64,000 bases of DNA from Mangifera indica. Its lineage: Eukaryota; Streptophyta; Magnoliopsida; Sapindales; Anacardiaceae. The translations under genes were made by a program, and so were the position numbers. Shown piece after piece: positions 1 through 64,000 of this stretch. The notes under the pieces were generated by a model that did not search any database, was not told the DNA's origin, and saw nothing but the letters and a program-made list of their open reading frames with translations. Position 1 is the first letter of the stretch. The number at the start of each line of letters is the position of its first letter. The stretch is taken from the NCBI RefSeq assembly GCF_011075055.1, contig NC_058155.1:620001-684000 (forward strand), read 5' to 3'.

Positions 1-599
1 ATTCACAAGTTGGATAGGGTTCAGAACCCAATGAATTCAAAATTCTACTTGTTTTCAATCTCAATATCTTGTTTTCTCTATGTGACCCAAACGATGATGT
101 CAAAGTAACATTGGATTAATTTTTTCTCGAGATCTTTTATTCATGATAACATTTATAATCTTTAGATCATTTAGTTCCAAAACATATAAACTATTTGTAT
201 TTATGCTTTTCTAACTAGAGAATTTCTAAAATGAATCAAACATTCATTACCTTTGAATTACACATTGTAACCATTTTTACATAAGGCAGATACAAAAATT
301 ATATTTCTAGTAATTTTAGCAAAATACAAATCTCTGTACAATCTTAAAAGATGTCTTAATGAAAGCTTTAAAGATCAATTCCCTATGGCTTTAGATGCAA
401 CTCTTGCTCTATTGGCCTTTTTCAAAATGACTTTATTCTTGCATAGTGCAAAACTATTCTGCAAGTCCTATAATGACACGCATATGTAAGATACAGCTGT
501 TGAATCTAATATCCAGATTTAATCATTTGAATCAACATTTAACTCAAATTTTATCGTAAATGAAAGAAATATACTTGTTCTATTTTCCTTCAGACACTA
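1..599 (-). pseudogene. E1 protease / pre-integrase region, degenerate, cut by window edge
   Basis: Order and homology place the protease and gag-pre-integrase region here: the family A counterpart is 29340-29890 and shares the antisense blocks ATCTAATATCCA and GGATAGGGTTC. The last bases encode EPYPTCE, the start of the integrase zinc-binding segment. Stops are frequent in every frame. Only the alignment to A and E2 supports the call. Confidence 0.6.
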
Positions 600-1390
600 A
601 AGGTATAGAAAGCAATTCCTCTTCTAGTCTATGTATTTGTTGCAATAGAAGCACTACCCTTTTACCTTGGCCTTGTTTGTATTGAGTTGGACTTTCTTTA
701 AGTTCTTTTTCTTTGGTCCAACTTTTGGACCTTTCCTAGGTTATTTGTTTTTCTTCTTTACTCCACTTGTGGAGGCAATGAAAACTTCTCTATGCTCTTT
801 TCCCTTGCTTTTAAAATTCATGAATCCCATTCAAAAGCTTTCAAAGCGTGCATTTGATTAAATTAAAATTGTAATTTGTTATAAATGGCTTATAACTATT
901 CGGAAGGGATTAGAGAATCAAGTTGACCTTGACTTTATAGGGAATCATAACCCTATAAACATTTAACTGCTTTAGAATTTTATCATCCTAATGATATGGT
1001 CATCTGGAGGCATTCCCTCCTTAGTCTCATTTTAAAAGGTGTCACACACAGATCATACTCGACCACTCGTGAGTTCTCACCATACAACTCTTGTAAGGCC
1101 ATGATTATATCATTTGTGCTCAGCATGTTTTCATGCTTTATTTAAAGCTCTCTATTCATTAAAGCTAGCATGTAGCTTTGTGCTCTCAGATTATGATCTT
1201 GTCAAGCTTTGAAAACTTCCTTTTGATCATTTGTTGCATTCAAAGCCAAGTCAAGTAGAATGGGTGCTTCCAATACATATGTAGTATTTTCAAAGGTGAG
1301 AACAATTTTCAAATTTCTTAACCAGTCTTTAAAGTTTAACCCGATCAATATATTGTTATCTAAAATTCTTAACAAGACATGACTAGTCAT
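600..1390 (-). pseudogene. gag: E1 gag remnant
   Basis: Capsid/nucleocapsid gene of a copia element. The N-terminus is open from the ATG at 1390 (NILIGLNFKDWLRNLKIVL) to a stop at 1202; later parts appear in shifted frames: a basic SGVKKKN region around 700-760 and a zinc knuckle at about 610-655 (CFYCNK...KRNC) with a stop in place of one residue and the histidine lost. It is homologous to E2 gag at 19161 and family A gag at 30776. It cannot make full-length Gag. Confidence 0.82.
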
Positions 1391-3304
1391 TTCTTTTTAT
1401 CTTATCATAATTGATTAGAAAATATTGCAAAGAAAAATTAATTTTTATTAGTATGTCATATATATATGATTTTAAACTCTTTTATTGCATAATCATATCA
1501 GCTCCCACTATTTTATTCGAATCTCACACTCCCTTAGATAGGATCAAAAATTCCGTTAGATTAAATTTCTTAGTGGAGAATCGAATTCTTATTAAACGTA
1601 ATTAACCTCACATAATAGAAATCATGGTTAATTAAATTTAATAAGTAGGAAACTCTTTCCATTTATATTCCTATATAAGGCTCGATTCGTTTTCCATGCC
1701 TTTCGCTCTGGATAGCTCACATAATAGAAATCTTGACATCCTCAACTAGTTAAATCAAAACTATCACGCTTCCTCAAAACGACATTTTCATCATGTCCTC
1801 ACATAATAGAATTCTTGGTCATAATGAAAATAATCACTCCAAAACAAGATAAATTTAATTCTATAACATAAATTCTACAATTTTCACATAATAGAAATTT
1901 TTGGATATTAAATTATATGTTATAGAATTTAATTATCCCATGATGGGAGGCATAGATTTAATAATTTTAATTAGAGAGATTTAGGCTTAACTTATTTTTA
2001 ATTAAGTTTAATTAAGCATGACATACATACATCTAATATATGCATAATTTAAAACTTAGTAGGATGATCATAAGGTTTTCGAAATTACAACCTAATGACA
2101 AACTATTTACCTAGGTCTATGTCTTCATTTGGATCACCATTCAGATCACCTTCAAGTCCTCATCTAACCATTCCAATTACATTTGAAACTTAGGCATGCA
2201 AACCCAATAAAATAAAAACAAACCTAAACAAATGGGATGAGATTATTTAATACAAACCCCTTAATCAAAAGAATATTACAACCTAATTATTAAAATTTTG
2301 AAAGAAAATAACAAATTACACACATGATCATCTTTTAATCATTCATCTATTCAACATTCACATTAATATTTAATAATTTCAGTTTAAATGGCATGATGCA
2401 TATTATTTAAATATTGATAATATTTATTTTAAATAACATTTATTTAACACTAGACCATGACTACTTTCATATTTAATCAACATTAATTGTTAGTTAACCT
2501 TGTGCACCTTCATTAACTTATGCACTCAATCACATTAATACAAGTTGATACTTATACACATTATCTCATCCAACTAATGCACTTAATTACATTAATGCAA
2601 GTTGATTCTTCTACACAATCTTTCATTCAACTAAAATGAACAAAATCATGCACATCATCTCATGGATCATACACATATATTACCATTCAAAACAACATTC
2701 ACATACTTTCACCATGCATCATATCCTTTTAGATTACATGTAATTACATTAATCATACACATCATAATCTTTACCCAAGTGTCTTAATCAACATTCAAAC
2801 ATCATTTAGCATTTCCAAATGTGAACTTGAAAAATCTAGAATTTTTTATGAACATTTCAGCATGTATATGCAAATGTATTAACTTATCTCCATACATCAA
2901 ACTTTCCTATGTATATACCATACATGCATGCCCTTAATCATGTTTTTTATGTACAACACACAAAATTAATAGAAACTTTTCAATGTATATCATCATATAC
3001 ATCTAGCCAACATGCATCAATAAGAATTTCAGGATTTAAATTTCAATTCTCAAGCCAAAAAACACATATATGTCTAAATCAAGCACATATACATGTATCC
3101 CATGAACACTTCATCATGTACATGCCATATATTACATGTTCTTCATCTTAAAATCACTAGAACGTGAAGAGAAAAATAAAAATCAAGCCAAGACAATCTA
3201 GCAGAGACATTCAAAAGGAGAACAGAAGCATATATATGGCATCAATACATACTTTTATGCATTTTAAACACATATTTGGCTTTGAAAGACATACAAGGAG
3301 TTGT
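1391..3304 (-). other. Untranslated leader of E1
   Basis: About 1.9 kb separates the primer site from the gag start at 1390. It aligns with the E2 leader (17241-19160). The part near the LTR has imperfect ~57-bp repeats (about 2500-2640, motif ACATTAATGCAAGTTGAT); the part near gag has the four-hairpin array (1588-1934). No reading frame is kept between E1 and E2 here: the frame open in E2 has several stops in E1, so I treat it as non-coding. Confidence 0.75.
1588..1934 (-). other. Four-hairpin leader array of E1
   Basis: Four copies of a loop motif (plus strand CACATAATAGAA; sense TTCTATTATGTG) start at 1609, 1718, 1800 and 1885. Three are enclosed by clear inverted repeats: 1588-1607 with 1626-1645, 1784-1798 with 1817-1831, and 1852-1873 with 1911-1934. 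The copy at 1718 has a weaker stem. Loops are 18, 18 and about 37 nt. Spacing and loop sizes match E2 and family A while stem sequences differ. Confidence 0.75.
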
Positions 3305-3320
3305 ACTAGAACTGATACCA
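3305..3320 (-). other. Primer-binding site of E1
   Basis: Two bases after the LTR end the minus strand reads TGGTATCAGTTCTAGT. TGGTATCA matches the complement of the initiator-Met tRNA 3' end used by most plant copia elements; later bases have diverged. This fixes the LTR orientation and shows that the leader and gag lie to the left. Confidence 0.8.
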
Positions 3321-3322
3321 TT

Positions 3323-4850
3323 TGAAAATAGTAGATGAAGAAGAAGAAACAAAGGATGTCATACATGTAGGTAGAACAAGTATCAAAGCATGATTAAGGC
3401 ATATAAGAGAAGGATGAAACTTTTACCTACTCTTTCGCCTCTTATAGGGATACAAGATGATGGATTAAACTCCTTACTTGAAGAACCTCCAAAGAAATTA
3501 ACCTTCCAAGCCAAAACCTAGAGAAAGAAAAGAGTTTTTTTTTTTTTTTTGAAAGAAAGTAAAGTACAAGAATGCTTATGTTAGATCAAAATGAACTAAA
3601 ATGCACTTTATATAATGGTGACCTAGTTTGTAATTTTGAAATTCTTATTTGGGCCAAAAAATTCATAATTTGAAGCCTTATCATGCATATATATCCAATA
3701 TACACGTTAGCCACCTTAATTTCATCTCACTAATATCTTAAATTTTAAAATGTTATTTTTGCACCTAGATAACATTTTATATAATTTTCATTATCCTTTG
3801 GAAGGTGTGAGCCATCCTTGGATAGTTAATTCTCCCTTTCAAAAGTTTGGCTCATTGGTGTGACTCTTTAGATTCACTGTGATGTAGTTGTGAGTCTTTT
3901 TTAAACAATCTAAACGTGCATCTGAAAACTCAATGACTATGGTAAACACTAGCAATGCATCATAACCTCTAAACATTCTCCATTAAACATAATATCTCTG
4001 ATCATATGTTCTATGTAGGTAATGTCTTTTCATTGTCTAATCCAGATCGATTTCAGACTCATAGATTTTCAATGTCCTAATTTTGATTTTTTATGAATTA
4101 TCAATTTAAATACTCAAAACACGTTATTACAAACATCCTTTGTATGGCTTACATTATTCTCTAACTAGAGATTTCAATTTCCAATACTTATTAATGTTCG
4201 CTCCAAACTCAGATCCACGTCAAATTAGTGGATATTTACAATCCAATACTTTTCGAGTCAACAAATCCTATCTAGGTCATCATTCGTCTTCATATACAAA
4301 TAACATATGACCAATATAATTTCTCATATGGAATATGGTTAACCTCATATTCATACACCACTTGAACCACACATATCTATATCAGATTCGATTATGACAT
4401 TTCAGGTCAAAGGATTACTTCATACACAAGTATGATCATACAATAAGTCATTGATTATGATTTAATAACCATGCAACTTATCATTATTACTTATGTTTTA
4501 AAAACAGTTCTCTAGCTCTTGATCCATAATAATACCCTAATGAAAAAACCATCATCGCCATCGACATTAATGTTATCTCATGACATTCAACGAAGGTATT
4601 CAGTAAGTCTACTATGTGATATAATTGTCTAAGTTATATCACATAAGAAACAATTTGATGATTCAGTTTGTATTAAGTGAGTCATGCAGACAGTTTATAC
4701 ACATACTTTATATTATCGTAAATGAAGGAAATAACTTATGCATATTAACAAAATAACTACTTTTTATTAATAAATTATTTAGAAGATTATATACAAGATG
4801 AAATGCCTTGAAATCAACAACACTAATGGTTCATAAGGCATACACTAACA
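3323..4850 (-). repeat. 5' LTR of E1 (family E, 1528 bp)
   Basis: On the minus strand it opens TGTTAGTGTATGCC at 4850 and closes CTATTTTCA at 3323, directly before a tRNA-Met-type primer site. It aligns along its whole length with the plus-strand LTR at 15713-17226: shared blocks include the TTATTTAGAAGATTATATAC stretch near its 5' end, a block ending ATCATACTTGTGTA, and the TATA region. The partner 3' LTR lies outside the window. Confidence 0.88.
3607..3614 (-). promoter_or_regulatory. Probable TATA box of the E1 LTR
   Basis: The minus strand reads ACCATTATATAAAGTGCA here, about 290 bp before the LTR end. The same block (CATTATATAGAGTGCA) lies at the matching place in the E2 LTR. Conservation at a fixed position near the LTR 3' end is what is expected of the U3 core promoter. 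No transcription start can be read from the sequence. Confidence 0.6.
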
Positions 4851-5363
4851 CCACTATCATCCTTATGGGAGTTTACTACTGACTTCAGATGGCAGTGATA
4901 GTTAGGTCGAGATTAAGGGCATTTTCAAGATTTGAATAAAAGTTAATAATAGAGTCTCCTACTTACTAAGTGTTTTAACACTCACTCCTTTTGTGCAAGT
5001 GTAGGTGCTAGTGATCAAGATGTTTATGAGACGAGTGATGGTCAACAAGCATAAAGCAGTGAGGGCTTTTCTGTTATTTTTATTTATTCAACTTTCATAG
5101 TTTCTTTGATTTTTGTGTAATTGGCTACTCATGTATTGATTGTCTGTTTATGTTTTATGGATTGGATATCTTTTGTACACTTTCAGTTTTCATGTTTATA
5201 AGGGTATTTTAATAATTTTACAAAGATTAATAAATGAGTTTTAATTTTAAATATTTTACAAGTTTTACTATATGTTTTTTTTTTTAAATAATACATGCTC
5301 AAATAGTTAATTTAGTGACATTTTCCTCCAGATGACAATATTTTTGGAAGGAGTGTTACATTC
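4851..5363 (+). repeat. Gypsy (Tekay-like) LTR 3' fragment
   Basis: The block closes GGAAGGAGTGTTACA followed by TTCATGATAT. The minus-strand gypsy LTR at 58030 ends with nearly the same string (GGAAAGGAGTGTTACA). It also holds CTACTTACTAAGTGTTTTAACACTCACTCC, an analogue of the ACTCAGTGAGTGTTTTCACTTA block inside that LTR (near 58350-58380). The left part abuts the E1 LTR, so E1 may have landed in it. Truncated, no coding sequence. Confidence 0.5.
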
Positions 5364-6090
5364 ATGATATGTCATTACTAGAATTATCCATTAATAACCT
5401 CAACAAAATAACTTAACCCATTATACAATCAAAGTCATGATCATTTTCTAAACTAAGTTCATCGATCACACATATAATAGCTTGTCCATAATCAATCAAA
5501 ATAAGAGTACATCATAATTACCTTTCTTTCGACAATGCAATTGCTTTTCACATGACAAGAATACTTTCCTAGCAATGCCTAGAATCTTAAAACTCTTAAA
5601 ATCCATTCTCTTTCTCTTTGGTGGCTTTGGAAAATATGAGGAAAAGTGAGCCCAACACGTTTGCTACCCTTTTTATTTACTAAAAATTGCGATATATAGA
5701 TGTATATGTTGTTACCCATTAATGACAGTTTCTGAAATCCTTGCGTAATTGATCCTTATTTAAAATTCAAATGCATTGACTATATACAGGTGTGTATGTC
5801 TTCCAAACTTAGCTAATTTCCATTCATCATAAGAAAAAAAACTATTTTTCCCTTGCTATCATACTCATGGGCGTGTGGGCTACCTATATGATTGTGCAAC
5901 CCCAAAATAACACATACACAAAGACAAACATAATCACAAGGAAAAAAGACATTTACCTTTGGGCATATTTGTAGGTGTTACACATCTGGGATATCACGTG
6001 CTTTCACCAAGGTTCTAGGATGTCAACATACATTGTTTAGTATTAGTTATCATGGATGGCACAGATATTCAAGTTTGGGCATAGGGTGTT
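5364..6090. other. Unassigned AT-rich DNA
   Basis: No coding similarity or terminal repeat is recognised. It may be the leader or flank of the gypsy fragment to its left, but nothing in it proves this. Confidence 0.3.
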
Positions 6091-6460
6091 AAGATAAATG
6101 GATGGGCATCTAGGTACTGGTGTAACACTCTGAATACCACAACTAGATGAAACATAAAATATCTAGGCTTATATTATTCTTTTACTGTTATATGCATAAG
6201 ACCGAGAGGTCACCTACTTACTGAGTGTGTTTCACTTATTATATTCCTTTATGATTTTATAGGTAGTATCATTAAGTAGGGGGTGGCAATAGAGCCAATA
6301 GGTCAACTCAAGTTGTTGCATAAGGCAAGGGGCATTTTCAAGATTTGAATTTTTTGATTTTAACCATGTCGTTTATGCACTGATTTATGGTATTAGGATT
6401 ACTATGTACTTAGGTTTTTTTTTTTGTAAACTTGGAGTTCAACCACAGGTTTGGTTTAGA
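6091..6460 (+). repeat. Second gypsy LTR-like fragment
   Basis: CACCTACTTACTGAGTGTGTTTCACTTATT and, further on, GGGGCATTTTCAAGATTTGAAT repeat motifs seen at 4910-5000 in the first fragment. It is therefore a diverged, truncated relative in the same orientation. Ends were not found. Confidence 0.4.
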
Positions 6461-7379
6461 TTAATTATTGATGTTTGTTAGTGCACATTTTGGGAATATG
6501 ACCTTTAATTATTATAAATACCATGCATTTATTTTAATTGTTACGTATGGTTTGAGATGTTTTAAGATAACACGTCTCTTTGGGTACATATTCCAAGTGA
6601 AGGTATATATCTGGAAAGAAGTTTTACACTTTCAGTATCAGTTGGGTAGATACTACATGTCACCTTGTATTGACAAATGCGTTCCTTACTTTGCCGCTAA
6701 CTTACTTCACCTTTGCTTTAGTGAACAAGCAAAGTATGTTAGTTAAGTTGGACCTAATATGACCACTACCCAATTTCCATATGGTATAAGTGTTCCTTTG
6801 ATTTGGTGAACAAGGTTCTGATGCATAAGGGCTTAATTTATGTGTCATATTGGAAGGCGCTAGTTATAAATGTTTGACTTAATATTTAGTTTAGGGATTT
6901 GTTATTTAATATATCAATAATTTTAGTCCACATGTAAGGTGTTATTTGAGAAAAATAAAACCTAAGCATGCATACTACAACATAAAGTAAATCGAGTCAA
7001 TGTACAACTTACTTTGATGTCAAGCCTATCAAACCATAAGGGGTTTGACTAGTCAACATAGGTCCTACTCTTCAAGTCTTCAATGCTTCTCTTAAGCCTT
7101 TATTCTTTAAGTGTACATGGTTTTGTTTCTTAGTTGCATACATTCTAATAAATGAAATAAACTTAATTCTAATTATATGTTTACAATCGAAAATCTTAAG
7201 TTTGATTTGAGTCAGGTGACAAAAAGAAGTATAATTAGAGTAAAAGAAAAGGTAAACACACAAATCCTATTTTCCAAAAATTAAATTACAAACATTTATT
7301 CTCAAAAATAAAATAAAAACATTCATTGGCCTTTTACCTGTATACCGAGTACTATGCTTATATAAACTGTAAGGAATTT
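6461..7379. other. Unassigned DNA between gypsy fragments and element D
   Basis: An open frame of 92 codons at 6468-6746 on the plus strand shows no motif I recognise, and its composition is that of random AT-rich DNA. The boundary with the element D 3' LTR is blurred. Confidence 0.3.
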
Positions 7380-9316
7380 GTGGCCTTCGAGTTATAGAAT
7401 AATATTTAAAATTTTTAATTAATAAACATGCATACTATAAAAACCTCTTTTTGATCAATCATATAGGATAATTAATTCACAAACATGTTATTAACACTCA
7501 TAGGGTATTTATAGAATATACCTATATAAAGACAATTCTTTTGACTTCCATTGATTGAGATAGAATGTGAAGTCATTCCCAAAAACCAAAACAAGTCTAA
7601 ATCTCGGTATCCACATGAAACACAAACTGAATTGGAGGCTAAAATTATGCTCAAAGGCTACCAGGGCTTGAGCATGATTTATTTAATTTTAGATGAAAAA
7701 CATTGCAAAGTTTTTTCTTCTATATTATTATCAAATAAAGGCTAGGGTTATTTATGCAAAAATAATATATGTGCCACCTATGAGAAGTGAAGCACATAAA
7801 TCCCTTTTCAACCTTGGTGGCTAAGCATTTAATTTTTTCTTCACTTGTTCCCTTAAGAAGAAGAACATCTATGTTAGTTTGGCCTTTAAACACACAAGTA
7901 TATACATAAACTCATAAAGGCCCTACCAATGAATTTCACATTGAAATTCATGAGTACATACACACACAAACACATATACATATATTTATATTAATATATT
8001 TTTTAAATAACATATATATTGTTATATTATATTATATAATTATAAACTTAGTAACCAACATGGAATAATGCATTAAGCTTGGATTTATCTAACTAGGTAA
8101 ATCCAATCAAACCTTATATTTTCTAACATACTTCCCTAACCACTCAAGATTACTTTACTTTAGTCCTTCAATACCATAAAATATACTTTTGGGTTTAAAG
8201 AATTTTCCAAAACTCAAAACCCTAAATTTAAAATCCTAATCGAATTTGACTCAAATTCAAATTGGAAAATCCTATACCTCTAATGTTTGATCAACTTTTT
8301 TTGTGAATGAACCATGGGTTCTCCACTAAGTTGATAATGACTAGATTCATGTTAGGCTCCCAACCTAGCATTAATCTGAACACAAACCAAGAATGACCTC
8401 TAGTAAGATATCATAGCCACCCGATTAATAGAGCATTAGTGTATGACTTCTTAACCTATCAATGATAAAGTTACTCGTATAATTTGATTTTTTTCATCAT
8501 ACGATATTTCTTCGAGGCTGAGGTATAGATTAAATGTCTCCTTCAAGGATCCTCGAGTTATATAAATTGACTTTTATCAATGGCTAGAAAAACATCGAAT
8601 CGAACATCAACTCAATCTCACTATGGTTATAAATTTAATTAGTCATTATAATCTATGAGAGAGCCCTAATTGAGATATTAACTCTCGTGCTCGGGAGTGA
8701 CAAATCCTCTATTGATCAACCATAACCTTTGTACAAATCTTGATATGGATAATCACAACTTTCTGGCACTCTTCTAACTAGACTACGTTGGACTAGTGTT
8801 AAACCATATTAATCCTTATAGAAAACAATCTAGTGATCTCAAGTATAAGGATCACATATACCTCTGTTCACTAAGAGAATATATTCTATAAACACTGGAG
8901 CAACCATCCATATGAAATCCTCTTGGTGGGTTAGTCTAGTAAGCACGTCTGCAACATGTACCCATGTGTTGCTCTAAGTTGTCAACAAACAACTTTGACA
9001 TGAGAGAACTGTCATCATCTTTCGATGAGGTCATTCAATACTATGATAACTCTATTACTATTACCCATGAGCTTGGTCATGGTAATACCAGAGTTATGGA
9101 TGTTTTAAAAATAACCACCCAATATACATATAAGGTTCTCACGATCAGGTGTTAAACACTGATCCCCTCATCATAGTTCAACCATTTTTAGCTCATTTTT
9201 TTAGCACACATTAATATACTTTATAAACAAAAAATGCCACAGTAAGTTATAAATATGACCTTTATTAATGAACTTAAACTATTATGGGGATTTGCTCTAG
9301 AGCACTATCCTTAATA
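7380..9316 (-). repeat. 3' LTR of element D, diverged
   Basis: On the minus strand it starts TATTAAGGATAGTGC (TG lost) right after a polypurine tract, as in the C element at 51616 (TGTTAAGGTAGGTACC). Colinear blocks shared with other C LTRs include GACAGTTCTCATG near 9000, AGCAACACATGGGTACATG, the GTGATCC...CTTGAGATCACTAGATT block near 8830-8860, and the CCTTGGTATCCA-type region near 7600. The 3' terminus (about 7320-7390) is unclear. Confidence 0.55.
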
Positions 9317-9335
9317 ATCTCTCACTTGTACTATA
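9317..9335 (-). other. Polypurine tract of element D
   Basis: The minus strand reads CTATAGTACAAGTGAGAGAT directly before the 3' LTR. The C element has CTATAGTGCAAGTGAGAGAT at the same place (about 51596-51615). The polypurine tract primes plus-strand DNA synthesis. Confidence 0.65.
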
Positions 9336-12316
9336 GTTAATCATCCATTCAAGAAACATCAAATGATGATATGTGACCATCATTGTTTCTATTGCAATAG
9401 AACATTCATTGATACAATTTGTTCATTCAGTTTCCAAAGGTTAACTAACCTTTCCTCTATTAAATTTAACAAGGTAAAATCACTAGAGTATGCAATTAGA
9501 CTGTTCGCTGAGATCGTGACTCATTGAAGCACTTTTTTGGAACTAATAGTACTAAATCAATGATGCTAAAAGTAAATTTTACGATCTAATATTCATTGCA
9601 TTTTGAATTCCTCATACTCTACTTTCAACATAGAATTGATTCAACATATGTATAATCTGTCCTTTTGAATTGATATTCATTATATTCAACTTGATTTGTC
9701 TTATGTTTCATCCTTCAAGACCTCAAGAACTATCTATATTCCTTTTAAGGAAATCAAGGATATTTTCTAATGTGTTGTCCAACGACGCCTATTTGGACAA
9801 AGGTGATATTTCTAAAAGATTAAGATATTAACTTTGGTTGTATATCATGATATTCATGATCTTTCTGTTATATAGCACTAATAAAAATCTAATCATCTTT
9901 ATTTCCCAATTTATGTGTTCAATGACACATAATCTAAGAGAGGCATGTATCATTATGACAAAAGAGAGTTTTTCAAATTCTTATTTGCTAAATCCCTTCA
10001 ACCTTCGTTTATTATAAGCACTCCAAATTAAATTCAGTAGTCTATACAATCTATAACAATAAATCAAGTGAGGATATGAACTACTTAGTTTAAGTTCTTT
10101 TACAAAGGATTATTTGGTTACCCAAGTCTTATTAAACCAGTTACAAATTTGGCATTTAATTCTAATATGTTTATCATTGTACAAATATATAGTGTTAAAA
10201 TTGTCATTGCACTCCTATTGGCTTTTGTATACAAATTTCATATTCATCTTAGTAAAAACAAAAGATTTTATGGGTTTATTTGTACGAACATTTCTAGATT
10301 CTAATGTTCATATGAGTTCCTAAATAGAACTCATCAACTTGCATACCTGACCAACTCATTTTCTTGGTCAATACCATTGGTTATGTTATTGTCATAACCA
10401 TTCTAGGTGTTATCCATAGGAGTTGCTCTTGACAATTAATGTCAAATTTTTAATGATATGCAGTAACTATAAGTGCATCTAGAATTTAACGACAGTTGTA
10501 GGTCTCAGATTTTAACATCATAAATGATTAGTGTGTTTATCAAAAGTTTTGAGAATTTTAATTCTTATAAACTTATAATGCACCTCATCTTTCCTACATG
10601 ATTCTATATACTTAGGCTAATTACTTGTTTCTTTCTAAGAGTAAGTAATTTTCATTATGATGTTCAATCATACATATTGGCACATAATTTATTTTATGTC
10701 TATCTTTCTTGTGAATTAGAACTCGATTAAGTTCTATTATCCTCCCACTTGATTTTTAGAGAATGATTATGAAAGAATCTTCCAAAATAGATTTTGAAAC
10801 CTATTTGGTACTTGGAAGAGCAATATTTTTAAATTTCCTTTAAAATATCACACAAGATAATCTATTTAACATATGGTTCGACTGACTTAAGTTAATTACT
10901 TAATATTAGTGTTACTACCATTGTTAAATAAATCAGTGGACTTAAATCCAACAGGTACAACACATATAAAATATGTTATACTCATAGACATAAAAGTAGG
11001 TTACAATCATTAAGGTGTTACCATAGAATATTTAGCTGGTATTAAAACTCTCACTACATCTCAGACATTAAATTGGATTGTCTATCTTACGAATTCACCT
11101 TTTTGGTAAACCCAAGTGATTAAATACATATGTTAAGAAATTCGTTTTTTATTTTTAAATTCCTTGAATTTTTTCAAAGTATTTAGATTCGTATTTCCAA
11201 AATCATATTCATTGGAATGGCCAATAAATAAAATGAAATTAAAAATTTATTTTGTTCAACACAAATTGCTAATTCTCTTTGTTTAGATGAAATTCAACAG
11301 TAGAGTGATGCTTCAATGAAAACAGCAAAGGGTTGACATACTCATCTTTGTCTAAAAGACATAACTAGTATCTGTCATTCAATAATAATTGAATGAATCA
11401 AAATTCTAGTCATGATTCAGTCTTTTGTGCCAAATTATTGGTCCAAATTAATTTATACAATTAAGAATTCTTGAAATAATCATAGTAATAAATCCCTCAA
11501 AAGTTTTATTTCTCAAAATGTTACAACTAGTTATAGAATGAATACAAAAGTCTTACAACTAATGTGGCATATAAGTGCCATATTTCTAACTTGTAGGTCC
11601 ACATTTTCTTTTGGCTAACATCATACTATACCTCGATTTCTTCACATCCAACAAATGTGAGAATTTAAATCTCATGTTAAATAGTTCAAAATTTCAAGAA
11701 AAAGTTCAATTCTCAATCTTACCTAAAGTTGAAGACTCAGTCTTCCTTATTTTGTTAGCTAAAAAGGTTTTGTAGCATTTGCTTCAGTGGCTAGATTTAC
11801 TATATCAAAAGTAAATTACCTTACTTTTGCTAACTGAGCCCTTATGAAAGTTTAGTATGCTCTGAAGTACTAACTGAGATTCAGAATTCAGCTAGGCATT
11901 AATCTTACTTCTTTCTTCCTCACTTTTCAAGCTAGCTTTGTCTTGTTTAGCCATCCTTATCAAACCTTCAATAGACTCTCTCTTGTTATCCTTTAGAAAG
12001 TCCATAATGTACTTAATATAAGATTCAGGTAAAAAAAAGACAACAAGGTTAAAGACCATGTTATTCGTCATACGTCAGTCCAAAGTTTTGGCCTCTCAAT
12101 CAATTTAATTATATTAAACAAAATTCATGAATAATCACTCAATAATTTAATATAGTTTATGTTGTATATGATACTCAACAAATCATAGAACAACATGATT
12201 ACAAATCATCTTTATCAATTTTAACAATTTTGATTAATCCAATTACATGCAATCAACATAGAAAATCAATCAAAACAAACAACAAATATATATTTTCATA
12301 AAAATATGCTAAATGG
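9336..12316 (-). pseudogene. Degraded interior of element D
   Basis: About 3 kb where gag-pol should be. Only a gag segment (11878-12058) and a leader (12060-12310, alignable with 22700-22966) can be recognised. Near 9340-9400 the sequence still resembles the RNase H 3' flank of the C element (TAGAAACA...). I could not place protease, integrase or RT. A polypurine-like string (AAGTGGGAGGATAATAG, antisense near 10750) is not followed by an LTR. Confidence 0.45.
11878..12058 (-). pseudogene. gag: Gag fragment of element D
   Basis: One minus-strand frame reads LPESYIKYIMDFLKDNKR followed by ESIEGLIRMAKQDKASLKSE. This is the copia Gag pattern in which a LLxSLPxSY segment precedes the helix of the UBN2-type Gag domain. 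The upstream part of gag is missing, since the leader begins only ~250 bp away. Confidence 0.6.
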
Positions 12317-14038
12317 TGGCTCCGGTTTTCAAAGAGCCAACAACTGGCAATGTAGCGAAATTTAAAATTTTCAAATCAAACAATCCCAAAAACCTTAACC
12401 AGGATACCCGTTTTAGACGTACATTCATGAACATGCAAAACACATATAGGGTGTTTTAGATTCTATACCTATGTTAATGGTTCTTTCAAATCATCACGTG
12501 GCCTAAGACTGAATGTTATCTAAGAGGTGATACCTTGGTATCCACACAAAATTGAACACGAGAGAAGTAATCTAGGAGAAAAAGCTACTAAGGCTCTTCG
12601 GCTGGAATTATGTGTTCGTGGGAGGAGAGAAAACCCAAAAAACTTACGGTTACGATTTTCTTTTTGTATATGTATATATCTTTTTTATTTTAATGCAAGC
12701 TTAATTTATGTGTAGTTGTCTAAGCTCCGCAAGAATTTGAACCATCCCCAGTACGTTCTACACATATACGCACAACTAGCATGTAAACATACATAACTAA
12801 CATATTTCAAGCCTTGCATTAGTGGCACCATAAGCGTGTCACCTAGTACTACTTTAAGGCTTGCACAAGTGGACAATGTTTTGTCCAACCATGCAATGTC
12901 TTTTATTACTCATGGTGTAGCCACCTTGGTCAAAGTGTGGTCAATAGGATTCTACAACTTAAATAAGCAAACCTAGTATTTCCAAGATTTTTCTCTCTCT
13001 TCCTAAATACCAAGATTATCACTAATTAATCCTTCGCTCTAGGATCAACCCCTATATGTGTGAGACTTATAAGTTTCTATCAAACTGGTAGTGTTTAGAT
13101 TATGACTGAATTTAGACATAGACCAAGATCAGCCTTTAGCTAAACATCATAGCCACGTAAACAATAAAATGTTGGCAGACATCTTTTAAGCTTTTAAAAC
13201 ATCATAGCTATGTACAATTTAATCCTTTTGTCAAACAATATCTCACGAGGTTGAAACATAAAAAGTGTTTATCTCAATAGTTCCTAAGTGTGAACTGATA
13301 TACATTAATGACTAACATGGATTAGACTACACTCTCATCTCACTGTGGCCACAGATTCAAATTGCCATAGATGTCATTTAGTATTCTTCTGTGAGATATC
13401 TTCTCATGTGCTCAAGAGTGACGAATCTTTCATTGATTAACTATAACCTCTATGTATCTTATGATATAGCTTATTACTACCTTTATAATTACCTCAATTA
13501 TAATGACATATTAGATAACGTCAAACCATATCGATCCTTATATGAGACGATCTGGTGACCTCAAGTCAAAGGATCACTTGCTTCTAAGGTCTTTAGATGA
13601 TTTATTTCATAGACACTAAAATAATTATTCATATAGATATCCTCTTGTCAGATTAGTCTGATAAACAATCTATAACACATACCTATGTGTTACACCAAGG
13701 TGTCTATAATAGCTTCGAAACATGAGAACTGTCGCCACTTATAGCAGAGTTGATCAATAGTATGATAATCTCATTATCATTGCACGTGCCCTTATTCATT
13801 GTAATATCAAGATTACAAATATTTCTAAAGTGGCCATTAAATGCATACATAAGGTTTAAATAATTAGTTGTGTGATTTCCTTGTCATAGTTCTACTATTC
13901 TAAGGGTATGTTATTCGTACTATCATATAAATAGTCAACAGATGAATTGAATAACAATCAATCCTTTTATTAATTATTAATATAAAATTACATCCATAAA
14001 TTTCAAATTCAATTGGCTTTACGATACCTACCCTAACA
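12317..14038 (-). repeat. 5' LTR of element D (1722 bp)
   Basis: On the minus strand it starts TGTTAGGGTAGGTATCG at 14038 and aligns along its length with the C LTR at 35403-37122, including AATTAATAAAAGGATTGATT, the GACAGTTCTCATG region near 13720, and the terminal ~40 bp. The primer site expected after the LTR end is destroyed here, unlike at 22950 and 35393. Confidence 0.72.
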
Positions 14039-15300
14039 CGACACACATATGTGTGCCAACCGTGCAAGTGCTTAAACTTATCGGCTAAGCATTTTACATG
14101 TTAGTCGTGCATGTGTTTAAGAGTGATGTGTGCATTTGGAATTCCAACTGTGCTCAAATACTTACACATATATGAAAGGCATTTTTTTGAGTAATAAAAA
14201 GATATATACATATACAAGTAGACACAGAACAAACATTTCTATGTCTCAACCTTGAAAGATATTGATTAATAAAAAGATTGAATTACACATAACTGTAAGT
14301 TGTAAAGGCTTAAGAGATGTCCACTGACACTCTATTATTCAAGTGCCTATAATGTTTTGTCAGAGGCTAATCTTAGTCTATGTCTAGATTCACCCTTAAT
14401 CTGAACACTACTAATTCGATAGAGAGCTTATGGGTCATACACATAAAAGAGTTGAATCGAACTCAGAGGAGTGGATTGTTTGCTAATAATCCTAGTGTTC
14501 AAGGTTGAGAGAGATTGTAAATAGATTGAGTTTCCCCAATAGGTTGAGAGGTTTTAATTTAACCTTTAACCAAGTGCTAGTCATGCACTTGGTGTGATGG
14601 CATTGGCCATGCAAATGCATAATGCCAATCAACACCATGTAATAAAACTTGTCAACCGACACACATATGTGTTCCAACAATGCAAATGCTTAAACTTTGT
14701 GTTGATACACATGTGTGCAAACTATGCAATTGTTGAAACTTTTTGACCAACATATACCGTGCAAGTGCTTGCACTTGCTAGCCAGCACGCATATGTATGC
14801 TAGCCATGCAAGTGCTTGGGAATGCAAGCTAAGCATTTTACATGCCAACTGTGCATGCGTGTGTGTTAAGGGTAACATACGCTTGGAATTCCAACTGTGC
14901 TCGGATACCTACACATATATTTTTGCATAAGAAAAAGAAATATACATATATAAGTAGGCATTAAAAAAAACCCTAGCCACTGGTTTTGTATTCTCTCCCC
15001 TTCGGTTAGTAATTCTAGTTAAGAAATCTAGCAGCCTCTTTATCTAGATTTTTTTTAATTATGTTTGTTCTTTATATGGATACCAAGGCATTGCCTTGTA
15101 AGGGTTGGATAGCGTAATTCCTCTAAACATGTGAAGATTGAAGGAGTCAGCAATGTAGGTATAATTCTAAAGCACCATATGAGTGTTTAACATGTTTCAT
15201 GATTATTATGTTTAAAATATATATCCTAACTAGGGTTTTTAGGATTGTTTTAAATTTTAAATTTTTCTGTGTTGCTAGTTATCAGCACCCTAAAAACCCT
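14039..15300 (+). repeat. Family C LTR 3' fragments, plus orientation, rearranged
   Basis: From 14238 (TCTATGTCTCAACC) to about 15300 the sequence follows the 3' two-thirds of the C LTR at 52315-53255 and ends GTTATCAGCACCCTAAAAACC, the C LTR terminus. The first ~190 bp (14039-14225) are instead a second copy of a later part of the LTR (14656-14925), so two truncated LTRs are joined out of order. The fragment abuts the inverted LTR of element D exactly at 14038/14039. Confidence 0.6.
14650..14835 (+). repeat. Imperfect tandem repeats with CACATATGTG palindromes
   Basis: Units of ~45-60 bp recur: CGACACACATATGTGTTCCAAC, GATACACATGTGTGCAAAC, CAACATATACCGTGCAAGTG and CAGCACGCATATGTATGC, each followed by a CCATGCAAGTGCTT-like string. 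The same unit appears at 14039. This expands the LTR here relative to the 52.7 kb copy. Confidence 0.55.
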
Positions 15301-15712
15301 ATAGTCACAATATCTTACTAGAGGCTAATCTTAGTTTGTGTTTGGATTCAATTCGAATTCAGATATTACCAGCTCAATAAAAAGCTTATGGGTCACACGC
15401 AAAAAAAAGTTGAATCAAACTCAAGGGCGTCGATTATTTGATGATAATCTTGGTGTTTAGGGTTGAGAGAAAAATCGCAATTGTATTAGGTTTGCCTAAT
15501 ATGGTTAAAAGGGCCCAGTTTGATCATGCCTTAACCTAGTGCATGGTCATGCATCATGCAAGCTTATCATACAACTTGGAACAGTAGGTGTCGACCATGC
15601 ATATGCATGTGTTAAGTGACACATGCAAGAAAAGTGGTATCAGTCATACATACGCATGAAACTAGTAGACACCATATAATGAAGACACGTTGGTCACCAT
15701 ACATGTGCAATG
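15301..15712 (+). repeat. Another truncated family C LTR piece
   Basis: GAGGCTAATCTTAGTTTGTG at about 15318 and AAAGCTTATGGGTCACACG at about 15382 match the C LTR blocks near 14365-14440 and 52437-52515. The piece is cut on the right by the E2 LTR start at 15713. It is therefore an older C LTR remnant into which E2 may have inserted. Confidence 0.5.
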
Positions 15713-17226
15713 TGTTATTGTATACCCTAAGAACCATTTCATCTTGTATATAATCTTCTAAATAATTTATTAATATAGAAGTAGTTCTTTTGTTTATATA
15801 CATAAGTTGTTTCTTTACTTATGATAATATAAAATATCTGTATGAACTGTCTGAATGATTCACTTAATACAAACTGAATCATCAAATTTTTCCCTATGAA
15901 CATGAAATAACTTGGGCAATTATATCACATAGTAGGCATATTGAATACCTTCATTGAATGTCATGAGATGACATTAGTGCTTGTGATGATGACGGTCGTG
16001 TCATTAGGGTATTAGTATGCATCAATAGTTAAAGAACCGTTTTTTGAACATTATCAATAACAATAAGTCACATGGTCATTAAATCATAGTCAATGATTTA
16101 TCGTATGATCATACTAGTGTACAAAGTAATCCTTTGATCTAAGGCATCATGATCAGATTTGATATGGACATGAGCGGTTCATGCGATTTATGAATACAGG
16201 GTTTATAAGAAACCATATCGGTCATGTATTGTTTGTATAAGAAAACAAATGATGATCAAGATAGGATCTATTGACTTGAAAAGTATTAGGTTTTGAATAT
16301 CTGTTAATTCGATTTGTATCCAAGTTCCAAAGTGAATATCGATAAATATTGAAAATTAAAATCTCTGGCTAGAGTATAATGTAATTCATGCGAAGAATGT
16401 TCGTAATAACATGTTCTAAATATTTAAATTGATGATTCGTAAAAAATTGAAATTAGGACTTTGACAATCCATGAGTCTAAAATCGATCTAGATTAGACAA
16501 TAGAAAGAAATTACCTACATGAAACGTATAATCAGAGATATTAGGTTCAATGGAGTATTTTTTCACTGTGATTTAGGGTCTATAGTACATTGTTAGATAT
16601 TTTACCATAATCGTTGAGTTTTCGGATGCATTTTCAAATTGTTCAAAAAAGGATTCACAACTAAGCTACGTTGAACCTAAAGGGTCAAACTAATAAACCA
16701 AGCTTTCATAAGGAAGAATTAATTATCCCAAGATGGCTAACACCTTTCAAAGAATAATGAAAATCATATAAAATATTATATAGGTGACAAAAAAAGCATT
16801 TTAAAAGTTATGATGTTAATGAGATCAAATTAACATGGATAAGGTATATATTTGATATACATGCATGACAAAGCTTCAAATTAAGAATTTGTTAGGCCAA
16901 CAAAAATTTTAAAATTGAAAAATTGGCCATCATTATATAGAGTGCATTTTAGTTCATTTTGAACTATCATAAACGTTTTTGCACTTTACTTTCTCTCACA
17001 AAACAAATTAAAAGCTCTCCTCTCTCTCTAATTTTTGGCTTGGAAAATGCATTCCTTTAGAGGTTCTTTAACTGAGGAGTTTAATCCATCATCCTATATC
17101 CCTATAAGAGGCAAAATAATAGGTAAAAGTTTTATCCTCCTCTTATATGTCTTAATCATGTTTTGATACTTGTTCTACCTATATGGATGACATCTTTTGC
17201 ATCTTCTTCTTCATCTATTATTTTCA
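15713..17226 (+). repeat. 5' LTR of E2 (1514 bp)
   Basis: It starts TGTTATTGTATACCCTAAG and ends CTATTATTTTCA before the primer site. It is colinear with the inverted E1 LTR (3323-4850); the two lie ~10.9 kb apart in opposite orientation. Shared blocks include TAATCTTCTAAATAATTTAT, CATCAAAT near 15880, the TATA region, and CCTATAAGAGGC near the end. Confidence 0.88.
16934..16940 (+). promoter_or_regulatory. Probable TATA box of the E2 LTR
   Basis: CATTATATAGAGTGCATTTTAG, conserved with the E1 LTR (CATTATATAAAGTGCATTTTAG). It lies about 285 bp before the LTR end, so transcripts would begin with an R/U5 of roughly 250 nt. Inference from position and conservation only. Confidence 0.6.
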
Positions 17227-17228
17227 AA

Positions 17229-17240
17229 TGGTATTAGAGC
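17229..17240 (+). other. Primer-binding site of E2
   Basis: TGGTATTAGAGC, one mismatch from the TGGTATCAGAGC complement of the initiator-Met tRNA 3' end, two bases after the LTR. Confidence 0.82.
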
Positions 17241-18145
17241 TAGAACATCTCCTTGTTTGTCTTTTTTGAAGCTAAATATGGGTTTAAAATCCATAAAATT
17301 ATGTGTTGATATCATATATATGCATGCATGTTCTAATTTTGCCTTGAAATCAAGATTTCCAAGCATGTTCTCCCCTTGAATGTCTTGGCTAGATTGTCTT
17401 GGCTCGGTTTTTATTTTTCGCTTCATGTTCTAGTGATTTTAAGATGAAGAAGATGTAATATATGGCAGCTACATGATGAAGTGTTCATGGGATACATTTG
17501 TGCTTGATTTAGATATGGATGTGCTTTTTGGCTTGAGAATTGAAATTGAAATTTTGGAATTTTTATTGATGCATGTTAGTTGGATGTATATGATGATATA
17601 CATTGAAAATTTTATGTTCATTTTGTGTATGGTACATAAAATGCATGAATTAAGGACATACAGGTATGGTATATGCATAGGAAAGTTTGATATATGGAGA
17701 TATGTTAATATATTTGCATATACATGTTGAAATGTTCATGAAAATTTCCTGATTTTTCTAGTTCACATTTAGATATGTTAAATGATATTTTAATGTTGAT
17801 TAAGACACTTGGGTAAAGATTATGATGTATGTGATTAATGTAATTATATATAATCTAAAAAAATATGATGCATGGTGAAAGTATATGCATGTTGTTTTGA
17901 ATGGTAATGGATGTGTATGAGCCATGAGATGATGTGCATGATTTTGTTTACTTTAGTTGAATGAAAGATTGTGTACAAGAATCAACTTACATTAATGTGA
18001 TTAGATGCATTAGCTGAATGAGACATTGTGTATAAGTATCAACTTACATTAATATGATTGAGTGTATGGGTTGATAGAAATGCATAAAGTCAACTAACAT
18101 TTAATGTTGATTAAATGTGAAAGTTGCCATGGTTTAGTGTTAGGT

Positions 18146-18199
18146 AAATGTTACCTAAAATAAATATTGTAAATGTTACCTAAAATAAATATTGTAAAT
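18146..18199 (+). repeat. 26-bp tandem duplication in the E2 leader
   Basis: GTTACCTAAAATAAATATT preceded by TAAAT occurs twice in direct succession. It is local and not seen in E1, so it is a recent slippage-type duplication. Confidence 0.7.
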
Positions 18200-18610
18200 A
18201 CTTAAATTATTAAATGTTAGTGTGAATGTTGGATAGATGGATAATTAAGGGATGATCATGGATTGTAGTGTTCTTTTGATTAAAGGGTTTGTATTTAATA
18301 ACCCTGTCCCATTTATTTAAGTTTGTTTTTATTTTATCAAGCCTACATGCCTAAGTTTCAAATGTAATTGGAGCGGTTGGATGAGGACCCGAAGACGATA
18401 TAGATGGTGATCCAAATGAAAACATAGACCTAGGTGAATAGTTTGCTATTAGTTGTAATTTTGAAAATCCCATGATTATCCCACCATGTTTTAAATTATG
18501 CAGATATGAGATGTATATATATCATGCTTAATTGAACTTAATTAAAATTAAGTTAAACTTAAATCTCCCAAATTAAAATTAGTAAATCTATGTCTCCCAT
18601 CATAAGATAA

Positions 18611-18955
18611 TTAAATTCTATAACATAAATTTTAATATCTCAAGATTTCTATTACGTGAGGGATATGAAATTTATGTCATGGAATTAAATTTATCTTGTT
18701 CTTGAGTAATTATTTTTATCATGACCAAGAATTCTACTATGTAAGGACATGAGGAAAATATCATTTCAAGAAAACGTGATGCTTTGGATTTAACTAGCCA
18801 AGGATGCTAAGATTTCTGGTATGTAAAGTATCCAAAACAAAGGGCATGGAAAATGAATTGAGCCTTATGTAAATATATAAATGGAAAGGGTTTCCTACTT
18901 ATTCAATTTAATTAATCAAAATTTCTATTATGTGAGGTTAGTTATGTTTAACAAG
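18611..18955 (+). other. Four-hairpin leader array of E2
   Basis: Loop motif copies start at 18647, 18732, 18814 and 18923 (TTCTATTACGTG, TTCTACTATGTA, TTCTGGTATGTA, TTCTATTATGTG). Enclosing stems: 18611-18632 with 18668-18689; 18712-18726 with 18745-18759; 18798-18807 with 18828-18835; 18898-18917 with 18936-18955. Loops are 35, 18, about 20 and 18 nt. Spacing of 85, 82 and 109 mirrors E1 (85, 82, 109 in sense order). The last hairpin ends ~205 nt before the gag start. Confidence 0.78.
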
Positions 18956-19160
18956 AATTCGATTCCACATTAAGAAATTTAATCTAACAGAATTTTTAGA
19001 TCCTATCTAAGAGAGTGCGGGATTTAAATAAAATAGTAGGAGCTACTGAGATTATGCAATAAAAGGGGGTGTGTGTATATTTATATATATACGAGACACT
19101 AATAAATAATTAAATTTTCTTTACAATATTTTCTAATTGATTGAGATAAGATAAAAAGAA

Positions 19161-19915
19161 ATGGCCAATAATGTCTTGATATGAATTTTGGATAACAATA
19201 TATTGATTGAGTTGAACTTTAAAGATAGTTTAAGAAATTTGAGAATTGTTCTTACCTTTGAAAAGATTTTGTATGTATTGGAAGCATTTATTCCACTTGA
19301 CTTGGCTTCGGATGCCACAGATGATGAAAAAAACTTTTCAAAGCCTGGTAAGATCATAATCTGAGAGCCTGAAGTTGCATGCTAGCTTTAATGAATGGAG
19401 AGTTTCAAATAAAGCATGAAAACATATAGAGTGCGTACGATATACTCGTGGCCTTACTAGAGTTGTATGGCGATAGTTTTCGCAAAGAGACTAAGGGAGG
19501 GAATGCCTCCAGATGACATTATCATTGCAATGATAAATATTTTGGAGTAGCTAAATGTCTATGAGGTTGTGATTCCCCACAAAGTCAAGGTGAACTTGAT
19601 TCTCCAATCTCTCCTGATCAGTTATAAGTAATTTATAACAAAATACAATTTGAATAGAATTGAAAGCACACTCTTAGAGCTTCTGAATAAGATTCAAGAA
19701 TTTTATAAGCAAGAAAAGAAAGCAAGGGAAGTTAACATTGCCTCCATGAGTGGAGTAAAGAAGAAACACAAACAACCTCGGAAAGGTCCAAAAGTTGGAC
19801 CAAAGAAAAAGAATTTTAAGAAAGTCCAACCCAATATAAACAAGGCTAAGGCAAAAGGGTAGTGCTTCCACTACAACAAGGATGAACATTGGAAAAGGAA
19901 TTGTCCTCTATGCAT
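19161..19915 (+). pseudogene. gag: E2 gag remnant
   Basis: ATG at 19161 begins a copia Gag (NILIELNFKDSLRNLRIVL) with an early stop after MANNVLI and a frameshift near 19335. Later Gag appears at 19650-19862 (IESTLLELLNKIQEFYKQEK, then a lysine-rich stretch), a stop at 19860, and the zinc knuckle CFHYNKDEHWKRNC at about 19863, in which the second cysteine is tyrosine. RNA binding by the knuckle would be impaired. Confidence 0.85.
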
Positions 19916-20440
19916 TCAGAGTTTGAAGGAAAAGAAAATAGTTATATTTCATTCACTTGTGAGGGAATTTGAGTTAAATTTTAATTCAAATTATCAAATC
20001 TTTATATTAGATTTAGAAGCTACATCTCACATATATGTGTCATTGAAGGACCTGTAGAATAGTTATGCACTATTAGGAATAAAGTCAATTTGAAAATGGT
20101 CAACTGGGCAAGAGTTGCAACTGAAGCCATAGAGGATCGTTCTCTAAAGCTTCTATCAAGATATCTTTTGAAATTGTACGGATTTTGTATTTTGCTAAAG
20201 CTACTAAAAATATAATTTTTGTATCTTTCTTATGTAAAAATGTTTACAATGTGTAGTTCAAAGGTAATAAATGTTTAACTCATTTTGGAAATTCTCTAAT
20301 TAGCAAAACAATAAATACAAATGATTTGTATGTTTTGAAACTAAATAATCTAAATATTATAAATATTGTCACAAATAAAAGATCTCGAGAAGAAATTAAT
20401 ATCATTCTTTATGTCACATAGGAAACAACAGAATAATAAG
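19916..20440 (+). pseudogene. E2 protease / pre-integrase region
   Basis: Position between the Gag zinc knuckle and integrase, plus colinearity with family A 29400-29890. Fragments include a LNSNYQIFILDLEATSHIY-like protease-site region at about 19985-20040, where the DSA/DSG catalytic triplet of family A (LDSAAT) reads LDLEAT, so the catalytic aspartate may be kept but the triplet is broken. Several stops follow. Confidence 0.6.
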
Positions 20441-21075
20441 ATTAGAAATAAATGGAATTTTGAATTTATTGGGTTTTGAACCCTATTCAACTTGTAAATC
20501 TTATCTTCAAGGAAAACTGACCAAATCGCCCTATAAAAGTAAAGGGGAAAAATCCAAAGAACTATTGAAACTAATACATTCTAATGTATGTAGGCCATTT
20601 GGTGAAATGGCGAGAGGTGGATTTCAATATTTCATTGCCTTAACCAATGACTATTCAAAGTATAGGCATGTGTATTTAATGAAATACAAATCTAAATCTT
20701 TTAAAAAGTTTGGGGAATTAAGAATGAAGAAGAGAAACAATCCGAAAAGAATATTAAAACCCTACGATCACATTGTGGACATGAATATTTGAATATGAAA
20801 TTTTAAGACTACTTGAAGGAAAATGGAATCACATCCTAGATGACTCCTTCGTACATATCACAACACAATAGTGTATCAGAAAGGAGGAATTGCACCTTAT
20901 TAGATATGGTAAGTTTTACGGACCTACCAACATCGTTATTGGGATATGCATTTCTTACCACTATGCATATTTTGAACAGGGCACTGTCTAAATTAGTTCA
21001 GAAAACACCATTTAAGATATGGTATGGTAAGTGCCTCGATGTCAATTATCTTAAAATTTGAAGATGTCCAACTTA
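20441..21075 (+). pseudogene. E2 integrase remnant
   Basis: A frame from 20460 runs through the integrase zinc segment (CKSYLQGKLTKSPYKS) into the core (LIHSNVCRPFGEMARGGFQ). The first catalytic Asp (normally HTDVCGP/HSDVCGP) is Asn. After a stop at 20792, TPSYISQHNSVSERRNCTLL keeps the catalytic Glu, whereas the LRSDRGGEY segment with the second Asp has become LRSHCGHEY. It ends at LKI..RCPT near 21065, about halfway through integrase. Confidence 0.85.
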
Positions 21076-22949
21076 AGTTAAATTAATCAAAATAGATAAA
21101 TTGGATGTCAGTCTAAAAAGGCTTGGTTTCGATCCCACAAGGATTGAGTAATAAGTACTAGCTCATTTTGTAATTCTAATTAGCTAGAGAGTCCAAATTT
21201 TTAATCCAAAAAAATGAATAAATGGAGAAAATTAATTAAAAATAGCAAATAAATTAATAAAATAGAATATTAAAGGATTAGTTATCAACCAAACTTGTCT
21301 AAGATTTAAGATTTCACTATAAATCATTTGTAATTGCTAACAAATCAAATCTAAAACAATAAATTGGTGAAAACTTGATGGGTAATCATCATAAAATACT
21401 TAATTCTTCTTTCGAGGTTGATTAAGTTATAAAGATTAAGAACTTACCTACTTTCGTGGTCAAATATTAATCAAACCCTATTAAAAACCTCTATGATGAT
21501 GACAATCCATAAGGAAACTAAACTTATTTCCAGATAAAAATTCCAAGTTTAGAATTGCATGAACTAATTAATTATCTATCTTTCAATGGTATAAAATCAA
21601 TCTACAAACAAACTAAATGTTGGGCCTAAAACACCAAGCAAGAAATCAACTTACAATCACTAAATCAAAGCTTCATTAACATTAAATTAAATCAAAACTC
21701 CATTAATAATCACAAAGATTCATAGATTCATCATAAACTCTAGATAGAAAATTTAGCTACTTATAGCCATCACAATAAATCCACAAAAATTAGGTAAAGA
21801 AATATTCATAATATTTAAATCGAAGAAGAAACAGTATCAAGATGAAAAAGTTAGAGAAAACTCTTAAGTTTTCAAGCTTGATCAGGTAGATCCTCTCCAA
21901 GTTGATTTTTTTTAGCTTGAATCTTGAATCTTCCTCTTAGTTCTTGAGGTTTTCCTGTGAAAATTTCCTCTTTTAGGTGCAGTGGTCATCCATCCATACA
22001 TATATATATCAATTAAAAATTAAATTTAATTATTATTATCTCAAGTGTTAAATGTTTTTGGTCCTTAAAGTTTTGTAAAATTGCAATCGAACCTTAAAGC
22101 TCAAGAAAATTCCAATTTGGTCCAAATTCAACAAAGTAAGACGAAATAAAAAATTTCAAATTTTTTGAGCGTGCAGGTGTGAAGTCCAATTGTGCCTCTA
22201 GAATTCAACAAAATTCTAGAATATTACACGGCTAAAGTCATGGCATGGGCACGACTAGAATGTGACCAAAGTGAAAGACATTTCACATAAAGAGGCATGA
22301 CTAGACCAAAATTGGTCTAGTTGTGCACCTTGTGCACACCTAACATAATGCCATGAAAGAGTCACAACTAGACCAAATTATGGTCCAACCATGACATGTA
22401 TTGGTGTCATACACCATGAGACAATCATGGCTGAGCCAAATTTTGGTCCAGTCGTGCACCACTTATGGTGTTTAGGCCATTCCACCTGAAACCTTCCTTA
22501 CACACTTAGAATAAGCCATGCAGAGGGTTTCCAAACCTAGTCTTCTAGGTTTTCTAACGATGAAAAATCCAGAAAACTCTTGTTCTTGGCAAGCCAGTCA
22601 TCGAGGTAGCGAAATATGGCATGTAAACCATACTCACACTGATAATAACCTTAAGATCATGCAATCAATAGGATTCAAAGGTGATTTCATATAACAACAT
22701 GAAATCTATGGCTTTCAACCAAAATTTAACTTGTAAATATCAACAACACTCAAACAAAAAATCAAAGATCATTACTCAACAATTTAACATAGTTTATGTT
22801 ATAGATGATATTTAACAAATTATGCAATAACATGATTGCAAATCATCTTTACCAATTTTAGTCTTGATTAATGTAATTGCATGCATTCAATATATAAAAT
22901 TAATTAAAACAATCTAGCAGGTATATATTTTCATGAAAATATGTTAAAT
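21076..22949 (-). other. Leader of a family C element, inverted relative to E2
   Basis: On the minus strand this follows a C LTR end and its primer site (22950-22965). The first ~250 bp (22700-22949) align with the leader of element D (12060-12310), for example AAGATGATTTGCAATCATG. The rest has no partner in the window and no recognisable coding sequence; it includes the palindrome cluster at 22290-22460. It ends abruptly against E2 integrase. Confidence 0.5.
22290..22460. repeat. Three interrupted palindromes, GACCA-N4/5-TGGTC type
   Basis: CTAGACCAAAATTGGTCTAG at 22301-22320, CTAGACCAAATTATGGTCCA from 22368, and GAGCCAAATTTTGGTCCAG from 22433. Each is followed by TTGTGCACC, ACCATGACA or TCGTGCACC. 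The same motif with GGACAAAATTTTGTCC occurs in family C LTRs. Confidence 0.65.
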
Positions 22950-22966
22950 GATATCTCTGATACCAC

Positions 22967-24050
22967 TGTTGGGTTTTCAGGGTACCAATAACCAACAACA
23001 TAATGAAATTTAAAAATTTTAAAACATGCAACCCCAACAACCCTAAACAGGATACCAATTTTAGACATATAATCATAAACATACAAAACACACATAGGTT
23101 GTTTTAGATTTTATACCTATGCTGGTGGCTTCTTCAAATATTTATATGACTTGATATTGAATGTTGTCTAACCCTCATAAGGCAATGCCTTGGTATCCAT
23201 GCAAAACACAAACATATAAGAAGCAATCCAAGAAGAAGGTTGCTAGGGCTTTTTTACTAGATTATTTATGTTCACAGGAAAATGAGAGAAAAACAGAAAA
23301 CTTATAGCTAGGCTTTCTGCTATGTAATGTTCTTATTATTCTTTAATTCTTACACATGTTTTAAATATATATAGGTGTCCGAGTAAAGCAAGGATTCCAT
23401 CCAAACCCGACACCCTTAACACACATGCATGACTAGCATGCAAACGTGCACAACCAATATGTTTCATAACATGCACAAGTGGCACATAAGTGTATCGCAT
23501 GATATAAGCTTTAACATTGCACATTTGGAGAAAAATTTGGTCCAGTCGTGCAATGCTTAATATATTTTACATGGTACTAGCTGGCACCATGCACACCAAA
23601 TTTGACTTGGTAAAAGCATGGTCAACCAATTCTTTCTTTCTTTAAACACCAAAATTATCATCAAATAATCTCAATCTCAAAATTTGAATCAGCTCTTATA
23701 TACGTATGACCCAAAAGTTCTCTATCAAACTAACAGTGTCTAAATTCAAGTAGAATTCAAACACAAACCAAGATTGGCTTCTAACAAAACATCATGGCCA
23801 CTCGGACGATAACATGTTAGTTGACATCTTTTATACTTTTACAGCATCAAAATTACATGCAATTCAATTTTTTCATCAACCAATATCTCTTGAGGCTAAG
23901 ACACAAAAATGTGTCCATCTTAATCATTCTTCATTATGAATTGATACACATCAATGACTAACATGGATTAGGTCATAACCTTATCCCACTATGGCTGCAG
24001 GTATAAGCAATCATGGATGTCATTCAGTATTCTCATGTGAGATATCTTCC
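22967..24050 (-). repeat. Truncated family C LTR (3' portion)
   Basis: On the plus strand it begins TGTTGGGTTTTCAGGG, the inverted C LTR terminus, and is colinear with 35403-36485 until GAGATATCTTCC, where it switches to family E LTR sequence (TGGCTAGAGTATAAT). About 640 bp of its 5' part are missing. The minus-strand primer site TGGTATCAGAGATATC lies at 22965-22950, so it was a 5' LTR. A TATA-like TATATATATTTAAAA (antisense) lies near 23370. Confidence 0.8.
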
Positions 24051-24757
24051 TGGCTAGAGTATAATAGATGTCATTTCATATAAGAAACCATATTGGTCAT
24101 GTAATTTTTGTATAAGAAGACAAATGATGATCAAGATAGGATCTGTTGACTTAAAAGGTATTGGGTTTTAAATATCTATTAATTTGATCTGTATCCAAGT
24201 TCTAAAGTGAATATCGATAAATATTAAAAATTAAAATCTCTGGCTAGAGTATAATGTAATTCATACAAAGAATGTTCGTAATGACATGTTTTAAATATTT
24301 AAATTGATGATTCGTAAAAAATCTAAATTAGGGCTTTGACAATCCATGAGTCTAAAATCGATCTAGATTGGACAATGGAAAGATATTACCTATACGAAAC
24401 ATATGATTAGAGATATTAGGTTCAATGGAGTATTTCTTCACTATGATTTAGGGGCTATAACACATTGTTAGATATTTACCATAGTCGTTGAGTTTTCGGA
24501 TTCACTTTCAGATCATCCAAAAAAAGATTCACAACTACGCCACGATGAACCTAAAGGGTCACACTAATAAACCAAGCTTTCATAAGGAAGAATTAATTAT
24601 CCCAAGATGGCTAACACCTTTCAAAGAATAATGAAAATCATATAAAATATTATATAGGTGACAAAAAAAGCATTTTAAAAGTTATGATGTTAATGAGATG
24701 AAATTAACGTGGCTAAGGTATATATTTGATATACATGAATGACAAGGCTTCAAATTA
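24051..24757 (+). repeat. Family E LTR fragment
   Basis: Colinear with E2 LTR positions ~16200-16900 (AAGACAAATGATGATCAAG, CCAAGATGGCTAACACC). Its first 16 bases (TGGCTAGAGTATAATA) belong further along the LTR, so the left join is rearranged. The end of the LTR and the primer site are deleted: sequence jumps at ~24757 to a point equal to 17307 in the E2 leader. Confidence 0.75.
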
Positions 24758-25137
24758 TGAATTTGTTGATATCATATATATGCATGCATGTTCTAATTTT
24801 GCCTTGAAATCAAGATTTCCAAGCATGTTCTCCCCTTGAATGTCTTGGCTAGATTGTTTTGGCTCAGTTTTTATTTTTCCCTTCATGTTCTAGTGATTTT
24901 AAGATGAAGAACATGTAATGAATGGCATGTACATGATGAAGTGTTCATGGGATACATTTATGTGTGCTTGATTTAGACATGCATGTGCTTTTTGGCTTGA
25001 GAATTGAAATTGAAATTTTGGAATTTTTATTGACGTATGTTAGTTGGATGTATATGATGATATACATTGAAAATTTTATGTTCATTTTGTGTATTGTACA
25101 TAAAATGCATGAATTAAGGACATACGTGTATGGTATA
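24758..25137 (+). other. Family E leader fragment, left flank of the A insertion
   Basis: Matches E2 17307-17668 (GTTGATATCATATATATGCA through GGTATGGTATA). It is interrupted at 25137 by the family A element; the continuation (TGCATAGGAAAGTTTG) resumes at 34552. GGTATA at 25132-25137 and 34546-34551 forms the target-site duplication. Confidence 0.8.
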
Positions 25138-26759
25138 TGTAGGATTTTGGCAAGAAAATTAAAATTTTTAGATCATGTTCACATCATATATAACAATAGT
25201 AATATAAAATTTACATGTTGTTTTAAGAAATAAAGCATAGAAACATGTAAACTACCTTGTACCTTGTAATTTGATTTGAAGTTAGAAAGCTTGAATCACT
25301 AAAATAAGTGATCTCTTGACTTGCACCCTTCAAGGAAGAAAAATGGAAGCCTTTCCTGGCAAAAGGAAGAAGAAGAAGAAAAATTTCTTTATTTTCTTCT
25401 TTTTTCTCCCATTTATTAAACTTAAACTTGATATTTATCAAGTTAAATCATGTGTCTATTTCCCATTAGTTGATAATTAAGAGTAAATTATAATTTGACA
25501 CATGTTGAATAATTTATGCCCAAAATTATTCATTCAACTTTCTAAACAATTTAAAAAGTGCAAAATGACAATTTTGCCCCCTTTTTGAATCTTATTCGAA
25601 AAGCACCATTTTTATCCGTGGAAAGTGCTAGCCAACCATGGATAAATATTTTCAACTTCATAACACTATTTTCTTCCTTGAAATATGGGTGTGATCTTCA
25701 AGATTCATAGTGATGTAGCTGTGGGCCCCATATCAGATGATACGTTTTATTATATCACTATATAACCTAAAACTATCGTTAATCGATATACTTCATTTTT
25801 CGTTACAAAACGAAGCTCCCACTGATCATGTGGTGTCATCTAGCAATGTCCCATGACCTCTACATCACAATGAAGTACAAGCTTCATATAATACCAAGTG
25901 AACCTTTCTTACTCACACTTACCATGTAGTCCAATCCTTTCGTCGTTACATCCCGATTGAACTTAGATTCATGGAATGTCAAAATCCAATATTTAATCTT
26001 TTTGAATATCAAGTCATACCTCAAAACGTGTCATATCGAAACTCTTTTCATGTGGACTTTTATCTATACTGGCCAGTATCTTAGATTTTCATGTTTCTCG
26101 ATATTTGTATGGGAACTCGGAGCAGTCGAGCTGAAGGATCCTTGTATAATCATCACTTGTCCTCTCACTCAAGTAACATATAATCAAAGCGGCTTCTAAA
26201 TGAGACATGATTAGTCTCGTGATACACACTATATAAACCATACATTTCGAAACAAAACACAACCGTGATATCTCAAGTCAAAAGATCTATACACTAGTAT
26301 ATTTATGATGTATCATTGATTAGATATTAATGCCCATGTGATCATCGCTCAGTGGTTACTTTCAATAAATAATATAATATAATATAATAACCTTTGATCA
26401 GTTCTCTAACCATCAAATGGTTCTATTGTTGACCTATGTGTATATCCACCATGTCTAATATCATCCACTGATATACTGTGGTGATATAGCACACACCCAC
26501 TATGTAATACTATTGCCCAAACAGATTGCCTATGCAGGGAATGATTTGATGATGTTTATTAAAACTCATCGGGACCTTTCATATGTCATATTCATGTAGC
26601 TAATATGGATGTAATATACAACTATAACATAGATATAAAAATGACACAGAAAACATATGAAGTATGACGGAACCCCTTTTTTTTTATTAATAATGTATAT
26701 GCAAGATATACAACCCTTGAAACCAACAAAGCGATTGGTTTTTAGGGTATATTCTAACA
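25138..26759 (-). repeat. 3' LTR of family A, copy 1 (1622 bp)
   Basis: On the minus strand it opens TGTTAGAATATACCC and closes GCCAAAATCCTACA. It pairs with the inverted LTR at 31902-33530; about 20 mismatches are visible in the first ~230 bp, with fewer elsewhere, so the insertion is not recent. It contains the palindrome ACTTGATAAATATCAAGT and a CTTCTTCTTC tract in the transcribed end. Confidence 0.9.
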
Positions 26760-26780
26760 ATAACTCCCACTTGCACTAAA
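26760..26780 (-). other. Polypurine tract of family A, copy 1
   Basis: The minus strand reads TTTAGTGCAAGTGGGAGTTA immediately before TGTTAG of the LTR. It primes plus-strand synthesis. Confidence 0.8.
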
Positions 26781-26814
26781 ACCAATCGCTGTAGTACCTA
26801 ATGCCCATCCTCTC

Positions 26815-27292
26815 TAGATGTTAGTCTAACAGTCTTTGTGTCAATGCTTTAGTTAGTGGGTCTACAAGATTGTCTGTCGAAACAATCTTCTGAATAATAA
26901 TATCTCTAGCTCTAACGAATTCTCTCAAGATGTGATATTTTTGCTGAACATACCTTGACCTTTGATGCGCTCTTGGTTCCTTTGTTTGTGCAATGACACT
27001 AGTATTGTCACAGAATATAATTATTGGTTGACTCATTGAGGAACCATGCCCAACTTTGTGGCGAATTTATGTATCTAAATGGCCTTTTTCGTAGCTTTTG
27101 AAATGGCAATATACTCAGCTTCTGTATAAGAGTTTGTAGTAGTCGATTGTTTGACACTTTTTCAATGACTGCTCCTTTATTACAGAAAAAAACAAATGCA
27201 AATGTAGACTTTCTATCGTCTACATCTGACTGAAAATTAGAATCTGAGTATCCTTTAAGCATTAACTCTGAACCCTTATAACCCAGTATCAA
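26815..27292 (-). pseudogene. Family A RNase H, copy 1
   Basis: C-terminal domain of copia pol. YSDSNFQSDVDDRKSTFAFV carries the first RNase H Asp; the tail reads IIIFCDNTSVIAQTKEPRAH through DNLVDPLTKAL. Copy 1 lacks one base near 27037 and one near 27166 that copy 2 keeps. These shift the frame and destroy the Glu-containing SYTEAEYIA segment, which copy 2 still encodes in frame apart from one stop. Confidence 0.88.
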
Positions 27293-27299
27293 CTCTTTG

Positions 27300-28310
27300 G
27301 TACTCCTTAAATATTTCAGGATAGCTTTTACCGTTGTCCAGTGTCTTTCTTTAGGATTTGACTAATATTTGCTTACTGTACTAACTGCAAAAGCAATGTC
27401 TAGTCGTGTACATAACATGGCATACATGAGACTACCTACTGCCGAAGCATATGGCACCTTACACATTCGCTGTCGTTCTTCATCATTCTTTAGATACATC
27501 TTTTGATAGATATGTTCCATGAGGAAATGGTAAAAGACCTCTCTTAGAGTCTTGCATGTGAAAGCGTTTCAACACTTTCTCTATGTACAACTTTTGAGAT
27601 AAACCTATTAATCCTTTCATTCTATCTCTATAGATGCAAATACTTAGAATATAGGTTGCTTCTCCTGGATCCTTCATGAAGAAAGATTTTGCTAGTCATA
27701 GTTTAACTTCAGTTATAGTGTCATTAACATTTCTAATTAATAATATGTCATCTATATAGAAGACTAGAAAAATGACAATTTTATCCCTATCTAATTTATA
27801 GACACACAACTCGTCCAGATTTTTTATGAAACCAAATACTTGGATCATTTCATCAAATTGGATATTTCAGCTTCTTAAAGCTTGTTTCAATCCATATATA
27901 AATCGATATGGTTTGCACACTTTATGCCTCTCGGTAGTGGATACAAAACCGATTGGCTACTCCATATAGATATTTTCCTTAATGTACCCATTGAAAAAAG
28001 TAGTTTTAACATCCATTTGCCATATCTCATAATCATAGTATGTTGTGATGGCTAATCGGATTCTGATGGATTTAAGCATTGTGACTAGTGAAAAAGTCTC
28101 CTCATAATCTAATCCTCATTTTTTAGTATAACCTTTAGCTACCAATCGAGCTTTATAAGTTTTAACTTTTCTATCCTTGCCAATTTTCCTTTTAAAGATC
28201 TATTTACATATGATCGAAACTATTCAATCAGGTGGATCAACGAGTATCCATACTTGATTGACATTCATAGATTCAATTTCTGAATTCATTGCCTCTAGTT
28301 ATCTACTGGA
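27300..28310 (-). pseudogene. Family A reverse transcriptase, copy 1
   Basis: Copia RT from LEAMNSEIESMNVNQVWILV (28310) through KTYKARLVAKGYTKK, WQMDVKTTFFNGYIKENIYM and the catalytic FYIDDILL (about 27735-27760) to LYIEKVLKRFHMQDSKRGLL (27483-27677). The YIDD box is intact, but at least seven stops interrupt the frame, several at Trp/Gln positions as expected from C-to-T decay of methylated DNA. Confidence 0.9.
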
Positions 28311-28394
28311 GTCAATATCCAATATTGTCTCTTGGTAAGTTTTTCGATCCTCTAGATGCTCAGTTTTTTTCATTAGAAGCGATTCAAAATTCTC

Positions 28395-29374
28395 TTATGT
28401 TAAAAATCCATATCTCTCAAGAGGTTGAGACACTCTAGCAGACTTTCTTACTTGATCCGTTGTAATTGGTACAAGTGATTGTATACTAGAAGGATTTACC
28501 TGAATAGGCTCAGTTATTGGCTTTCCAGACTCTTCTTTGAGCACAATTTTCCTTGTTGCACCACCTTCCTCTAAGAACTCTTTCTTGAGAAAACGTGCAT
28601 TTCTACTGACCATAATCCTTTGATTAGAGTGAAAGTAGAAATAATATCCTAAACTTTCTTTTGGATACCCGATGAATCGACCATTTTCTACTTGGGACTC
28701 TAATTTATCAGTTCTAACCACTTTGACAAATGTTAGACATCCCCAGATTTTTAGGTAGTTTACACTTAGAAGTCTGTCATACTATAATTCGTATAGTGTC
28801 TTTCGAATGGACTTTAATGATGTTTTATTCAGCACATGTAGTGCTAGTTGAAGAGCATATCCCTATAAATAAACTGGCAAGTCAGTAAAACTCATCATAG
28901 ATCGTATCATATCTAACAAAGTACGATTTTTCTATTCAGACACACCATTATGTTCTGGTGTGAATGGTAGAGTCAACTGAGATAGTATTCCTTTGCCTCT
29001 TAAGAACTCTTGGAATTTTATACTCAAGTATTGACCTCCACGATCTAAACGCAAAGCTTTAATATTCTTTCTAGTATGGTTTTCTACTTCCTTTTAGAAC
29101 TCTCTAAACTTTTTAAAAGCTTCAGATTTATATTTCATCAAATACAAATACTCGTATCGAGAATAATCATCGGTAAAGATAATGAAGTATGAAAAACCTC
29201 TTTGGGTTATTCATTAAAGGGGCTACACACATTAGTGTGTATCAATTCTAATATATTTTTGGCTCACTCCCCTTTATTCTTAAATAGAAGCTTGATCATT
29301 TTTCCTCGAAGACAAAATTCACAAGTAGGATAGGGTTCTAAACCCAATGAACTTAAAAGTCCATTTTCTCCTAA
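28395..29374 (-). pseudogene. Family A integrase, copy 1
   Basis: Zinc segment (PTCEFCLRGKMIKL) near 29325, then core. The first catalytic Asp is lost (HTNVCSPFNE near 29235); LRLDRGGQYLSIKF keeps the second Asp; HNGVSE*KNRTLLDM keeps the Glu beside a stop. The C-terminal part is open at 28395-28721 (GRFIGYPKESLGYYFYFHSN). Dead as an enzyme. Confidence 0.88.
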
Positions 29375-29890
29375 TTATCGAATCTGATCCTTTCCAATAT
29401 GACCAAATCTGTGATGCCATAGAACTATTGGATTTATGTGTTCTCTTGTTCTTTTAGACGATATGGAAGACATGGCGTTATGTAAATCAAGTTCTACCAT
29501 ATACAAACCATTTGTATTGATAACATTTCCTATTAATCTATTTCCAAAATAAATTAGACATTCATTTCCATTAAATGTAAACTGATAACTATTTTTACAC
29601 AAAACTGGAATGGAGATGATATTCCTAGTGGCATTAGCAAAATACAAAGTTATTACTTGCCTAGTAGGCAACTGTTCACTACATACACCTATAGCTTTTA
29701 CGGAAACTCGTGTCCCATCAGCCAGTCTCAGTGTGATCTTATCATGTCTTAAGGTAGAACTATTCTACAAATACTGTAAGCAAGCACAAACATGTGAAGT
29801 TGCAGCAGAATCTAATATCCAAGAATCAATGTTTGAATTAACATTTAATTCAAAATCAATTACATAACAATGATATGTACCTGTTTTGCT
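29375..29890 (-). pseudogene. Family A protease and gag-pre-integrase domain, copy 1
   Basis: Protease active site WILDSAATSHVC at about 29800-29830 (DSA rather than DSG). An open 98-codon stretch (29375-29671) follows, with ATRNIISIPVLCKNSYQF and the histidine motif VLWHHRFGHIGKDQIR typical of the copia pre-integrase domain. A stop precedes it near 29770. Confidence 0.88.
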
Positions 29891-30776
29891 TTTTCTCAGA
29901 TCATCAAGGTATAAAGGGCAGTTCCTCTTCCAATAACCCTCTTGGTTGCAATAAAAGCAATTGTTCTTCTCTTGCTTCTTTTCTTTCTATGGAACAGATG
30001 GTCGTGGAGGTTGAGAACAAGATAGCCCGATGCTAGAAGGCTTGGTAGTGGTTTTCTTAAAACTTTTTCTTTGTACTTTTGGTCCACCAGATCCCATCTG
30101 TGAACCTCTCCTCTAAGGCTTTTGTGTTTGCCTCTTGTGGCAAAGGTAGCTAGCAACTTAGCTAGTGTTTTCCTTTTCTTCTCATTATTGTAAAATTCTT
30201 GGATATCATTGAGAAGCTCAGGAAGAGTGCGCTCAATCTTATTGAGATTATAATTTGTAATAAATGGCTTAAAAGTTGGAGAGAGTGAATGGAGAATCAA
30301 ATTCACCCAAACATTATGCGACAAATCTGTACCCATAATTTGTAACTTCCCAGTCTTATTAATCATTTTAATAACATGATCATCTAGGGAAACGCCGTCC
30401 TTAAGTCGCATGTTGAATAGTGAATCATCAAATTATATTCGTTCACTTGAGCATTTTCACTATATAATTCTCTTAAAGTAGTGATAATTTCATACGCACT
30501 CTGCACATTCTCAAACCGAGTTTGAAGTTTAAAGTTCATTGATGCCAACATATAACTATGAACTCGTAAGTCAGCATCCACCCATTCAGCATAAGCCCTT
30601 TACTCTTCTTCAGGGGCGTTAAGGTCCACTGCTGCTAGTAAAGGTGTCTCTAAGACATAAGCTAACTTTTCAAGATTGAGAACAATTGTCAGATTTCTCA
30701 GTCAATCTTTAAAATTGGGACAAATAAGCACATGAGAATCCATCAATTTCAGGAGTATATTGTTTGTCGTTGACAT
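29891..30776 (-). pseudogene. gag: Family A gag, copy 1
   Basis: ATG at 30776, with SHVLICPNFKD then a stop (Trp codon position) and LRNLTIVLNLEKLAYVLETP; SAYEIITTLRELYSENAQ at about 30450-30510; DGVSLDDHVIKMINKTGKLQ and NKIERTLPELLNDIQEFYNN at 30180-30400. A frameshift near 30415 splits the frame. The zinc knuckle (about 29920-29962) reads CFYCNQEGYWKRNC with Tyr for the zinc-binding His. Confidence 0.9.
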
Positions 30777-31901
30777 TTTGAGATTTTATATCACAAGAGA
30801 GAGTGTTGCAAGAAATAAAAAATTCATTAGTAATTACCGATAAACCTAATCTTATTAACTTTCACTATTTTATTCAAATCTTATACTTCCTCGACTGAAG
30901 ATTCAAAAAGTTCATTGGATCACTTTCTGGTAGGGAATCAAGTTCTTATCAAACTTGACAAACCGCATATAATAGATGTAAGTCCGTCAAACTCAATAAG
31001 TAGGAATCGATTTCCTTTTACATTCCAAATGCAAGCTATGATTCATGTGAGCCTCTAGCTTTGAGCACTACACACAATAGATCTAAACACTCTAAACTAG
31101 TCAAATTCAACCCATCGTGCTTTTCAGATATAATACCCCATCACTCCCAAACATAATAGAATCTAGGGAATGACAAAAATAGTACTCTAGACACCAATCG
31201 ATTAATTTTACGCCATATGGCATAGTATCTGTCACATAATAGAAATCTAGGATTTCCAACCTTATGACGTAACCCTAATCGACCCACAATGGAAGACTTG
31301 AATTTGATATTGAAAATTTGGGGAAGATTTTATTATTATTAATTAGGTTTAGTTTATATCTGGAGTAATCTAGTATGTATCTTTGGATACGTATTTGTTA
31401 CCCAAGACATGATACTAAACCATATTCTAACAATTTGTGCCATTGAAAACTTTTCTAATGTCCTAAATGGTATTGTATGAATATTTCATGTCTACAAGTT
31501 TTTGTTCTCTAAAGCACAAAACTATGTATTATATGCCATAAATAAATTACAAGATAATATAAAACATAAAACTTAGGCATGCTATTGAACACATATCAAC
31601 TATATTATTCAATAATCAAAAGAAATCATATTTTCATACAACTTAACATATCACATATCTAAAATGTACATTAGGTTGATCTTGCATATAAGAGATCCAA
31701 TATCTTATAACTTAATCCTAGGCTAGCAAACTTGAGTTCTTATTTTTGTATCTAAGACAACAAACATATTCAATATGTTAAGTCCATTTCAATCTAGCAT
31801 ACATAATGTTAAGCATTTAGATGCATGATGTTTAGCATGTCATAATGTCTCATATATAACATACACATGTCACACATTAATGCTATCACATATACCTATC
31901 T
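30777..31901 (-). other. gag-proximal leader half of family A, copy 1
   Basis: About 1.1 kb between the gag start and the inverted LTR. It holds the hairpin array and then AT-rich DNA with repeated ATGTTTAGCAT / AACATATTCAA-like strings. It contains CATATACC at 31889-31896, an inverted copy of GGTATATG at the target site, which is the likely inversion point. Confidence 0.7.
30945..31281 (-). other. Four-hairpin leader array of family A, copy 1
   Basis: Motif copies near 30965, 31071, 31150 and 31233 (CATATAATAGAT, CACACAATAGAT, ACATAATAGAAT, CACATAATAGAA on the plus strand). Stems: 30945-30959 with 30986-31000; 31055-31066 with 31089-31100; 31141-31148 with 31166-31173; 31199-31220 with 31260-31281. 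Loops are 26, 22, 17 and 39 nt. The gag-distal hairpin again has the large loop. Stem sequences differ from family E but still pair. Confidence 0.78.
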
Positions 31902-33530
31902 TGTTAGAATATGTTTTAAAAACCAATCGCTTTGTTGGTTTCAAGGGTTGTATATCTTGCATATACATTATTAATTAAAAAAAAAAGTTATGTCATATTT
32001 CACATGTTTTCTGCATCACTTTTATATTTATGTTGTAGTTGTATATTACATCCATATTAACTACATGCATATAACATGTGAAAGGTCCTGATGAGTTTTA
32101 ATAAACGTCATCAAATCATTCCCTGCATAGGCAATCTGTTTGGGCAATAGTATTGCATACTGGGTGTGTGTTATATCACTACAGTATATCAGTGGATGAT
32201 ATTAGACATGGTGGATATACACATAGGTAAACAATAGAACCGTTTGATGATTAGAGAACTGATCAAAGGTTATTATATTATATTGTTTATCCAACGTGAC
32301 CGCTGAATGATGATCACATGGGCATTAATATGTAGTCATTGATACATCATAAATCATAATAATGTATAGATCCTTTGACTTGAGATATCACGATTGTGCT
32401 TCGTTCCGGAACGTATGGTTCATATAGTGTATATCACGAGGCTAATCATGTCTCGTTTAGAAGCCGCTTTGATCATACATTGCTTGAGTGAGAGGACAAG
32501 TGATGATCATATAGGGATCCGTCAGCTTGACTGCTCTTGAGTTCCTATACAAATATCGAGAAACATGAAAATCTAAGACACTAGCCAGTATAGATAAAAG
32601 TCCACATAAAAAGAGTTTCGATGTGGCACGTTTTGAGGTATGACTCAATATTCGAAAAGATTAAATATTGGATTTTGATATTCCATGAATTCAAGTTTAA
32701 TTGAGATGTTATGATGGAGGGATTGTACTACATGGTAAGTGTGAGTAAGAAGATTCACTTAGTATTATGTGAAGCTTGCACTTCATTGTGATGTAAGGGT
32801 CATGGGACATTGCTAGATGGCACCATATGATTAGTGGGAGCTTCGTTTTGTAGCAGAAAATGAAGTACATCGGTTAACAAAAGTTTTGGGTTATACAGTG
32901 ATATAATGAAACATATCGTTTAATATGGGGTCCACGACTACGTCATTATGAACCTTGAAGGTCATACCCATATTTCAAGGAAGAAAATAGTGTTATGGAG
33001 CTGAAAATATTTATCCGTGGTTGGTTAGCATTTTCCTCGGATAAAAACAGTCTTTTTCGAATAAGATTCGAAAAGGGGGCAAAATTGTCATTTTACACTT
33101 TTTAAATTGTTAAGAAAGTTGAATGAATAATTTTGGGCACAAATTATTCAACATGTGTCAAATTATAATCTACTGTTAATTATCAACCAATGAGAAATAG
33201 ACACATGATTTAACTTGATAAATATCAAGTTTAAGTTTAATAAATGGGAGAAAAAAGAAGAAAATAGAGAGATTTTTCTTCTTCTTCTTCTTCCTTTTGC
33301 CGAGAAAGGCTTCCATTTTTCTTCCTTTTCTTCCTTGAAGGGTGCAAGTCAAGAGATCACTTATTTTAGTGATTTAAGCTTCCTAACTTCAAATCAAATT
33401 ACAAGGAACAAGGTAGTTTACATATTTCTATGCTTTATTTCTTGAAACAACATGTAAATTTTATATTACCATTGTTACATATGATGTGAACATGATCTAA
33501 AAATTTTAATTTTCTTGCCAAAATCCTACA
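31902..33530 (+). repeat. 5' LTR of family A, copy 1, inverted (1629 bp)
   Basis: Plus strand opens TGTTAGAATATGTTTTAAAAACC and closes GCCAAAATCCTACA, followed by primer site AATGGTATCAAAGC. It is the second LTR of the A element but points away from gag. Any promoter activity would run rightward into family E sequence instead of into gag. CCAATGAG and ATAAATAT near 33186-33222 are candidate core promoter parts; this is weak. Confidence 0.88.
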
Positions 33531-33532
33531 AA

Positions 33533-33544
33533 TGGTATCAAAGC
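33533..33544 (+). other. Primer-binding site of family A, copy 1, inverted with the LTR
   Basis: TGGTATCAAAGC, one mismatch from the initiator-Met tRNA complement, two bases after the LTR. Confidence 0.85.
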
Positions 33545-34545
33545 AAGAGTTTGATCCTTGAATGACAAGAGCATGCCATATTTTTAGGTGTTTGGAAGTG
33601 TTAGTGATTAAAACCTAAGATATAAGTTTTGTTATGTTTGATTGGTTCAAACCAAGTGTACATATGTTATTAGGAATGTCTTAATAGCATTTGAGAAGCT
33701 TTAAATTGTTAAAATTGTGTTGGATAACTTTTGACATAATAAAAAAAAAACCTAATTTTAGAAATTTGGGTGTTTTTGAAATTAATGGTTTAATCATGAT
33801 TTATACATGATTGTCATGATATACACATGAATTTTAATCTTGACTTTACATAAGAATGTGTTTTTAAGAAACTTAGTTTGTGTGACTTGGCGAAGGGCAT
33901 GAACAAGTTGGCATGATTTCCATGTGTTTGGTTGATGGAAATAACATTCAATGTTGATTGAATTATTATTAATTCATTAAACTAGTGTTTGACTTGGTTT
34001 GATTGAGAATTGAATTCTTGATAGCTTGGATTGGATAAATTACATTATAAGTAACCATATTCATGCTTGAATAATTATTACATGGTGAGATGGTTTATGT
34101 TTGAGTGATGAATGATTCATATATATCATGATTTGGTGAAATGCTTGACACTTGTGAATTTGGCTCACATTAGGCATGTGTTATGTATTTATTTTACAAC
34201 TTATCATTCTAAAATCTATTCATGTTTAAGTATGAATTGAAACATGTTTAGTGAGATTTTGGTGAACTTGGTATGTGTTTTGGAAACATCAAGAGTTGGG
34301 GTTTCATGGTTGGTTTCAAGAAAAATGTAATATAAAATTTTGGTTTAATTACTTTGTATACTTGTTATGGTTTGATCTTGTAGACACCAAACGTTAGATG
34401 TGTTTATGTTTTAGCAAACTTGAACAAAGAGCATAAAGTATGGTAAATTATTTGTTAAGTTTACAAAATTACAAATTTAATTTCTAAGTCTGAATGTTTG
34501 ACTATGGTGTTACAAATATTAATATAGTGCCCACAATGTCATGTT
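33545..34545 (+). other. LTR-proximal leader half of family A, copy 1, inverted
   Basis: About 1 kb of leader with no coding motif. It ends ...ATGTCATGTT against GGTATATGCAT of the E leader. Added to the 1.1 kb on the other side of the LTR it gives the ~2.1 kb expected for the leader by comparison with E2 (1.9 kb). Confidence 0.7.
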
Positions 34546-35392
34546 GGTATATGCATAGGAAAGTTTGATGTATGGAGATATGTTAATATATTTGCATAGA
34601 TTTAAAAGTATTAAATCTATGTCTCCCATCATAAGATAATTAAATTCTATAACATAAATTTTAATATCCCAAGATCTCTATTATGTGAGGGATACGAAAT
34701 TTATGTCATGAAATTAAATTTATTTTGTTCTTGAGTGATTATTTTCATCATGACCAAGAATTCTACTATGTAAGGACATGAGGAAAATGTCATTTCAAGA
34801 AAGCGTGATGCTTTGGATTTAACTAGCAGAGGATGCTAAGATTTCTAGTATGTAAAGTATCCAAAGCAAAGGGCATGGAAATGAATTAAGCCTTATGTAG
34901 AGATATAAATGGAAAGGGTTTCCTACTTATTCAATTTAATTAATCAAAATTTCTATTATGTAAGGTTAGTTACGTTTAACAAGAATTCGATTCCACACTA
35001 ATAAATTTAATCTAACGGAATTTTTAGATCCTATCTAAGAGAGTGCGGGATTCAAATAAAATAATAGGAGCTAATGAGATTATGCAATAAAAGGGGGTGT
35101 GTGTATATTTATATATATACGAGACACTAATAAATAATTAAATTTTCTTTACAATACTTGCTAATCGATTGAGATAAGATAAAAAGAAATGGCCAATAAT
35201 GTCTTGATACGAATTTTGGATAACAATATATTGACTAAGTTGAACTTTAAAGACAGTTTAAGAAATTTGAGAATTGTTCTTACCTTTGAAAATGTTTTGT
35301 ATGTATTAGAAGTACTTACTTCACTTGACTTGGCTTCGGATGCCACAGATGATGAAAAGAAAGTTTTCGAAGCCTAGCAAGATGTAGAGTGT
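34546..35392 (+). pseudogene. gag: Family E leader and gag fragment, right flank of A, copy 1
   Basis: GGTATATGCATAGGAAAGTT to 34602 equals E2 17664-17720, then the sequence jumps to the equivalent of E2 18580 (ATCTATGTCTCCCATC), an ~860 bp deletion. The hairpin array is retained. A Gag N-terminus is open at 35189-35377 (NILTKLNFKDSLRNLRIVL) and stops at FEA, after which the sequence joins an inverted C LTR primer site. Confidence 0.82.
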
Positions 35393-35402
35393 GTGATACC
35401 AC

Positions 35403-37122
35403 TGTTGGGTTTTCAGGGTGCCAATAACCAACAATGTAATGAAATTTAAAAATTTTAAAATATGCAATCCCAACAACCCTAAGTAGGATACCCGTTTTAG
35501 ACATATAATCATGAATATACAAAACACACATAGATTGTTTTAGATTTTATACCTATGTTGGTGGCTCTTTTAAATCTTTATGTGGCTTGAGACTAAATGT
35601 TATCTAACCCTCAAAAGGCAATGTCTTGGTATCCATGCAAAGCACAAACACATAAGAAGCAATCCAAGGAGAAGGTTGTTGGGGTTTTTTTACTAGATTA
35701 TTTATGTTCATAAGAAGAGGAGAGAAAAACAGAAAACCTATAGCTAGGGTTTCTGCTATTTAATGTTCTTATTATTCGTTAATTCTTACACATGTTTTAA
35801 ATATATGCAGGTGTCCGAGTAAAGCAAGGATTCCATCCAAAGTCAACACCCTTAACACACATGCACGACTAGCATGCAAACATACACAACCAATATGTTT
35901 CATAACATGCACAGGTGGCACATAAGTGTATCGCACGATATAAGCTTTAGCATTACACATTTGGACAAAAATTTTGTCTAGTCCTGCCATGCTTATTATA
36001 TTTTACATGGTACTAGCTGGCACCATGCACATTAAGTTTGACTTGGTCAAAACATGGTCAACTAATTCTCTCTCTCTTTAAACACCAAAATTATCATCAA
36101 ATAATCTTTGTCTCAAAATTTGAATCAACCCTTATATACGTGTGACCCAAAAGTTCTCTATCAAACTAATAATATATAAATTCAAGTCGAATTCAAACAC
36201 AAACCAAGATTAGCCTTTAACAAAATATCATGGTCACTCGGACGATAGAATGTTAGTGGACATCTCTTATACTTTTACAACATCACAATCACATGCAATT
36301 CAATCTTTTCATCAACCAATATCTCTTGAGGCTAAGACATAGAAATGTGTCTATCTTAATAGTTCTTCAGTATGAATTGATACACATCAATGACTAACAT
36401 GGATTAGGTTACAACTTTATCCCACTGTGGCTGCAGATATAAGCAATCATGGATGTCATTTAGTATTTTCATGTGAGATATCTTCCTTTGTGTGCTCAGA
36501 AGTGATGAATCCTTTACCAATTTAACTATAGCCTCTATGTATCTCACAATATGGCTGATTACTACTTTTATAGTTACCCCTATTACGCTATGTTGGATAA
36601 CATCAAACCATATCGATCCTAACACAAAATAATCAAGCACCCTTAAGTCATAGGATCATATGCACCTATGGTATTCAAAGGCTTTTTATTTTGTAGACAC
36701 TAAAGTAAACATCCATATGGATATCTTTCAGTCAAGTTAGTCTGATAAACACATCTATAACATGCACCCATATGTTACACCAAGTTGTTTACAACAACTT
36801 TGAAACATGAGAACTGTTGCCACTGTTGGTGGGGCCATTCCACACTATGATAATCCTATCATCTTTAGACGTGTCATTATTCATTGTAATATTGGGATTA
36901 CGGACGATTCTAGAATGACCACTAAAAGTGTACATAAGGATCCTACGTTTAGTCATCTAATCCCTTCGTCACAATTCTACTATTCTAATGGTATATTATT
37001 CTTACGATTATATAAATAAACAACATATGAATTGAATAATAATAAATCATTTATTAATTATTAATATAAAATTATATTCACAAATGCCAAATTTGATTGG
37101 TTCTAGGGCACTTACCCTAACA
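35403..37122 (-). repeat. Family C LTR with primer-site stub, copy 1 (1720 bp)
   Basis: Complete from TGTTAGGGTAAGTGCC (37122, minus strand) to GGGTTTTCAGGG/CCCAACA (35403). Eight bases of primer site (TGGTATCA, 35400-35393) follow, so it is the 5' LTR of a C element whose body is lost, not a clean solo LTR. A TATA-like CATATATTTAAAACATG (antisense) lies near 35800-35815. Right of it C RT coding sequence begins on the plus strand. Confidence 0.85.
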
Positions 37123-37137
37123 ATTTAATTTGAAATA

Positions 37138-38112
37138 GGGTTTTAAATATCTATTAATTTGATCTGTATCCAAGTTCTAAAGTGAATATCGATAAATATT
37201 AAAAATTAAAATCTCTGGCTAGAGTATAATGTAATTCATACAAAGAATGTTCGTAATGACATGTTTTAAATATTTAAATTGATGATTCGTAAAAAATCTA
37301 AATTAGGGCTTTGACAATCCATGAGTCTAAAATCGATCTAGATTGGACAATGGAAAGATATTACCTATACGAAACATATGATTAGAGATATTAGGTTCAA
37401 TGGAGTATTTCTTCACTATGATTTAGGGGCTATAACACATTGTTAGATATTTACCATAGTCGTTGAGTTTTCGGATTCACTTTCAGATCATCCAAAAAAA
37501 GATTCACAACTACGCCACGATGAACCTAAAGGGTCACACTAATAAACCAAGCTTTCATAAGGAAGAATTAATTATCCCAAGATGGCTTACACCTTTCAAA
37601 GAATAATGAAAATCATATAAAATATTATATAGGTGACAAAAAAAGCATTTTAAAAGTTATGATGTTAATGAGATGAAATTAACGTGGCTAAGGTATATAT
37701 TTGATATACATGAATGACAAGGCTTCAAATTATGAATTTGTTGATATCATATATATGCATGCATGTTCTAATTTTGCCTTGAAATCAAGATTTCCAAGCA
37801 TGTTCTCCCCTTGAATGTCTTGGCTAGATTGTTTTGGCTCAGTTTTTATTTTTCCCTTCATGTTCTAGTGATTTTAAGATGAAGAACATGTAATGAATGG
37901 CATGTACATGATGAAGTGTTCATGGGATACATTTATGTGTGCTTGATTTAGACATGCATGTGCTTTTTGGCTTGAGAATTGAAATTGAAATTTTGGAATT
38001 TTTATTGACGTATGTTAGTTGGATGTATATGATGATATACATTGAAAATTTTATGTTCATTTTGTGTATTGTACATAAAATGCATGAATTAAGGACATAC
38101 GTGTATGGTATA
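37138..38112 (+). repeat. Family E LTR and leader fragment, copy 2
   Basis: Equivalent of 24163-25137, with one visible mismatch (GGCTTACACC against GGCTAACACC). It ends with target-site duplication GGTATA before the A element. Confidence 0.85.
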
Positions 38113-39725
38113 TGTAGGATTTTGGCAAGAAAATTAAAATTTTTAGATCATGTTCACATCATATATAACAATAGTAATATAAAATTTACATGTTGTTTTA
38201 AGAAATAAAGCATAGAAACATGTAAACTACCTTGTACCTTGTAATTTGATTTGAAGTTAGAAAGCTTGAATCACTAAAATAAGTGATCTCTTGACTTGCA
38301 CCCTTCAAGGAAGAAAAATGGAAGCCTTTCCTGGCAAAAGGAAGAAGAAGAAGAAAAATTTCTTTATTTTCTTCTTTTTTCTCCCATTTATTAAACTTAA
38401 ACTTGATATTTATCAAGTTAAATCATGTGTCTATTTCCCATTAGTTGATAATTAAGAGTAAATTATAATTTGACACATGTTGAATAATTTATGCCCAAAA
38501 TTATTCATTCAACTTTCTAAACAATTTAAAAAGTGCAAAATGACAATTTTGCCCCCTTTTTTGAATCTTATTCGAAAAGCACCGTTTTTATCCGTGGAAA
38601 GTGCTAGCCAACCATGGATAAATATTTTCAGCTTCATAACACTATTTTCTTCCTTGAAATATGGGTGTGATCTTCAAGATTCATAGTGATGTAGCTGTGG
38701 GCCCCATATCAGATGATACGTTTTATTATATCACTATATAACCTAAAACTATCGTTAATCGATATACTTCATTTTTCGTTACAAAACGAAGCTCCCACTG
38801 ATCATGTGGTGTCATCTAGCAATGTCCCATGACCTCTACATTACAATGAAGTACAAGCTTCATATAATACCAAGTGAACCTTTCTTACTCACACTTACCA
38901 TGTAGTCCAATCCTTTCGTCGTTACATCCCGATTGAACTTAGATTCATGGAATGTCAAAATCCAATATTTAATCTTTTTGAATATCAAGTCATACCTCAA
39001 AACGTGTCATATCGAAACTCTTTTCATGTGGACTTTTATCTATACTGGCCAGTATCTTAGATTTTCATGTTTCTCGATATTTGTATGGGAACTCGGGAGC
39101 AGTCGAGCTGAAGGATCCTTGTATAATCATCACTTGTCCTCTCACTCAAGTAACATATAATCAAAGCGGCTTCTAAATGAGACATGATTAGTCTCGTGAT
39201 ACACACTATATAAACCATACGTTCCGAAACAAAACACAACCGTGATATCTCAAGTCAAAAGATCTATACACTAGTATATTTATGATGTATCATTGATTAG
39301 ATATTAATGCCCATGTGATCATCGCTCAGTGGTTACTTTCAATAAATAATATAATAACCTTTGATCAGTTCTCTAACCATCAAATGGTTCTATTGTTGAC
39401 CTATGTGTATATCCACCATGTCTAATATCATCCACTGATATACTGTGGTGATATAGCACACACCCACTATGTAATACTATTGCCCAAACAGATTGCCTAT
39501 GCAGGGAATGATTTGATGATGTTTATTAAAACTCATCGGGACCTTTCATATGTCATATTCATGTAGCTAATATGGATGTAATATACAACTATAACATAGA
39601 TATAAAAATGACACAGAAAACATATGAAGTATGACGGAACCCCTTTTTTTTATTAATAATGTATATGCAAGATATACAACCCTTGAAACCAACAAAGCGA
39701 TTGGTTTTTAGGGTATATTCTAACA
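38113..39725 (-). repeat. 3' LTR of family A, copy 2
   Basis: 1613 bp; shorter than copy 1 because it lacks 10 bp of an ATAAT repeat near 39346 and one T of a poly-T run, and has two 1-nt insertions. Termini are identical to copy 1. Confidence 0.9.
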
Positions 39726-39779
39726 ATAACTCCCACTTGCACTAAAACCAATCGCTGTAGTACCTAATGCCCATCCTCT

Positions 39780-41278
39780 CTAGATGTTAGTCTAACAGTC
39801 TTTGTGTCAATGCTTTAGTTAGTGGGTCTACAAGATTGTCTGTCGAAACAATCTTCTGAATAATAATATCTCTAGCTCTAACGAATTCTCTCAAGATGTG
39901 ATATTTTTGCTGAACATACCTTGACCTTTGATGCGCTCTTGGTTCCTTTGTTTGTGCAATGACACTAGTATTGTCACAGAATATAATTATTGGTTGACTC
40001 ATCTGAGGAACCATGCCCAACTTTGTGGCGAATTTATGTATCTAAACGGCCTTTTTCGTAGCTTTTGAAATGGCAATATACTCAGCTTCTGTATAAGAGT
40101 TTGTAGTAGTCGATTGTTTGACACTTTTTCAACTGACTGCTCCTTTATTACAGAAAAAAACAAATGCAAATGTAGACTTTCTATCGTCTACATCTGACTG
40201 AAAATGAGAATCTGAGTATCCTTTAAGCATTAACTCTGAACCCTTATAACCCAGTATCAACTCTTTGGTACTCCTTAAATATTTCAGGATAGCTTTTACC
40301 GTTGTCCAGTGTCTTTCTTTAGGATTTGACTAATATTTGCTTACTGTACTAACTGCAAAAGCAATGTCTAGTCGTGTACATAACATGGCATACATGAGAC
40401 TACCTACTGCCGAAGCATATGGCACCTTACACATTCGCTGTCGTTCTTCATCATTCTTTAGATACATCTTTTGATAGATATGTTCCATGAGGAAATGGTA
40501 AAAGACCTCTCTTAGAGTCTTGCATGTGAAAGCGTTTCAACACTTTCTCTATGTACAACTTTTGAGATAAACCTATTAATCCTTTCATTCTATCTCTATA
40601 GATGCAAATACTTAGAATATAGGTTGCTTCTCCTGGATCCTTCATGAAGAAAGATTTTGCTAGTCATAGTTTAACTTCAGTTATAGTGTCATTAACATTT
40701 CTAATTAATAATATGTCATCTATATAGAAGACCAGAAAAATGACAATTTTATCCCTATCTAATTTATAGACACACAACTCGTCCAGATTTTTTATGAAAC
40801 CAAATACTTGGATCATTTCATCAAATCGGATATTTCAGCTTCTTAAAGCTTGTTTCAATCCATATATAAATCGATATGGTTTGCACACTTTATGCCTCTC
40901 GGTAATGGATACAAAACCGATTGGCTACTCCATATAGATATTTTCCTTAATGTACCCATTGAAAAAAGTAGTTTTAACATCCATTTGTCATATCTCATAA
41001 TCATAGTATGTTGTGATGGCTAATCGGATTCTGATGGATTTAAGCATTGTGACTAGTGAAAAAGTCTCCTCATAATCTAATCCTCATTTTTTAGTATAAT
41101 CTTTAGCTACCAATCGAGCTTTATAAGTTTTAACTTTTCTATCCTTGCCAATTTTCCTTTTAAAGATCTATTTACATATGATCGAAACTATTCAATCAGG
41201 TGGATCAACGAGTATCCATACTTGATTGACATTCATAGATTCAATTTCTGAATTCATTGCCTCTAGTTATCTACTGGA
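39780..41278 (-). pseudogene. Family A RT and RNase H, copy 2
   Basis: RT from the LEAMNSEIES segment (41278) to the LYIEKVLKRF segment (40451-40645) with an intact YIDD box; RNase H 39787-40260. In contrast to copy 1 the frame runs through SYTEAEYIAISKATKKA and the Met-rich GMVPQMSQPI link, broken only by a TGA at a usual Trp codon. This suggests that the two indels arose in copy 1 after duplication. Confidence 0.88.
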
Positions 41279-41362
41279 GTCAATATCCAATATTGTCTCT
41301 TGGTAAGTTTTTCGATCCTCTAGATGCTCAGTTTTTTTCATTAGAAGCGATTCAAAATTCTC

Positions 41363-42342
41363 TTATGTTAAAAATCCATATCTCTCAAGAGGTTGAGACA
41401 CTCTAGCAGACTTTCTTACTTGATCCGTTGTAATTGGTACAAGTGATTGTATACTAGAAGGATTTACCTGAATAGGCTCAGTTATTGGCTTTCCAGACTC
41501 TTCTTTGAGCACAATTTTCCTTGTTGCACCACCTTCCTCTAAGAACTCTTTCTTGAGAAAACGTGCATTTCTACTGACCATAATCCTTTGATTAGAGTGA
41601 AAGTAGAAATAATATCCTAAACTTTCTTTTGGATACCCGATGAATCGACCGTTTTCTACTTAGGACTCTAATTTATCAGTTCTAACCACTTTGACAAATG
41701 TTAGACATCCCCAGATTTTTAGGTAGTTTACACTTAGAAGTCTGTCATACTATAATTCGTATAGTGTCTTTCGAATGGACTTTAATGATGTTTTATTCAG
41801 CACATGTAGTGCTAGTTGAAGAGCATATCCCTATAAATAAACTGGCAAGTCAGTAAAACTCATCATAGATCGTATCATATCTAACAAAGTACGATTTTTC
41901 TATTCAGACACACCATTATGTTCTGGTGTGAATGGTAGAGTCAACTGAGATAGTATTCCTTTGCCTCTTAAGAACTCTTGGAATTTTATACTCAAGTATT
42001 GACCTCCACGATCTAAACGCAAAGCTTTAATATTCTTTCTAGTATGGTTTTCTACTTCCTTTTAGAACTCTCTAAACTTTTTAAAAGCTTCAGATTTATA
42101 TTTCATCAAATACAAATACTCGTATCGAGAATAATCATCGGTAAAGATAATGAAGTATGAAAAACCTCTTTGGGTTATTCATTAAAGGGGCTACACACAT
42201 TAGTGTGTATCAATTCTAATATATTTTTGGCTCACTCCCCTTTATTCTTAAATAGAAGCTTGATCATTTTTCCTCGAAGACAAAATTCACAAGTAGGATA
42301 GGGTTCTAAACCCAATGAACTTAAAAGTCCATTTTCTCCTAA
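41363..42342 (-). pseudogene. Family A integrase, copy 2
   Basis: As copy 1, including the Asp-to-Asn change in HTNVCSP. The C-terminal frame is open only at 41363-41581 because a G-to-A change near 41662 creates a stop absent from copy 1. Confidence 0.87.
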
Positions 42343-42858
42343 TTATCGAATCTGATCCTTTCCAATATGACCAAATCTGTGATGCCATAGAACTATTGGA
42401 TTTATGTGTTCTCTTGTTCTTTTAGACGATATGGAAGACATGGCGTTATGTAAATCAAGTTCTACCATATACAAACCATTTGTATTGATAACATTTCCTA
42501 TTAATCTATTTCCAAAATAAATTAGACATTCATTTCCATTAAATGTAAACTGATAACTATTTTTACACAAAACTGGAATGGAGATGATATTCCTAGTGGC
42601 ATTAGCAAAATACAAAGTTATTACATGCCTAGTAGGCAACTGTTCACTACATACACCTATAGCTTTTACGGAAACTCGTGTCCCATCAGCCAGTCTCAGT
42701 GTGATCTTATCATGTCTTAAGGTAGAACTATTCTACAAATACTGTAAGCAAGCACAAACATGTGAAGTTGCAGCAGAATCTAATATCCAAGAATCAATGT
42801 TTGAATTAACATTTAATTCAAAATCAATTACATAACAATGATATGTACCTGTTTTGCT
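42343..42858 (-). pseudogene. Family A protease and pre-integrase domain, copy 2
   Basis: Same as copy 1 with one change (PTRHVITLY for PTRQVITLY, plus strand TTACATGCC for TTACTTGCC near 42624). DSA protease site and VLWHHRFGHIG motif retained. Confidence 0.87.
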
Positions 42859-43744
42859 TTTTCTCAGATCATCAAGGTATAAAGGGCAGTTCCTCTTCCA
42901 ATAACCCTCTTGGTTGCAATAAAAGCAATTGTTCTTCTCTTGCTTCTTTTCTTTCTATGGAACAGATGGTCGTGGAGGTTGAGAACAAGATAGCCCGATG
43001 CTAGAAGGCTTGGTAGTGGTTTTCTTAAAACTTTTTCTTTGTACTTTTGGTCCACCAGATCCCATCTGTGAACCTCTCCTCTAAGGCTTTTGTGTTTGCC
43101 TCTTGTGGCAAAGGTAGCTAGCAACTTAGCTAGTGTTTTCCTTTTCTTCTCATTATTGTAAAATTCTTGGATATCATTGAGAAGCTCAGGAAGAGTGCGC
43201 TCAATCTTATTGAGATTATAATTTGTAATAAATGGCTTAAAAGTTGGAGAGAGTGAATGGAGAATCAAATTCACCCAAACATTATGCGACAAATCTGTAC
43301 CCATAATTTGTAACTTCCCAGTCTTATTAATCATTTTAATAACATGATCATCTAGGGAAACGCCGTCCTTAAGTCGCATGTTGAATAGTGAATCATCAAA
43401 TTATATTCGTTCACTTGAGCATTTTCACTATATAATTCTCTTAAAGTAGTGATAATTTCATACGCACTCTGCACATTCTCAAACCGAGTTTGAAGTTTAA
43501 AGTTCATTGATGCCAACATATAACTATGAACTCGTAAGTCAGCATCCACCCATTCAGCATAAGCCCTTTACTCTTCTTCAGGGGCGTTAAGGTCCACTGC
43601 TGCTAGTAAAGGTGTCTCTAAGACATAAGCTAACTTTTCAAGATTGAGAACAATTGTCAGATTTCTCAGTCAATCTTTAAAATTGGGACAAATAAGCACA
43701 TGAGAATCCATCAATTTCAGGAGTATATTGTTTGTCGTTGACAT
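42859..43744 (-). pseudogene. gag: Family A gag, copy 2
   Basis: No difference from copy 1 was noticed over the whole gene: same stop near the N-terminus, same frameshift near 43383, same Tyr in the zinc knuckle. All gag lesions therefore predate the duplication or were homogenised. Confidence 0.88.
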
Positions 43745-43912
43745 TTTGAGATTTTATATCACAAGAGAGAGTGTTGCAAGAAATAAAAAATTCATTAGTA
43801 ATTACCGATAAACCTAATCTTATTAACTTTCACTATTTTATTCAAATCTTATACTTCCTCGACTGAAGATTCAAAAAGTTCATTGGATCACTTTCTGGTA
43901 GGGAATCAAGTT

Positions 43913-44249
43913 CTTATCAAACTTGACAAACCGCATATAATAGATGTAAGTCCGTCAAACTCAATAAGTAGGAATCGATTTCCTTTTACATTCCAAATGC
44001 AAGCTATGATTCATGTGAGCCTCTAGCTTTGAGCACTACACACAATAGATCTAAACACTCTAAACTAGTCAAATTCAACCCATCGTGCTTTTCAGATATA
44101 ATACCCCATCACTCCCAAACATAATAGAATCTAGGGAATGACAAAAATAGTACTCTAGACACCAATCGATTAATTTTACGCCATATGGCATAGTATCTGT
44201 CACATAATAGAAATCTAGGATTTCCAACCTTATGACGTAACCCTAATCG
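43913..44249 (-). other. Four-hairpin leader array of family A, copy 2
   Basis: Same as 30945-31281, offset 12968. No mismatch noticed, so it adds no independent support for the structure. Confidence 0.75.
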
Positions 44250-44869
44250 ACCCACAATGGAAGACTTGAATTTGATATTGAAAATTTGGGGAAGATTTTA
44301 TTATTATTAATTAGGTTTAGTTTATATCTGGAGTAATCTAGTATGTATCTTTGGATACGTATTTGTTACCCAAGACATGATACTAAACCATATTCTAACA
44401 ATTTGTGCCATTGAAAACTTTTCTAATGTCCTAAATGGTATTGTATGAATATTTCATGTCTACAAGTTTTTGTTCTCTAAAGCACAAAACTATGTATTAT
44501 ATGCCATAAATAAATTACAAGATAATATAAAACATAAAACTTAGGCATGCTATTGAACACATATCAACTATATTATTCAATAATCAAAAGAAATCATATT
44601 TTCATACAACTTAACATATCACATATCTAAAATGTACATTAGGTTGATCTTGCATATAAGAGATCCAATATCTTATAACTTAATCCTAGGCTAGCAAACT
44701 TGAGTTCTTATTTTTGTATCTAAGACAACAAACATATTCAATATGTTAAGTCCATTTCAATCTAGCATACATAATGTTAAGCATTTAGATGCATGATGTT
44801 TAGCATGTCATAATGTCTCATATATAACATACACATGTCACACATTAATGCTATCACATATACCTATCT

Positions 44870-46498
44870 TGTTAGAATATGTTTTAAAAACCAATCGCTT
44901 TGTTGGTTTCAAGGGTTGTATATCTTGCATATACATTATTAATTAAAAAAAAAAGTTATGTCATATTTCACATGTTTTCTGCATCACTTTTATATTTATG
45001 TTGTAGTTGTATATTACATCCATATTAACTACATGCATATAACATGTGAAAGGTCCTGATGAGTTTTAATAAACGTCATCAAATCATTCCCTGCATAGGC
45101 AATCTGTTTGGGCAATAGTATTGCATACTGGGTGTGTGTTATATCACTACAGTATATCAGTGGATGATATTAGACATGGTGGATATACACATAGGTAAAC
45201 AATAGAACCGTTTGATGATTAGAGAACTGATCAAAGGTTATTATATTATATTGTTTATCCAACGTGACCGCTGAATGATGATCACATGGGCATTAATATG
45301 TAGTCATTGATACATCATAAATCATAATAATGTATAGATCCTTTGACTTGAGATATCACGATTGTGCTTCGTTCCGGAACGTATGGTTCATATAGTGTAT
45401 ATCACGAGGCTAATCATGTCTCGTTTAGAAGCCGCTTTGATCATACATTGCTTGAGTGAGAGGACAAGTGATGATCATATAGGGATCCGTCAGCTTGACT
45501 GCTCTTGAGTTCCTATACAAATATCGAGAAACATGAAAATCTAAGACACTAGCCAGTATAGATAAAAGTCCACATAAAAAGAGTTTCGATGTGGCACGTT
45601 TTGAGGTATGACTCAATATTCGAAAAGATTAAATATTGGATTTTGATATTCCGTGAATTCAAGTTTAATTGAGATGTTATGATGGAGGGATTGTACTACA
45701 TGGTAAGTGTGAGTAAGAAGATTCACTTAGTATTATGTGAAGCTTGCACTTCATTGTGATGTAAGGGTCATGGGACATTGCTAGATGGCACCATATGATT
45801 AGTGGGAGCTTCGTTTTGTAGCAGAAAATGAAGTACATCGGTTAACAAAAGTTTTGGGTTATACAGTGATATAATGAAACATATCGTTTAATATGGGGTC
45901 CACGACTACGTCATTATGAACCTTGAAGGTCATACCCATATTTCAAGGAAGAAAATAGTGTTATGGAGCTGAAAATATTTATCCGTGGTTGGTTAGCATT
46001 TTCCTCGGATAAAAACAGTCTTTTTCGAATAAGATTCGAAAAGGGGGCAAAATTGTCATTTTACACTTTTTAAATTGTTAAGAAAGTTGAATGAATAATT
46101 TTGGGCACAAATTATTCAACATGTGTCAAATTATAATCTACTGTTAATTATCAACCAATGAGAAATAGACACATGATTTAACTTGATAAATATCAAGTTT
46201 AAGTTTAATAAATGGGAGAAAAAAGAAGAAAATAGAGAGATTTTTCTTCTTCTTCTTCTTCCTTTTGCCGAGAAAGGCTTCCATTTTTCTTCCTTTTCTT
46301 CCTTGAAGGGTGCAAGTCAAGAGATCACTTATTTTAGTGATTTAAGCTTCCTAACTTCAAATCAAATTACAAGGAACAAGGTAGTTTACATATTTCTATG
46401 CTTTATTTCTTGAAACAACATGTAAATTTTATATTACCATTGTTACATATGATGTGAACATGATCTAAAAATTTTAATTTTCTTGCCAAAATCCTACA
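44870..46498 (+). repeat. Inverted 5' LTR of family A, copy 2
   Basis: Same as 31902-33530, followed by primer site TGGTATCAAAGC and leader to 47513. The one difference seen is CCGTGAATTC for CCATGAATTC near 45652. Confidence 0.88.
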
Positions 46499-47513
46499 AA
46501 TGGTATCAAAGCAAGAGTTTGATCCTTGAATGACAAGAGCATGCCATATTTTTAGGTGTTTGGAAGTGTTAGTGATTAAAACCTAAGATATAAGTTTTGT
46601 TATGTTTGATTGGTTCAAACCAAGTGTACATATGTTATTAGGAATGTCTTAATAGCATTTGAGAAGCTTTAAATTGTTAAAATTGTGTTGGATAACTTTT
46701 GACATAATAAAAAAAAAACCTAATTTTAGAAATTTGGGTGTTTTTGAAATTAATGGTTTAATCATGATTTATACATGATTGTCATGATATACACATGAAT
46801 TTTAATCTTGACTTTACATAAGAATGTGTTTTTAAGAAACTTAGTTTGTGTGACTTGGCGAAGGGCATGAACAAGTTGGCATGATTTCCATGTGTTTGGT
46901 TGATGGAAATAACATTCAATGTTGATTGAATTATTATTAATTCATTAAACTAGTGTTTGACTTGGTTTGATTGAGAATTGAATTCTTGATAGCTTGGATT
47001 GGATAAATTACATTATAAGTAACCATATTCATGCTTGAATAATTATTACATGGTGAGATGGTTTATGTTTGAGTGATGAATGATTCATATATATCATGAT
47101 TTGGTGAAATGCTTGACACTTGTGAATTTGGCTCACATTAGGCATGTGTTATGTATTTATTTTACAACTTATCATTCTAAAATCTATTCATGTTTAAGTA
47201 TGAATTGAAACATGTTTAGTGAGATTTTGGTGAACTTGGTATGTGTTTTGGAAACATCAAGAGTTGGGGTTTCATGGTTGGTTTCAAGAAAAATGTAATA
47301 TAAAATTTTGGTTTAATTACTTTGTATACTTGTTATGGTTTGATCTTGTAGACACCAAACGTTAGATGTGTTTATGTTTTAGCAAACTTGAACAAAGAGC
47401 ATAAAGTATGGTAAATTATTTGTTAAGTTTACAAAATTACAAATTTAATTTCTAAGTCTGAATGTTTGACTATGGTGTTACAAATATTAATATAGTGCCC
47501 ACAATGTCATGTT

Positions 47514-48360
47514 GGTATATGCATAGGAAAGTTTGATGTATGGAGATATGTTAATATATTTGCATAGATTTAAAAGTATTAAATCTATGTCTCCCATCAT
47601 AAGATAATTAAATTCTATAACATAAATTTTAATATCCCAAGATCTCTATTATGTGAGGGATACGAAATTTATGTCATGAAATTAAATTTATTTTGTTCTT
47701 GAGTGATTATTTTCATCATGACCAAGAATTCTACTATGTAAGGACATGAGGAAAATGTCATTTCAAGAAAGCGTGATGCTTTGGATTTAACTAGCAGAGG
47801 ATGCTAAGATTTCTAGTATGTAAAGTATCCAAAGCAAAGGGCATGGAAATGAATTAAGCCTTATGTAGAGATATAAATGGAAAGGGTTTCCTACTTATTC
47901 AATTTAATTAATCAAAATTTCTATTATGTAAGGTTAGTTACGTTTAACAAGAATTCGATTCCACACTAATAAATTTAATCTAACGGAATTTTTAGATCCT
48001 ATCTAAGAGAGTGCGGGATTCAAATAAAATAATAGGAGCTAATGAGATTATGCAATAAAAGGGGGTGTGTGTATATTTATATATATACGAGACACTAATA
48101 AATAATTAAATTTTCTTTACAATACTTGCTAATCGATTGAGATAAGATAAAAAGAAATGGCCAATAATGTCTTGATACGAATTTTGGATAACAATATATT
48201 GACTAAGTTGAACTTTAAAGACAGTTTAAGAAATTTGAGAATTGTTCTTACCTTTGAAAATGTTTTGTATGTATTAGAAGTACTTACTTCACTTGACTTG
48301 GCTTCGGATGCCACAGATGATGAAAAGAAAGTTTTCGAAGCCTAGCAAGATGTAGAGTGT
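47514..48360 (+). pseudogene. gag: Family E leader and gag fragment, copy 2
   Basis: Copy of 34546-35392; Gag N-terminal frame open at 48157-48345, joined to the inverted C LTR primer-site stub. Confidence 0.82.
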
Positions 48361-48370
48361 GTGATACCAC

Positions 48371-50090
48371 TGTTGGGTTTTCAGGGTGCCAATAACCAAC
48401 AATGTAATGAAATTTAAAAATTTTAAAATATGCAATCCCAACAACCCTAAGTAGGATACCCGTTTTAGACATATAATCATGAATATACAAAACACACATA
48501 GATTGTTTTAGATTTTATACCTATGTTGGTGGCTCTTTTAAATCTTTATGTGGCTTGAGACTAAATGTTATCTAACCCTCAAAAGGCAATGTCTTGGTAT
48601 CCATGCAAAGCACAAACACATAAGAAGCAATCCAAGGAGAAGGTTGTTGGGGTTTTTTTACTAGATTATTTATGTTCATAAGAAGAGGAGAGAAAAACAG
48701 AAAACCTATAGCTAGGGTTTCTGCTATTTAATGTTCTTATTATTCGTTAATTCTTACACATGTTTTAAATATATGCAGGTGTCCGAGTAAAGCAAGGATT
48801 CCATCCAAAGTCAACACCCTTAACACACATGCACGACTAGCATGCAAACATACACAACCAATATGTTTCATAACATGCACAGGTGGCACATAAGTGTATC
48901 GCACGATATAAGCTTTAGCATTACACATTTGGACAAAAATTTTGTCTAGTCCTGCCATGCTTATTATATTTTACATGGTACTAGCTGGCACCATGCACAT
49001 TAAGTTTGACTTGGTCAAAACATGGTCAACTAATTCTCTCTCTCTTTAAACACCAAAATTATCATCAAATAATCTTTGTCTCAAAATTTGAATCAACCCT
49101 TATATACGTGTGACCCAAAAGTTCTCTATCAAACTAATAATATATAAATTCAAGTCGAATTCAAACACAAACCAAGATTAGCCTTTAACAAAATATCATG
49201 GTCACTCGGACGATAGAATGTTAGTGGACATCTCTTATACTTTTACAACATCACAATCACATGCAATTCAATCTTTTCATCAACCAATATCTCTTGAGGC
49301 TAAGACATAGAAATGTGTCTATCTTAATAGTTCTTCAGTATGAATTGATACACATCAATGACTAACATGGATTAGGTTACAACTTTATCCCACTGTGGCT
49401 GCAGATATAAGCAATCATGGATGTCATTTAGTATTTTCATGTGAGATATCTTCCTTTGTGTGCTCAGAAGTGATGAATCCTTTACCAATTTAACTATAGC
49501 CTCTATGTATCTCACAATATGGCTGATTACTACTTTTATAGTTACCCCTATTACGCTATGTTGGATAACATCAAACCATATCGATCCTAACACAAAATAA
49601 TCAAGCACCCTTAAGTCATAGGATCATATGCACCTATGGTATTCAAAGGCTTTTTATTTTGTAGACACTAAAGTAAACATCCATATGGATATCTTTCAGT
49701 CAAGTTAGTCTGATAAACACATCTATAACATGCACCCATATGTTACACCAAGTTGTTTACAACAACTTTGAAACATGAGAACTGTTGCCACTGTTGGTGG
49801 GGCCATTCCACACTATGATAATCCTATCATCTTTAGACGTGTCATTATTCATTGTAATATTGGGATTACGGACGATTCTAGAATGACCACTAAAAGTGTA
49901 CATAAGGATCCTACGTTTAGTCATCTAATCCCTTCGTCACAATTCTACTATTCTAATGGTATATTATTCTTACGATTATATAAATAAACAACATATGAAT
50001 TGAATAATAATAAATCATTTATTAATTATTAATATAAAATTATATTCACAAATGCCAAATTTGATTGGTTCTAGGGCACTTACCCTAACA
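48371..50090 (-). repeat. Family C LTR with primer-site stub, copy 2
   Basis: Copy of 35403-37122. To its right ATTAAATTTGAAATAGG encodes the start of RT on the plus strand, so an LTR end directly abuts pol in antisense. Confidence 0.85.
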
Positions 50091-51030
50091 ATTAAATTTG
50101 AAATAGGCTTTATATATAAGAACCAAATATGGACTTTGGTGGGCAAACCTAAAGGGTAAAACTTGAAGGGTGCAAATGGGTTTTCAAAATGAAAACTTAC
50201 ATGGAAGGTAACGTGCATACCTATAAAGCATAACTGGTTGCCAATGGTTTCACTTAGAAATATGGCATTGATTATGATGAAACCTTTTTGCTAGTTACTA
50301 TGCTTAAGTCTATTAGAATTTTGTTTGCTATAGCTACATATTATAGCTATGAAATCTTTTAGATGGACATCAAGATTGCCTTCTTGAACAGTAACCTTGT
50401 AGAGGATGTCTACATGCTGTAACCAAATGATTTTGTTCTTGCTGGATTGGCAAACAACGTATGCAAGATGGAAAAGTCCATTTATGGACTTAAGTAGGTT
50501 TCAAGAAGCTAGAGTATTCATTTTGATAAAGTTTTTCATAAGTTCAAATTCATCAAAAAATGAAAATGAACCTTGTGTGTATAAAATGGTTAGTAAAAGT
50601 GTGATTGCATTTTCGGCATTGTATGTCGATAACATCTTGATTATTGAAAAAAGACTTACCAAACTTACAATTAGTAAAGGCTTGGTTATCTAAGTGTTTC
50701 TCCATAAAAGACTTAGAAGAAGCAACCTACATTCTTGGGATTAAAATTTACTTAGGCAGAAAATGCAAATTGTTAAGTCTAAGTCAAAGTACGTACATAG
50801 ACAAAGTATTGACTAGATTTAATATGGAAGAATTCAAGAAAGGATTTCTATCTATGTCCCATAGTGTACATCTTTTAAAAGAGATATGTCCATATATACA
50901 ATCTGAGAGAGATAAGATTAGAAGGATCTCATATGCTTTGACTATAGGATTAATCATATATATTATGCTATGTATGATGATTGATGTCTCATACGTCTCG
51001 AATGTTTGCAGTAGATATTAATCTAATCTA
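50091..51030 (+). pseudogene. Family C reverse transcriptase
   Basis: Plus-strand copia RT: IKFEIGFIYKNQIWTLVGKP, KMKTYMEGNVHTYKA, YGIDYDETFLLVTMLKSIRI, MDIKIAFLNSNLVEDVYML, VCKMEKSIYGLK, then ALYVDNILII (about 50617-50645), where the catalytic YVDD is YVDN. Later parts stay open at 50644-51021 (DLEEATYILGIKIYLGRKCK, LTRFNMEEFKKGF). Many stops at Trp and Gln positions. The 5' end of pol is missing: the gene starts at the C LTR junction. Confidence 0.9.
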
Positions 51031-51600
51031 GGTGAAAAACACTAGATGGTTCTCAAGAACATCCTAAAGTATTTAAGAAGGATTAAGGATGCATTCTTGG
51101 TTTATAAAGAGGAAACTCAACTCAATGTAAAAGGCTACAGTGACACTAGTTTCCAAACTGATTGAGATGATTACAAATCCAAACAAGGTTTATCTTTTAT
51201 TTGAATGGTGGTACAGTTAGTTAGAAAAGCTTCAAGCGAAGTACAATGGTTGATTCTACAATAGAGTCCAAGTCATTGCCCTTTTAAAAGAGGTTGTATG
51301 GATTAAAAAGTTCATAACTGAACTTAGAGTGGTTTTGAGTATCATCGAGTTGATTAAGCTCCATTATGACAATAATATAGTTATTACTTAAGCAAAGGAG
51401 TTACAGTCTCATCAAAGGTCTAAATACATACTCAAACGATATTACCTAATTTGAGAGATTATATAATGAGGTGACATAGAGATAGCAAGGATTGATACAG
51501 ATGACAATTTAACTAACTCACTGACAAAGCCTCTATTGTAGTAGAAACATGATAGACATGTAGCCAAGCTTGACATTAGATATATAACCGATTGTCTATA
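51031..51600 (+). pseudogene. Family C RNase H
   Basis: KNILKYLRRIKDAFLVYKEE, then VKGYSDTSFQTD*DDYKSKQ with the first RNase H Asp, and a tail DIEIARIDTDDNLTNSLTKP at about 51475-51535, the usual end of copia pol. Frameshifts separate the parts. The polypurine tract follows. Confidence 0.85.
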
Positions 51601-51615
51601 GTGCAAGTGAGAGAT
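51596..51615 (+). other. Polypurine tract of the C element
   Basis: CTATAGTGCAAGTGAGAGAT directly before TGTTAAGG. Same position and sequence type as in element D and family A. Confidence 0.8.
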
Positions 51616-53255
51616 TGTTAAGGTAGGTACCTTAAAGCCAATTGAATTTGTCATTTATTGATGTAATTTTATATTGATAATTAATAAAGGATTTATTGTT
51701 ATTCAATCCATATGTTATCTATTCATATGATCATGCCAATAACATTCCTTTAGAATAGTATAACTATGACAAGAGGATCGAATGACTGATCATGGGAACC
51801 CTATGAACACTTCTAATGATCATTCTAGAAACATCTATAATCCCAACATTACAATGAATGAGAGCACGTGTAATGATGATAGGATTATCATAATATTAAG
51901 CAACTCTATCAGAAGCGGTGATAGTTCTCACGTGTTGAAGCTATTGCAAATAGCTTAGTGTAACACATGGGTGCACATTCATCAGACTAACCCAAGTAAA
52001 GGATATCTGTATGGATGGTTGCTTTAATGTTTATGGAATAAATCATCTGAACCCCATAGGTGCATGTGATCCTTTGACTTGAGATCACTAAATCATCTCA
52101 TATAAAGATCAATATGGTTTGATGTTATCTAATGTGTCATCATAATTTAGGTAACTATAGAGGTAGTAATCGGCCATATCATGAGATACATAAAGACTAT
52201 GGTTGATCAATAAAGGATTTGTCACAGTAGAATTCGTGGCTACATTGGGATGAAGTTATTGTCTAATCTCTGTTAGTCATTAATGTATATAAGTTCATAC
52301 CGATAAATATTTTCTATGTTTTAGCCTCAAGAAATATTGGTTAACAAAATGATTAATTACATATAACTATGATATTGTAAAAACTTAAGAGATGTCTGTT
52401 AACATTTTATTGTTCGAGTGGCTATGATGCCTTGCTAAAGCTAATCTTGGTTTATGTCTAAAGTTGACTCAAATTCAAACACTACTAGTTTGATAGAAAG
52501 CTTATGGATCACACCTATATAGAGGATAATTCAAACCCAGACGCAAGGATTATTTGGTGATATTCCTAATGTTTAAGGAAGGAGATAATCTAGTTGTCCA
52601 CTTTTTGACCAAGTCAAACTTAGTGTGCATAGTGTTGGAAGCACCATGCAAAATTATTAAAGATGGTATGGTTGGACAAAATATTGTCTAGTCGTGCAAG
52701 GCTTAAAAGGTGGCACGATTGGACAAAATTTTATCCAACCATGTAAGGTTTAAAAACTTGTCGGGTAGCACACTTGTGTGCCACCTATTCAAATTATGAA
52801 ACATGTTAACTGTGCATGTTTACATGCCAGTCATGTATGTGTGTTAAAAGCGTTAGGTTTGGATGAAATCCTTGATGCATTCAGACACCTACACATATTT
52901 AAAAGCGTGCGTTAGAATTAAATTTAAAAAAATAACACATACAAAAAAAGAATCCTTCTTCCTATAAGCACACTTAATCTAGAAAATAAGCCCTAACAAC
53001 CTTCTCCTTAGATTGCCTTTTATATGTGTGCGTTTTATATGGATATCAAAGTGCCACCTCTCAAAAGTTGGATAACATTTAGTGTCAAACCACGTGAAGG
53101 TTTGAGCCACCAATGCTAAAACACGCTATGAGCTTTTTGCATATTCATGAATATATGTTTTAAAACGAATATCTTGCTTAGGGTTTTAGGATTCTTTGTT
53201 TTTAAATTTTTAATTCCATGATGTTATCGATTACTGGTATTCTGAAAATCTAATA
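51616..53255 (+). repeat. 3' LTR of the C element (1640 bp)
   Basis: From TGTTAAGGTAGGTACC to TCTGAAAATCTAATA, which corresponds to CCTGAAAACCCAACA in other C LTRs (CA end lost). It contains two GGACAAAATNTTNTCC palindromes (52678 and 52719). Its right end abuts gypsy integrase, so the C element probably inserted into the gypsy array. Confidence 0.82.
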
Positions 53256-54560
53256 ATATAATCGTCTAGGGTACTCTATGCAGTCTAATAATCTCTTAAA
53301 CATATAACTTTCTCAACTAATTTGTATGAGTAGTATCTTAATAGGCAAAAAAATGTTAACTTAGTTAATTTGTCTACTATTACCCATAGCGCATTGAAAC
53401 CACTCTAAATCCTCAATAGCCTAATAATGAAATACATAGAGATATGTTCCTACTTTCACTTGGGGACATTCTAAGGATAAAGCAAACCTAATGGTTTCTA
53501 GTGCTCAACCTTAATCTGTTGACAGGTGAGACACTTAGGAACATACTTACCTATATCTCTTTTTAGATTAGACCATTAGAAACTCCTCTTCAAATCGTGG
53601 TACATCTTTACACCCTTGAGATAGGAAGTGTAAAGAGAACTGTGAGACTCTACAAAGATCATTTGACTTAACTAATTTGATGAAACACAAACTCTACCTC
53701 TGAACTTAAGAATACCATCCACAATTTGAAAATTTGTCTCGAAACCATCATAAACGTTTTGTCTATGCCAATTATCTTCTATCTGAGTTACTTTGATCTC
53801 TTCCACCAATATGGATTTGATCTTCCATCTGGCTAGAGCCCTAATCACAAACTTAATATACTTTTAATCCACGTATAACTAAATTTCCCTTTGAACTATC
53901 AACTGTGACAAAAACACCTTCTGTTGAGGGTATTTATTACTATATTTGCCTTGTTGACATCATAGTCATAATCTTTTAGCAACTTGAGCAATCTCTTCTA
54001 TCTCACATTAAGTTATTTCTATGTAAAGAAATATTTGAGGCCCTTATGATTGGTGTAAATGTTACATCTCACTCTATATAGATAGTGCCTCCAAATCTTA
54101 AGGGTAAACACTATCGTTGCTAACTCCAAATCATGAGTAGTGTATCTAATCTCAAAATTCTTTAATTATCTCAAGACATATGATATCACCTTGCTTTATT
54201 GTATCAACACTGCTCTTAATTCACTTTAAGATGCCTCCGTGTACAAATCATACTCAACTTTATCCTCTGATAGGGTTAACACTGGAGTATAAGTCAATAT
54301 GTTCTTTAACTCTTGAAAACTCTCATCATATGCATCTAACCACTGAAATTGAGTTTCCTTCTTTATTAGAGTTATGAGAGGTCTTACTAATCTAGTGAAA
54401 CCCTCCATAAATCTTCTGTAGTACCCTACAAAGCCTAGATAACTTTAAACGTCCTTAAAAGTCTTTAGCCTCTGTCAATCTAACACTACCTTGATCTTAC
54501 TTTAGTTGACTAATAGATCGTCTATAGAAACCATATGCCCCAAGAAGACAACTTTATCAC
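53256..54560 (-). pseudogene. Ty3/gypsy pol fragment G3 (RT end, RNase H, integrase start)
   Basis: Minus-strand order from 54560: VVFLGHMVSIDDLLVN and YLGFVGYYRRFMEGFTRLVR (RT thumb), FQELKNILTYTPVLTL (open 54226-54408), RNase H around 53930-54180 ([20 protein letters not shown]), a spacer, the integrase HHCC zinc site (LTCQQIKVEH near 53530) and the core start (NALWVIVDKLTKLTFF) cut at 53256 by the C LTR. It is joined at 54560 to the integrase tail of G1, so its own 5' part is missing. Confidence 0.85.
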
Positions 54561-54965
54561 ACCAGAACTTGCTAATTCCTCTATAACACCTTGACTAAGG
54601 GAATTTGTCTGTGTCTAAACTTATTGACCTATTTATCTAGAATCTATATTAGAATTTTCTCATTCACCAAATTATCTTCTAGCTCAACTTCACCAACTCT
54701 AAGTATATGGGTTGGGTCTTTGATGTACTTGTATAAGAATGACATATGAAACGTGTTATGAATATGATCCATCCTTATTAGTAATGTAAGCTGGTAGGCC
54801 ACCTTACCTACATACTTTAATATCTTGAATAGTCCTACAAATCTCGACGTTAGCTTACCTTTCTTATTAAATCTTATAGCATACTTGTAGGAGGCTACTT
54901 GAACAGACACTTTATCACATATTTCAAACTCAAGATCTCATCTAAGATAGTAGACTAAATTTGAA
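54560..54965 (-). pseudogene. G1 integrase C-terminus with chromodomain-like tail
   Basis: Open 54644-54910: YKYAIRFNKKGKLTSRFVGL, ILKYVGKVAYQLTL, IHNTFHMSFLYKYIKDPTHI. The tail continues past stops to IPLVKVL, the conserved segment of the chromovirus integrase end, which in intact elements binds chromatin. It is fused upstream to the RNase H spacer by deletion (about 54960-55000). Confidence 0.85.
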
Positions 54966-54999
54966 GGTCTACCATTTGCCTTATGATCACCTTAATCTG

Positions 55000-56440
55000 C
55001 TTTCTCACTAACTCCTACTATAACTCTCAGTGAGCTGTGATTTGTAACAAGACTACTTCTTTAAAGGTGTCTATAACTACATTGGTCTTGCCTAGGTGGT
55101 ATATGATCTCATATTGATAATCCTTTACTAGCTTTAATTAACACCTCTACCTCATATTAAACTCCTTCTAAGTGAAGAATTACTTAAGGCTCTTATGATC
55201 TTTATAAATGTTGTTTCTGACCCTATACAAGTAATGCCACCATATTTTAAGTGTAGACACGATAACTACCAACTTTAAGTTATGTGTCGGGTATCAAGTC
55301 TTATAATCTTTCAACTAATGAGAGGAATATGATATAACTTTGCCTCATTACATCAACACTGCTCTCAATCCCTAATAAAAGGCATTTATAAAAACTCATA
55401 CTATTCACCATTCATTGGCAAAGTTAAGATGGGAACTAATGTCAACCTTCTCTTTAATTCTTGAAAACTCTACTTATAAGCATCAAACCACCTGAAAGGA
55501 ACATCCTTATGAGTCAACTCTATGAGCAATTAGGCTAATTTGGCAAAACCCTCAATGAACCACCTGTAGTATCCTGTCAACCTAAGAAAACTCTTCACCT
55601 CTTTAATTTTCTTAGGCTTTTGCCACGCTAAAATGGCCTTTATTTTACTAGGGCTTATTGAAATACATCTACTGAGATCACATGTCTAAGGAAAGTCATT
55701 TTGTCTAACTAAAACTTGTATTTACAAAACTTGGCATACAAATGCCTTTCTTTCAACCGCTGTAGCACAAATATTAGATGTTGTGCATGTTCCTCCCAAG
55801 TCCTAGAGTATACTTGGATGTCATTTATAAACACCACCATAAACCTGTTTAGGCAATCCTAGAACACCCTATTAATTAGGTCCATAAATACTGCTAAGGC
55901 ATTTGTCAACCCAAAGGACATAACCACAAATTTATAATATCGATATCTTGTTTTGAATGTAGTATTTGGTATATCTTACTCGAGAACCCTGATTTGATGA
56001 TATCCTGACCTTAGATCAATATTAGAAAATATTAAGGTACCTAAGAGCTAGTAAAAAAAGTCATCAATTATTATAAATAGGTATTCATTCTTTATTGTCA
56101 CTTTATTTAACTCAGTCTGATAAACATTGTCTAATAGTTCTTGTAACTATTTCTTTAGCTCTTGTAGTTTCACTAAGGCCAATTATATAGTGCCTTGGAA
56201 ATTGGCACTGTGTTCAAGGCCAACTCGATGTTAAACTCTATCTCTTTCTCTAGTGCTAACTCTAGAAGATTGTCAAGAAATACATCTAGAAACTCTTGCA
56301 CCACTAGAGTATCTTTCACCCTTGGAATCGCCTTATCTGATTTACTTACTACATGTGCCAAATACCCTATACTTAAGATTTTCCTAGCTTGGACACTGTT
56401 ATTCATCATACTGAGAATTCAACCTTTTCCAAAAGTAAAC
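55000..56440 (-). pseudogene. G1 RT and RNase H
   Basis: VVQEFLDVFLDNLLELALEK (56173-56409), then [34 protein letters not shown], the catalytic [10 protein letters not shown] (about 55820-55850; FIDD expected, first Asp to Asn), [11 protein letters not shown], and the RNase H end YQYEIIYHLGKTNVVIDTFK near 55080-55120. Frequent stops. The region upstream of LRSGYHQ is shortened. Confidence 0.87.
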
Positions 56441-56690
56441 TCCTTTATATTATCTAAGTAGAGTCAAACCTTTTTCTTTCTATAGTCTATCTCTACTTCA
56501 TATCTACTCAAGAAGTCTATATCTAGTATTACATCAAAATCTAGCATATCTATCACTATCAAGTCTATAACTAACTTTCGACCTCTTAAAGAAATTGTTT
56601 TTCCAATCAACATATGACTACTATGGGTCTAAGTCTTAGTGGTTGCAAACATTCAAGCTCGTCTTCCTTTAATTGTTTGGTCTGTAGAGG
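56441..56690 (-). pseudogene. G1 protease remnant
   Basis: LVIDLIVIDMLDFDVILDID followed by FLSRYEVEIDYRKKKV is the C-terminal half of the gypsy aspartic protease. The DSGATHSFI active-site half is not found: the zinc-knuckle side joins at MLIGKTISLRGRK, so the active site was lost. Confidence 0.8.
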
Positions 56691-57890
56691 CTAGTGTTAC
56701 AATTATGGTATGCCCTTTGGTGAAGTAGTTAGGTTACATACACTTGTAGCATATCCTCTGATTAGCTAAGTACTCATCAAAATATTTGTGCCTACATCTA
56801 TGGCAAGTAAGGGGATTATCACGTCTTGACTAATCCTCTCTCCTTTGTTTCTTACCAATCTAGTTTTTTCCATTATTTTTAGATTAAAAGGACCTCTTGC
56901 CTCTAAAGTCTTTGCTACCACTAGTCATAACCTGATACTGTCTCTAAGTTAGAGTTACTTGTAAGGGTTGGTATGGTACCTTTTTCTAAGTGGCTATCTT
57001 TTGCCTTAGGGCCTTTGATTGCAATACTTGGCCTAGAGCCTCTAAATAATATCTAGTGGTATGATCTCCATCACAACATCTTTGGCAATATCTAACTTGA
57101 GTCCCCAAATGAAGATCTCTATCTTACCTAAATTTGTGCTTATTACTTTAAGGGCATACTTGGTTAAGGCATTTAGCTTGTTAGAGTACTCCTTGACTTT
57201 CATGTTGTTTTACCTTAAGTTAATGAAGTCTTGGGCCTTCACATACAGGATATTTATTGATAGGTATTCTTTTTCAAAAGCCTATTTGAAGTCATCTTAA
57301 CTCATCTTTGAAACTTAGTGGGTCACATATAGTGTCTACCACCATATCTTAGCATCTCATTTCAAAAGTAGACTAGGATACTAGATTTTCTCTACATTTA
57401 ACATCATGAAAAGTCTCTTGATATCCTTCAACACTTCCAACCACTCCTCAATTGGTACTCTATCTGAAACTAAATTACCTTAAAAATTAGTAGGTTGGTG
57501 TCTAACTATCAAGTTATAGATTAGGTGAATCTACCTTATACTACCACCTATTCTATCAACTCTTGGTGCCCTCTATGCCCACTTTATCTTGTTAGGGCAG
57601 TAACTCCGTACCTAATGGTTGTTCTAGCATCGGTGAGGCATGAATTAGGTGTCTAACACTCTCAAATGCCTCTCTATTCTACTTGAGAATATTCTCAATG
57701 ATCTATCAGATAGTTGCACTATCTATCGAGGGCACTATAGATGCACTAGAGTCTTGTCTCTAAGCCTCTACTTAGGTCCTCTATTGATTTAGGACTTGGA
57801 ACATGCATGATCAAATTCCTCGATCTCTTTATCTAGAAATAACATCATTGTTGAGGCAAATATATCACTTAACTTAATGTAGGTTTAATA
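56691..57890 (-). pseudogene. gag: G1 gag remnant with zinc knuckles
   Basis: Minus-strand frames give VPIEEWLEVLKDIKRLFMML, FEKEYLSINILYVKAQDFIN and NNMKVKEYSNKLNALTKYAL, the Retrotrans_gag pattern, around 57000-57480. Two knuckle-like motifs follow (LTCHRCRHKYFDEYL and ICYKCM.PNYFTKGH, 56700-56815). Stops throughout. The first ~400 bp after the primer site are too degraded to align. Confidence 0.78.
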
Positions 57891-58029
57891 TACTCGCAGT
57901 GGTAGGTGTGCGAGAGTGGTCAGTGTTACATGAAAGGCTACTTTTCTTACATAACTTTATTATGCATTTCCAGACACACTATGACTTAACACTTGTTTGG
58001 GTACCAAAATCATGCTCTTATATCACAAA

Positions 58030-59760
58030 TGTAACACTCCTTTCCAAATATATACCCCTACACCTAATATGATCCGAAAAGAAATGTATGACTTGCCATT
58101 GGAATTAAATGCATGATAATAATAATTATGCATGCAAAAAGGTGCACTCTAAATAAATACTTTAAATGCATAAAAATTTGGCATTATTAATAATCATGTG
58201 TCTAGAAACAACTAAAAATCAATAATGTGCATAGTCTGAAACATAGATACATAAATAGCACAAATCTAAGAAATAATGATTTTGCCCCTTACCACTCTAT
58301 CACCTACATGCCCCCTACTCATCTTTACTTGTAAAACAATGGAAAAGGAATGCATAAGTGAAAACACTCACTGAGTTGTTGATCTCTCAATACCATTAAT
58401 AATACATAAATCTGGTAATCTAATGTTGCATCGATGAATCTCAAAGTGGTCACAACTTGACACTTTTATTCCCTATCATAAGCCATCTACAAAGGTACTA
58501 AGGTCTATGTAGATTTCTACATATTTGATGCTCTGGTGAAAGTAGATGACCATTTACGCATACAATTAGTAACTATCTAAGTGTGTACCATTTGTCTCAA
58601 CATTATTAATTTTTGACCCAGATTTAACTCAGTCAGGGTCTGTGTCATCTTCCACAAAATCAGACACTTTTCTTTTGCTAACTAGGTTCTCTAGTCTTGT
58701 TGAATGTCATTTTATTCTTTTTCACTTCTTATTCCCCTTCTTTGCACGAAACATAAGGATAAAATAGTTTTTTCTATCTTAATGTCTACATAAGCCTATA
58801 CTAAAGCTACACCCTTATGTACTTATAGAGAAATACTATCTCCTTTTTTGAAAAGTCACACACAAGTGTGTGACTCATACCATATGGTTTTATGTACCTC
58901 TCTTTTGACAAATGCACAAAAAGTGAAACTTTTTATTTTATAAAAGGGATACACAAACATGTAGGATACCTTAAACCCTAAACCCTAAAACCCTGAACAT
59001 GTAGGATACTTTACATGACTGTGTATTACGATCTGAAGATTGTAGACCTACTGAGTCTAGCTATTTTTGATCAATTTTTGGCTATCCATACACATATCAA
59101 TATACAAAAAGTTCCTCCAAACATTCTAAACATATTTTATCAATCAAACATACACACAAATCACCTTGTACTATGAATCTAAATTCAAATTATCTTTAAT
59201 CTTTAAATATAATTCAATACCATACTCATGGCAATAGCAAACTAATTCAGCATTATATGAACATGTTTAAGCACCAAATAATCCCTATGCCATCATCAAA
59301 TTGCTCAAAAATCAAAGCTGTGATTACAAACTTTAAACTCATTTAAAATCAGATTTGGTTAACCTAAAGAGAGAGACCAACTTACTTGTCCTTCGTAAAC
59401 TGCTCTATTCTTCATGTGGCAATGATTTCCAACAATTGACAACATCTTTTGGTGACCAAAATCCTTCTCTGTTTGCATTCTTTCTTAATATGACTAGAGT
59501 GTGAAAATAATAGAGAAAATTAGGTTACGCCTCTTTTTATTTTGCCTTCTAGACGTGACACACAAGCATATATGCTACTATACATAGGTGCGTATCCCGA
59601 TGTCTAACTAAGGCATCATATGATTTTTTTGCAATTCTTATCTTATCCTAAATTTAAACTTTGTTGATGATGCACATTCATATATAATCATTTAAACGGG
59701 TGTGCATTCGTTTGTAAATTGCCAATAAACTTAATTAAAAGCTAGAGAAAAAAACTAAAG
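58030..59760 (-). repeat. 5' LTR of gypsy G1
   Basis: The minus strand closes GGAAAGGAGTGTTACA at about 58030, followed by TTTGTGATATAAGAGCATG, a decayed TGGTATCAGAGCATG primer site. The ACTCAGTGAGTG block and a GGGGGCATGTAGGTG block (58300-58380) recur in the LTR fragments at 4.9 and 6.2 kb. The 5' limit is set only by the end of the neighbouring RT fragment near 59765. Confidence 0.6.
58973..58995 (+). repeat. Short telomere-like tract CCCTAAA
   Basis: TTAAACCCTAAACCCTAAAA lies in the G1 LTR, flanked by direct copies of AACATGTAGGATAC (58957 and 58996). Two to three plant telomere units only. Confidence 0.6.
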
Positions 59761-59764
59761 TAAC

Positions 59765-60860
59765 CTTGATCTTACCTGTGGGTACTACATCACCACTCTT
59801 ATTTGATGATAACTTAACCTCAAGTCAATTATGGAGAATACTACTACTCCTTTCAACTAGTCAAATAAATCATCAATTGTAGGTAATAAGTACTTGTTCT
59901 TCACTGCTACTTTATTCAACTCTTGGTAGTCTATGCACATTCTTATGGACATTTTTCTTTTAAACAAACAAAATGGGTGTTTCATAAGGAAAATGACTCG
60001 GTCTAATAAACTCATTCTCAAGCAACTCCTAAAGCTACTTTTTTAACTCTTGTTGCTCAATTAAGGCCATTCTATATGGTTTTTTTTTTATATAGGTGTT
60101 GTCTCCGATGCGAACTCAATATTGAACTTTATCTCCTACTCAAGTGTTAATCCTAGTAACTCCTTTAGAAATACATCTAAAAACTCCTAAATAACTGACG
60201 TCTTATTAATACTTAGGTCTAACTCTAACTTACTCACATGTGAGCCAAAAAACTTGTACATCTTTTACTTACCATCTTTCTTGCCTTTATGGTGATGATC
60301 ATAATGATTTTGATGTGCCCTCACTGAAATCAAATTGGTCACCATTCTCAAGATTGAACTAGACTTTCTTACATCGATAAACTATCTCAGCTTTATTCTT
60401 TCCTAAGAAATCCATCCTTAGAATCATATTGAAATTTGGCATCTCTAACTCTATTAGATCCATGAGAAGTTGTCTATATTAAATTTCTATAGTCTGCGCC
60501 AACAACATCTCATCATTGATCATTGACCTACCATTAAGTAACTTTGTCTTAACTCTTTTGCCACCCATATTGGTTATATCCCTAATCTCTTGACAAAACT
60601 TTTGGCTACAAAATAATGAGTAACACCACAATTAATCAAAATGTATAAAGGGGTACCATGATGAGAAATATAACTAATAATTACTAATAGGTTGGCTTCG
60701 GAAGGTTTTTGTATGGTAGTAAACACTCTAGCAATGGCTCCCCTTATTAGTTGTTCAACTTAGGCTGGAACTTTGAGACAAGATATGGCCATATGCCCCA
60801 GTTAATGACACTTGTAGCTAATTGCTTACCCAGTCAAGCATTCTCCTCTTCTATATCATT
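59765..60860 (-). pseudogene. Gypsy fragment G2b: zinc knuckle, protease, RT start
   Basis: YKCH.LGHMAISC (about 60780-60840), protease PLYILINCGVTHYFVAKSFV, where the active-site DSG reads NCG, then VIQEFLDVFLKELLGLTLE and RT up to [24 protein letters not shown] and FSIIDLRLSYHQIR at ~59780. RT is cut at ~59765 by the G1 LTR, which suggests that G1 inserted into this copy. Confidence 0.82.
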
Positions 60861-62040
60861 GTACCCTTAACACATAACTATGGGTGTTACAATCTTGGGT
60901 TTGTTTCATCCTTTCATAAACCCTCTTAACATCCTTAACCATCTTTGAGGTCATCTTTAGCCCAATTGACTAAACTAAAGCATTTCTTTCTCTGATATCT
61001 CATCTCAATGCAAAGGAGAATGACACTTGCATCCACACAAAGCTTTGTTAGGTGCCATTTTAATTGTTGCTAGTAGACATTGTTGTATATAAAGTTAATC
61101 AATGGCAACAACTTAACCTAACTTGCTTGATGATTTAAGCAACAGACTTTTAACATATCCTCTAGCACCTAATTAGTTCATTCGTTTAAGGGTGGTATAT
61201 TGTATTAAAGTCTAAATTTGTACCCAACAATCTTTGAAGACTTTTCCAAAAGGTTGACATGAACCTTATATCTTTATCTAAAACTATGGTCTTGACTACC
61301 TCATGAAGCTTAATGATCTCCTTTATATAAATACAACCCAACTTATATGTAAAGGTTACTAGCAAGAAATGGGATGTTTTGGTCAATTGATCCACTATAA
61401 CCCATAAAGCATTGTACCCTCGCACCTTTGGAAACCCTACAATGAAATCCATGAAGATATGCTCCTTTTTCCACTTAAGCACACTTAATGATTATAGCAA
61501 CCCTAATGGTCTATGATGCTCAACCTTGTCCTATTAGCATGTGAAACAATTGGCTACAAACTCTTCTACATCTTTCTTCATTCCTAACCACTAGAAGTTC
61601 TTATTCAAATCTTGATACATCTTTGCACCCTTAGGATGAGTTATGTAAAAGGAATTATAGCCTTCAACCAAGATCCTTTATCTTAACTCTAAGTCTTAGA
61701 GTACACATATTCTGCCTTGAAACCTTAATACCTCTTCCATAGTTAGAAAATTTGACTCAAGTCCATCTTTAACCCTTTGGATCATTTGACTACATAACTT
61801 ATCAAATGCTTGCTTCACTTGGACCTTCTGCAATAGAGTTAATTTGATTTCTACTAATGGGTATTGTGTATTGTTTAGGCAAAATCCAATTTGGTGGGTT
61901 TCAAGGAAGCAAAAGGTTGTAGTTTTATCATCTACTGAATCATATACAAAGTCTTGAATAAGATGGTTACTTAAAATTCCTAGTTGAATCATTTGTTTTC
62001 TAAGTTGTAGCTTGAATGTCTCAAATATGTTATCATTTGG
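60861..62040 (-). pseudogene. Gypsy fragment G2a: RNase H spacer and integrase
   Basis: Open 61696-61992 (EEVLRFQGRICVL at the end), zinc site HPKGAKMYQDL...NCFTC at ~61540-61650, core open 61186-61482 (MDFIVGFPKVRGYNALWVIV, IVLDKDIRFMSTFWKSLQRL, FNTIYHP) with catalytic Asp residues kept, then a frameshifted LLPLINFIYNN segment and RVYERMKQTQD near 60910. It precedes G2b in the reading direction although integrase should follow RT. Confidence 0.85.
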
Positions 62041-62049
62041 TATGATAAT

Positions 62050-62265
62050 TAGGGAGCTAGATCTCTAGCATCAAATTCTATGTTTCATAGTAGGACAAAA
62101 CATATAGAAATTGATATGCATTATATAAGTGAGCAAGTTGCATCCAAAATACTTTTTGTGTAGTATTTGCCCTTTGAATTTCAAATTATTGATGCTCTTA
62201 CAAACCATTATCAGTTGCAAGGTTTGAGATGTGAAGGTATAAAATGAATATGATGTCTATTGTTG
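62050..62265 (+). pseudogene. Copia RNase H C-terminus, family F
   Basis: Plus strand reads LASNSMFHSRTKHIEIDMHY then ISEQVASKILFV.YLPFEFQI and IDALTNHYQLQGLRCEGIK, the RTKHIEIDxHFIRE ... ADxxTKPL end of copia pol. One stop. It belongs to a different copia lineage from A, C and E (RTKHIEID instead of HQRSRYVQQKYH). The rest of the element is replaced by gypsy sequence. Confidence 0.8.
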
Positions 62266-62297
62266 TGGTGCCAATCAGTAAACAAGAAGCTAAGCAC

Positions 62298-63790
62298 TGT
62301 TAGATAAGTTTAATTAAAGAATTTTAGGGGATTCATTGATGTAATTTTAGTATGGTTGTTTGAATGAGTGTATTTGTTGTTGAAATGTTGAAACAAAATT
62401 TTTATATGTATGCATGTGACTGGTCAATGGTGTGTTTTGTTTTCTATTATATGAATTGGTATAATTAATGTTGGTGAGCTTTGATCTATGGTGTTGATGG
62501 TTGAGTTTAAAAGACACGAGGATGGTTATTGTCTTTTGGAATTGTTATAAGATTGACTATGAAGGAAACTAGGAGGATAATATTTTTTTAGAGTATATGT
62601 AGTTGTTTCTTAGCTTTTTATATGTTCACTTTAATTTGATCTACTGACATGTGCAATGACACTACTAATATGTTGGTGCAAATGATCTATAAATAGTTGT
62701 TCTGTTGGTTTGTTTGTGTAATTGAACTAAGTTGTTGAATATATATTTTGATGTTATTTTGGTCTAAAGTTTATGTAAGCTTAGTGAGAAGATCAAAGCA
62801 ATCTAGAGTTGATGTTGTGTGGTTTTTCTTTTCTGGTCATTCTTTTTTCAAGCAAAACAAATTATTTTTGTTTTTACATGAGGGAGGATAAGAACAATGA
62901 AAGGTGCATTGGTTATTAGCAGAAAAATGTGCATTGCAACAGAGGTTGTTGATGAAAAGTGATAAAGAGGAGCATAGCATACGGTGTGTTTTATTGAAGT
63001 GAAGCATACAAGAGAAGATTCATTCAACAGTTGAGATATTTGTTATAGTTTTTTTTTTTTTTTGAAATAATCGAAAGGTTGTTGTAAACTGTCATAAGGA
63101 TTGCTACCCTGGCTGGCACTTGGACAAATATAAAAACAATAAATGATTTTCATGCATCGCGTTGGTTGCACCATCAAAGGAGAACCAGCCTCTAACATGC
63201 CTTATGTTTACATTGTCTTTCACTAATTAAAAAGATACATGTGAGCATTAATGTGTAGTTCATGGACGTTTCAATTTCTAGCAAAATGCCAGGTAGTTTC
63301 ATAACTCGCATCCATTTCTCTCTCTTCTTTTTGTTAACATGTAATTTGCATTTGTCTTTGTTCAAATTCCAAATAGCACAAAGACAAGCAATGGATTAAA
63401 TTTCAGCCCTTGAGTTATTAGAAATTTCAATCAAGCTCCTTTAATTCAGAAAAGGACCAATTACTTCCCTTTCCGTTAGTTTATGTGATTCAGACATTTT
63501 TATTATTAAGTGTGAAGAATATTGAATTAATAAAACGGTATGTTTTGTGTTTATAGTGGTGGTTGGAAAAAGATGTTTCTTTACAAATAAGCATTGTATT
63601 TTTCTCTTCTTCGACAAGAATAGTCCTTCAATTCAAGCGGTCATAGAGTTTTCCTCCTCTAGCAATATGAAGACGATAGAAAGATCTAACTTAGGATTGC
63701 CAACTTAGCAGATTTTTGTAGGTGGCTGTATATAAGCAATCTTGTATTTGTATTTGTATTTGAAGTTAATAAAATTGAGGTATTATTCAT
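62298..63790 (+). repeat. Possible 3' LTR of the family F copia element
   Basis: TGTTAGATAAGTTTAATT follows the RNase H remnant by ~35 bp, as an LTR start would. The 63720-63780 stretch (GGTGGCTGTATATAAGCAAT, ATTAATAAAATTGAGG-like) looks like a promoter and polyadenylation end of a copia LTR. No second LTR, end dinucleotide or target duplication confirms it, and 1.5 kb is long, so an insertion in between is possible. A 17-nt poly-T run lies at about 63050. Confidence 0.3.
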
Positions 63791-64000
63791 GAATTTCTCC
63801 ATTATTGACATAACATCACATAATTAAATTATTTTAAATTAAAGATAAAATAGTATTTAATTATATAATAATATACAATGTTTGAATACATTATTACTAC
63901 ATATATTATTATTTGATCATTAAATAAATCACATATATGGTTAATAATTAAATTTAATGGCAAAAACTAATGACAAGGACCACAGTAATCATTCACCAAA
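63791..64000. other. AT-rich DNA, nothing recognised
   Basis: Runs of ATTATTA/TAATATA with no coding or repeat boundary visible. Confidence 0.3.

Follow-up and report, generated by a model that had tools for sequence, protein, structure and literature searches.

Within a 64,000-nt stretch of the Mangifera indica genome (the window), four leaders of Ty1/copia elements, designated E2, E1, A and F, carry an array of several stem-loops that share a loop motif, TTCTATTATGTGA, on stems of free sequence, the third hairpin (H3) being weak. Selection on sense-strand RNA structure has very probably acted on these leaders. Our confidence is not higher because the motif of H3 is not open and because double changes also occur outside the hairpins. 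On the likeliest reading of the sequences, the array would act in cis, as an RNA element within the genomic transcript of a group of plant Ty1/copia elements. The first-pass annotation had suggested an RNA element in E2. A conserved sense-strand element is upheld by the pairing held out in F, by covariation, by the pairing arms present in all four leaders and by the strand preference; H3 is the weak member of the array.

The four leaders and their arrays

The window consists of AT-rich DNA holding nested, decayed Ty1/copia elements. Comparison of the window with itself aligned A, on the minus strand, with E2, on the plus strand, over approximately 4.9 kb at 80% identity, and E1 corresponded to a third, fragmented copy. 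The F leader (31345–30776, minus strand) belongs to a clearly different family, with 57–62% identity to E2, E1 and A in the stem and other columns of the alignment and 71–75% in the 18-nt loop columns. The sample comes entirely from this 64-kb window and amounts to four leaders, in effect three; E1 and E2 are closely related and not independent.

The primer binding site of E2, TGGTATTAGAGC, which we take to match the 3' end of the initiator-Met tRNA, starts at position 17229 and the gag start codon at 19161, giving a leader of about 1.9 kb. These two positions suggest that the array-bearing leader is transcribed. The E2 array lies between primer binding site and gag, the placement of a Ty1/copia leader, and the distance of about 205 nt from the end of the array to the ATG agrees with that of the first-pass annotation. 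No primer binding site was found for F, the leader of which is broken upstream. The F gag piece is of the copia type: it matched Pfam Retrotran_gag_2 with 31.9 bits (cut-off 27), and TYA just over the cut-off. Eight proteins matched it, four of them labelled Mangifera indica and one labelled Pistacia vera, and the best three Mangifera matches showed 77–80% identity across 54–63% of the query. P0002, a Mangifera relative of the F gag, contains a CX2CX4HX4C zinc knuckle, as read from its sequence.

Several larger repeats were visible in the self-comparison. A tandem duplication of about 13 kb (12,988 nt, 99.7% identity) covers 24160–37143 and 37135–50111, and represents either a recent event or an assembly artefact. 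The second copy of the E1 array (47629–47941) lies inside this duplication, and the F array has a second copy 12,968 nt further along. An inverted, LTR-like repeat of 1.6 kb (25135–26760 and 31901–33533, 90% identity), with PBS-like sequence adjoining, lies directly against the E1 and F leaders at the points where they are broken. A further repeat family (64–91% identity) occupies 12116–14038, 22958–24051, 35394–37124 and 51614–53248; the open reading frames of at least 55 aa in one of its copies are short, with nothing obvious by eye.

Table 1. Positions in the window of the E2 leader features and of the hairpin arrays; p refers to the loop-anchored stem score.
Feature	Position	Strand	Remarks
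E2 primer binding site	17229..17240	+	TGGTATTAGAGC; directly 3' of the 5' LTR, start of leader; pattern match
E2 H1	18604..18697	+	Loop 18642–18659; 8/30 pairs changed on both sides; p 0.0001; motif open
E2 H2	18699..18772	+	Loop 18727–18744; p 0.0007; motif open
E2 H3 (weak)	18802..18833	+	7-bp core; loop 18809–18826; 3/7 pairs double-changed; p 0.094
E2 H4	18898..18955	+	Loop 18918–18935; 100% of cells paired; p 0.009; motif open
E2 gag start codon (decayed gag)	19161..19163	+	About 205 nt 3' of H4; read from sequence
E1 array	34633..34983	+	Hairpins 34633–34726, 34728–34801, 34831–34862, 34926–34983
A array	1588..1939	-	Hairpins 1846–1939, 1771–1844, 1710–1741, 1588–1645
F array (divergent family)	30945..31285	-	Hairpins 31195–31285, 31122–31193, 31063–31092, 30945–31000

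A scan for TTCTATTATGTGA with up to three mismatches returned exactly four copies per leader stretch in all four cases (1916 nt for E2, 1930 nt for A, and the 1131 nt and 591 nt read of F and E1, respectively). In E2 they start at 18647, 18732, 18814 and 18923 on the plus strand, the very copies reported in the first-pass annotation with spacings of 85, 82 and 109 nt, and no other was found in the leader. The spacing was almost the same in E1 (85/82/108) and A (85/82/109) and slightly shorter in F (83/79/105). The four loop 13-mers of A are identical to each other and are exact copies of TTCTATTATGTGA. At up to one mismatch, WTTCTRNTAYGTRA occurred 23 times in the window versus 3.7±1.9 times in shuffled sequences, and none of 100 shuffles reached that number.

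The stems were scored by anchoring the loops at the positions given by the E2/A alignment columns and comparing the scores with those of 10,000 random window positions. The Fisher p values were 1.5e-7 for E2, 1.6e-7 for E1, 6e-8 for A and 1.7e-8 for F. Taken alone, H3 reached p 0.005 in F and fell short of significance in the other three leaders (p 0.09–0.14); its core measures 7 bp in both E2 and E1. The initial claim that the motif sits four times inside the loop of an inverted repeat therefore holds for H1, H2 and H4, and less well for H3 (p 0.094 in E2, motif not open). The loop size of about 18 nt was likewise confirmed, and the 35-nt LTR-proximal loop proposed at first is unnecessary because a length of 18 nt fits every loop of E2 and E1. 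It also fits three of the four A loops; in A H1 the uppermost pairs are broken, which leaves a loop of about 26 nt. The F loops measure 16–18 nt in H2–H4 and about 21 nt in H1. The range of 8–22 paired nucleotides was exceeded, with stems of up to about 30 interrupted pairs (H1, 18604–18697). Stem sequences are unrelated between hairpins, as had been noted: 22 of 24 arm comparisons in E2 and A fell under the random 95% point (10/20), and the other two scored 10 and 11.

Some short sequences in and around the hairpins were shared between leaders. The block TTCCTACTTATT, between H3 and H4 (18892–18903 in E2), is identical in the four leaders and is overlapped by a small GGAAA/TTTCC hairpin. The block AATAAAATA, downstream of the hairpins (19027–19035 in E2), is also identical in all four. 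The 8-nt palindrome AGAATTCT is present in the H2 loop of A (1799–1816), E1 (34756–34773) and E2 (18727–18744), and absent from F2; it is a possible candidate for a kissing site in the A/E loops. The conserved downstream segment AATAAAATAG was considered as a long-range partner of the loops and rejected as unsupported: it shares first place for a single loop, that of E2 H2, and lies between rank 6 and rank 762 for the remaining 15. More generally, none of the 16 loop 18-mers examined pointed to a consistent long-range partner.

Pairing across leaders and strands

The four leaders were aligned with MAFFT and folded with RNAalifold, which predicted 134 pairs, 25 of them with a double change. We kept the 75 pairs that form the four hairpins without loop-internal pairs. 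Among these, 96.3% of cells were paired versus 91.2% in shuffles, and 16 pairs were changed on both sides versus 4.8±1.8, neither value being attained in 500 shuffles; when the structure was slid along the alignment the values fell to 39–48% and 1–3, respectively. The first-pass annotation would have been contradicted by an absence of covariation, and covariation was found, on four leaders from this window. The 59 pairs dropped contain the other nine double changes, which are thus not confined to the hairpins. Because the double changes extend beyond the hairpins, and because the structure had been chosen on the same alignment, a held-out test was made, in which stems were taken from one leader alone, with the loop position fixed, and scored in another leader.

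From E2 to F, 63 of the 78 aligned positions were canonical, and sliding the stems lowered the share to 39–47%. Broken pairs numbered 15 where 24.8 were expected (p 0.008), and double changes 12 where 5.8 were expected (p 0.011). From F to A, 21 pairs were broken against 34.6 (p 0.002) and 18 were doubly changed against 9.5 (p 0.0045). The p values for broken pairs and double changes were 0.010 and 0.014 from E1 to F, 0.030 and 0.073 from A to F, 0.015 and 0.027 from F to E2, and 0.007 and 0.022 from F to E1. Between A and E the test was not significant in any of the three directions covered (broken-pair p 0.18, 0.27 and 0.38). The deep evidence is one split, A/E against F. Folding blind, without the loop constraint, gave a weaker result, the A/E consensus moving H3 and H4 into other pairs. 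The blind A/E folds held out in F gave p 0.17 and 0.036 for broken pairs and 0.046 and 0.079 for double changes, and the blind fold of F alone, scored in E2, E1 and A, gave 0.054, 0.029 and 0.011, and 0.031, 0.019 and 0.0016, respectively.

Hairpins were also aligned to one another, 14 of the 16 being used (F1 and F4 were left out). Here 79.1% of cells were paired versus 53.3% in shuffles, and 42 cells carried a double change versus 17.1±2.9 (0/500 shuffles). Two other counts were no higher than in the shuffles, however: 9 pairs showed a double change (versus 7.9), and there were 21 further pair types (versus 20.0). Six loop columns were invariant, in the form TCTnnTnnGT.

In unconstrained partition-function folding of about 88 nt around each motif, 12 of the 16 motif copies were more open than their flanks, namely all 12 in H1, H2 and H4 and none of the four in H3. 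Set against the statement of the first-pass annotation that motif copies outside predicted loops in most relatives would refute an RNA element, the exceptions in these four leaders are the H3 copies only. In E2, H3 has competing folds and its motif is mostly paired. Since this openness fails for H3 alone, we regard three hairpins as robust and H3 as doubtful or in need of a partner. In single minimum free energy folds, the 13-mer was wholly unpaired in 2/16 cases and had at most four paired bases in 5/16.

The sense strand folded better than the antisense strand in each of the four arrays (-79.2/-59.9, -83.4/-71.7, -86.1/-59.8 and -101.1/-47.3 kcal/mol). With 60 column shuffles for each strand, the alifold z was -4.6 for sense and -3.5 for antisense; the sense alifold structure contained 92 pairs, 20 with double changes, and the antisense one 55 pairs, 10 with double changes. 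Hairpins acting on the antisense strand or at the DNA level were rejected on the four worse antisense folds, though the antisense z is -3.5. As the structure had been picked from the sense strand, the excess of G-U over A-C (51 to 3) is a biased figure. The 185 alignment columns downstream of the array showed no excess structure, with z -0.8 on either strand.

The pattern might also be explained without any selected element, by inverted repeats at the DNA level or by the easy folding of AT-rich sequence combined with shared descent. This explanation would be consistent with the double changes outside the hairpins (9/59 pairs), the closed H3, the weakness of blind folding, and the z of only -3.2 (plus strand; -2.1 on the minus strand) for the whole of E2 18600–18960. 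It is very unlikely, in view of the location of the motifs between pairing arms in 4/4 leaders (Fisher p 1.6e-7 to 1.7e-8), the held-out pairing in F and the sense preference. A small-RNA precursor was also set aside, as it would be expected to keep the stem and not the loop.

Relatives of the array and the possible role of the loops

Rfam gave no match above the gathering score in the window, and membership of a known family was not found. In the window, a model built from the 12 A/E hairpins recovered the hairpins it had been trained on together with the four duplicates of E1. Next came F1, matched through the loop alone (21.2 bits, E 0.045), a match of 17.6 bits at 22298 and, weakly, F2 (15.7 bits, E 0.8). 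With the filters off over 5.4 kb, F3 scored 9.2 bits, which is chance level, and F4 was absent. A sequence-only model (R3) found F1 at 17.1 bits and F2 weakly (7.2 bits, E 0.53), and missed F3 and F4. Pairing thus doubles the model score of F2 without making it significant. Another model (R1), with F2 and F3 included, found F1 at 21.0 bits and missed F4. No additional array was detected in the window by the covariance models.

The search was extended to public contigs with DNA patterns, by two scans of viral_contigs (34 and 16 stretches) and one of genome_contigs (24), giving 74 loci. Eight of them contained four motif-like 13-mers (up to three mismatches) within 400 nt. L001 and L033 were discarded as being without stems (scores 0 to 7.5). 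L008 (scores 5 to 17.5), in which an open frame of 123 aa lies within a stretch of 372 nt, was taken for a coding repeat; L016, L022, L027 and L030 contain the same repeated sequence. L029 (scores 7.5 to 27.5), where 432 nt include an open frame of 143 aa, was also taken for a coding repeat. Three protein-guided scans of viral_contigs yielded no relatives, and no relative of the array was found by the scans of viral_contigs and genome_contigs as a whole.

We propose the following model for the array. Four consecutive hairpins, three robust and a weaker H3, stand in a long leader about 170–205 nt before gag and would present one loop sequence (core UCUAUUAUGURA), the stem sequence being free and the pairing kept. 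The repeated loop may act as a repeated single-stranded site for a protein, and four such sites could provide avidity. The likeliest ligand is the Gag protein encoded by the element itself, which would bind by way of the zinc knuckle and so mark the full-length RNA for packaging into virus-like particles. Recognition by Gag is favoured because the array lies in the leader, because a Gag relative (P0002) carries a zinc knuckle and because viral packaging hairpins with a common loop exist. We tentatively put the array as a multivalent Gag-binding, or packaging, signal at a little under an even chance. Against it stands STNV-1, in which, according to the available text of PMC6475782, packaging in vivo did not track the AxxA motifs. 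A doubtful, although possible, extension is a modular multivalent packaging code, in which a near-fixed array of four hairpins would act by loop sequence alone while the stems drift and stay paired; related families would then share one Gag-RNA rule, possibly with cross-packaging.

The loops themselves may be read in other ways, to which the differences between families are relevant. GTRA is found in 12/12 A/E loops and in only 1/4 F loops, in which the 5' half, TCTATT, is intact in all four cases and the 3' half is variable. Many host proteins bind short single-stranded motifs. The loops could conceivably be bound by a host RNA-binding protein that governs how the transcript is exported, stabilised or spliced, and their GURA end also looks like a 5' splice site, as the A/E loops would allow; this reading is rather unlikely given the single GTRA in F versus the four intact copies of TCTATT.

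An AUG immediately followed by a stop occurs in 12 of the 16 loops (three in E2, four in each of E1 and A, one in F) rather than in every copy. These AUG-UGA or AUG-UAA frames could be minimal start-stop frames that stall or divert ribosomes, as described for AUGUAA in NIP5;1 in the available text of PMC11915504. Despite the presence of such frames in 11 of the 12 A/E loops, this explanation is most improbable, as only one of the four F loops has one, the leader contains about a hundred AUGs, and the conserved 5' half TCTATT would be left unexplained. Start-stop frames and 5' splice sites were both rejected on their loss in three of the four F loops.

There are 97 AUGs in the E2 leader (17245–19160) and 100 in the A leader (1391–3320), which makes plain scanning implausible. 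The array, close to gag, might accordingly control translation as part of an internal ribosome entry or shunting structure leading past the AUG-rich leader. However, both E2 and A have another AUG after the array and ahead of gag, so that ribosome entry at the array would not alone find gag, and splicing or a downstream transcript start are other possible routes. We consider a role in translation rather unlikely, and retain the Gag-binding array as the preferred model. A countable element with a named loop would offer a direct handle on Gag binding, packaging and translation, and the array could serve as a search model for elements with decayed proteins.

Comparison with known systems

Among the papers listed by a literature search on plant LTR retrotransposon leaders and packaging analogues, none describes such an array to judge by titles and abstract openings, which leaves its absence from print unproven. 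Nor did this search yield binding or packaging data for these elements. The AUGUAA and AUGUGA hexamers recall the AUG-stop of NIP5;1, also in a plant 5' leader (PMC11915504, available text); unlike those of NIP5;1, the mango hexamers sit in hairpin loops, and they are kept in one of the four F loops.

Among retrotransposons, BARE is also a plant Ty1/copia element with an untranslated leader, for which conserved dimerisation and packaging signals are cited (PMC3735527). It differs by its description: the available text of PMC3735527 has no occurrence of the word 'hairpin' and describes no loop array. The 5' region of yeast Ty1 is likewise a cis-acting RNA of a Ty1/copia element, and in Ty1 it is bound by Gag (PMC8396678). 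The available text of PMC8396678 places its packaging region, with PAL palindromes and a pseudoknot, near the 5' end, and mentions no array of hairpins with a single loop motif.

STNV (AxxA) and HBV (RGAG) possess, in the sources as available, dispersed hairpins with a common loop motif that are bound by the capsid protein and constitute packaging signals; for the AxxA loop motifs of STNV-1, a packaging-signal role in vivo is unsupported in the available text of PMC6475782. The mango array resembles these packaging stem-loops in that multiple hairpins on the packaged (sense) strand share a loop motif (PMC6475782, available text). It differs in belonging to a plant retrotransposon, in its loops, which measure about 18 nt and contain a core of some 12 nt, and in being compact, with four hairpins at near-fixed spacing in the leader.
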